DNA from: a bacterium
GTDB taxonomy: Bacteria; SZUA-79; Acidulodesulfobacterales; Acidulodesulfobacteraceae
NCBI GenBank assembly: GCA_021825865.1
Contig: JAKAFU010000016.1
Location: 1 to 40,405, forward strand
DNA length: 40,405 bases
Reading direction: 5' to 3'
Part shown: one piece after another, positions 1-40,405 of the stretch
How the letters are laid out: each line of letters opens with the position of its first letter
Numbering within the stretch: the stretch's first letter is position 1
Position numbers and translations under genes: made by a program
The notes under the pieces: model-generated
What the model saw: the letters and a program-made list of their open reading frames with translations, nothing else
The model's database searches: none
What the model was told of the DNA's origin: nothing

Positions 1-46
1 CAATAAGTTGGAAACATATAATAGTCTCTTCTTTGTGATAAATAAC

Positions 47-121
47 GCCGGCGTGGCTCAGGGGTAGAGCAGCTGATTCGTAATCAGTTGATCGTAGGTT
101 CGATTCCTATCGCCGGCTCCA
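47..121 (+). tRNA. tRNA-Thr (anticodon CGT)
   Basis: The cloverleaf folds fully by eye. The 7-bp acceptor stem is GCCGGCG/CGCCGGC, the D stem is GCTC/GAGC, and the anticodon loop TTCGTAA carries CGT. The T arm is GTAGG-TTCGATT-CCTAT and the CCA end is encoded. The arms closely resemble bacterial tRNA-Thr(CGU). A TATAAT at 17-22 is a plausible -10 box; its -35 would lie before the window. A relic of a tyrosine recombinase follows directly downstream, so the 3' end of this tRNA was probably an attachment site. Confidence 0.95.
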
Positions 122-136
122 GTTTTAGCAAGAGTT

Positions 137-430
137 TTAAGAGTTCGATAATTTAAGATTTCGATAGAGTATAATGAAAGTATAATTTTTTTTAAAATTA
201 TTAGTATCTAAAAGGTTTACTGTGTCTTTTAAATGAACGTTCGATAAATGAGCGTATCTTAAAGTCATATTAACCGTCTTATGTCCTAAAAGCTTTTGAA
301 TAGTCGCCAAATTTGCGCCCGCCGTACAAGCCTACTTGCGAATGTATGCCTTAAATTGTGAAAATGAAAGTCGATAATAGGCGCTTTCTTTAACGCCGCC
401 CGAAAGCCTTTTTAATTCAGCGGGAAAATA
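137..430 (-). pseudogene. Tyrosine recombinase/integrase, C-terminal relic
   Basis: The minus strand reads as the catalytic C-terminus of a phage-type integrase. One frame gives APIIDFHFHNLRHTFASRL, which holds the HxLRHTFAS box with the second catalytic Arg. After a one-base shift near 325-330 it continues GANLATIQKLLGH, then a TLRYAHLS segment with the catalytic Tyr, and stops at 137. Upstream the frame is closed by a stop near 405-415, and no N-terminal domain is visible, so the gene is truncated and frameshifted. Its 3' end faces the tRNA-Thr gene 16 bases away, the usual arrangement for an element integrated in a tRNA. The upstream limit is approximate. Confidence 0.8.
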
Positions 431-541
431 AAATATTAAGGAAAAATGTAATTTTATTTTAAATATTACTATTAAAACCTACTTTAAATTTAAAAATAAT
501 TATGATAAAATTTAATATAGACGATTAAAAAAGGGGAATTT

Positions 542-817
542 ATGAAATACGAAGAAACCATAGAAGTTATCTCTGTTAACCCAGCTTTTGATTCCGTTAA
601 TGGAAAAACGCTTTATCAGGTTGTTTTCGGGAAATATACTAAGTTAAAAAATAACCTTCAAGGTCAACTTCCCGGAACAGATGCCGCAACCAATCAACTT
701 ATTTTATTTATTCCTAAAAAAAATGAGTGCCAGTATAAGATCGGCTCTAAGTGGCATATCACGGTAAATGAGACCGGCTCCGTATCTATAGTAAAAATAA
801 AGAAGGAGGAAAAATGA
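542..817 (+). CDS. Small protein of unknown function upstream of a toxin-antitoxin pair
   Basis: This 91-residue open frame starts behind a purine-rich AAGGGGAA ribosome site and ends by overlapping the next start in an ATGA. The protein is soluble, with no signal peptide or membrane segment. It looks like a mixed beta fold: alternating hydrophobics such as LYQVVFGKY and NQLILFIP, and a Lys-rich tail. I recognise no family. The four-base overlap with the antitoxin gene implies translational coupling, so it may be a third component of the toxin-antitoxin operon or cargo of the decayed element. Length, coupling and ribosome site support a real gene; the function is open. Confidence 0.6.
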   Translation: MKYEETIEVISVNPAFDSVNGKTLYQVVFGKYTKLKNNLQGQLPGTDAATNQLILFIPKKNECQYKIGSKWHITVNETGSVSIVKIKKEEK

Positions 818-1065
818 TACTATATAATAATTGTCCAATACATTCTAATAACCAGCCGGCTTCCGCTATAAAAACCGTTGATTATATTCAGCCTATAAGT
901 TTAAGTAATATATATAAGATACGTAAGCAGTATGGTATTATTGACAGCGAAAATTATTTTACCGATTGGGAAATAGAACAAATAAATGAAAGCTTATCGG
1001 ATTATGCCAACGGAAATTATAAAACCGGCGGTATCGACGAACTTCTTAAAGATTTGCGCTCATAA
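814..1065 (+). CDS. Putative antitoxin of a RelE/ParE-type toxin-antitoxin pair
   Basis: The protein has 83 residues and a strong AGGAGG ribosome site placed inside the end of the preceding gene. The second half is charged and probably helical. It ends in a stretch reading YANGNYKTGGIDELLKDLR, the kind of short tail seen in small antitoxins that wrap around RelE-family toxins. The first half is Asn/Ser-rich and carries no DNA-binding motif that I can identify. The toxin gene starts six bases after its stop, which is the main reason for the call. I infer that it neutralises the toxin and may autoregulate the operon. Confidence 0.65.
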   Translation: MILYNNCPIHSNNQPASAIKTVDYIQPISLSNIYKIRKQYGIIDSENYFTDWEIEQINESLSDYANGNYKTGGIDELLKDLRS

Positions 1066-1071
1066 ATACCT

Positions 1072-1338
1072 ATGTCATGGATATTTGATTGGTCTCATTC
1101 TTTTAAAAAGCAATATGAAAGAAAAGACAAAATAATAAAAAATAAAATTGAAGAAAAACTTAAAGAATTGGCAGATTCCATGGATCCCTTGTCTTTAGGG
1201 AAGAAAAAGAAAAACCTTGACTTTCATGCTTTAGATTTAACTTACCATGATAGAATGGCTTACACCATAGATTCGAAAACCAATACCATTAAACTCATAA
1301 AGGTTTGTTCTCATAAAGTTGTTTACGGTAAGAACTAA
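1072..1338 (+). CDS. RelE/ParE-family toxin
   Basis: The protein has 88 residues, the normal size for this family. The N-terminal FDWSHSFKKQYERKDK helix region, the middle helix KIEEKLKEL, and a C-terminal half of beta strands (ALDLTYHDRMAYTID, IKLIKVCSHKVVYGKN) match the RelE/ParE/YafQ layout. The C-terminal His and Tyr are in the positions usually involved in ribosome-dependent mRNA cleavage, but I cannot separate RelE-like RNase from ParE-like gyrase poison activity by eye. It is the last gene of a tight three-gene operon beside the integrase relic, a typical place for element-borne addiction modules. Confidence 0.75.
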   Translation: MSWIFDWSHSFKKQYERKDKIIKNKIEEKLKELADSMDPLSLGKKKKNLDFHALDLTYHDRMAYTIDSKTNTIKLIKVCSHKVVYGKN

Positions 1339-1666
1339 CTAATCAGATTTTTTATAAATCCCTTAAAAAAACATTAAACGAATTGAATGTATATGAAATT
1401 GTCGATAAAAACTATCGACGCACGTATTAATGTATTTTATGGAATGAAAATTTTCACTATAAACTGTATTTTGTAAATCGTTTCTCCCCAAAATTGCAAA
1501 CAAAATTCCATATCTTCGCAGGATTCAGCTAATATAGATATTACTGATTTAATAGGAAAAAAAATACTAAAAAAATAGGTTCAGAATTGCTGATTTATTT
1601 ACCCTTTTTTTGTTGGAATAAATTTTTAAAAAATTGAGATAGAAATGGTAATATTTCTTAATGCGG
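1339..1666. other. Intergenic region with no recognised gene
   Basis: No supported coding sequence is seen. A perfect 7-bp stem with a 5-base loop (GTCGATA/TATCGAC) lies at 1401-1419, but no T run follows, so it is not a standard terminator. A short unassigned frame covers roughly 1345-1430. The region separates the toxin-antitoxin operon from the broken membrane gene that faces it. Confidence 0.5.
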
Positions 1667-2500
1667 TTATCTTGCCGCATTTAACTTCTTTGATTGTTTT
1701 TTAATAATATCGAATTGCCATGAAAGTTCCGTGATTATTTGGTTATTAGACGTGACGGTGATTTTCCCTAATAAATCTTCCCTGCGTGAAATTATCCCTA
1801 TAGATAATTCTTCTGATATTGCAAAGCTGGCATATGGCAGCATCTTATCTAATTCGTTTTGAAAAACGTAAAATACATCGATATTGTTTTTTACCAGTTC
1901 ATCTATAATTTCTTTCATTTTGGTAAAATCATCCTCGTTCTTTAAAAGAAATACTCGTTCGATATGGACGCCTCTTTTTGCCTGTCTGTAATTTTGCTGC
2001 GTATGTTCGCGGTTACATCCTTGCCGTATCCCCAATAAAACGGTTCTATAAGATTGCTTACAACCTTAAATGACTGCCCCCGGTTTTAATTCTTTCAATG
2101 CAATTAATTTAGCAGCGTAAATATCATGAAAAATAAAATCTCCGCCTTTTTCCGCCTGCTTTAAGAGGATATGAATTTTTTCAAAATCTTCTATAGCTAT
2201 TTTAGTAGCAATATCCGATTTCCCTTTTTTCAGTTTGTTATACAGCATTATAGTTTCGTTAATAGCGATTTGTTCCCTGAGGGGAAGTTCCAGCGATTGA
2301 AAAGCAATTTTTAATCTTTTTTCAAGATTATCGATAGCTATTACAATTTCCTCAAGAATAGCGGCTAATGCAAAAGCTAATACGATTACTATTTTTGTGG
2401 AAACGTTTAAATGGAAATACGCGCCTAACCAAAATGTGAAAACTATAAATAAAGTGCCGAATAGTCCAATTAAAATCCGCAAAAATATAACCATCGACAT
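1667..2500 (-). pseudogene. Membrane-anchored protein of unknown function, broken by two frameshifts
   Basis: Two open pieces (2066-2500 and 1667-2035) lie in the same frame with a TAA between them. In that gap another frame reads as good protein: KVVSNLIEPFYWGYGKDVTA. Removing one base from the run of five C near 2076-2081 and adding one to the T run near 1991-1996 joins everything into a protein of about 278 residues. It would have two N-terminal membrane segments (residues about 5-48), a helical region, then a soluble alpha/beta domain containing HIERVFLLKN and ELSIGIISRREDLLG. I do not recognise the family. Both faults sit at homopolymers, so they could be sequence errors or real decay. 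Confidence 0.6.
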
Positions 2501-3051
2501 TACATTACCCCTCTTAATATTAAAATTAGCATATATAATAATTGATAATATGTATATTATACAAGATTTATTTATTCTACTAATAAAAATAAGTAAATCC
2601 TTCCTATTTTCTCATCCGCATTATCTCATTATCTGTCCGCATTATTTCGTCAATAAGGTTTTCATTTATTTTTACCTTAATTGTTGTAAAAAAATTATAA
2701 ATACGGTTATCAGGTCTATTTTAAATGTTTTTTTATTTTTTTATATATTATAAATTAATTATAGAATTATATTACTTGCTAAAGAGCCGCTATATCTGTT
2801 TAGCCAAGAAGTCTCATTTAATAATCATCCATTTATTATGGAGTTTATTATCTCAATAAATATTTAAAAAAAACAATCTAAAAATTATTAAGCAAATCAT
2901 TCAAAGCCCTATTAAGCAGGCAATATTTTTTACTGAATACAAAACCGTAAGAGCGTGCAAAATAATAAACCATTTAAGAGATTTAATGTAATTTTTGTTA
3001 TTCCGACTTATGGTTTCTTCTTATCCTACGATAATGTAATGTAAAAAAAAG
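2501..3051. other. AT-rich intergenic region
   Basis: About 550 bases of AT-rich sequence lie between the broken membrane gene and the end of the RND operon. Open frames here, including one across 2397-2753, have the composition of AT-rich noise and lack ribosome sites. No GC-rich terminator hairpin is seen after the RND pump gene, which ends at 3052. Confidence 0.5.
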
Positions 3052-6000
3052 TTATAGTCCCAGTTTATCGCTGTCAGTTTTTCTGCTGCCGCTCTTATTA
3101 AAAAATAATCCGCTATATATAACCGGAGCCAGCCACAAGGACATAAAAACAGATATCAGCAGTCCGCCCATAACGGCAATAGAAAGGGGTTTGAGAAGAT
3201 CTGTTCCCCTTCCTATGCCTATCGCTAAAGGTAAAAAACCAAAAATATCCGCAAGCATAGTCATTAATATCGGGCGAAGCCGTTCCCGAGCTGCAAGGAA
3301 AACAGATGAAGGACCAGGAGACGACTCGGCTGCGCCGCTAATTTGTCTGGCTCTTGCGAAAATAAGAATTGCATTATTTGTAGAAATAGCAAAAACTAAA
3401 AGAATACCAATAAATGCCGTGCTGTCAAGTTCTATACCTGTAATTAATAAGGCGGCAAGCGCGCCTGCCGCCGAAAGCGCAATTGCTGTCATTGATGCAA
3501 TTGCGGCACGCTGGCTTGCAAACTGAAAACCAAAAAAAACAAACATAAGGAAAAGCGCAAACATAAGCATTATAGCCATTTGTTTAAAACTCTTTACCTG
3601 AGTATGGTAATAGCCTCCCATAACGGCGGTAACTGATGACGGGAGATGCATAGAACTTATAATGGAGCGGGCTTTAGCCGCGCCTTCTGCGAGACCTTCC
3701 CCTTTAACAGGCTGAATAAAAATGTAGGCATAAGGAGCCATATCCTGATGTGTTACAAAAGGAACCGCTTTTTTGATTTTTATATTAGAAATATAGTTTA
3801 ATCTGGTGTGTGTTCCATTTCTTAGAGTAAAAGGCCATTTTTTTAAATCTGATAATGTGACGGATTTCTTTTTAAGAAATATGCGAATAGGTAAAACCTG
3901 TTCGCCGTAAAGCATAAATCCTGCGTTTTGTCCCCATAACAGTCTTTTAATTTTATCTGCAATAACCGGCGGCGATAAACCGTAAGCAGCGGCAAACTCA
4001 GATGGAACAATGGTAACTTCCGGTCCTGCCGAAGGCGATTTGAAGTTAACATATTGAAAATCGTGAGATTTTTTTAGTTTGTATGCTAAAATTTTACCGT
4101 ATTTTCTTAGAGTCTTAGAACTTTTGCCGAAAAGCAGCACCTCTAACGGAGCATGGGAACCGGATAAAAAGCCGAGTCGATTAACCATAATCTGCGATAA
4201 TTTAAGAGCTATAAGATTAGGTGCTGCTGTATGGAATTTATTATATAGTTTTCGCATTACCTCTTCTGTTGTTTTCTTGCGGTTTTTTTTTAGAAGAATA
4301 GTTAAATCCCCTTTGTTTGGTGTGGAATAAGGCTGGTCTAAACTTCTGCCGACCACAAGCGAAACCTTGCTTACATTATTATTTTTTTTGGCAATATGCA
4401 TAAGATATCTGCCAACCTTATATGTAGTGCCGACGCTGCTGCCAACGGGCGTTCTGAACGGAACGACGATAATTCCTTCATCCCATTTTGGCAAAAAGGC
4501 TGTCCGCAGGTAAAATAACGAAATTACAATTGTAATTATTAATATAAGCATTACAGGCAAGGCGAGCCATGGCGAGCGCATACCTTTAATAAGTAAATAT
4601 CCGTAAATTTTCCTCAGCCTGTTTTTTTTATAAATTTTACTGCCGCTTCTTTCTCTTTTAGCAAGCATTATCGTTAATATTGGAGTGATGCTCAGAGCCA
4701 CTATCTGAGATGTTATGAGAGCTATTACTATTGAAAGCGCCATTTGTTTGAAAAGAAGTCCTAATGTTCCATGAATAAAAATAAGGGGTATGAAAACAAT
4801 AGATGACGTTATTGTTGCTACGGTCATTAGCGGAAGAATTTTTCCTACCTTTTTAAGAGCAGATTTTCCTCCTTCCGTCTCTTCTCCTTTCATCGTATGG
4901 AAACCTCTTTCCACAATAACTATCGCATGGTCTATCATGGCTCCTATTGCGGCAGTGAGACCGCCGAGCGTCATAATATTAAGACCAAAACCGAGAGTGC
5001 TGAGAATTACAATGGTTAATGACACGGAAATAGGTATAACGGCAAGAGCTATAAAAGCGCCGTCTATGCGCCGTAAAAATAAAAAAACCACAAATAGAGC
5101 GATGAAACCGCCAAGAATAAGCGCAATCCATACGTCTTCAAGATTTGAATGTATTAGCCGGCTTGTATTGTAAACTGAAATTATCTTCATGTCTTTTGGC
5201 AGGCGTTTGTTTAAATATTTAATACGGCGGCTGATATTGCCGGCAACTTTAATTGTATTGATATTTAAGTCTGGCATTATATCAATGAGCAGCGCATGAC
5301 GGTAGCCGCTTACCGCTGCTTCGCGGATTAATGGCGGAGAACCCACATTTACCGTTCCAAAGGCTTTTAAAGGTAAAAGAGTACGTCTTCCGTTTTTCCC
5401 TTGCCCTATCGGCAACATAAGATTGGCTAAATCGGTCGTGTTGTAAGGGCGCGGAACAGTGGCTACAATAAACTGTCTGTGAAATATATCTAATACCCCT
5501 GAAAAAAAAGGACCCTGATACGACCTCAGCATTTTTACAATTTTTTCTGGGCTCAGATGATATTGAGCAAGGAGAAGCGGGTTTAATTTTATTTTAACTT
5601 CAGGCCAGCCGCGCCCTGTTCCTTCAATTTTATATATTCCCTTAACAGAAAGCAAAGCCGGTCTGATCTTGAATGCAAAAATAGGCATCATAGCCGAACT
5701 ATTATAAGCATGGCGGTTGGAAACAAGCGCATATTCAGCAAAAGGATATACATTCGGAGACATTAAACGGACATCTATTTTGCTGTCAGGAGGCAATGCC
5801 ACCTGGCTAAGTCGGGACTGAAGCATTAAATAAGCTACATGCGGTTTTATATCGGATTCAAAATAAACAGTTATTTTAGATATGCCGTTGCCGGTTTGCG
5901 AACGCACAAGACGAACGCCCGGTTCTCCTTCGGCCGCCGCTTCCAGAGGCGCGGTTATCTTAACTAGCATAAATTTTACAGGCAGTCTGCCGCTATGAAC

Positions 6001-6147
6001 CAAAACAGAAATCCTAGGAAAATTTACATCTGGAAAAATGCTTTGGGGCATGCTGTTAATATAAATCCATCCGATGCCTATAATCATTAAAGACAACAAA
6101 ATTACCGAAAATTTGTTTTTTAAAAGAAAATTAAGATACCTGCTCAA
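3052..6147 (-). CDS. RND-family efflux pump, inner-membrane permease (AcrB/CzcA superfamily)
   Basis: At 1031 residues it has full RND length, with the expected two repeats of one membrane helix, a large periplasmic loop and a cluster of helices. TM1 is near residues 11-31 and the second half begins near residue 530. The TM4 motif reads AIGAMIDHAIVIVERG: the first Asp of the proton-relay pair is kept and the second is His. The TM10 motif reads STNNAILIFARA, with Asn where AcrB has its essential Lys. The pump would export a substrate from the periplasm or inner membrane through the adaptor and outer-membrane protein encoded just upstream. Its start overlaps the adaptor's stop by four bases. 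Substrate (metal, drug or lipid) cannot be told from sequence alone. Confidence 0.93.
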   Translation of the reverse strand: MSRYLNFLLKNKFSVILLSLMIIGIGWIYINSMPQSIFPDVNFPRISVLVHSGRLPVKFMLVKITAPLEAAAEGEPGVRLVRSQTGNGISKITVYFESDIKPHVAYLMLQSRLSQVALPPDSKIDVRLMSPNVYPFAEYALVSNRHAYNSSAMMPIFAFKIRPALLSVKGIYKIEGTGRGWPEVKIKLNPLLLAQYHLSPEKIVKMLRSYQGPFFSGVLDIFHRQFIVATVPRPYNTTDLANLMLPIGQGKNGRRTLLPLKAFGTVNVGSPPLIREAAVSGYRHALLIDIMPDLNINTIKVAGNISRRIKYLNKRLPKDMKIISVYNTSRLIHSNLEDVWIALILGGFIALFVVFLFLRRIDGAFIALAVIPISVSLTIVILSTLGFGLNIMTLGGLTAAIGAMIDHAIVIVERGFHTMKGEETEGGKSALKKVGKILPLMTVATITSSIVFIPLIFIHGTLGLLFKQMALSIVIALITSQIVALSITPILTIMLAKRERSGSKIYKKNRLRKIYGYLLIKGMRSPWLALPVMLILIITIVISLFYLRTAFLPKWDEGIIVVPFRTPVGSSVGTTYKVGRYLMHIAKKNNNVSKVSLVVGRSLDQPYSTPNKGDLTILLKKNRKKTTEEVMRKLYNKFHTAAPNLIALKLSQIMVNRLGFLSGSHAPLEVLLFGKSSKTLRKYGKILAYKLKKSHDFQYVNFKSPSAGPEVTIVPSEFAAAYGLSPPVIADKIKRLLWGQNAGFMLYGEQVLPIRIFLKKKSVTLSDLKKWPFTLRNGTHTRLNYISNIKIKKAVPFVTHQDMAPYAYIFIQPVKGEGLAEGAAKARSIISSMHLPSSVTAVMGGYYHTQVKSFKQMAIMLMFALFLMFVFFGFQFASQRAAIASMTAIALSAAGALAALLITGIELDSTAFIGILLVFAISTNNAILIFARARQISGAAESSPGPSSVFLAARERLRPILMTMLADIFGFLPLAIGIGRGTDLLKPLSIAVMGGLLISVFMSLWLAPVIYSGLFFNKSGSRKTDSDKLGL

Positions 6148-7343
6148 TGTCTTATCTCCACTAAAATACCGGATATAAGACGGGAAACAGGATAGACGAT
6201 TACCGGTTCGTTTAACCTAATATTTCCTTTTACATATGCCGTACCTTTTTCGACACCGATTACTTTTACTTTTACGGCTAATGTTTTATTATGCTTTATA
6301 ATAAATACAAAAGTTTCTCCTTTTAACATCACAATCGCCTTTTTGGGCAGAGAAAAAACATCTTCGGCTTTAGCAGCAGTTTTCGATTTTGCAAAATTGA
6401 AACTGAGTTTAACCCATTCGCCGGGCAGCAGAGATGAATCTTCCGGCAAATTTACATACACAGGTACTAAGCCGTTATGTATGGCATTATTGCCGATTGA
6501 AATTATTTTTCCTGCCCCGCTAAAATGCTTTGTTTTTATACTAACCTGCATATTATCATAAAGTTTAAAACTCTGTGAAGGCGTGACATATGCGGCTATC
6601 CACGGTTTTCCCTTGCCGTTTAGCACCGCAATAGAGATTCCTGCGCTTACTATTGCATCATCAGGCACAAGATAATGCACTGTTCCTTTAAAATGTGAAA
6701 TTAATACACCCTCACTTTCGAAAGCTTCAAGAGAACGGAGTCTAGAATATGCGTCAGCAAGTGATAAGGCTGCACGTTCCTCATCTTTTTTTGCCATTAC
6801 CCCGTCACGAAACAAAAGTTTTATTCTTTTGAGTTTCATCTTTGCATATTCTACCGAGGCTTTGGCTGAGATAATTCTTGCATCCAATCCAGGCCGGATA
6901 ACTCTTGCTATAACAGTTCCTGAACTTACGTGTGACGGAAAAAGAAATGATTCTATAATCCTTCCTGTAAATGGGGCTGAAACAACAAGTTTACCCGTGC
7001 TATGAACCATGCCGGGCACGGTAATATCTTCAATCCATGCCGATCTTTTTATATATGATATTTTTACGGATATAACAGAAGAAGCATAAGCATTAGTAAT
7101 GCGGTACATAAAAATTACAACAGAAATCAAAATAAAAGTAAAAAATAACAATGCGTATAGCAAAAAAATTAAATTTAAATTCAATAGAAAGCTTTTTAGA
7201 ACATTGAGAGTCGCGGGAGTATTTAATCTTTTAATTAAAAAGCCTCTTTTGTAAGATAGAGGCGCCTCACTGCTATTACGCCTGGAACAATCAGCTTTTG
7301 CAAATAAAAACCGATGTGTGCCGGCAGCATTTAACCTTTTCAT
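6144..7343 (-). CDS. RND efflux periplasmic adaptor (membrane fusion protein)
   Basis: The 399-residue protein has one membrane anchor near residues 52-80, preceded by about 50 polar residues, an unusually long N-terminus; a later internal start is possible. After the anchor come the lipoyl-like half (GKLVVSAPFTGRIIESFLF), a short helical hairpin rich in Lys/Arg/Ala, and beta-barrel and proximal domains (WIAAYVTPSQSFKLYDNMQV; LPGEWVKLSF). These are features of HlyD/CzcB-type adaptors, which link the inner-membrane pump to the outer-membrane channel. ATGA overlaps at both ends couple it to the channel gene and the pump gene, so the three form one operon. Confidence 0.9.
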   Translation of the reverse strand: MKRLNAAGTHRFLFAKADCSRRNSSEAPLSYKRGFLIKRLNTPATLNVLKSFLLNLNLIFLLYALLFFTFILISVVIFMYRITNAYASSVISVKISYIKRSAWIEDITVPGMVHSTGKLVVSAPFTGRIIESFLFPSHVSSGTVIARVIRPGLDARIISAKASVEYAKMKLKRIKLLFRDGVMAKKDEERAALSLADAYSRLRSLEAFESEGVLISHFKGTVHYLVPDDAIVSAGISIAVLNGKGKPWIAAYVTPSQSFKLYDNMQVSIKTKHFSGAGKIISIGNNAIHNGLVPVYVNLPEDSSLLPGEWVKLSFNFAKSKTAAKAEDVFSLPKKAIVMLKGETFVFIIKHNKTLAVKVKVIGVEKGTAYVKGNIRLNEPVIVYPVSRLISGILVEIRH

Positions 7344-8791
7344 AATGTTACGCCTCCATAAGGAATTATTCCCATATCTATATCTAATTGTGCAGTAGCT
7401 AAATAAAACCTGTTTATAGCCTTGGCAAGCGTTAACTGCGCTTTTATCCTGTTGTTCTGAGCTTCCTGTAAAGCGAGCGCATTAAATTCCCCTGCCAAAT
7501 AGCCTTCTTCAGTCATCTTATAAACACTCTCCGATTCCTTAACCAGAATTTTTGCTCCAGATATTCTTTTTTCCTGAGCTTTTGCAAAACCGTAATCTAA
7601 AGCTAATTTCTTCTTTATAGATAATTTGAGGGCCGATTTTGCCGATTGTAATGCCATAAGTTTTTCATTTGCTGCATCTGCATAGTCGCTATGAAGCCCA
7701 AAATTTGAAATGGGTATATTTAACGTCACGAAAAATTGCCATCCAAGGTCAGGGATATCAACAGAATTTATCGTATCTTCTCCATATGAGGCGCCGCCTT
7801 GAATATTAGGAAGTTTTGCGGCTTTATTTATTGAAACGTCAGCATCTGCGGATTTAATTTCTGCTTTAGCAATCTTAATTAGCGGCTGTTTTTTTATAGC
7901 ATTCAAAATAAGGCTGTTTAAGGCCGGAAGTTTGTAGTTAGAAGCGTACGCATCTGATAAAAACGGCGATAATTTATCAGTATTAAATTTTTTACAGAAT
8001 ATTTCTATGGAAAAAATATATTCCATAGCTTTTAATCTAGATATTAAAACATTTAAATCTGTTTGCAATTTTGTAATCAAGAAACCAATCTGAACAACAT
8101 CCAAACGCGGAAGATTACCGGTTTTATATCCATTTTCCGTAGCATTAAAAATTTTTTTAATATTGCTTAATGTTTTTAGCTGTATATTTATCTCATTTTT
8201 TAACAGAATCAGACCGTAATAATCCTGCGTCACCTGAGCGGCAATAATTAGACGGGCTAAACGCAGCCTGTATTTTGCAATTTCTAAATTACTCCTTGAT
8301 AACGAAATAAGGGCATAACTTTTAGGGTTAAATATAGGCACTGTTAATCTGATTTGACCGATATATTCCCGCATCCCGTTAGCAGAAGCAAACAAAGGAG
8401 AGCCATTTCTCATTTGTGTCCAGATACCGCCGCCTACAATTGTTATATCAGGCATCAAACCGGCGTAAGCAGCTTTTTTTAAATCTGTTTCTTCAGCAAT
8501 AATATGTTCTGCCTTTAGTATATTCCCCTGCTTAGACACCGCTCTTTTAATAGCTTGAGACAACGATATCTTGCTAAGAATCCTGCGGTTGGAGGAAGAG
8601 GCAGATATAAACGGCGCAGCAGCAGCATTTGCGACTTGTATGCCCGCTGAAACAGTATAAATAAAATAAATCGTAATGATGAAAAGAATAAAATTAATGA
8701 ACACATCCAAATTGATTTTATTCAATCCAGATATCATTCCAAACATCATTTTTATCGTCGGTACTGCCTTTTTTAAATATGTATACCTCAT
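7340..8791 (-). CDS. TolC-family outer membrane efflux protein
   Basis: The protein has 483 residues. A hydrophobic export segment lies near residues 31-58 and ends in an Ala-rich stretch typical of a cleavage site; a start at Met16 or Met17 would give a more ordinary signal peptide. Two repeats of long amphipathic helices follow, with TolC-family features such as LSQAIKRAV near the start of the first repeat and GYLAGEFNALALQEAQNN near the end of the second. It is first in the pump operon, giving the channel-adaptor-pump order. No regulator gene adjoins it. Its promoter must lie in the short region shared with the divergent rubrerythrin gene. Confidence 0.9.
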   Translation of the reverse strand: MRYTYLKKAVPTIKMMFGMISGLNKINLDVFINFILFIITIYFIYTVSAGIQVANAAAAPFISASSSNRRILSKISLSQAIKRAVSKQGNILKAEHIIAEETDLKKAAYAGLMPDITIVGGGIWTQMRNGSPLFASANGMREYIGQIRLTVPIFNPKSYALISLSRSNLEIAKYRLRLARLIIAAQVTQDYYGLILLKNEINIQLKTLSNIKKIFNATENGYKTGNLPRLDVVQIGFLITKLQTDLNVLISRLKAMEYIFSIEIFCKKFNTDKLSPFLSDAYASNYKLPALNSLILNAIKKQPLIKIAKAEIKSADADVSINKAAKLPNIQGGASYGEDTINSVDIPDLGWQFFVTLNIPISNFGLHSDYADAANEKLMALQSAKSALKLSIKKKLALDYGFAKAQEKRISGAKILVKESESVYKMTEEGYLAGEFNALALQEAQNNRIKAQLTLAKAINRFYLATAQLDIDMGIIPYGGVTL

Positions 8792-8866
8792 AGTTTATCA
8801 GTTTACTAATTTACAGATTTTTTTGCAATAAAAGGAAGTGTTTTTATTGTAGCATAGACTTAGCCC

Positions 8867-8895
8867 TTGATTATTTTAATTGTTTTAGCTACAAT
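8867..8895 (+). promoter_or_regulatory. Sigma-70-type promoter of the rubrerythrin gene
   Basis: A TTGATT box (8867-8872) and a TACAAT box (8890-8895) are separated by 17 bases. Transcription should start near 8902, leaving a leader of about 65 bases to the rubrerythrin start codon. Confidence 0.75.
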
Positions 8896-8901
8896 TAAAA
8901 T
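8873..8901. promoter_or_regulatory. Perfect inverted repeat overlapping the rubrerythrin promoter (candidate operator)
   Basis: The arms ATTTTAATTGT and ACAATTAAAAT are exact reverse complements around the 7-base spacer TTTAGCT. The repeat fills the space between the -35 and -10 boxes and covers the -10, where a repressor would block polymerase. A Fur/PerR-family peroxide or metal sensor is a natural candidate for a rubrerythrin gene. The site is not a textbook PerR or Fur box, so the regulator is inferred. Confidence 0.55.
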
Positions 8902-8966
8902 GAGAAATTAAAATAAAAAATTAAAACACATTTAAAATTTATAATTTTAAAAAAGGGGTCGAATCA

Positions 8967-9473
8967 ATGAGAATAATGACGGAAGATGATTTAAAATCCG
9001 CTTTTGCAGGGGAATCGCAAGCCCACATAAAATATTTAATATTTGCAGAAGTTGCGGAAAAAGAAAATAAGCCGAATCTTGCCAGATTATTAAGAGCCAT
9101 ATCGCATGCTGAATTCATTCACGCAAAAAATCATTTCAGAGCACTGGGCAATATTAAAAAATCAGATGAAAATCTCGTCAACGCGTATGACGGCGAAAAT
9201 TATGAAGTAGAGGAAATGTATCCCGTATTCAACAATACAGCTAAATTTCAAAATGAAAAACAGGCCGAAATTTCAACTCATTTTGCTTTAGAGACTGAAA
9301 AAATACACAGAGATATTTACAGTAAGGCGATAGAGCTAAATAAACAGGATAAAGATTTTACAGACCAGCATATTTTCATTTGTCCGGTATGCGGTCATAC
9401 GCATTTAGGAGATGAAGCGCCGGATAAATGCCCCATTTGCGGAAGTCCAAAGGATAAATATATAAAATTTTAA
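8967..9473 (+). CDS. Rubrerythrin
   Basis: The 168-residue protein has the two-domain rubrerythrin layout. The ferritin-like four-helix domain holds di-iron ligand motifs: GESQAH near residue 15, HAEFIHAKNH near 47-56, and EISTHFALETEKIH in the second helix pair. The C-terminal rubredoxin-like domain has two Cys pairs, CPVCG and CPICG, for one Fe(SCys)4 centre. It reduces hydrogen peroxide to water with electrons from rubredoxin or NADH, a common defence in anaerobes. The start follows an AAGGGG ribosome site. It stands alone, divergent from the RND operon, with its own promoter. Confidence 0.95.
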   Translation: MRIMTEDDLKSAFAGESQAHIKYLIFAEVAEKENKPNLARLLRAISHAEFIHAKNHFRALGNIKKSDENLVNAYDGENYEVEEMYPVFNNTAKFQNEKQAEISTHFALETEKIHRDIYSKAIELNKQDKDFTDQHIFICPVCGHTHLGDEAPDKCPICGSPKDKYIKF

Positions 9474-9843
9474 CTATAATTATATAATTTAATTAGTTAG
9501 ATTAGTTAGATTAGTTAAAATGAAATTGCTAAAAATTGCTTTGTCATATCTTTATTTTAAATTTTTTTTTATCAGAATTAATTTACGTTTCATAATAAGC
9601 CTTTTTATTAAAATTTTAATTTATTCTTGCTATAAGACAAATAATTATATGCTACCGGAACTTCGAATACATAAAAGGAAGCCGTTGGTGTTTATAAACG
9701 TATTCTAAGGATATACTCGCAATGACCGGAAGCGGCTGCATTAAACATAATAACGCAGCCGCTTTTATAAAATTTAAAATTAACCGTTATGAATACCGAT
9801 TAATACTCATCAATAACTAATCGATAGTAAATAAACAGCTATA
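9474..9843. other. Intergenic region with a short tandem repeat and a terminator
   Basis: A 9-base unit TTAGTTAGA occurs three times in a row at 9493-9519, the last copy ending in AAA. A 62-residue open frame follows at 9520, but it is hydrophobic AT-rich noise without a ribosome site and I do not call it. The terminator at 9731-9766 is listed separately. Confidence 0.5.
9731..9766 (+). terminator. Rho-independent terminator downstream of rubrerythrin
   Basis: A 9-bp GC-rich stem, AGCGGCTGC (9731-9739) with GCAGCCGCT (9755-9763), encloses a 15-base AT-rich loop and is followed by TTT then ATAA. It is the strongest hairpin in this part of the window. The T tract is short, so efficiency may be moderate. 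Confidence 0.7.
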
Positions 9844-10392
9844 TTATTCAGACAGGTTTTCTTTCATAGCCTTAATTTTTTTATTCAACATTTTTTTCAT
9901 AAACTCAAGACGTTTAATTTTGTTGCCGATTCTTTTCTTCATCATTTGCACAAATTCCTTTCTTTGCTGCGGCGTTAAAACGTTAAAGAATTTTTGAAAA
10001 AAGTTTGCTTTAATTTCGACCATGTTTTTAACTTTATTCGTAATATTTGATACGAAAACGCTTTTATTAAACGAGCCGGATTTTATTGCCGAAAGCAGCG
10101 GATTTCTAAAATTCCCCATATTAGACCTGAAAGCTTTAAATTCCTGACGTTTAAACAGCATAATTTGATGAACCTGATTTTTATTTAAATGCAATTTCTT
10201 TTTGAGCATAAAAACATTAAACATTCCAATTCTCATCCGCATATTCATTTTATTGCGGTGCATAAATTTATGCCCCATAAAGTTATGTTTCTGCATACCC
10301 TGAAATGCGAAAGCATTGCCCGCAAAATACGTTCCGGTAAAAATAAATGCCAACAAAAACATAAACAGGAAAAAAAACTTAGATTTTTTCAT
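9844..10392 (-). CDS. Spy/CpxP-like periplasmic protein (LTXXQ-type)
   Basis: The protein has 182 residues. The N-terminus is a clear signal peptide: two Lys, a Phe/Leu core, then AGNAFA as the cleavage region. The mature part begins Met/His/Lys-rich (MGHKFMHRNKMNMRMR), is helical and very basic, and contains LTPQQRKEF, the hallmark of the Spy/CpxP family. These proteins are periplasmic chaperones or stress sensors; Met/His richness suggests metal contact. It lies downstream of a two-component operon on the same strand and shares a 76-base promoter block with it, strongly suggesting control by that regulator. An AAAGGAGAG ribosome site precedes the start by about eight bases. Confidence 0.8.
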   Translation of the reverse strand: MKKSKFFFLFMFLLAFIFTGTYFAGNAFAFQGMQKHNFMGHKFMHRNKMNMRMRIGMFNVFMLKKKLHLNKNQVHQIMLFKRQEFKAFRSNMGNFRNPLLSAIKSGSFNKSVFVSNITNKVKNMVEIKANFFQKFFNVLTPQQRKEFVQMMKKRIGNKIKRLEFMKKMLNKKIKAMKENLSE

Positions 10393-10475
10393 TTTGAATC
10401 TCTCCTTTAAATTAAAAATTATATAAAATTAAATTAAATGAATAATCGCGACAGGTAATGTTTTAAATAGCCTAA

Positions 10476-10551
10476 AATCATTCATAAAATGATTATATCC
10501 CATAAATGTTAATTGAAAATAAATATTTAGTAAATGATTTAAATTTTACCG
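10476..10551 (-). promoter_or_regulatory. 76-base promoter-like direct repeat, copy 1, upstream of the Spy-like gene
   Basis: This block is identical to 12745-12820 except at one position. Read on the minus strand it contains TATAAT preceded by AT-rich sequence with no good -35 box, as in activator-dependent promoters. Just after the -10 is an inverted repeat with 7-base arms (AATCATT/AATGATT, 10476-10494). The ATG of the Spy-like gene is 84 bases downstream. The upstream half is likely the binding region of the response regulator. Confidence 0.6.
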
Positions 10552-10559
10552 TCGACGGT
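10548..10559. repeat. Perfect 12-base palindrome ACCGTCGACGGT
   Basis: This self-complementary, GC-rich sequence stands out in an AT-rich spacer and overlaps the edge of repeat copy 1. It is absent from copy 2. It could be an operator or chance. Confidence 0.35.
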
Positions 10560-10692
10560 TCGAATAAAAATATGCGCTTTATTCTGTCCGGTTTCTCCAA
10601 TTTTTTGACAAAGAAGTTTGTTGCAGTTAATGAAAATTATTCCCTGATTTAGATTATTGATAAGTTAATAAAATCAGAATATATCAGATATG

Positions 10693-11940
10693 TTATGAGC
10701 AAAGAATTTTATTTAAATCTATTTTAAAAATATTTTTTCCGTAGGTATATTCGTATATAATTTTTAATCCGTGTTTTTCGATTATTTGTTTTGTTATATA
10801 TAAACCGAGCCCGAAACCGTCTTTGTTTTTTGTGTTAAGTTCTTTCGAAAAAGGTTCAAACATAACGTCTTCCGAAATAGGCGGCTTTGCTCCTTTATTT
10901 ATTATGCTCAAAACGCCTTTTTCAATGCTTACCGTGACGGCCGATTTTCCGTTGGCTTTGAATTTAACGGCGTTGTCCATTAAATTTTTTATGCCAATGC
11001 TTAACAGTTCGCAATCCCCTTTAACCGTATAATCGGGATTATCGGAAACAATGTTTATAGCGCCGTCGTTTTTTACGAAAAGCAGTTCGTTTGCCCTGTT
11101 TATTACACTGGTTAAACTGCAGACGGTTGTATTTAAAATTTCATTTCCGGCAGCTATTTTTTCAGCTGCGAACAGTTCGTTTATAAGCATTTCAAGTCTG
11201 TTAAATATGTCAGAAAAAATTCTTTTTTTATTTTCGTCTTCGTCTTTTAATAATTCGAGAGCAATTTTGCCTTTAGTAATAGGCGTTTTTAATTCGTGAG
11301 CTATATTTCTTATGAACCAAATTCTGGTATTCATAGTTTTTTTAAGATTGTCTATGGCTTCTTTAAATTCTTTTGCCAAAAATCCTATCTCGTCCTTTCT
11401 TGAAGCATAGTCGGTTAAATTGACGTTTATATTTCCGTTTTTAAATTCTTCGATGTTGTCCCTTAATTTTTTAAGAGGCCTTATAGAGCGAAATATGCTG
11501 ATATACAAAAGAATGAGTATAACGTTTAAACCTATCCAAGCGGCTAATAAAATGTTCTGCCTTTCGTTTACGCCTGAAATCCTTTTTAATAAAAGATTAA
11601 TTTTTCCGGTTTTTGACCTGAAGTATAAATACTTGTTTCCGTTGAAGCTTAATAAATTCAGGGTATAATCAAGGCGGGGAGGATTTTTTTTTAATATAAT
11701 TTTGCCGTTTTTTAAAATCTTATTGATACTTTTTTGATTTTTTATTAAATTAACGCCGAACACTTCAGAATCTTTCAATTTATTTTTTTTAACAAGAAAC
11801 ACGGCTTTTCTTATAAATTTGAAAGTTTCGACACGGTTTATTATTTTATGCGCAAATAAATAGAAAAACAGCAATACCGCAAAAGACAGAATAAAAACTA
11901 TATTTATTTTAAACAATACGGAGTGTCTGTTAATTTTCAT
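10693..11940 (-). CDS. Sensor histidine kinase (HAMP-HisKA-HATPase)
   Basis: The protein has 415 residues. Membrane helices near residues 12-30 and 130-152 flank a periplasmic sensor of about 100 residues. A HAMP linker follows (RSIRPLKKLRDNIEEFKNG). The phosphoacceptor box is RNIAHELKTPITKGK, with His near residue 215. The ATP-binding domain has N (GIKNLMDNAVKFK) and G (DGFGLGLYITKQI) boxes. The H-box wording resembles ArsS-type kinases of Campylobacterota, an impression I cannot test here. Its start overlaps the response-regulator gene by 11 bases, so the two are coupled. The likely signal is envelope or acid stress, judged from the linked Spy-like gene. Confidence 0.93.
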   Translation of the reverse strand: MKINRHSVLFKINIVFILSFAVLLFFYLFAHKIINRVETFKFIRKAVFLVKKNKLKDSEVFGVNLIKNQKSINKILKNGKIILKKNPPRLDYTLNLLSFNGNKYLYFRSKTGKINLLLKRISGVNERQNILLAAWIGLNVILILLYISIFRSIRPLKKLRDNIEEFKNGNINVNLTDYASRKDEIGFLAKEFKEAIDNLKKTMNTRIWFIRNIAHELKTPITKGKIALELLKDEDENKKRIFSDIFNRLEMLINELFAAEKIAAGNEILNTTVCSLTSVINRANELLFVKNDGAINIVSDNPDYTVKGDCELLSIGIKNLMDNAVKFKANGKSAVTVSIEKGVLSIINKGAKPPISEDVMFEPFSKELNTKNKDGFGLGLYITKQIIEKHGLKIIYEYTYGKNIFKIDLNKILCS

Positions 11941-12628
11941 CGACGTAGAATTTATATCCGTAACCCCTTATAGACTTTATGTATTTAGGATTTCTCGGAT
12001 CGTCCCCTATTTTTTTTCTTATTCTTCCTATTAAAACGTCAACCGTCCTATCAATGCTTTCATAACTCATAGTTTTAATGTTTTCCAAAATATAGTCTCT
12101 TGTAATAACATTTCCTTTGTTGTTATATAAAAGCAAAAAAAGTTCGTATTCCGCAGATGTTAAGTCAACGGTTTTTCCGTTTTTTTTAATAAGCATTTTA
12201 TTTTTGTCTATTTCAAAACCGCCGTTTTTATTATCCTCGTTATTACCGGTACAATTATCGCGTGTTTTTCTTCTGGCTACGGCTCTGATACGCGCAACCA
12301 ATTCTCTTGGGTTATAAGGCTTTGCGACGTAATCGTCTGCTCCTATTTCAAGTCCCGTCACTATGTCGGAATAATCGCCTCTTGCCGAAGAAATAATTAT
12401 CGGAAGACTGTAAAACTGCGAAACCGATTTGCATACCTCCAATCCGTCGGCGTCAGGTAAGGTCAGGTCTAAAATTAAAAGGTCAAAACCGCCTGTGCTC
12501 TCCTTTAAAGCCTTAAGGCCGTTTTCAGCCGTTTCAAAATTTACCAGCTCTATATTGAATTTATAAAGATATTCTTTTAAGAGTTCGGCAATTTCTTTGT
12601 CGTCTTCTATCATTATAACTTTTGTCAT
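11930..12628 (-). CDS. OmpR-family response regulator
   Basis: The protein has 232 residues. The receiver domain (1-120) has the acidic pair in IEDDKE, the phosphorylated Asp in LLILDLTLPDADG near residue 53, the Ser of IIISSARG and the Lys of YVAKPYNP. The C-terminal winged-helix DNA-binding domain (about 135-232) shows LTSAEYELFLLL, the RTVDVLIGRIRKKIGDD recognition helix and IKSIRGYGYKF, all standard for OmpR/PhoB. It is first in the operon with the kinase. The upstream 76-base block also precedes the Spy-like gene, so autoregulation plus activation of that gene is the natural model. Confidence 0.95.
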   Translation of the reverse strand: MTKVIMIEDDKEIAELLKEYLYKFNIELVNFETAENGLKALKESTGGFDLLILDLTLPDADGLEVCKSVSQFYSLPIIISSARGDYSDIVTGLEIGADDYVAKPYNPRELVARIRAVARRKTRDNCTGNNEDNKNGGFEIDKNKMLIKKNGKTVDLTSAEYELFLLLYNNKGNVITRDYILENIKTMSYESIDRTVDVLIGRIRKKIGDDPRNPKYIKSIRGYGYKFYVDEN

Positions 12629-12744
12629 AAAATTTAATAGTAGTAATAGCAGTAATAGTAAGTTATAAAATTAAAAAAATTATTAAATACAATAAATTAA
12701 AATTAAATAGATAATTAAAGCTAACAATATTTAAAACCGGATAT

Positions 12745-12820
12745 AATCATTCATAAAATGATTATATCCCATAAATGTTAATTGAAAATAAATATTTCGT
12801 AAATGATTTAAATTTTACCG
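12745..12820 (-). promoter_or_regulatory. 76-base promoter-like direct repeat, copy 2, upstream of the response regulator
   Basis: It matches copy 1 at 75 of 76 positions; the difference is C for A in AAATATTT(A/C)GTAAA. It ends 116 bases before the response-regulator start. As in copy 1, the minus strand carries TATAAT followed by the AATCATT/AATGATT inverted repeat (12745-12763). Conservation stops abruptly at both ends, which suggests duplication of a promoter with its operator. Confidence 0.6.
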
Positions 12821-12822
12821 AT

Positions 12823-12862
12823 TTATTTTTTTTCTTTTTTTTTCTTTTTCTTTCTTTCTTTA
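12823..12862 (+). repeat. Polypyrimidine tract
   Basis: About 40 bases consist almost only of T and C on the plus strand, in runs of T broken by single C. It lies between the response-regulator promoter and the hup promoter. Such tracts can bend or form triplex DNA, but no function is shown. Confidence 0.6.
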
Positions 12863-12917
12863 CGGACTGATTTTAATGTCGTTTACGGATATTCTTTTAT
12901 ATTTTTTTAATATTTTA

Positions 12918-12946
12918 TTGACAAATCTCCGTTTACCGTATAATAT
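12918..12946 (+). promoter_or_regulatory. Sigma-70-type promoter of the HU gene
   Basis: A consensus TTGACA (12918-12923) is followed after 17 bases by TAATAT (12941-12946). An overlapping TATAAT at 12939-12944 would have 15-base spacing. It lies about 75 bases before the start codon and fits a highly expressed gene. Confidence 0.75.
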
Positions 12947-13021
12947 TTAAAATATCTTAAAAGCCTTATTCTTTAACGCTTTTGAAAATTAATCAAATTT
13001 AAATTAATAATAGGGGTTGTT

Positions 13022-13324
13022 ATGACAAAGAAAGAATTAGTAGACGCTATCGCAAAAGAATCAAATTTATCTAAAATTGACAGTGAAAAGGCTTTAAATT
13101 CATTTGTAAATGCCGTTACCGCCGCTCTTAAAAAAGGAGATGAAGTTAAGCTGATAGGTTTCGGTAATTTCAGCGTTATGGAAAGAGCCGCAAGAAACGG
13201 ACGCAATCCTCAGACCGGAAAAGCAATTCAGATAAAGGCTTCTAAAGCTCCCAAATTTAAAGCCGGCAAAGCTTTAAAAGATGCGGTTAATACGGTTAAT
13301 ACAAAGAAAAGCGGTAAAAAATAA
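13022..13324 (+). CDS. hup: DNA-binding protein HU (HU/IHF family)
   Basis: The 100-residue protein begins MTKKELVDAIAKES, the standard HU opening, and shows the family signature GFGNFSVMERAARNGRNPQTG across the DNA-binding arm, with the tip RNPQTGK near residues 61-67. It forms dimers that bend and compact DNA. The C-terminus is extended by about ten Lys/Asn/Thr-rich residues beyond the usual 90, a mild basic tail. A consensus promoter lies upstream. The EAL-HDOD gene follows closely on the same strand. Confidence 0.96.
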   Translation: MTKKELVDAIAKESNLSKIDSEKALNSFVNAVTAALKKGDEVKLIGFGNFSVMERAARNGRNPQTGKAIQIKASKAPKFKAGKALKDAVNTVNTKKSGKK

Positions 13325-13387
13325 TATTACTTATATTATCGAGTTTTAAATTAGCGCAGTCTAAAAAGAATGCACAGCGGAGAGAAC

Positions 13388-14626
13388 ATGAACAAACCAA
13401 TCTTCATCGGAAGACAGCCAATAATTGGCGGCGACAAAAGCATATTCGGATATGAAATACTGTTCAGAAGTACAGCCGAAGAAAACTATTCCGGCGTATC
13501 GGTATCTGATAATTTAAGCGCTACCGCAAATGTGCTTGAGAATATATACGATATGGGTCTTAAAGCTCTAATGGGCGAAAAACCGGCATTTATAAACGTA
13601 ACTCCGGACATTTTAGAAAAAGGCATGATGGAGCTTTTGCCTAAAGATAAGATTGTGCTTGAAATACTTGAAACAAGCAAAATTGACGACGATGCCGTTT
13701 CTATCATAACTGAATTTAAAAAAAGAGGGTTCGGCATTGCTTTAGACGACTTCGTTTATACGGAGGAATGGGAGCCGCTTCTGCCTTTGTCGGATTATGT
13801 TAAACTCGATGTTAAACAATATTCGAGAACTGAAACAAAGGAAATGCTTTTGCTTCTGAAAAATTACGGAGTAAAATTCTTGGCAGAGAAAGTAGAAACG
13901 GATGAAGATTTTCAATTTTATAAAAGCCTCGGTTTCGATTTTTTTCAAGGGTATTTTTTTCAAAAGCCTGCCATAATTTCTTCCGTTACCTTAGACCCTG
14001 ATTATGCAATACTGCTTAATATATTTAATTCCTTTCAGTCCAATGAAGACATAGAGGAAATTGAATCGCTTTTTAAAATGACCCCGGACTTGATATATCG
14101 TCTGCTTATACTTATAAATTCAGTAGATTACGAATTTATAGCAAAAATATCCTCTGTGAAACAGGCTATAGCGCTATTAGGATACGATAATGTTTCAAGG
14201 TGGATTCTCACTATTATTCTTGCCTCCAAAAAAAGCGATTTCAGGTCTGATCCTTTGTTGGAAAGCGCTATAATAAAAGGAAGAATGATGGAAGATATAT
14301 GCAAAAAATATATAAATAAAAGTCTTTCCGATAAAGCTTTTCTGGCGGGAATGCTTTCTTTGGTTAATGTTGCTCTGGGACTATCTCTTAAAGAATTATT
14401 AAATAAAATAACTATCGCTCCCGTCATTCATGAAGCATTAGTAGATCATAAAGGCAAACTGGGAGAATTAGCCGAATTTATGGATGAGTATAACAGCGGC
14501 AATTATATTTTGGCGGGCGCCGTTCTTAAAAGAATTAACCCTAATGCCTCAATTTCCGATATTCTTGAAATAAATACCAATGCTTTAATATATCTTGAAG
14601 AAGTAAAAAAATCAGAACTAGTTTGA
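13388..14626 (+). CDS. EAL-HDOD signalling protein (YuxH-type)
   Basis: I chose the ATG at 13388 because GGAG lies five bases upstream and the protein then begins MNKPIFIGRQPI, the usual opening of this family; an upstream ATG at 13370 adds six residues. The N-terminal half is an EAL-type domain: YEILFR in place of the EAL box, FINVTPDIL, ALDDF, KLDVKQ, AEKVET and FFQGYFFQKP. Many metal and c-di-GMP contact residues remain, so phosphodiesterase activity is possible but unproven. The C-terminal half (about 200-410) is an HDOD helical domain (MTPDLIYRLLILINS; ISSVKQAIALLGYDNVSRW). Proteins of this type usually act in c-di-GMP or stress signalling. Confidence 0.88.
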   Translation: MNKPIFIGRQPIIGGDKSIFGYEILFRSTAEENYSGVSVSDNLSATANVLENIYDMGLKALMGEKPAFINVTPDILEKGMMELLPKDKIVLEILETSKIDDDAVSIITEFKKRGFGIALDDFVYTEEWEPLLPLSDYVKLDVKQYSRTETKEMLLLLKNYGVKFLAEKVETDEDFQFYKSLGFDFFQGYFFQKPAIISSVTLDPDYAILLNIFNSFQSNEDIEEIESLFKMTPDLIYRLLILINSVDYEFIAKISSVKQAIALLGYDNVSRWILTIILASKKSDFRSDPLLESAIIKGRMMEDICKKYINKSLSDKAFLAGMLSLVNVALGLSLKELLNKITIAPVIHEALVDHKGKLGELAEFMDEYNSGNYILAGAVLKRINPNASISDILEINTNALIYLEEVKKSELV

Positions 14627-14640
14627 TATACTCCCATACC

Positions 14641-14752
14641 TAAACACCGGGAATAAACTGTCTAAAAACCGGGCATAAACTTTATATTTCCTGACATTTT
14701 CACTCTCCTGACATATTAAATCTTTGGGACAAATTTGGGACAAAAATTCTAT
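14641..14752. repeat. Cluster of three paired short repeats beside tRNA-Pro
   Basis: Three different repeat pairs lie in about 110 bases. A 22-base unit occurs twice in tandem (14641-14662 and 14663-14684, about 18 of 22 matching, core CCGGGAATAAACT). CTCCTGACAT-like motifs occur at about 14690 and 14707, and TTTGGGACAAA occurs twice near 14723-14746. On the minus strand the last two kinds all carry TGTC. Repeated TGTC motifs resemble clustered transposase-binding sites at ends of some IS or Tn7-like elements; this is inference, since no transposase is present. Confidence 0.45.
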
Positions 14753-14837
14753 AAAAATTATAAAATTTATGTAAATTTATAATAAATATAAAATTTATTA
14801 ATGATGTCTGGAAAGGCTTATTTACTGCGGTTTTGAA

Positions 14838-14913
14838 TGGTCGGGATGACACGATTTGAACGTGCGACCCCCTGCACCCCATGCAGGTGCGCTACCAGCT
14901 GCGCCACATCCCG
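14838..14913 (-). tRNA. tRNA-Pro (anticodon GGG)
   Basis: On the minus strand the acceptor stem is CGGGATG/CATCCCG and the D stem is GCGC/GCGC. The anticodon arm CCTGC-ATGGGGT-GCAGG gives GGG, and the T arm is GCACG-TTCAAAT-CGTGT. A73 and an encoded CCA end are present. The sequence resembles other bacterial tRNA-Pro(GGG) genes. Confidence 0.95.
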
Positions 14914-15229
14914 ATATTGAAATGAATATACTTATAACTTATCACTTTATTATTTTATTGTCAATAATCGATAAATAATATATCATAATTCTATGCTTTT
15001 TACATAATACACTAGCATATATGTTTTCCAATATACGAATTCATCGGGTTTTTATTTTTATAAATATATAATTTGCATTTACCAAAAGTATATAATAAAC
15101 ATTATAAGATAACGCTATTATGGTTATCATTAATATATAGTTATAAAATAATAGCCATAAAACAATATTTATAAAAAATTTATAGTAAACGGCATATCAG
15201 CAGATAAAAATTAACTGATATATTAACTT
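14914..15229. other. AT-rich intergenic region
   Basis: About 315 bases lie between tRNA-Pro and the MscS gene. I see no gene, hairpin terminator or convincing promoter. The base composition is extremely AT-rich. Confidence 0.5.
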
Positions 15230-16234
15230 ATGAATAAGATATTTCACCTTTTACATGATAAAATTATAACGTTAGGCGGTTCCAAATTATCTATTTTATC
15301 TATTGCCGTTGCAATTTTGGTTCTTGTATTTTCCTATCTTTTATCCCGTTATTCAATAAAATTTTTAAAAAAAGAATATCTAGATAAAACTTCAATAAGT
15401 AAAGGCACTAAACTGATAATCGTCAGATTAATTAAAATATTTATTTTAATAATAGGAGCTTTTGTCAGTTTTCAAATTCTGGGCATAAATCTTAGCTCGC
15501 TTGCAATATTTGCCGGCATTATAAGTTTAGGCATAGGTTTCGGTATCCAAAATATTTTAAGTAATTTTATTTCCGGAATAATAATATTATTTGAACAGCC
15601 TATAACAGTCGGCGATTATGTTTCTATAGGTGAATTAGACGGCGTGGTCACGGAAATAAGAACAAGAAGCACCACTGTAACAACAAGGGACAATATAAGC
15701 GTTATCGTACCTAATTCTAATTTTATATCTCAGGAGGTAATAAACTGGTCGCATGAAGACCCGAAAATTAGAATTCATATTCCGGTCGGCATTGAAGAAA
15801 CTGCTTCTAAACTTGATTTGGCAAGAGATATTTTGTTACAGATAGCTTCGGAACATCCTAAGGTTTTAAAAGACCCGAAACCAAGCGTCTGGTTCGAAAC
15901 GTTCGGAAATTCTACTTTTAATCTTACGCTTCTTATATGGATTGAATCGGCTGTTTTCAGACACTATGTCGTGAGCGACATCAATTTTGAAATAGCTAAA
16001 AGATATGCTGCAAACAACATTGATATAACTTATCCTTATACCAATTTGCTATTTAAGAATGATTTAAGTATTAATAGCAACAACAATGCAGATACTTTTA
16101 ATAAAATACTGAATCCCGGCGGCGTTAATAATATGCAGGGACACGGGTATCATGAAGATGACGCCAATCATACGGGTAACATTGGTCAAAATGGAAATGA
16201 AAATCCTGTTGATAATAATAAAGGCAAACAATGA
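15230..16234 (+). CDS. Small-conductance mechanosensitive channel (MscS family)
   Basis: The protein has 334 residues. Three membrane helices lie near residues 20-42, 60-85 and 88-118. The pore-lining helix and cytoplasmic vestibule carry the family signature: IISLGIGFGIQNILSNFISG, then EQPITVGDYVSIGELDGVVTEI and NSNFISQEVINWS. It opens on membrane tension and releases solutes during osmotic downshock. The last 60 residues are an Asn/Gly/Asp-rich tail not usual in MscS, one of several low-complexity additions in this window. No good ribosome site precedes the start, but the reading frame is clear. Confidence 0.93.
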   Translation: MNKIFHLLHDKIITLGGSKLSILSIAVAILVLVFSYLLSRYSIKFLKKEYLDKTSISKGTKLIIVRLIKIFILIIGAFVSFQILGINLSSLAIFAGIISLGIGFGIQNILSNFISGIIILFEQPITVGDYVSIGELDGVVTEIRTRSTTVTTRDNISVIVPNSNFISQEVINWSHEDPKIRIHIPVGIEETASKLDLARDILLQIASEHPKVLKDPKPSVWFETFGNSTFNLTLLIWIESAVFRHYVVSDINFEIAKRYAANNIDITYPYTNLLFKNDLSINSNNNADTFNKILNPGGVNNMQGHGYHEDDANHTGNIGQNGNENPVDNNKGKQ

Positions 16235-16433
16235 GTAACATTGGAGTAATTTAAACAATCGGGAGTAATTTGTTGTACATTCAATGTTAAAATATACATT
16301 ATGCTTAATTATATATAATATGTATAGTAAATTCACTGTAACATAAACAGTATCGAATATAACTAAAATACAAGATTGATAAAATTTATATAAATATGGG
16401 CAATATATTATTTTATAGATAAGGAGCGCCGTT

Positions 16434-17351
16434 ATGCTTTACGTTATGCCTAATGCCGGTGTTAAGCCGATTGTCAGATTCATAAATCATGCCAAAAGAG
16501 ATTTAGACATTAATGTTTATTACTTAAATGACGAACCTGTATTTAAAGCCATTCGATATGCCGTCAAAAGAGGCGTTAACGTTAAAATAATGATAGACGG
16601 AAAACCTTATAAAATGTCAATTAGAAAAGAAGAGCAAAAAATAATACAGACTAAAGCACATTTTGAAATAGATAAGATGTTTGATAGAAAATATGTTTTT
16701 GACCATGCTAAATATATGTTTGATAATCATGAGGCTTTAATAGGAACAGCTAATTTTGATTGGTCTGCATTTCATAGAAACAGAGAATATGAATATACTA
16801 CACATAATGAGAATATAATAAACTCGCTTAAAAATATCTTTAATTCCGATTATAGACGCACAGCATTTAACGGCTATGTAAACCGCAATCTTGTTGTATC
16901 GCCCGGTTCAACGCAAAAACTGCTGTCCGTTATAAACCAGCCGGGAAAAATAGACATAGAAACCGAAGAATTGGGATACGACAGAATCGTCCTGTCGGCG
17001 TTGGCGAGAAAGGGCTCAGCCGTCAGAATAATAGTTCCTTCGACTATTTCTTATTATGATAAAAAAAATATAAGATTTTTGGAAAAACATGGGGTTAAAG
17101 TAAGATTAATGCCTGTAAAAAATGTTTATATTCATGCTAAAATGATTGTAGGAGCGCAAGAGGCTTTTATCGGCAGTGAAAATTTTACTTATACTTCACT
17201 GAATAAAAATAGGGAAGCAGGCATTATTATTTATAATAACAATAGGAACAGCAATAATTATAATAGCGTCGGAAGCGGCAATAGCGGCAGCGCTGATACT
17301 TTAAACAGGCTCAGAGACAGATTTAACAAAGACTGGGAAATGGCTAATTAA
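16434..17351 (+). CDS. Phospholipase D-like protein (two HKD-type motifs)
   Basis: The protein has 305 residues behind an AAGGAG ribosome site seven bases from the ATG. Two PLD half-sites are visible: FDHAKYMFDNHEALIGTANF near residue 100 and YIHAKMIVGAQEAFIGSENF near 233. Both keep His-x-Lys and the following GT/GS-x-N-F segment, but the second has Ala where the HKD Asp is usual and the first has its Asp one place early. A low-complexity Asn/Ser/Gly stretch (about 264-285) interrupts the C-terminus. There is no signal peptide or membrane helix, so it is probably cytoplasmic. It may be a phosphatidyltransferase or nuclease of the PLD superfamily. Confidence 0.8.
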   Translation: MLYVMPNAGVKPIVRFINHAKRDLDINVYYLNDEPVFKAIRYAVKRGVNVKIMIDGKPYKMSIRKEEQKIIQTKAHFEIDKMFDRKYVFDHAKYMFDNHEALIGTANFDWSAFHRNREYEYTTHNENIINSLKNIFNSDYRRTAFNGYVNRNLVVSPGSTQKLLSVINQPGKIDIETEELGYDRIVLSALARKGSAVRIIVPSTISYYDKKNIRFLEKHGVKVRLMPVKNVYIHAKMIVGAQEAFIGSENFTYTSLNKNREAGIIIYNNNRNSNNYNSVGSGNSGSADTLNRLRDRFNKDWEMAN

Positions 17352-17413
17352 ACCGAAATAACTATATATAAAATAATAACAATAATAGTAATAATAAATT
17401 AATAACTAAATTG

Positions 17414-18133
17414 ATGACCGAGACTGCCGCAATTAAACCAATCAAACAAATCCAACAAGTTGAACCAAGCAAACCAGTCAAAATATTTTTTACAGGGGGT
17501 ATATCTTCCGGTAAATCAAAATACGCTGAGAAAACGGCGCTATCCATTTTAAACAAAAAATTTGATTTAAAAAAAAATTCAGATAAAAATTTAGTTCAAT
17601 TTTTAGATGAAGGTCTCTATGACAATTTAAACGGAAAATATCCGGAAAATTCAAACATATTGCACTTTATTGCTACCGCAAATTCGTTATATTCCGATAA
17701 TGAAATGAAAATAAAAATTGCGGAACATAAAGCAAAACGCCCGGATTGTTTTATAATCCATGAAAATTTTGATGATTTAAAAACTGAAATTAACAATACG
17801 TATAATATGTTTAATTCAATCTCAGCCTTATCTCATAATAATAATCATATAATAATACTAATTGATTCTATGACTTTATGGCTTTCAGGAATTTTTACCG
17901 ATTTAACAAAATATAATGAAGCATTATCCGCATTAAATGACCTTTTTGATTTTATCGGCAAGCTGGATTGTTTTTTTATATTTGTAAGCGATAATTTAAG
18001 TTTCAATATGGTACCTCAAGATGAATATGTCAGAAAATTTATAAGCTTAAATGGATTAATGGAGCAAAAAATTTCTGCGTTATGCGATTTTGTTTACTTG
18101 ACTGTCGCAGGAAATGTCTTAAGATTAAAATAA
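17414..18133 (+). CDS. cobU: Adenosylcobinamide kinase / adenosylcobinamide-phosphate guanylyltransferase
   Basis: I chose the ATG at 17414; a TTG three bases upstream would add one residue. The P-loop is FTGGISSGKSKYAEKTA. The guanylylated-His region reads FIATANSLYSDNEMKIKI followed by EHKAKRP, matching the CobU histidine motif. The C-terminus NMVPQDEYVRKFISLNGLM then KISALCDFVYLTVAG is CobU-like, but the usual SNEVGxGIVP is altered to SDNLSFNMVP. An extra Asn/Lys-rich segment of about 30 residues lies between the P-loop and the His motif. The enzyme activates adenosylcobinamide to its GDP form for joining to the lower-ligand nucleotide. It is the first gene of the cobalamin cluster. Confidence 0.85.
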   Translation: MTETAAIKPIKQIQQVEPSKPVKIFFTGGISSGKSKYAEKTALSILNKKFDLKKNSDKNLVQFLDEGLYDNLNGKYPENSNILHFIATANSLYSDNEMKIKIAEHKAKRPDCFIIHENFDDLKTEINNTYNMFNSISALSHNNNHIIILIDSMTLWLSGIFTDLTKYNEALSALNDLFDFIGKLDCFFIFVSDNLSFNMVPQDEYVRKFISLNGLMEQKISALCDFVYLTVAGNVLRLK

Positions 18134-18276
18134 TAGAATATAAAAATGAACAAAAATATAATACAATATGTTAATACGGCGCAGCGAGACTAATTTAACC
18201 GCGCAACAAAACAAAAAAATAAAATACAATAAATATAATAAGATAAATAAAATAACAATAAAAGAGTTTAGAATCT

Positions 18277-19422
18277 ATGGCAGAATACGGCAAAAATATT
18301 TACTGTGATTCCGATAAGTTAAATAAAGAAAAATTATTGTCATTAATTAAATCTATTCCTGAGGTAGATAAAAAAAAATATTATAAGATCGCCGAAAGTC
18401 GTTTAAATAGGCTTATTAAGCCGAAAGGAAGTCTTGGCAGGCTTGAGAAGTTTGTCTGCGATATTGTTGCTATTACGGAAAATGAAAGACCGGTCGTGAA
18501 CAGCAAATATGTTTGTGTTTTTGCAGGGGACCATGGAGTCGCCTTTGAAAATGTCAGCGCCTTTAAACAGGAAGTTACGGCTCAAATGGTTGCCAATTTT
18601 TTGACAGGCGGAGCTGCGATTAATACAATTGCAAATTCTGTCGGAGCCAGGGTCGTAGTTGCCGATGTAGGAGTGAATGCCGATTTTGGCAATGATTTTT
18701 TAAATAACGAAAATTTCATCAATGCAAAAATAAATAAAGGAACAGGCAACATTTTTAAAGAACCTGCAATGTCCTATGATGATGCGCTTAAATCTGTGCA
18801 TACCGGTATAATTATAGCCGAAAAATTAATTGACGGGGGAGCAAATATTTGTTCCACCGGGGATATGGGTATTGCAAATACTACGCCGTCTTCAGCTATT
18901 GTCAGCTTTTATTCGGGAATTGAGCCGAAGACGGTTTGCGGATACGGAACAGGTGTTGACAGAAAAGTTATTTCTAAAAAAGCGGCGATTATTGAGAAAG
19001 CGATACTTCACAATATAACGGACAGAGATGACCCGATTAGCGTCCTTGCCGGCATAGGCGGTTTTGAAATAGGAGCTATAGCAGGTTTTATTATAGGATG
19101 CGCATTAAAAAAAACGCCTGTTGTTGTCGATGGTTTTATATCAACGGCAGGAGCGATAATAGCCGTTAATTTAAATAATAACTGTTCAGATTATATATTT
19201 TTAGGTCATCTTTCAAAGGAAAAAGGTCATAGTGCTGCAGTTTCATTAATTAACAAACAATCTAAATCATATAAAAAACCTGTTTTAAATTTAGGTATGC
19301 ATCTTGGAGAAGGAACAGGAGCGGTTTTGGCAATGAAAATAATAGAAGCGTCTGTCGATATGTACAATAATATGCTGACATTTGACGAAGCTAATGTTAT
19401 TGCTTCAAAGAAAAATCAATGA
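18277..19422 (+). CDS. cobT: Nicotinate-nucleotide:dimethylbenzimidazole phosphoribosyltransferase
   Basis: At 381 residues it is slightly longer than the usual 350. Signature segments are RLIKPKGSLGRLEKF near residue 46, VFAGDHGV near 87, GGAAINTIANS, GDMGIANTTPSSAI near 197, and GFISTAGAI near 288; a catalytic Glu follows near the C-terminus in HLGEGTGAVLA. The enzyme transfers phosphoribose from nicotinate mononucleotide to the benzimidazole base that becomes the lower ligand. Its neighbour at 22494 probably makes a benzimidazole, so the two would work in sequence. It follows cobU after 143 AT-rich bases with no terminator. Confidence 0.96.
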   Translation: MAEYGKNIYCDSDKLNKEKLLSLIKSIPEVDKKKYYKIAESRLNRLIKPKGSLGRLEKFVCDIVAITENERPVVNSKYVCVFAGDHGVAFENVSAFKQEVTAQMVANFLTGGAAINTIANSVGARVVVADVGVNADFGNDFLNNENFINAKINKGTGNIFKEPAMSYDDALKSVHTGIIIAEKLIDGGANICSTGDMGIANTTPSSAIVSFYSGIEPKTVCGYGTGVDRKVISKKAAIIEKAILHNITDRDDPISVLAGIGGFEIGAIAGFIIGCALKKTPVVVDGFISTAGAIIAVNLNNNCSDYIFLGHLSKEKGHSAAVSLINKQSKSYKKPVLNLGMHLGEGTGAVLAMKIIEASVDMYNNMLTFDEANVIASKKNQ

Positions 19423-19527
19423 AGAATCAATCAAATAATTAGAAATAAAAAATAATATAAAAATAAATAGGTTAAGTAAATAGATAACTAAATAAAATCT
19501 TTTCTATATAATTTGTCGTAAATTTTT

Positions 19528-20487
19528 ATGAAAAAAATTTTAACTGCAATTAGTTTTTTGACTATTTTTAATTTTAATTCAATTTTTAAAAGCGGTGCCG
19601 ATAAGATATTAAAGTCAAACCAAGATGCAGTTCATACCGTTTCCGCCGTTCATAAAAATAAAACAGACACGGCGACATATCCATCAGACGCCGATGTTTA
19701 TATGGCAGGAACATCTGGCACGAAGAACAATCACATGTACGGCGCGGTGCAGAGAACTGATATCGATGTCGATTCAGGATTGCAGCTGGTAAAATCTATA
19801 AAGTTTTTTCCTTTAGCAGGGTTATTTATAGGTTTGAGCATTGCAGTTTTATATGTTGTTTCTGATAAAATTACATTTTCGCCTGGTATTGCTTCAGTAA
19901 TTTCAATCGCCGGTCTTTTTATAATTACCGGCGGATTGCATTTTGACGGCCTGTCTGACACTTCCGACGGTCTTATGGCATTTTTAAAAACAGGAGATAA
20001 AAACAAATTTTATAATGCGATGAAAGACGTAAATACCGGACTGGCAGGTACAATAAGCGTTATATTTTATATTGTTTTATTATATAAAATTATATTGGAC
20101 TTTAATTCTTTTCAAACATATAACAGACTTTACGGAATTTATGCATTAATTAGTTTTCCTGTTGTAGGCAGATATACTATTGTTTTAATGTCTTATTTTA
20201 CAGTTACTCCCGAGAACTTCAGGGGTATAGGTTCGATTTTTACCGAAGGAACCGATATATTAACATTTATTTCAGCTTCTGCGATTACATTAATTATTGT
20301 AGTACTTTTTTTTGGATATAGCGGACTTTTTGCTTTGCTTGCTACATCGTTTACAATGTTGATTGTTTGTTATTTTTTTATTAAAAAGTTTGGCGGAGTA
20401 AATGGAGATATGCTTGGTTTCGGTGTAAAAATATCTGAGATAATTTTTTTAATTTCATTATTAGATTTTATAAAAACAGGATTTTAA
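19528..20487 (+). CDS. cobS: Adenosylcobinamide-GDP ribazoletransferase (cobalamin synthase)
   Basis: This 319-residue polytopic membrane protein has the key motif GLHFDGLSDTSDGLMAF near residues 137-153, which holds the Asp residues that bind metal, and FPLAGLFIGLSIAVLY near residue 94. It joins GDP-cobinamide to the ribazole phosphate made by CobT, the last assembly step. Unusually, about 60 polar residues (about 22-82) are inserted between the first helix (ISFLTIFNF) and the FPLAG helix, where CobS normally has a short loop. No strong ribosome site is seen at this ATG. Confidence 0.93.
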   Translation: MKKILTAISFLTIFNFNSIFKSGADKILKSNQDAVHTVSAVHKNKTDTATYPSDADVYMAGTSGTKNNHMYGAVQRTDIDVDSGLQLVKSIKFFPLAGLFIGLSIAVLYVVSDKITFSPGIASVISIAGLFIITGGLHFDGLSDTSDGLMAFLKTGDKNKFYNAMKDVNTGLAGTISVIFYIVLLYKIILDFNSFQTYNRLYGIYALISFPVVGRYTIVLMSYFTVTPENFRGIGSIFTEGTDILTFISASAITLIIVVLFFGYSGLFALLATSFTMLIVCYFFIKKFGGVNGDMLGFGVKISEIIFLISLLDFIKTGF

Positions 20488-20550
20488 AATTTAGCCTATA
20501 TTTATATTATTTGCTATATTATTTACTGATTGATATTTTATTTGCGAATT

Positions 20551-20597
20551 TATATTTATTTATTAATTTATTTATTTATTTATCTATCTATCTATTT
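20551..20597 (+). repeat. Tetranucleotide repeat tract upstream of cbiA
   Basis: TTTA units, with one interruption, run into TCTA units and back to TTTA. The tract ends about 59 bases before the cbiA start codon. Such tracts can slip during replication, but nothing here shows that it controls expression. Confidence 0.6.
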
Positions 20598-20655
20598 ATA
20601 ATATATAACAATATATAACACATAACATATATAATTATATAAAATAACTTTATCT

Positions 20656-22278
20656 ATGCCGCAATCATCTTTGCCTAAATCATCGTTTGCCGTTTTGTTT
20701 TCCTCTGACAGGTCGTCTTCCGGAAAATCAACTTTTACACTTGCCTTCTCCGGTTTTGTAAAAGAGCGCGGCATATCGGTCTCATTATTTAAAATAGGCC
20801 CTGATTTTATAGACCCCATTATTCTTGGCACCGCATGCGGCTGCAATGTTACAAATTTAGATACCTTCTTAATACCTAAAAACAGATTAAATGATTTGCT
20901 TCAGCACTCAGCCGGCGGTGATGACGGTATTTACGGCGATAAAAAAATTAACGTTGATAATAACGGCGATAACGGCGACAACAGAGAGAATGGCGATAAT
21001 AATAAAGCTTTTATTATTGAAGGCGCCATGGGACTGTATGACGGCAACTCCTATATTATAGCCGAAAGATTTAAACCGCCGATAGTCCTTGTAATGGATG
21101 CCGCAAGGATATCTTCAACGATGGCGTCTTTAGTATACGGATTGAAAAATTATAAAAAAGGCATTATTATTTCGGGAGTAATTTTAAATAATATTTCTTC
21201 GGAAAGACATTATCAACTTATAGCTTCTGAAATTAAAAAAAATATTAAGGATGTGAAAGTTTTTGGATATATTGCTGCAGACGGAAAGAATATTGCAATA
21301 AAAGAACGGCATTTAGGGCTTGCTACGCCCGACTACTTTTCTTCTGGAAAAGAATTTCAAGAAAAGACTGATAAAATAAAAAATCTTGTAATGAAAAATA
21401 TTGATGCCGATTTGTTAATAAAAACTTTAATAAAAGATTCAAAGTCTTTTTTTTCGCTCTTGAAAACAAATAAAAACAATAATAAAAAAACAGTTGCCGA
21501 AGCCGGCAAATCTAAGACTAACAGGTCTAATAAAGTCAAAATTGCCGTTGCGTATGATAATGCTTTTTTGTTTTATTATAAATTTAATTTCGAAATCTTC
21601 AAAAAATTTAATGCGGAAATTATTTTTTTTAGTCCTATAAAAGATAAATCAATACCTTCAAGAGTCAAAGCTCTGTACATCGGCGGCGGCTATCCTGAGC
21701 TGTACGCCAAAGAACTTTCATGCAATATAAACATAAAACAGGAAATTTATAAATTTTACAAAAATAACGGATTGATTTTTGCCGAATGCGGCGGGTTAAT
21801 GTATCTATCCAAAAAATTAATTTATAAAACCGTGCAGTATGATTTCTTAGATATTTTGCCGTTTGTTTCGACTATGGACGGAACTAAGTTGAAATTGGGA
21901 TATCGTACGGTATATTTGTCTAAGGATTCATTTCTCGGGAAAGCAAATCTTAAAATAAACGGACATGAATTTCATTATTCGGAAATTTTAAATGACAATC
22001 AAAACATAATCAATTATAATATTAATTCTAATAATGAAGTCGGCAATACGGCTAACTGCGGAAAAAATAATTTTAGTCTTGAATCTCTTCATAGTGATAT
22101 TAATGTCGAATCTGTATTTGCAGTAAAAAATGTTTCTTCAAACAGCTTAAAGAGATGCAAGGTTGATGAGGGATACAAAATTTTAAATGCTATTGGAACT
22201 TATGTTCATGTTTCTTTTTTCTCAAATCAAAAAATTGCAAGGAATTTTATTGAAAGCGCAAAAAAATTATCGTTATAA
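20656..22278 (+). CDS. cbiA: Cobyrinate a,c-diamide synthase
   Basis: This is a CbiA/CobB-type enzyme of 540 residues, longer than the usual 450-470. The N-terminal ATP-binding domain starts FSSDRSSSGKST (P-loop, residues 15-26) followed by KIGPDFIDP and GAMGLYDG. The C-terminal glutaminase domain has YIGGGYPELYAKEL, the nucleophile in FAECGGLMYLSKK, and a late His in GTYVHVSFFSN. It amidates the a and c side chains of cobyrinate using glutamine and ATP. Extra length is in low-complexity insertions: one Asp/Asn/Gly-rich (about 86-117), one Lys/Asn-rich linker (about 270-295) and one Asn/Ser-rich (about 455-500). It belongs to an earlier pathway step than its neighbours. Confidence 0.93.
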   Translation: MPQSSLPKSSFAVLFSSDRSSSGKSTFTLAFSGFVKERGISVSLFKIGPDFIDPIILGTACGCNVTNLDTFLIPKNRLNDLLQHSAGGDDGIYGDKKINVDNNGDNGDNRENGDNNKAFIIEGAMGLYDGNSYIIAERFKPPIVLVMDAARISSTMASLVYGLKNYKKGIIISGVILNNISSERHYQLIASEIKKNIKDVKVFGYIAADGKNIAIKERHLGLATPDYFSSGKEFQEKTDKIKNLVMKNIDADLLIKTLIKDSKSFFSLLKTNKNNNKKTVAEAGKSKTNRSNKVKIAVAYDNAFLFYYKFNFEIFKKFNAEIIFFSPIKDKSIPSRVKALYIGGGYPELYAKELSCNINIKQEIYKFYKNNGLIFAECGGLMYLSKKLIYKTVQYDFLDILPFVSTMDGTKLKLGYRTVYLSKDSFLGKANLKINGHEFHYSEILNDNQNIINYNINSNNEVGNTANCGKNNFSLESLHSDINVESVFAVKNVSSNSLKRCKVDEGYKILNAIGTYVHVSFFSNQKIARNFIESAKKLSL

Positions 22279-22493
22279 TTTTAACTATGAATTAATAAAA
22301 GACAGAAAAATAGAATAATGATTTTGTAAAAATATATTTGATAATAAAAATAAATAATACATATAAATGACAAATATAAATAACAAATATATATAACCGG
22401 CATTATATATTAAGAGATTATATGTAAAATAGACTATATGTAGTTAACAAAAACATAAATAACAAAATTATAAATTAAAAGGAGTATTATTAA

Positions 22494-23855
22494 ATGTCAG
22501 ATATAACTAATACAAATACAAATGATTTAAAAAATATTGCATGCATCCCTGCATTGTTGACACAAAAAGAATCGGCAGAGAAGAATCGATTCACCAAAGC
22601 TATGGAATATGTGTGCAATAAAGAAAATATTGATAAGTCTTATCTTTTAAACAATGTGGCTTCAGGTAAAATAGTAATCCTGCATAATAAAAATCGAGAT
22701 AATTTCGTGGGAATAGGAAAAGGGCTGACTACAAAAGTAAACGCAAGCATCGGTACATCTACTAATCATATAAACATTAATGAAGAAGTTAATAAAACAA
22801 AATTAGCCGAAAAAAACGGGGCTGATACCCTCATGGAACTTAGTGTCGGCGGTGATTTAGATTTAATACGCAGAACAGTTCTGAACAGCACTTCGCTTCC
22901 GGTAGGCACGGTTCCTTTATATCAGGCGTTCAGGGAAGCTATAAATAAATATAAAAATCCTGCAAAAATGCCTGAGGACTTAATTTTTGAAGTAATTGAA
23001 AAACAGTGTGCGGACGGTATTTCTTTTATGGCTATTCATTCCGGTCTAAATCTGATATCTCTTGAAAGACTGAGAAAACAATCATACAGATATGCAGGGC
23101 TTGTTTCAAAAGGAGGTTCTTATCTTATTGCATGGATGATTGAAAACAATAAAGAAAATCCGCTGTATGAAAGATTTGAAGATGTTTTGAAGATTTTAAA
23201 AAAATATGATACCGTTTTGAGTCTTGGAAATGGACTAAGAGCAGGTTCTACGGCAGATTCTTTTGACAGGGCGTATATGCAGGAATTGATTATAAATTGC
23301 GAATTGAGCGAGATTGCAAGAGATTACGGAGTGCAGGCAATAGTTGAAGGACCTGGACATATTCCGTTAGATGAAATTGAAGCTAATGTTAAAATTCAGA
23401 AAAGAATGTCCGACGATGCTCCTTTTTATGTTTTAGGACCATTAGTAACAGATGTCGCAGCCGGATTTGACCATATTTCAAGTGCGATAGGAGCGGCTAT
23501 GTCTTCAGCGTACGGGGCAGATTTTTTATGCTATGTAACGCCGTCGGAACATCTGGGTATTCCTTCCGAGGCAGATGTTGTTATGGGACTTCAGGCGGCG
23601 AAAATTGCAGCTCACGCAGGAGATATGATAAAACTTAAAAAAAATGCATCAGATATTAATATATCTAAAGCAAGGCGTGATGTTGATTGGGAAAAACAAT
23701 TCTATTATTCTATAGACCCGGAATATGCACGAAGCGTATATGAAGAAAAAAACGATGATAACACGGCAGGATGCAGTATGTGCGGAGACTTCTGCGCCCC
23801 TATTAAAGTTAGGAAATATTTTAAACATGAAATCTCAAAAGGAAAAAAAGCTTAA
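22494..23855 (+). CDS. bzaF: ThiC-family radical SAM enzyme, probably 5-hydroxybenzimidazole synthase
   Basis: The protein has 453 residues and an AGGAG ribosome site. The ThiC core is clear: TKVNASIGTS (80-89), PVGTVPLYQAF, EGPGH with metal-binding His289, TPSEHLGIP with His353, and a C-terminal cluster motif C427-x2-C430-x3-C434. Several near-invariant ThiC segments are altered: SLGDGLRPG is SLGNGLRAG (243-251), APGYDH is AAGFDH (322-327), DLSTGGD is ELSVGGD and VSRGGS is VSKGGS. It lies after cobU-cobT-cobS-cbiA, and no TPP riboswitch is seen. Anaerobic bacteria use the ThiC paralogue BzaF to make the lower-ligand base from aminoimidazole ribotide, often beside cobT. I favour BzaF; ThiC proper remains the alternative. 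Confidence 0.75.
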   Translation: MSDITNTNTNDLKNIACIPALLTQKESAEKNRFTKAMEYVCNKENIDKSYLLNNVASGKIVILHNKNRDNFVGIGKGLTTKVNASIGTSTNHININEEVNKTKLAEKNGADTLMELSVGGDLDLIRRTVLNSTSLPVGTVPLYQAFREAINKYKNPAKMPEDLIFEVIEKQCADGISFMAIHSGLNLISLERLRKQSYRYAGLVSKGGSYLIAWMIENNKENPLYERFEDVLKILKKYDTVLSLGNGLRAGSTADSFDRAYMQELIINCELSEIARDYGVQAIVEGPGHIPLDEIEANVKIQKRMSDDAPFYVLGPLVTDVAAGFDHISSAIGAAMSSAYGADFLCYVTPSEHLGIPSEADVVMGLQAAKIAAHAGDMIKLKKNASDINISKARRDVDWEKQFYYSIDPEYARSVYEEKNDDNTAGCSMCGDFCAPIKVRKYFKHEISKGKKA

Positions 23856-24165
23856 ATTTTTTATACCGGCAGTGTTTGCTATTTTAATTTCATTGATTGT
23901 TATTTTTAGCATTGAAGGTATAATCAAAGTTTATAAATTAAAGGCAGCAAAATCCAAACTTGCCGATAATTTAATATATTTAAAAAAAGACAATGCTAAA
24001 ATCAGACGGCAAATATATGATTTAAAGCATAATAAGCAATATATTTCAGAATTAGCCAGACAAGAACTCGGCATGATTAAAAGAGGAGAAATAGTTTTTA
24101 AATTTTTTAGCGCCGATAAAAGTAAAAATGTAACTAAAAGAAATAAAAGCAACGCAAGCCCGTGA
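23827..24165 (+). CDS. FtsB/DivIC-like septum formation initiator
   Basis: I use the ATG at 23827, which overlaps the end of the preceding gene by 29 bases and gives 112 residues; the frame is open further upstream, but that part is a shadow of the bzaF gene. A short basic N-terminus is followed by one membrane helix (about 9-30, FFIPAVFAILISLIVIF), a coiled coil (about 38-70) and ELARQELGMIKRGEIVFKF, the hallmark ending of FtsB/DivIC proteins. It would be a bitopic component of the division complex with FtsL and FtsQ. A Lys/Asn/Ser-rich tail ends it. RNase G follows convergently. Confidence 0.8.
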   Translation: MKSQKEKKLKFFIPAVFAILISLIVIFSIEGIIKVYKLKAAKSKLADNLIYLKKDNAKIRRQIYDLKHNKQYISELARQELGMIKRGEIVFKFFSADKSKNVTKRNKSNASP

Positions 24166-24275
24166 AATATTTTGATATACTTCCCTTCAAGAAGAAGCAT
24201 GAGTATTCATTCTTGTTTGGTTCTGATAAAAGTTAAAAAATATAAAATAACTGCCGAGAAAGCCGAATATTAATG

Positions 24276-25799
24276 TTATTCTATCTCATATGATTCAGGA
24301 TGAAAACTATCCTGCATTTTAAATATTATTTTCTTGTTTATTTTTTTTTCTAATTTTTCAATATTAGCTTCTTCTTCATATATTTTGTTCATAACTTGCG
24401 GATGGACAATTACAGTTATTTTTTTAGATCTTGTTTTCTTAGATGTTTTTAGAATTGTTCTGAATATCTCAAAACAAATTGTTTGAGACGATTTAATCAA
24501 ACCGTTTCCTTCGCATAGCGGGCAATTTTCCATAAGCATACTTGAAAGGCTGTTTCTTAGCCTCTTCCTTGTCATTTCTAACAGCCCCAGCTCCGATATT
24601 TTATTGATAGTAGTTCTGACTCTGTCGTTCTTTAAAGCTTCCTCTAATGTGTGATAAACTTTCTCCCTATTTTCAATTTTCTGCATATCTATAAAGTCAA
24701 TAATGATAATGCCCCCTATATTTCTCAGTCTGAGCTGGTAGGCAATTTCTTTAGCCGCTTCCAGATTAGTTTTTAATATAGTGTCTTCAAAATTTCTTTT
24801 TCCTACATATTTGCCGGTATTAACATCAATAGACGTTAAAGCTTCGGTGCTTTCAATGACGATGTAGCCGCCGGATTTTAACCATATTTTTTTATCAAGA
24901 GCTTTATAAATTTCGTCTTCTACGTCGTAATATTCCAGTATCATCTGAGGTTTATCGTATAATTCTACTCTATTTTTAAATTCAGGCGATTGAATATTCA
25001 AAAAGTTTATAATCTTGTCATATTCTTCTTTATTGTCAACTATAACATTATCTACGCTATTATTGAGCAAATCTCTTATTGCTCTGAGTGAAATGCTTAA
25101 ATCTTCGTGAATCAGCGCAGGCGCTTTTGAATCTATTTTATCCTTATATATATTATTCCATAAATTTACAAGAAATTTTATATCGCGTTCTATATCAAGT
25201 TCGCTTGTATTTTCAGCGGCTGTTCTTATAATCAGACCGGCTTCTTCAGGTTTATATTGCATAGCAATAGATTTTAATCTTTTTCTTTCAGATTCATTTT
25301 TGATCTTCCTGGAAATACCCACATGAGGCGAAGTAGGCAGATATACAAGATATCTTCCGGGGAGAGAAATATGGCTTGTAACCCTTGGTCCTTTGGTTTT
25401 AACAGGCTCTTTCGCAACCTGCACAAGTATTTCCTGATTTTTTCTCAGAAGTTCATCAATGCTTGGCATATTCTTTTCTTTTTTTCTTTTTTTCTTTTTC
25501 TTTGGCGTAAAACTTGCATCAATATCGTTATTTTCTTCATCCCCGTCAAAAAAATCATAATCTGTTATATCGATATCAAAAAAATCTCCGGCATACAAGA
25601 AAGCCGATTTATCATATCCGATATCTATAAAAGCCGCCTGAATTCCGGGCAATATTTGCATAACCTTGCCTTTGTAAATATTTCCATGTCTGGCAGAATT
25701 AGATTTCCTTTCTAAATAAAAATCTACAAGTTGTCCGTTTTCTAAAAGAGCAACCCTTGTTTCGTAATCATCTTTGTTTATTATAAGCTCGGTAGACAA
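24276..25799 (-). CDS. rng: Ribonuclease G (RNase E/G family)
   Basis: The 507-residue protein starts with TTG behind an AGAGG ribosome site. The N-terminal S1-like domain (NIYKGKVMQILPGIQAAFID, about 41-60) is interrupted by an acidic then Lys-rich stretch (about 85-112). The catalytic DNase I-like domain carries metal-binding Asp in TSIDVNTGKY and in IIIIDFIDM, and a zinc-link motif CPLCEGNG lies near residue 435. It cuts single-stranded RNA at the 5' ends of rRNA precursors and takes part in mRNA turnover. The length fits RNase G rather than RNase E, because the long C-terminal scaffold is absent. Confidence 0.94.
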   Translation of the reverse strand: MSTELIINKDDYETRVALLENGQLVDFYLERKSNSARHGNIYKGKVMQILPGIQAAFIDIGYDKSAFLYAGDFFDIDITDYDFFDGDEENNDIDASFTPKKKKKRKKEKNMPSIDELLRKNQEILVQVAKEPVKTKGPRVTSHISLPGRYLVYLPTSPHVGISRKIKNESERKRLKSIAMQYKPEEAGLIIRTAAENTSELDIERDIKFLVNLWNNIYKDKIDSKAPALIHEDLSISLRAIRDLLNNSVDNVIVDNKEEYDKIINFLNIQSPEFKNRVELYDKPQMILEYYDVEDEIYKALDKKIWLKSGGYIVIESTEALTSIDVNTGKYVGKRNFEDTILKTNLEAAKEIAYQLRLRNIGGIIIIDFIDMQKIENREKVYHTLEEALKNDRVRTTINKISELGLLEMTRKRLRNSLSSMLMENCPLCEGNGLIKSSQTICFEIFRTILKTSKKTRSKKITVIVHPQVMNKIYEEEANIEKLEKKINKKIIFKMQDSFHPESYEIE

Positions 25800-26169
25800 A
25801 AAAACCTCTTAATTTATATTATATTTATATTATAAATATTAAATATTAAAATCCTGTATACATTCTAACATAAATGTTTATTTAAATAAATAAGTTAAAT
25901 AATTAACTTAAATAATTAACTTGAATAAATAACTTAGATAAATCAAATTTTAATTTTTTTATCATTTATTATATTTTTTGTGATACAATAAAGGTGTAAA
26001 CTTTAAAAAAATTAAAAAATAAAAACTTATTAAGCATAAATAATATATAGTGTACGATGCACAATATGGTTATTTTATAAAGCTGCATGAATTAAAAGAA
26101 TTTAAAAGTGTACTGATTGATATAATAATCTGTATAATACTTTAAGATAATATTAAGGAGCTAAATAAT

Positions 26170-26355
26170 ATGGATGAGAACGTTATTCTTTGTGCAGTTT
26201 GCGCATGGCGGGGGATGTGTTCAAAAAAATATAGCGTTTCAGGCATTGAAATATTTAACTGTCCTGATTTTGTCAGGGATGTCAGCCTTAGCGTTTCGGG
26301 ATTAGATGAATTGTTGTCTTTAGTTTTTGAAAAGAACGGTTTTAGGGTAAATTAA
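26170..26355 (+). CDS. Small Cys-rich protein of unknown function
   Basis: The protein has 61 residues and a strong AAGGAG ribosome site. It has three clustered Cys (CAVCAWRGMCSKKY) and a fourth in NCPDFVRD, suggesting a small metal-binding or Fe-S fold. I have an impression of similar short proteins in other deltaproteobacteria but cannot name a family. It stops two bases before the SPOR-domain gene, so the two are probably co-transcribed and translationally coupled. Confidence 0.75.
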   Translation: MDENVILCAVCAWRGMCSKKYSVSGIEIFNCPDFVRDVSLSVSGLDELLSLVFEKNGFRVN

Positions 26356-26357
26356 AA

Positions 26358-27038
26358 ATGAAAAAAGGGAAAGTTTCAGTCTTATTTGTAATTTTAGTTT
26401 TAATGTTTATAGTATTTGCGATTGGTGTTTACGCCGGGAAGAAGTTGACTAATTCTTCTTCCAAAGAAGGGGTTATAAATGAATCGGCAATTAAAAATTC
26501 ATTAACTTCTAAAAATAAATCTAATTTGTTATTATCTAACGGTAAAAAACAGCCGGTTCCATCTGATTCATTAAATTTCCAGCCTCTGGCAAAAACAAGT
26601 AGCAAAAGTAAAAAAAATATTATAAAAAAGACGAAGCAGAGCGCAGTGTCTCTTAAAAAACCTAAATATGCAAAACCTGTTGTTAAGACAAGGATAATTT
26701 ACGTTAAAAAACCTATTTATGTTTATAAATATATTAAGATAAAACCGAAAACTCCTGCTGCGCCTAAGGCCGCGTCACCTTTTTCTTCTAATGTTTATTA
26801 TACTATCCAGGTTGCGGCTCTATCTAACTATAAAGTTGCAAAAAATTTAGCGGATAAACTGAATACAATGGGTTTTTTTGCTTATATACTGCCTATAAGT
26901 ATATCGGGTAAAAACGGAAAAGCAGTGTACCAGCAAGTTAGGGTGGGTAAGTTCTCCAATGAAAACGATGCGTTAAGCGTGGAGAAGTTAATATCAAGCA
27001 AATTCAAAATAAAACCTTATATAATAAAAATAAACTAG
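26358..27038 (+). CDS. SPOR-domain membrane protein
   Basis: The protein has 226 residues. A short basic N-terminus and one membrane helix (about 7-26) are followed by a long Lys/Ser/Pro-rich linker (about 30-150), which carries the KKPIYVYKYIKIKPKTP stretch. The C-terminal SPOR domain (about 152-226) contains YYTIQVAALSNYKVAKNLAD, the repeat-half QQVRVGKFSNENDALSVEKL and a final strand. SPOR domains bind glycan strands lacking stem peptides at division sites, so the protein probably sits at the septum, like FtsN or DamX. It is coupled to the small Cys protein upstream. Confidence 0.88.
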   Translation: MKKGKVSVLFVILVLMFIVFAIGVYAGKKLTNSSSKEGVINESAIKNSLTSKNKSNLLLSNGKKQPVPSDSLNFQPLAKTSSKSKKNIIKKTKQSAVSLKKPKYAKPVVKTRIIYVKKPIYVYKYIKIKPKTPAAPKAASPFSSNVYYTIQVAALSNYKVAKNLADKLNTMGFFAYILPISISGKNGKAVYQQVRVGKFSNENDALSVEKLISSKFKIKPYIIKIN

Positions 27039-27191
27039 AAAATTAAAATTATAATAAAACCTTATATAATTAATAAAAATAAAATCAATTAAAAAAATCA
27101 ATTCAAAATAAAAAGCATTGCTTAACATAAAACATTATATATATGGTAAAATATACTGTGAATGTAAATTTATGAGGAATGTAAATTTAAA

Positions 27192-27773
27192 ATGAATAAT
27201 GAAATAATAGACGGTTCTTCTCACGAAAAGCACAAGTTAAATAATGAAGAAACTAAAATATCGGAAAGACTTTTTAAAAAATTCAATGAATATTTTAATA
27301 GCCGAAAAGATAAAAATGAAAGTGCAGGGTTGTATTTTTCAGCGAATCAGAACTTTGATAATTTTGCATTGTTATTCAACAATCCTAATTCAGATATTAA
27401 AAATTTAATAAAACCGCTTGGTATTTACTTTAGTTTTGATAAAACAACTGCCTGTAATATGGGTAATATTTATGAATCTTTTTTGAAACAAGAACAGACA
27501 ATTATAGAGTGTATTCCTGATATCATTATAGAATTGTCGTGCATGTCTGACAAGAATCTATTTTCCGTCAAGAAGAAAATATATGAAGAATCAGGTATTT
27601 TTGAGTATTGGGAAATCAATACGGAGAAAAAAGATATTATAGTGTATAGATTGAATGATAATAAATTGAAATTTAATTCTACGTATTACCCCGGAGATAA
27701 AGTGAAAACGCCAATCCTTAAAGGATTTGGCTTGTCCATACATGATGTTTTTAATTCACGAATACCCATTTGA
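27192..27773 (+). CDS. Uma2-like (DUF820) nuclease-fold protein, divergent
   Basis: The protein has 193 residues. The second half follows the Uma2 pattern: CIPDIIIELS, then KKKIYEESGIFEYWEIN and a hydrophobic strand KDIIVYRL. In Uma2 proteins the Asp, Glu and Lys of this pattern belong to a PD-(D/E)xK nuclease fold. Here the Asp and Glu are present, and Lys residues precede the Tyr, but the middle reads SCMSDKNLFSV rather than the usual SP-rich loop. The first 70 residues are charged and Asn-rich, with no match I know. It stands alone and its biological role is unknown. The family is frequent in cyanobacteria and patchy elsewhere. Confidence 0.65.
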   Translation: MNNEIIDGSSHEKHKLNNEETKISERLFKKFNEYFNSRKDKNESAGLYFSANQNFDNFALLFNNPNSDIKNLIKPLGIYFSFDKTTACNMGNIYESFLKQEQTIIECIPDIIIELSCMSDKNLFSVKKKIYEESGIFEYWEINTEKKDIIVYRLNDNKLKFNSTYYPGDKVKTPILKGFGLSIHDVFNSRIPI

Positions 27774-27932
27774 TTAATAAATATGATGCTGATATTACCA
27801 ATGAATGGTGCGATAAGGACATGGTAAGCAATTAATTCTATATTAAGTCTGTCTGCTGCTGCATGCTGCTGTCAATTTATTAAAAATCGGCAAGAATATT
27901 CACGCCCCTACTAGGCTAAAGCGGTTCGCTAA

Positions 27933-28811
27933 TCAGTATAAATAAAAATTATTTAATCTGTAAATAAATGTTCCGATTATATTAAGTCTTTTAATAGTCC
28001 AGTAATGCGGAAAAGGATTATATCGCGCCGCATTTAAAATTGCGTTGACCGCTGCTTTATCTAACATTTTCTGACCAGAAGACCTTAAGACTTTTACATT
28101 ATAAATAGTTCCGTTTTGATTAATGCTGAATTCTATTAGTAAAACTCCCTGAATACCTTCTCTTTCCGCTTTAGTCGGATATTCCCATACATTTTCTATT
28201 TTTTCTTTGACATGCAATAAATAAGAAGCATATTTTATAGTCGTTGTATTTAAATTAACGGTCGCTGATTTTATGCCGCTTGCAGGATTGTTGTATGAAC
28301 TGTTCTGATTATTATTAACGCTTTGCGGGGTTGTTGAATTAAAGAAATTCTTATTCATCGGATAAATTTTATTCATGCTCAGCCTATTATTCCGTTTTGC
28401 TGCAGGTTTACTATTAGAAAAAATAGGGGCGCTTGAAAAGTGCCTGTGGCTTATATATTTGTGCTGTTTATAAGATTTGTTAATATTAAGATGATTAGCA
28501 GGATTTACTGCTGATATATGTTTTGGCTGATAGACATAATGTTCTGCAGGCATTGGCATTCCGGAAGATGCCGGTGCGTTTAGCCTTGTGTTTTTCAGGG
28601 CGTTGTGGGCTATTGTAGTCGCCAACTTTGGTTTAGGAGTGTTTTTCAAATAATTTTTTATAAAATTATAAGGCTGAACTATTATAGGCTTAGTATAAAG
28701 ATGTTTCTTCTTTTTCTTTGCCTGAGATATATTCAGAATATACAAGATAGCCAGTGTATGCACTAAAATAGAAATAATTAAAGCATAGGTTAAAACCTTG
28801 TTGTTTTTCAT
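27933..28811 (-). CDS. TonB-family C-terminal domain protein
   Basis: The protein has 292 residues. One N-terminal membrane helix (about 7-28, TYALIISILVHTLAILYIL) anchors it in the inner membrane. A long basic, Asn/Ser/Pro-rich periplasmic linker follows. The C-terminal domain (about 200-290) is TonB-like: VKEKIENVWEYPTKAEREG, GVLLIEFSINQNGTIYNVKV, SSGQKMLDKAAVNAI, NPFP. It would transmit energy to outer-membrane receptors or act as a TonB-like structural protein. No exbB, exbD or receptor genes are adjacent, so its partner is unknown. Confidence 0.87.
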   Translation of the reverse strand: MKNNKVLTYALIISILVHTLAILYILNISQAKKKKKHLYTKPIIVQPYNFIKNYLKNTPKPKLATTIAHNALKNTRLNAPASSGMPMPAEHYVYQPKHISAVNPANHLNINKSYKQHKYISHRHFSSAPIFSNSKPAAKRNNRLSMNKIYPMNKNFFNSTTPQSVNNNQNSSYNNPASGIKSATVNLNTTTIKYASYLLHVKEKIENVWEYPTKAEREGIQGVLLIEFSINQNGTIYNVKVLRSSGQKMLDKAAVNAILNAARYNPFPHYWTIKRLNIIGTFIYRLNNFYLY

Positions 28812-28863
28812 TATAATTATATCTTAATATGTACTTATATTTGTTTGTATCAGTTTATCAGTT

Positions 28864-28980
28864 ATATTTATTATTTTACGCTTATATCAGCTTGTATTGT
28901 TTATATATTTATATTTATTATTTTACGCTTATATTATTTGTATCTGTATTGTTTAATTATATTTATTGTTTTACATTAAT
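28864..28980 (+). repeat. Imperfect tandem repeat, period 47-48, about 2.5 copies
   Basis: Units start at 28864, 28911 and 28959, each beginning ATATTTATT(A/G)TTTTAC. The first two share the following GCTTATAT and end in TGTATTGTTT. The frame 28829-29047 runs through this array and encodes only Tyr/Leu/Phe-rich sequence, so it is judged non-coding. The array lies just upstream of the TonB-family gene, whose promoter must be near. Confidence 0.65.
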
Positions 28981-29047
28981 CATATATATAAGCAATAGGT
29001 TCGCCAAAATAAAAATGCGGCTGAAAAAAAGCGGGCATTTCGATTGA

Positions 29048-29398
29048 TATTTACAGCGTACATTATTGACCTCAATATCTATACTATTATAACATTTTTA
29101 TTTCATATTATAAATTTCAAAATTTAAATACTGCATGCTTTTAATATACTATCATATGCACTGAACGCAGCAATGAATGCAATGTATGGAATTTTTCTAT
29201 TTTCTTTTTTACATACGCGCTATTTGCTCTGTGCGCTGAACGGCGGATTGGAGGTGATTAGCGGCGGCTTCTGTTTCTTAAATAAAACAGCCGTCAGTCA
29301 AGCATTATGTATTATCCTAAAAAATTTTGAGTCATTAAATTTTGGAAAAAAAAGATTATCTTAATAGGTCAATATTATAAAATATTATCCTGAAAATT
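29048..29398. other. Intergenic region with a near-duplicate 36-base motif
   Basis: No gene is called. A segment at about 29310-29345 recurs at about 29383-29418 with roughly five differences; both read ATTATCCT, then AAAATTTTGA, then ATTAAATTTTG. The second copy overlaps the -35 region of the purC promoter. A bulged hairpin near 29260-29295 has no T run. An open frame at 29173-29364 lacks a ribosome site and family features. Confidence 0.45.
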
Positions 29399-29426
29399 TT
29401 GATTGATTAAATTTTGCAGTTATAAT
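29399..29426 (+). promoter_or_regulatory. Sigma-70-type promoter of purC
   Basis: TTGATT (29399-29404) and TATAAT (29421-29426) are spaced by 16 bases. The start site would be near 29433, about 20 bases before the AAAGGAGG ribosome site. Confidence 0.65.
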
Positions 29427-29474
29427 ATAATAGCTATTATTTTAACCACTTTAAAGGAGGCGTCAAAATCAAAA

Positions 29475-30227
29475 TTGACGGACAAATTTATGGCTGAAAG
29501 CATCGATCGCAGCAATTTAAAAAAGATTTATGAAGGAAAAGCTAAAATATTATATGAATTCAGCGGAGAAGAAGATAAGAAAGATTTACTGCTTACATAT
29601 TTTAAAGATGATGCAACGGCATTTAACGGGCAAAAAAAAGGAACTATTATAAAAAAAGGTGAATACAATAATGCTATATCCGCATCGCTTTTTAAATTTT
29701 TGAAAAATAAAGGAATAAATAATCATTTTATCGAAAAGATATCAGAAAGAGAGATGCTTACATATCATTTAAAGATGCTGCCGATAGAATTTATTGTAAG
29801 AAATATCGCTGCAGGAAGTCTTGCAAAAAAGATGGGGGTTGAAGAAGGTGTAAAATTTTTATCTCCTGTTATTGAAATGTGTTTTAAAAGCGATGAACTC
29901 GGAGACCCTATGATAAACAAATCCTACTTGAAGGCTTTTGATATATGCTATCCGGCAGATGCTTCAAAAGCTGAAAAGACGGCTTTAGAAATAAATGAAA
30001 TTTTAAGTAAATTTTTTGACGATAATAATATTATAGTTGTTGATTTTAAGTTAGAATTCGGACTGTATAAAAATGAGGTTATGCTTGCAGATGAAATTAC
30101 GCCTGATACTATGAGACTTTGGGATAAACAGACAATGGAAAAAGTTGATAAAGACCGTTTCAGGAGAGATTTGGGAAAGGTTGAGGAAGCATACCAGAGA
30201 ATTGTCGGTATAACATCTCAATGCTAA
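29475..30227 (+). CDS. purC: Phosphoribosylaminoimidazole-succinocarboxamide (SAICAR) synthase
   Basis: Features run from KKIYEGKAKILYE near the start through DDATAFNGQKKG, PIEFIVRNIAAGSLAKK, and IIVVDFKLEFGLYKNEVMLA to ADEITPDTMRLWD, all standard PurC motifs. The enzyme joins aspartate to CAIR with ATP in purine synthesis. The start is ambiguous. A TTG at 29475 lies 14 bases after AAAGGAGG (29453-29460), while the ATG at 29490 lies 29 bases after it; in-frame sequence further upstream overlaps the promoter. I chose the TTG, giving 250 residues. No other pur genes are nearby. Confidence 0.94.
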   Translation: MTDKFMAESIDRSNLKKIYEGKAKILYEFSGEEDKKDLLLTYFKDDATAFNGQKKGTIIKKGEYNNAISASLFKFLKNKGINNHFIEKISEREMLTYHLKMLPIEFIVRNIAAGSLAKKMGVEEGVKFLSPVIEMCFKSDELGDPMINKSYLKAFDICYPADASKAEKTALEINEILSKFFDDNNIIVVDFKLEFGLYKNEVMLADEITPDTMRLWDKQTMEKVDKDRFRRDLGKVEEAYQRIVGITSQC

Positions 30228-30413
30228 TCTGGAAGCGTATCGCATGCTTTAAATAGGCGCATAGTCGCAGTTGTGTAGAAAGTTATTTAAAATAGTTGTT
30301 CAACTTTAAAATATTTGTTTAAAATAATTGCAAATTGATGTTAGTTTTGGTTTATAAGCGCTTAAGTTATCGGTGGTAATTTGTTTTTTTCTTTGATTTT
30401 TAATGATAAAATT

Positions 30414-30496
30414 AAAGGCATTCGAATAATTTTGTCTCATCTTGCGTCAATTATTATACATTATGCCAGAGACTGCTCAGTCTTTCGAATGCCTTT
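30414..30496. repeat. Long inverted repeat with structured loop between convergent genes
   Basis: Perfect 13-base arms, AAAGGCATTCGAA (30414-30426) and TTCGAATGCCTTT (30484-30496), enclose 57 bases. Inside are GTCTC/GAGAC and a small GACTG-CT-CAGTC hairpin, so a branched fold is possible. It lies between purC and the convergent peroxiredoxin gene. On the minus strand the structure is followed by AATTTTATC, so it may end peroxiredoxin transcription. A small RNA or a miniature mobile element are other options. Confidence 0.55.
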
Positions 30497-30612
30497 AAAA
30501 AATTTACATTATATACTCATTTAGTATAAATTTTTATTTATTAGCCTATAATTTATTTATCGATGCATATTTATTAATTAGCTGCTATTTATTATTTGCC
30601 GGTTATCAGCTA

Positions 30613-31218
30613 TTAATTAAGAGCTTCATAAACCTTGCCGACTAGACCTTCTCCGGGTTTTAGTGTTTTATCCCCCTGATTCCATTTTGCAGGGCAAACT
30701 TCATTCGGATGTTCGGCAACATAAATGTTTGCTTTAACCTTTCTTAATAATTCATCGGAATTTCTGCCGACATTAAAAAAGTTAACCTCCGATGCGACCA
30801 ACTTTCCTTCAGGATTTATAATGAATGTTCCTCTGAAAGCAAGACCCGAATTTTCATCGTATACGCCGAAAATTTTAGAAACCTTGCCGGTAGGGTCTGC
30901 GCCCATTAAGAATTTAACTTTTTCTAACAATTTTTCGTCTCTCTGCCATGCCATATGCACAAAGTGGGTATCCGTGCTTATGGATACAATTTGGGCGCCT
31001 AACTTTTCAAGCTCATCTTGTTTTGTAGCGAAATCGGCTAGTTCGGTAGGACATACGAAAGTATAGTCTGCAGGATAAAACACTAAAATCGTCCATTTTT
31101 TGTCTTTTTTTGCGTCTTCAAGGCTGAATGTTCCAAAGCCGCCTGTTTTAGGATTAAAAGTATTGATTGTTCCAAACGAAGGTACTTCATTTCCGATAAA
31201 AGCTTTTTCCAATTCCAT
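30613..31218 (-). CDS. 2-Cys peroxiredoxin (AhpC/Prx1 type)
   Basis: The ATG at 31218 follows AAGGAGA by six to seven bases and gives 201 residues; the longer open frame adds 13 residues upstream of this ribosome site and is rejected. The peroxidatic Cys56 is in FYPADYTFVCPTEL and the resolving Cys175 is in NEVCPAKWNQG. It reduces hydrogen and organic peroxides, with electrons from AhpF or a thioredoxin system; no reductase gene is adjacent. With the rubrerythrin gene at 8967 it makes two separate peroxide defences in the window. It has its own strong promoter. Confidence 0.95.
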   Translation of the reverse strand: MELEKAFIGNEVPSFGTINTFNPKTGGFGTFSLEDAKKDKKWTILVFYPADYTFVCPTELADFATKQDELEKLGAQIVSISTDTHFVHMAWQRDEKLLEKVKFLMGADPTGKVSKIFGVYDENSGLAFRGTFIINPEGKLVASEVNFFNVGRNSDELLRKVKANIYVAEHPNEVCPAKWNQGDKTLKPGEGLVGKVYEALN

Positions 31219-31272
31219 AAATAGTCTCCTTATAATAAGATAATTAATATTAATCAATAATCAATATCAATG

Positions 31273-31301
31273 AGTATAAAATATTTTAATAAGTTTGTCA
31301 A
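31273..31301 (-). promoter_or_regulatory. Sigma-70-type promoter of the peroxiredoxin gene
   Basis: On the minus strand a consensus TTGACA (31296-31301) and TATACT (31273-31278) are spaced by exactly 17 bases. Transcription should start near 31266. The leader contains repeated TTGAT(A/T) motifs between the -10 box and the ribosome site. Confidence 0.8.
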
Positions 31302-31334
31302 GAAAAATATTTCTTAAAAATATTTTTTAATGTT

Positions 31335-31412
31335 AATAACTTTTAAAATGTCTATAGATAAATAACTTTTAAAATGTTTATAACAAAGCAACTTTTAATA
31401 TGTCTATTCTTT
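31335..31412 (+). repeat. Tandem repeat, period 26, three degenerate copies
   Basis: Units start at about 31335, 31361 and 31387. Each contains ACTTTTAA(A/T)ATGT(C/T)TAT. It lies between the divergent peroxiredoxin and UDP-glucose dehydrogenase genes, just before a larger repeat. Confidence 0.6.
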
Positions 31413-31448
31413 AAATAAAAAATAATAATTGAAATTACGTCTTACATA

Positions 31449-31663
31449 TATTAATATAACACATAAATATATAATTATAAGTTAATATGAAAAAAATTTT
31501 TAATTCTGTATTTTCAGTGAATTTTTAAATGACTTAAAAATGATTAATTTGACTTTTATTAGTATATCACATAAATATATAATTATAAGTTAATATAAAA
31601 AAAATTTTTAATTCTGTATTTTCAGTGAATTTTTAAACAACTAAAACGATTAATTTGACTTTG
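31449..31663 (+). repeat. Tandem duplication of about 108 bases upstream of ugd
   Basis: Copy 1 spans about 31449-31556 and copy 2 about 31557-31663. They share long identical blocks, including CACATAAATATATAATTATA and TTCTGTATTTTCAGTGAATT, with few substitutions and a small gap. A partial third copy (TGAATTTTTAAACGATTGAG) runs into the ribosome site of the next gene. It occupies the presumed promoter region of the ugd gene. Confidence 0.75.
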
Positions 31664-31697
31664 AATCCTAAATGAATTTTTAAACGATTGAGGCGAT

Positions 31698-33005
31698 ATG
31701 CGTATTTCAATAATAGGTACCGGCTATGTAGGTCTTGTCACCGGCGTCTGTCTTTCAGATTCCGGCAATACCGTTTATTGTATAGATAACGATGAGAATA
31801 AGATAAATTCTTTAAATAAAGGTATTATCCCCATATATGAGCCAGGGCTTAAAGAGCTATGCGACAAAAACGCTAAACTTAAAAGGCTGCTGTTCGATTC
31901 CGATTTATCAAAAGCCGTTAAAAACTCGGATGTCATATTTATAGCGGTCGGCACCCCGCCGAGAGACAACGGAGAAGCAGACCTGTCAAATGTCTTTAAG
32001 GTGGCAGAAAGCATAGCAGCTTCTGTGGATTCATATAAAGTAATAATAGTAAAAAGCACAGTTCCGGTAGGCACGTGCGATTTAGTAGAAAAAAAAATAA
32101 AAGAATTAACAAAAATTCCTTTCGATGTCGTGTCTAATCCTGAGTTTTTAAAAGAAGGGGCAGCTATCGAGGATTTTCAGAGACCGGATAGGATTATAGC
32201 CGGTTTAAATAATCACAAAGAAAATACTAAAGCAAAAGAGCTTATTTCCGAAATATACGAACCCTTCGTAAGAACAGGCGCTCCTATTTATTTTATGGAC
32301 AGACTGTCTTCGGAATTAACAAAATATGCTTCAAACGCTATGCTTGCTTTAAGAATATCCTACATGAACGAGCTTGCCAATCTCTGCAATATAACGGGAG
32401 CGGATATAGACAATATAAGAATAGGGATAGGTTCAGACAAAAGAATAGGCAAATCTTTTCTTTTCCCGGGAATAGGCTACGGCGGCAGCTGTTTTCCGAA
32501 AGACGTAAAGGCCCTTTATCAAAGCGCTAAACAGCACAGATACGATTTTAAAATATTAAAAGCCGTGGACGAGGTTAACAATATTCAGAAAGAAATAATC
32601 GTCAATATGCTTTTAAAACATTTTAAATCGGATATTAAAAACAAAACATTTACCCTATGGGGTCTTGCGTTTAAACCGAAAACAGACGACATAAGAGAAG
32701 CGCCCGCCCTTACCATAATATCTAAACTTTTGTCGTACGGAGCATCCGTCAAAGCTTTTGACCCTATTGCCATGGAAAATACAAAAAAAGTATTTCCGCA
32801 GATAGACTATTTTGACGATATGTACAATGTCTTAAAAGATTCCGACGGACTTATAATAGCCACAGAATGGAACGACTTCAGGATGCCGGATTTTAACAGA
32901 ATAAAATCGCTTCTAAAAACGCCCGCCGTATTCGACGGAAGAAATATCTACGATAAAGCTAAAATGAAAGAATACGGTTTTGATTATTATTCTGTCGGGA
33001 GATAA
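31698..33005 (+). CDS. ugd: UDP-glucose 6-dehydrogenase
   Basis: The 435-residue protein has an N-terminal NAD-binding Rossmann motif GTGYVGLVTG (7-16), VGTPPRDNGEADL, SNPEFLKEGAAIEDF near 146-160 with the catalytic Glu, and the nucleophile Cys265 in GIGYGGSCFPKD. The C-terminal domain has LWGLAFKPKTDDIREAPA. It oxidises UDP-glucose twice to UDP-glucuronate, a precursor of acidic exopolysaccharide and lipid A modifications. The start is an ATG eight bases after GAGGCGA. The next gene makes GDP-mannose, so the pair probably supplies surface polysaccharide synthesis, although no glycosyltransferase is seen here. Confidence 0.95.
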   Translation: MRISIIGTGYVGLVTGVCLSDSGNTVYCIDNDENKINSLNKGIIPIYEPGLKELCDKNAKLKRLLFDSDLSKAVKNSDVIFIAVGTPPRDNGEADLSNVFKVAESIAASVDSYKVIIVKSTVPVGTCDLVEKKIKELTKIPFDVVSNPEFLKEGAAIEDFQRPDRIIAGLNNHKENTKAKELISEIYEPFVRTGAPIYFMDRLSSELTKYASNAMLALRISYMNELANLCNITGADIDNIRIGIGSDKRIGKSFLFPGIGYGGSCFPKDVKALYQSAKQHRYDFKILKAVDEVNNIQKEIIVNMLLKHFKSDIKNKTFTLWGLAFKPKTDDIREAPALTIISKLLSYGASVKAFDPIAMENTKKVFPQIDYFDDMYNVLKDSDGLIIATEWNDFRMPDFNRIKSLLKTPAVFDGRNIYDKAKMKEYGFDYYSVGR

Positions 33006-33139
33006 CTTAATCAATTATATTGTATAATTTTTATTATTATAGTTGTTTTATTGCAATTAATTAGACATAGCTGTTATAAAAGTTTGTAAAACTAATTAAC
33101 TATAATTATCGTTTGTTTTACAGGAGGCAGATAATTAAA

Positions 33140-34591
33140 ATGACTAACGTTATTTTATGCGGCGGAAGCGGAACCAGATTGTGGCCTATTTCAAGAGAAT
33201 TATTTCCGAAGCAGTTTTATAAATTTAAAGACAAACTGTCTTTATTTCAGCAAACAATTCTTAGAAATAAAGAGTTATGCGATGATTTTACGATAGTTAC
33301 GAATCATGAACAGTATTTTTTAGCTCTTGACCAGCTGGAAGAAATAGGAATCAAAAATTTTAGATTTATTATTGAACCTGCCCCAAGAAATACCGCTGCG
33401 GCAATTGCTCTAGCGTGCTTTGATGTAAAAAATCGTAAAAACCCGGAAGGATTTGTATTTATAACGCCCTCCGACCATGTGATTATTAATGATATTCATT
33501 ACAGAAATATAGTAAAAGCGGCAAAAGATTTAGCTAAAGCTCAAAGTTTGATATTATTCGGCATAAAACCTCTTCATGCCGAAACAGGTTACGGATATAT
33601 AGAAGCTGATTTTGCCTATTTCAATAAAAAAAGTTTATGCGAAACAGAAATGCAGTCTTATAGCGTAAAGTCTTTTAAAGAAAAACCCGATAAAGATACA
33701 GCCGCTGTTTATTTATCAAAACCGAACTATTTTTGGAACAGCGGTATGTTTTTATTCAATCCTGAGGTTTTGCTCAGTGAACTTAAAGCATATTGTCCTT
33801 CTTTGTACGAATCAGCCGAAAATGCTTATAATAATGCAAAAAATGATGCGTTTTCCGTCAGAATTAAACTCGAAGATATGCTCAATATTGAAGAGACCTC
33901 TATTGATTACGCTTTATTAGAAAAAACCTTAGCTACTAAGGTAATACCGTCGGATATTAAATGGTCGGATATGGGAAGCTTTGATTCTTTATATAACGAA
34001 TCGGAAAAAGATTCCGACGGAAATGCTTTGCTAAATTTTGCGGATTTGCCGGATTCTTTTATTAATGTAAATTCCAAAAAAAATCTGATTTTGTCTTCAG
34101 GAAGAACAATAGCTGCCGTAGATATTGAAGACCTAATAATAGTGGATACCGACGATGCGCTGCTTATTTCTAAAAGAGGCTCATCGCAAAATGTAAAAAA
34201 AGTGGTTGAGAAATTAAAAGAAATGAATTCAGAACTGCATTTTCAGCATTTAACCGTTCATAGACCGTGGGGTTCATACACCGTTCTGCTGGATTCTGCC
34301 GCATATAAAATTAAAAAAATACTCGTTAAGCCTAAAGCAAAATTATCCCTGCAGAAACATTACCACAGGTCGGAACACTGGATAGTAACCAGCGGCACAG
34401 CGCTTGTTACGGTTGATGATAAAAAAATATTACTTAAATCTAATGAGTCAACATATATTCCGATAGGTTCGCTGCACAGGTTGGAAAATCCGGGACTCAT
34501 CCCGTTAATCCTTATTGAGGCGCAGGTTGGAGAATATTTAAAAGAGGACGATATAGTCAGGATAGAAGATTCTTATAATAGAATAGATTAA
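33140..34591 (+). CDS. manC: Mannose-1-phosphate guanylyltransferase / mannose-6-phosphate isomerase
   Basis: I use the ATG at 33140 (483 residues): the protein then begins TNVILCGGSGTRLWPISREL, the nucleotide-binding signature at the extreme N-terminus. AGGAGG lies 12 bases upstream; an ATG at 33113 lies before that site. The transferase domain continues with EPAPRNTAAAIALA and FKEKPD. The C-terminal cupin (about 375-480) has RPWGSYTVLLDS, QKHYHRSEHWIVTSGTALV and a final EAQVGEYLKEDDIVRIED, the type II isomerase. This bifunctional enzyme makes GDP-mannose from mannose-1-phosphate. It follows ugd on the same strand after 134 bases. Confidence 0.94.
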   Translation: MTNVILCGGSGTRLWPISRELFPKQFYKFKDKLSLFQQTILRNKELCDDFTIVTNHEQYFLALDQLEEIGIKNFRFIIEPAPRNTAAAIALACFDVKNRKNPEGFVFITPSDHVIINDIHYRNIVKAAKDLAKAQSLILFGIKPLHAETGYGYIEADFAYFNKKSLCETEMQSYSVKSFKEKPDKDTAAVYLSKPNYFWNSGMFLFNPEVLLSELKAYCPSLYESAENAYNNAKNDAFSVRIKLEDMLNIEETSIDYALLEKTLATKVIPSDIKWSDMGSFDSLYNESEKDSDGNALLNFADLPDSFINVNSKKNLILSSGRTIAAVDIEDLIIVDTDDALLISKRGSSQNVKKVVEKLKEMNSELHFQHLTVHRPWGSYTVLLDSAAYKIKKILVKPKAKLSLQKHYHRSEHWIVTSGTALVTVDDKKILLKSNESTYIPIGSLHRLENPGLIPLILIEAQVGEYLKEDDIVRIEDSYNRID

Positions 34592-34631
34592 ATAATATAA
34601 TTTGTTATTACTCTGAATATTATTTATATTA

Positions 34632-36179
34632 TTATTCGACGGATATAGAAGCTGAGCCGTCTTCATTTTTAGAGTCTTTAGAGCCTTTCAGTAAAAATAT
34701 AACAGGTATCGATACGGCAAAACATACCGCCATGAAAATAAATGCAAGATTAAAAGCTATCATGGTAGATTGTTTTGTTATTAATCCGTTAATAAGGGCT
34801 AAGACTTTTTGAGTAGGCGGATAAAATATATGCGAGTGCGTTATTGCGGCAGCCCTTCTTAACGACATCATAGTCGGGGTGTTATCTCCGACATTTTGCG
34901 CTAAAACGGAGTGAGCCATTTGGGTATTATTGTCAATCATCGTTGCCAAGATTGCTATACCTATTGAGCCGGCTACTTGTCTTATGAGATTAAACAAACC
35001 TGCTCCGTCTATTTTGTATTTATTTTCTAATGTTATCAAAGAAGAAGCTATGAGAGGCACTATAATCAAGCCGAAGCCGATGCCCTGTGTGAACTGCGGC
35101 CAGAAAATATTCCAGAACCCCATATTTAAACTCATCGAACCAATTTGAACGGATGATATAATAGATAAAATAAACCCTGTAAGCACCATAATTTTAGGAC
35201 CTAATTTATTAAACAATCTGCCGGCGAGAGGCATGCTTATAACCATAGCAAGACCCCTTGACATTATTGCTATTCCTGCGTCATATGCCGAATAGCCCAT
35301 TACTTTTTGCAGGAACATCGGCAAAAGAAATAAGCTTCCGAATATGCCCAGACTGAATACCATAGAAAGAAAAGAATTCGCCGATAAATTTATATTCTTT
35401 AAAACTTTTATGTTTACGGCAGGTTTATCTATTATAAGTTCCGTAATTACAAAAAGTATAGAAGCTGCTACCGAGATTATCGTCATATTAATTATGTATC
35501 CCGATGCGAACCAGTTTTTATATTGTCCGTCGGTCAATACAATCTGAAGCGCTCCAAGCCCGACAGTCAAAAAAATTATTCCTAGCCAGTCAACTTTGTC
35601 TTTTGCTCTTTTCATAAACGGAGGGTCTTCTATTATTAGATATATAAGTATAATATTTAATAAACCTATAGGAATATTTACGAAAAAAACCCATGCCCAT
35701 GAATAATTGGTTACTATCCAACCTCCCAGATAGGGTCCTATTGCAGGACCCAGCACAATGGCTAAACTGAATATAGCCATTGCTTTACCCTGTTCTTTTT
35801 TTGAAAAATTTTCGGCAAGATAAGTTTGAGATAAAGGAATCAGAGCGCCCCCTCCGACGCCCTGCAGCAAACGGAATATTATTATGGAACTTAAATCCCA
35901 GGATAATCCGCATAATGCAGAACTTATAGTAAATAACATGACGGATGCAATATAATAATTTTTTCTGCCGAAACGTGAACTCAGAAAACTGACAAGCGGC
36001 ATTAATATTACGCCTGAAAGCATATATCCGGTTACTACCCATGTTATCTGTTCGATAGAAGCATCCATTGCTCCTTGAATGTAAGGAAGAGCCACGTTGA
36101 CAACGCTCATATCCATACTGTAGAGTGTTGTGCTTGGAATGACGGCTAATACTATGAGCCACTTATTTTTTATATTCAT
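34632..36179 (-). CDS. emrB: Multidrug efflux MFS transporter, DHA2 family (EmrB-like)
   Basis: The 515-residue protein has about 14 membrane helices. Features are DMSVVNVALPYIQGAM near residues 23-38, the loop motif FLSSRFGRKNYYIAS (64-78), LLQGVGGGALIPLSQTY near 106, and the helix-5 motif LGPAIGPYLGGWIV near 142, typical of drug:proton antiporters. It exports hydrophobic compounds across the inner membrane. Gene order TolC-EmrA-EmrB on one strand, with only nine bases to the adaptor gene, indicates a tripartite pump reaching the outside. The substrate is not determinable. The C-terminal tail is short and acidic. Confidence 0.93.
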   Translation of the reverse strand: MNIKNKWLIVLAVIPSTTLYSMDMSVVNVALPYIQGAMDASIEQITWVVTGYMLSGVILMPLVSFLSSRFGRKNYYIASVMLFTISSALCGLSWDLSSIIIFRLLQGVGGGALIPLSQTYLAENFSKKEQGKAMAIFSLAIVLGPAIGPYLGGWIVTNYSWAWVFFVNIPIGLLNIILIYLIIEDPPFMKRAKDKVDWLGIIFLTVGLGALQIVLTDGQYKNWFASGYIINMTIISVAASILFVITELIIDKPAVNIKVLKNINLSANSFLSMVFSLGIFGSLFLLPMFLQKVMGYSAYDAGIAIMSRGLAMVISMPLAGRLFNKLGPKIMVLTGFILSIISSVQIGSMSLNMGFWNIFWPQFTQGIGFGLIIVPLIASSLITLENKYKIDGAGLFNLIRQVAGSIGIAILATMIDNNTQMAHSVLAQNVGDNTPTMMSLRRAAAITHSHIFYPPTQKVLALINGLITKQSTMIAFNLAFIFMAVCFAVSIPVIFLLKGSKDSKNEDGSASISVE

Positions 36180-36188
36180 TTTTTATAT

Positions 36189-37337
36189 TTATTTTATCAA
36201 AACATACGGTTCGACCGATAACCCCGGATATAAAGGAGTAGAAGGGTAAAATACTTTAGTCAGGTCTATTTTTACTGGAACCCTCTGAACAACTTTAATG
36301 TAATTGCCTGTTGCATTTTCAGGAGGCAAAAGACTGAAAACATAGCCTGTTCCGGATTGAAAACTTGAAACGACCCCTTGAAAAGTCAGATTAGGATAGG
36401 CATCTACCTTTATAATAACCGGCGCTCCTATTTTTATATTATTAATATCGGATTCTTTAAAATTAGCGACCACCCATATTTTATGAAGATTTACGACATT
36501 TAAATAAGGAATACCCGGCATTACGTAACTTCCTGCATTGACGTTTTTTTTGGCAATATAACCGCTGCAGGGGGCATAAACTACAGTTCTTTTTAAGTTA
36601 ATCTCGGCAATTTTATAAGAAGCCATGGCGGTTTTAGACATAAACGTTTTTGACTTTTCAGCAGATTCAGATTCAGATATACTTGATACAATCTGATTTA
36701 TATTTGCTTTGTCAGCATTTACTTTTGCTTTGAGCATCTTATACTTTGTCAGCATTTCATCGTATAAAAGTTTTGAAGTCGCATTTCCTTTAAGCAGATT
36801 ATAATATCTTATATAATTTTCGCGGTCTAACTTTTCTAAAGCTTCATCGGCAATAAGTTGATATTTTGCTTTATCTAACAAATTATTCTGCACCAGAATA
36901 GATATAGATATTTGATTTATCTGATTTTTATTTGCTTTAAAAGCTGCTTCGGCTCTATTTACAGCCTGAATGTAGTCAGACTGGTCAATTTTAAAAAGCG
37001 GCTGCCCTTTTTTAACATATTGATTTTGTTTGACAAAAACCTGGACTACTTTTCCTTTTACTTGCGGAGCAATAGGAACAATCGCGCTGCTGCCGTCAAT
37101 AAAAGCATCGCTTGTAGTAACATGTTTAAACATAAATTTTATATTCGGCAGTTCTATAATTGTTAATATTGCTAATACAATTAGAGAAGCTATTAATATA
37201 TACTTTTTTTTAACCTTACTTTTTTTATCTTTATTTTTACTTTCATTAATCTTGTTTTCTTCAGCCTTGTTCTCCTCTGCAGAACCGTTATTATTAAGTG
37301 CAGATGCATTAGCAGCGTCATTATTTTTAATATCCAT
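36189..37337 (-). CDS. emrA: EmrA-like periplasmic adaptor (HlyD family)
   Basis: The protein has 382 residues. The first 40 residues are cytoplasmic and Asn/Glu/Lys-rich, followed by one membrane helix (about 45-65, YILIASLIVLAILTII). The lipoyl-like motif AIVPIAPQVKGKVVQVFVKQ lies near 84-103, a long coiled-coil hairpin covers about 110-220, and the second lipoyl half plus barrel follow (VYAPCSGYIAKKNVNAGSYV; WVVANFKESDINNIKIG). EmrA proteins couple an MFS pump to a TolC channel. Its start overlaps the end of the TolC-like gene by 11 bases, and the MFS gene follows, so the three form one operon. Confidence 0.93.
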   Translation of the reverse strand: MDIKNNDAANASALNNNGSAEENKAEENKINESKNKDKKSKVKKKYILIASLIVLAILTIIELPNIKFMFKHVTTSDAFIDGSSAIVPIAPQVKGKVVQVFVKQNQYVKKGQPLFKIDQSDYIQAVNRAEAAFKANKNQINQISISILVQNNLLDKAKYQLIADEALEKLDRENYIRYYNLLKGNATSKLLYDEMLTKYKMLKAKVNADKANINQIVSSISESESAEKSKTFMSKTAMASYKIAEINLKRTVVYAPCSGYIAKKNVNAGSYVMPGIPYLNVVNLHKIWVVANFKESDINNIKIGAPVIIKVDAYPNLTFQGVVSSFQSGTGYVFSLLPPENATGNYIKVVQRVPVKIDLTKVFYPSTPLYPGLSVEPYVLIK

Positions 37338-38892
37338 AAGTATTTCTCCCTATAGCTCTTTCAAGTTTTGCTAAAAATATATCATACCCGTATAATGAAT
37401 TATAATAATTTAATTTTGCGCGTTTAAGATAAGTTTCCGCATCTAAAACCTCCGTTGACGTAACAACCTGCTGTTTATATTGCAGATTAGTTATTTTAAG
37501 ATTTTCTTTCGCCTGTTTTACGGCTAATTTTGCCGCTCCAATATTAGTGTAAGCGGCGTTAAGTTCTAAAAGATTGCTTTTAATCTGAAGTCTGACGTTA
37601 TTAATATAAGATTTAAGATTATATTTTAAAGCTAATTTGTCATGCCGCTGTTTTTGATAATTATCCGATGTTTTAAACCAGTTAAACAGGGTCCATGTTG
37701 CGCTTAAACCGATGATTTTGTTTGCCTGATTGGAAAATTCATTGCTAGAGGCAAGCCAGTTCTGACCGGATTGGGAATAAGCCGCAAAGGCTGAGATTTG
37801 AGGATAATATCTGCTGTCGGCAATTTTTTCTTTAAGCGTTAATTGTTTAATTCTAAATTTAAATACCTTTAAACCGGGTCTGTTTAGTAAAGCGTAATCA
37901 GTTAAATTATTCAATTTTTTATATGAAAATCTGTATGCTTCTGCACTGTCAGAGTTTATATATTTAACGTTTTTGAATTTTTTAACGCCGTTGATATTTT
38001 CGTTCAAAATGGTATTAAAATTTGATATTGCAATATTTAAAGAAGCTTTTGAATTAACTCTGTATTGCAGCGCATTTGCAAGCGCGACCTCCGACTTCAG
38101 CAGGTCGTTATAAGGAATAATTCCCTGTTTATAAAATTCTTGAGCCTGCATTTCATGCGATTTTAATGACCTAACCTGTTCCTGCGCTACCTTCAGCTGT
38201 TTCTGAAATCTCAAAACATTGAAATACGCAATCTTTACGGATTCTATAATATTTAATACCGCTTCCTTTTTATAGACTCTGGCAATATTAATGCCCAGAG
38301 CTGCCAGCTGCTTTTTGTCTAATAAGGCGAAACCCGTAAAAATAGGCTGCGTAATTTCCGCATTCCAGTTAAAGTTTGCAACAGAATTCATATAAATTCT
38401 AGGAGGAAAAAACATATAGCCGTCTTTTGTTCCTGATGAATCGAAAACCGGTATCGGCATGTGCGGAGTTGCGAGATAAGGCTGATATTCCATGCGCGAA
38501 GCATTATAGTGGAATGTCAATTTTGGCAGCATACTCGCCGTCATACTGTTTAAATTTGCTTCGGCAGCCTTAATCCGTTCGACGGCGCTCTTTATCAGAT
38601 CGCTGTTTTTAAGAGCGGCTTTGATAGCCATTTTTAGCGTAAAACGCCTGTCTGTTTTTAAATTTTTTATATTGCTGAGTTCTATACGCTTAGTTTGTTT
38701 AATGTGCTTAATATATTTAATGCGTTTAATATACTCGGTGTATTTAGTATGGTTTAGTATTTGCCCTTGTATGCCTTGCATACTTTGATTTTTAACACTA
38801 CCCGCATGAACCGGAATTATACGTATTATATTAATAAATAAAACTGAGAGAAGCAAAGATATAAAAAACATTTTTAATGCAGGCATTTTCAT
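37327..38892 (-). CDS. TolC-family outer membrane efflux protein of the Emr-type operon
   Basis: The protein has 521 residues. A signal peptide (about 1-30) ends VHAGS. The TolC core begins near RRFTLKMAIKAALKNSDLIK and comprises two helical repeats; the second ends with QQVVTSTEVLDAETYLKRAK and LYGYDIFLAKLERAIG, standard for this family. Between signal and core lies an odd basic segment (about 47-70) of repeating Ile-Lys units, YTEYIKRIKYIKHIKQTKRI, encoded by degenerate short DNA repeats at 38683-38742. It would provide the channel for the adjacent EmrA/EmrB pair. It is the second outer-membrane factor in the window, so each pump has its own. Confidence 0.9.
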   Translation of the reverse strand: MKMPALKMFFISLLLSVLFINIIRIIPVHAGSVKNQSMQGIQGQILNHTKYTEYIKRIKYIKHIKQTKRIELSNIKNLKTDRRFTLKMAIKAALKNSDLIKSAVERIKAAEANLNSMTASMLPKLTFHYNASRMEYQPYLATPHMPIPVFDSSGTKDGYMFFPPRIYMNSVANFNWNAEITQPIFTGFALLDKKQLAALGINIARVYKKEAVLNIIESVKIAYFNVLRFQKQLKVAQEQVRSLKSHEMQAQEFYKQGIIPYNDLLKSEVALANALQYRVNSKASLNIAISNFNTILNENINGVKKFKNVKYINSDSAEAYRFSYKKLNNLTDYALLNRPGLKVFKFRIKQLTLKEKIADSRYYPQISAFAAYSQSGQNWLASSNEFSNQANKIIGLSATWTLFNWFKTSDNYQKQRHDKLALKYNLKSYINNVRLQIKSNLLELNAAYTNIGAAKLAVKQAKENLKITNLQYKQQVVTSTEVLDAETYLKRAKLNYYNSLYGYDIFLAKLERAIGRNTYGY

Positions 38893-39453
38893 TTTTTTAT
38901 TGCCGACCTCATTTTAAATACTATACAATTCAAAAAATTTAATAAAATTAAGATTAATTAAAATTAAAATAAATTAGAAAATAGAGACAAATAAAATAAA
39001 TAAATACATAAAGACAAATTGAATAGATAGACAAGTATAAAAAAATATTTATCAAATATCTAGCAAAATAAATACAGTAAAATAAATACAGATAAATTCA
39101 ATATATATATAAATAAATATAAAAAAATATTTATTAAACATCCAATAATTTATATTTTATATTATAATTTTTAAATGTCAATATTAAATTTTTTTTATAT
39201 ATAAAAAATTATATATTTGTATATTTATATATTATTTTATCGCTATTTTTTAAATCAATCTGATTTCAGATATTTCAGTTTGCGGTAAATATAATTTTAT
39301 AATATAATTGCTTATAACGTATTATTTTGATAATAAAAATTTAATAGTAATAACTTAATTTAATCTAATCTAATTTAATTTAAGTTAAATTAAATTAGGC
39401 TGATTGTATTTTGTTTTATGCTAAATAACATATAAATATAAAACACAGAAAAA
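38893..39453. other. Very AT-rich intergenic region between divergent genes
   Basis: It holds the promoters of the divergent TolC-like and LOV-GGDEF genes, which I cannot assign in such AT-rich sequence. Repeats of AAATAAATACAG-like words occur near 39060-39120. The perfect inverted repeat at 39370-39398 is listed separately. No gene is seen. Confidence 0.5.
39370..39398. promoter_or_regulatory. Perfect inverted repeat upstream of the LOV-GGDEF gene
   Basis: The 14-base arms CTAATTTAATTTAA and TTAAATTAAATTAG are exact reverse complements around a single G. It ends 55 bases before the start codon. Length and perfection suggest an operator or cruciform, although low-complexity AT sequence makes chance symmetry easier. 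Confidence 0.45.
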
Positions 39454-40405
39454 ATGGATAGCATGGATAGCAATGAAATAAGAAACGGTAACGGCGATAA
39501 AGACGAAATTGAAACAAAAGAGCAAAATATTGCTGAAAATAATACTGTCAATAATAACAACGCTGAAAATACCGTTAAAATTAAAATAGATACAGGGACG
39601 GCAGCCGATGCTGCATATAATAATTATAATTATTATGCATCAACCCATGAAAACAGTATTTCAAAAGTTTCGTTGCTAAAAGATTTTAATATTATCATAA
39701 AAGCCGTTAATGCCGCAAAACAGGGAATAACTATCGCGGACTTGACCCAGCCTGACCAGCCCTTAATTTTTGCCAATCCGGCTTTTATTCGACTTACAGG
39801 CTATCCTCTAAATGAAATAATAGGGAAAAACTGCCGTTTTCTTCAGGGTAAAGATACTGCTCGTGACGCTGTTGAACAAATTCAAAAAGCTATTGAAACA
39901 GGAAATGAAATAACTATAACGCTGCTAAATTATAAAAAAGACGGCACGGCGTTCTGGAATGAACTGCATTTATCGCCTGTTAAGAATGAAAATGGAGAGA
40001 TAACGCATTATATAGGCTTGCAGTTAGATGTCAGCAGAGAATTAGAAATGCGAAGACAGCTTGAAGCAGCCGCCGTTAGCGACGCTTTAACGGAACTGCC
40101 TAACCGTAAAGCGCTTGAGGAGCATTTGACTCAAGCCGTCGAGAGAGCGAATCGCAGCGGATTAGCGCTTGGCGTCGGCTTCATAGATATTGACGATTTT
40201 AAGCTTATTAACGATACTTACGGGCATCAAGCTGGAGATAATTTTCTCAAGACTATTGCTAAAAGGATAACTCTTAACATACGCAAGGTAGATTATGCCG
40301 CCCGTATCGGCGGCGATGAATTTATAGTGATTTTTGAAAATATTAATAAAGATAATATTGATGAACTTAACCCGCTTCTTGAAAGGCTTCACGACGCTAT
40401 TTCCG
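39454..40405 (+). CDS. LOV-GGDEF protein, predicted blue-light-responsive diguanylate cyclase (3' end outside window)
   Basis: The frame is open from ATG 39454 to the window edge (317 codons seen). About 75 low-complexity Asn/Glu-rich residues come first. A PAS domain of LOV type follows (about 78-196): GKNCRFLQGKDT holds the flavin-adduct Cys127, and the flavin-contact residues Asn159 (LNYKKDG), Asn169 (FWNEL) and Gln190 (IGLQLDV) are all present. The GGDEF domain begins SDALTELPNRKALEEHL; it has FIDIDDFKLINDTYGHQAGD, an inhibitory site RKVD (277-280) exactly five residues before GGDEF (286-290). It should make c-di-GMP under light control. A second ATG at 39463 is possible. Further C-terminal domains may exist. 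Confidence 0.9.
   Translation, partial: MDSMDSNEIRNGNGDKDEIETKEQNIAENNTVNNNNAENTVKIKIDTGTAADAAYNNYNYYASTHENSISKVSLLKDFNIIIKAVNAAKQGITIADLTQPDQPLIFANPAFIRLTGYPLNEIIGKNCRFLQGKDTARDAVEQIQKAIETGNEITITLLNYKKDGTAFWNELHLSPVKNENGEITHYIGLQLDVSRELEMRRQLEAAAVSDALTELPNRKALEEHLTQAVERANRSGLALGVGFIDIDDFKLINDTYGHQAGDNFLKTIAKRITLNIRKVDYAARIGGDEFIVIFENINKDNIDELNPLLERLHDAIS

Follow-up and report, generated by a model that had tools for sequence, protein, structure and literature searches.

Gene content of the cob locus

Within the stretch of DNA analyzed here (40,405 nucleotides; the window), profile searches bore out the gene order given in the initial annotation, in which a thiC-like gene follows cobU, cobT, cobS, and cbiA on one and the same strand, the forward one. 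The first of these encodes a CobU-like adenosylcobinamide kinase/guanylyltransferase (17411–18133; PF02283, 102.8 bits); the second the nicotinate-nucleotide:benzimidazole phosphoribosyltransferase CobT, which activates the lower ligand (18277–19422; TIGR03160, 390 bits for a cut-off of 319); the third the cobamide synthase CobS, which attaches the nucleotide loop (19528–20487; PF02654, 125.7 bits); and the fourth the cobyrinate a,c-diamide synthase CbiA/CobB (20656–22278; NF002204, 365 bits, cut-off 254). The thiC-like open reading frame (22494–23855), whose ATG lies shortly downstream from a ribosome-binding site (aaaggag, 22480–22486, same strand), encodes 453 amino acids, and its product—a full-length protein of the ThiC superfamily—matches PF01964 with 576.6 bits (E 4e-173). 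In its translation we found each of the motifs quoted previously, namely AAGFDH, ELSVGGD, VSKGGS, SLGNGLRAG (residues 243–251, codons at 23220–23246, forward strand), and the C-terminal [4Fe-4S] motif CSMCGDFC (residues 427–434, with C427, C430, and C434; codons at 23772–23795, forward strand).

Across the family the order cobU-cobT-cobS-cbiA-bzaF is conserved together with a convergent RNase G gene downstream; of the 20 family loci having upstream sequence, 19 have cobT near the last gene, 18 of them with both on the same strand. When further loci with BzaF-type proteins were inspected, cobT was within the fetched flank in 32 out of 59, and at least one of cobU, cobT, cobS, and cbiA in 44 out of 59. 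The same order, with cobC between cobS and cbiA (cobU-cobT-cobS-cobC-cbiA-bzaF), has been published for Geotalea daltonii (PMC13119186).

An ftsB/divIC-like gene (PF04977; 23827–24165, forward strand) most likely starts within the 3' end of the thiC-like gene in another frame, with an overlap of about 29 bp, which overlapping start is kept in all nine family loci examined and therefore suggests a translational coupling of the cobamide gene with a cell-division gene. Farther downstream are purC (29403–30227, forward strand) and a gene for an AhpC-type peroxiredoxin (30613–31257, reverse strand), a neighborhood that is conserved across the family, in part as an inverted block. Efflux-type genes flank the cob region on both sides; in the interval 8967–12628 the genes of an ArsS-type sensor kinase and an OmpR-type response regulator are close to a rubrerythrin gene; and a tRNA-Pro(ggg) at 14838–14913 (reverse strand), which escaped Rfam run with default settings over the whole window, was recovered by ARAGORN and by a permissive Rfam search (59.5 bits).

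Host lineage and predicted lower ligand

The best matches of the window protein in the genome collection were from metagenome-assembled genomes (MAGs) of Candidatus Acidulodesulfobacterota (SZUA-79), the protein of Ca. Acididesulfobacter diazotrophicus AP1 being 91% identical over the whole length. The lineage is uncultured, and the paper that describes it presents it as coming from acid mine drainage, facultatively anaerobic, and endowed with a cytochrome bd oxidase (PMC6776010); in that paper, a search for the terms cobalamin, vitamin, and B12 returned no mention. Nor did we find an earlier report of bzaF in this lineage. Since contig 10 of the genome carries the anaerobic corrin-ring cluster cbiH, cbiG, cbiF, cbiL, cbiT, and cbiD, and contig 12 a MetH-like B12-using enzyme, the lineage looks, from its gene content, like a producer as well as a user of cobamides.

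According to the literature on anaerobic lower-ligand synthesis, BzaF alone yields 5-hydroxybenzimidazole, and further methylation requires bzaC, bzaD, and bzaE (PMC6461909, PMC8123684, PMC8620254; for background on BzaF and BzaC, cf. also PMC7726332 and PMC11117688). None of the 30 family genomes reached the 150-bit cut-off for bluB (best score, 43) or the 450-bit cut-off for bzaD (best score, 116; 37 in the window's own genome), and the conserved cob cluster contains no methyltransferase gene. In view of these absences, the native cobamide is most likely 5-hydroxybenzimidazolyl cobamide, a product that the initial annotation had already raised as possible and that we predict with good, though not complete, confidence.

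The alternative that concerns the end product—and not the identity of the gene—is that the enzyme does form a benzimidazole, but that the cobamide is modified further, into the 5-methoxybenzimidazolyl or the DMB form, by an unrecognized analogue of bzaC, bzaD, or bzaE. For the host lineage, which is uncultured, O2 respiration has been reported, and the genome encodes generic class I methyltransferases (e.g., C69:50186). When we searched with PF00891, a general O-methyltransferase family to which BzaC probably belongs, weak matches to generic methyltransferases were all that appeared. Against further modification stand the same lack of any bzaD-type protein above the cut-off and of a methyltransferase gene in the cob cluster, together with the precedent of Geobacter sulfurreducens, which possesses bzaF (GSU3005) along with cobT and cobU (GSU3010) and makes unmodified 5-hydroxybenzimidazolyl cobamide (PMC8123684, PMC7726332). 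We accordingly regard a further-modified cobamide as unlikely, although it is the alternative that fares best.

A canonical ThiC encoded elsewhere in the genome

A profile search of the genome to which the window belongs returned exactly two ThiC homologues. The other copy, on contig 67, scores higher with PF01964 than the window protein (643.7 versus 576.6 bits), lies directly downstream of thiE, bears the canonical GDGLRPG and VSRGG motifs, and shares 48% identity with the window protein. Thiamine-pyrimidine synthesis in this genome therefore has its own enzyme; a second thiC, which the initial annotation had proposed to look for, is indeed present, and the window gene does not stand alone as a ThiC homologue. 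As judged by score, 25 of the 30 family genomes have both kinds in full length, the other five having fragments, one copy, or none; and such a pair is also found in most genomes of the Geobacter group. More broadly, most of the genomes checked among those with second-copy proteins (Geobacter, Geomonas, Nitrospirae, and others) contain one ThiC and one BzaF-type protein.

Two observations on these copies may be added. The canonical ThiC of the lineage, that of contig 67 included, has the cluster motif CSMCS[SA]YC, with Ser instead of the Gly that normally follows the second Cys. In a MAG of candidate division WOR-3 (G071), for its part, the sole ThiC homologue (L105) is of the BzaF type (GNGMRAG) and no canonical ThiC accompanies it, which points either to an incomplete MAG or to another job for that BzaF-type protein.

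As to regulation, searches at the gathering threshold gave no TPP riboswitch in the window, and neither did laxer settings applied to 13000–24500, in agreement with the initial annotation, which had reported none upstream of the gene. As evidence on the identity of the gene this absence is nevertheless weak, because the genome's own thiE-thiC locus likewise has no TPP riboswitch above threshold: the only one found in this genome precedes thiG on contig 16, whereas in a related genus (G010) such a riboswitch precedes the same thiE-thiC pair.

Phylogenetic placement

With the second copies encoded by Geobacter, Geomonas, Geomobilimonas, Desulfuromonas, Nitrospirae, and other MAGs, the window protein shares 55–60% identity. 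We built a tree of 78 proteins with IQ-TREE, consisting of 42 second-copy proteins, including the one from the window, and 36 ThiC proteins, including that of Escherichia coli; on the BzaF side, same-family relatives represent the characterized G. sulfurreducens GSU3005 and Desulfuromonas acetoxidans BzaF. For a BzaA or BzaB reference, searches with the BzaB model in one phylum (nine genomes) and in 386 genomes gave no match over the cut-off, so that the 78 proteins contain neither. A branch of length 0.77 (support 100/100) divides all 42 second-copy proteins from all 36 ThiC proteins, and the window protein lies on the side of the Geobacteraceae and Desulfuromonas BzaF-type proteins, outside the ThiC clade within which, on the view of the initial annotation, its grouping would have spoken against bzaF. 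Upon removal of the diagnostic columns the BzaF-type proteins still formed one clade (SH-aLRT 99).

Inside the BzaF-type group, the Acidulodesulfobacterota proteins constitute a deep clade of their own (100/100, stem 0.65) with about 58% identity to the BzaF of the Geobacteraceae; on account of this long stem and limited identity, a shift of product in the Acidulodesulfobacterota clade relative to those enzymes would be compatible with the sequences. Two GNGMRSG copies, L201 (G117) and L203 (G116), also branch deeply on the BzaF-type side, far from the others, and are possibly a distinct subfamily.

These results bear on the possibility that the window gene encodes a second ThiC, that is, an HMP-P synthase situated beside the cob genes by chance. 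The protein does pass the ThiC equivalog models TIGR00190 (539.6 bits, cut-off 460) and NF009895, and it conserves nearly all the catalytic ligands (see below); but these models do not discriminate between the two kinds of enzyme, since they accept the BzaF-type proteins of Geomonas and Geomobilimonas just as readily. Moreover, the tree parts the window protein from the 36 ThiC proteins with full support, the canonical thiE-thiC pair is located elsewhere in the genome, and the TPP riboswitches examined sit at thiG or at thiE-thiC, with none in the window; we consequently deem a second ThiC very improbable. Still less credible is that the protein is one half, BzaA or BzaB, of the two-protein synthase BzaAB of Eubacterium or Moorella—whose halves resemble ThiC, the NCBIfam BzaB model being named ThiC_like_1, and act with CobT in anaerobic bzaA-bzaB-cobT operons (PMC8123684)—since the genome and its relatives have a single non-ThiC copy and hence no partner, and the window protein scores 520.1 bits with the BzaB model TIGR04386, far under the cut-off of 700.

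Motifs and active-site residues

The marks that discriminate the BzaF-type proteins from ThiC are GNG[LMF]R[AS]G and MELS. Among the departures from ThiC listed in the initial annotation, SLGNGLRAG proved to be a strong mark, with Asn246 at the position where ThiC has Asp (Asp383 in Arabidopsis ThiC): all 79 BzaF-type sequences have Asn there and all 76 ThiC sequences have Asp, a count that is partly circular for this one residue because the groups were drawn by the GNG/GDG motif. Independent of that motif are the other positions fixed in the BzaF-type clade—S85, A180, N186, a one-residue insertion at Tyr198, S256, N268, C269, and S306—and likewise the tree without the diagnostic columns. The window protein neither clusters with ThiC nor carries the GDGxRPG motif.

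Other proposed marks did not withstand the comparison. The C-x2-C-x3-C spacing of the cluster motif had been taken as evidence for bzaF, but it is shared with most short ThiC proteins, among them the genome's own (CSMCSSYC) and that of Geobacter, the C-x2-C-x4-C form being restricted to the long ThiC of the E. coli type; the three cysteines themselves are conserved in all 155 aligned sequences. AAGFDH cannot serve as a general mark either, for AAG[FY]DH is also present in some ThiC-type proteins (L017, L026) and the Geobacteraceae BzaF has APGFDH; nor can VSKGGS, since VSKGG appears in 60 of the 79 BzaF-type sequences and VSRGG in the other 19.

In Arabidopsis ThiC, Tyr286, His322, Ser342, and Arg386 hold the AIR phosphate together with backbone amides, Asn228 and Glu422 bind the ribose, and His426 and His490 bind the metal, while Arg343 touches the adenine of SAM and Asp383 bonds the imidazole N3 of AIR (PMC4389238). 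When these ligands were mapped by motif, only two proved to be changed in the window protein: Asp383, replaced by Asn246, and Arg343, replaced by Lys206, a lysine found in 60 of the 79 BzaF-type sequences; the residues for the AIR phosphate and ribose, the metal, and the [4Fe-4S] cluster are hence retained. From the sequences we infer that one scaffold may give rise to two products through changes around the imidazole of AIR.

Proposed function

We consider it very probable that the window gene is bzaF, the identity advanced in the initial annotation, and that it encodes a predicted AIR-to-5-hydroxybenzimidazole synthase, a radical SAM enzyme of the ThiC superfamily. The PF01964 match, the position in the BzaF-type clade with 100/100 support, the existence of a separate canonical thiC, the linkage to cobT and the nucleotide-loop genes in a synteny like that of G. 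daltonii, the single-protein form, and the retention of the catalytic residues all agree with that assignment. The result is thus not a new kind of system but a soundly identified bzaF from a lineage in which we found none reported earlier.

By analogy with the characterized BzaF, the enzyme would bind SAM and AIR—an intermediate common to purine and thiamine synthesis—and the C-terminal [4Fe-4S] cluster would cleave SAM reductively, upon which the 5'-deoxyadenosyl radical would rearrange AIR into 5-hydroxybenzimidazole and not into the thiamine pyrimidine. The base would then be activated by CobT, whose gene is the third upstream of bzaF, and joined by CobS, whose gene is the second upstream, to the GDP-cobinamide that CobU makes. 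The resulting cofactor would be made without O2 and, with neither bluB nor bzaD found, would most likely be 5-hydroxybenzimidazolyl cobamide.

Automatic annotation of this gene would be misleading, for the NCBIfam ThiC models accept the window protein and other BzaF-type proteins above their cut-offs, and the gene would be called thiC. Its recognition as bzaF, for its part, predicts the type of cobamide of an uncultured acid-mine-drainage lineage; the contrast of GNGxRAG with GDGxRPG provides a compact sequence rule by which ThiC and BzaF-type proteins can be told apart in metagenomes; and the Asp/Asn difference offers a concrete residue swap bearing on how one scaffold yields two very different products from AIR. 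A broader proposal would be that a whole phylum-level lineage of acid-mine-drainage bacteria for which O2 respiration has been reported uses the O2-independent BzaF route, in the absence of BluB, to make 5-hydroxybenzimidazolyl cobamide and, in addition, that the switch from ThiC to BzaF chemistry is determined largely by the fixed replacement of Asp by Asn where ThiC holds the imidazole N3 of AIR, along with the Pro-to-Ala change next to it; taken jointly, these two statements are tentative, and we would sooner expect the conjunction to fail than to hold.

Comparison with known systems

The closest known counterpart is the BzaF of the Geobacteraceae and Desulfuromonadales (GSU3005; G. daltonii Geob_0543), likewise a ThiC-like enzyme of one protein whose gene accompanies cobT, the order being cobU-cobT-cobS-(cobC)-cbiA-bzaF, with GNGLRAG, MELSV, VSKGG, a single Tyr inserted ahead of the VSKGG loop, and a separate ThiC in the genome. 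The window protein differs from that group in its identity of about 57–60% to the family sequences, its own deep clade, the presence of HSG and AAG[FY]DH in the place of HCG and APGFDH, and a host from acid mine drainage with reported O2 respiration. With ThiC (the contig 67 copy and those of E. coli and Arabidopsis, 4S25–4S29) it shares the superfamily and the ligands of SAM/[4Fe-4S], metal, and AIR phosphate; but it departs from ThiC in the replacement of Asp383 by Asn, in RAG instead of RPG, in several clade-fixed changes, and in the company of cob instead of thi genes. BzaA and BzaB of Eubacterium and Moorella, finally, are also ThiC-like, also have cobT nearby, and form the product predicted here, 5-hydroxybenzimidazole; yet two proteins are needed in those organisms, where here there is one.
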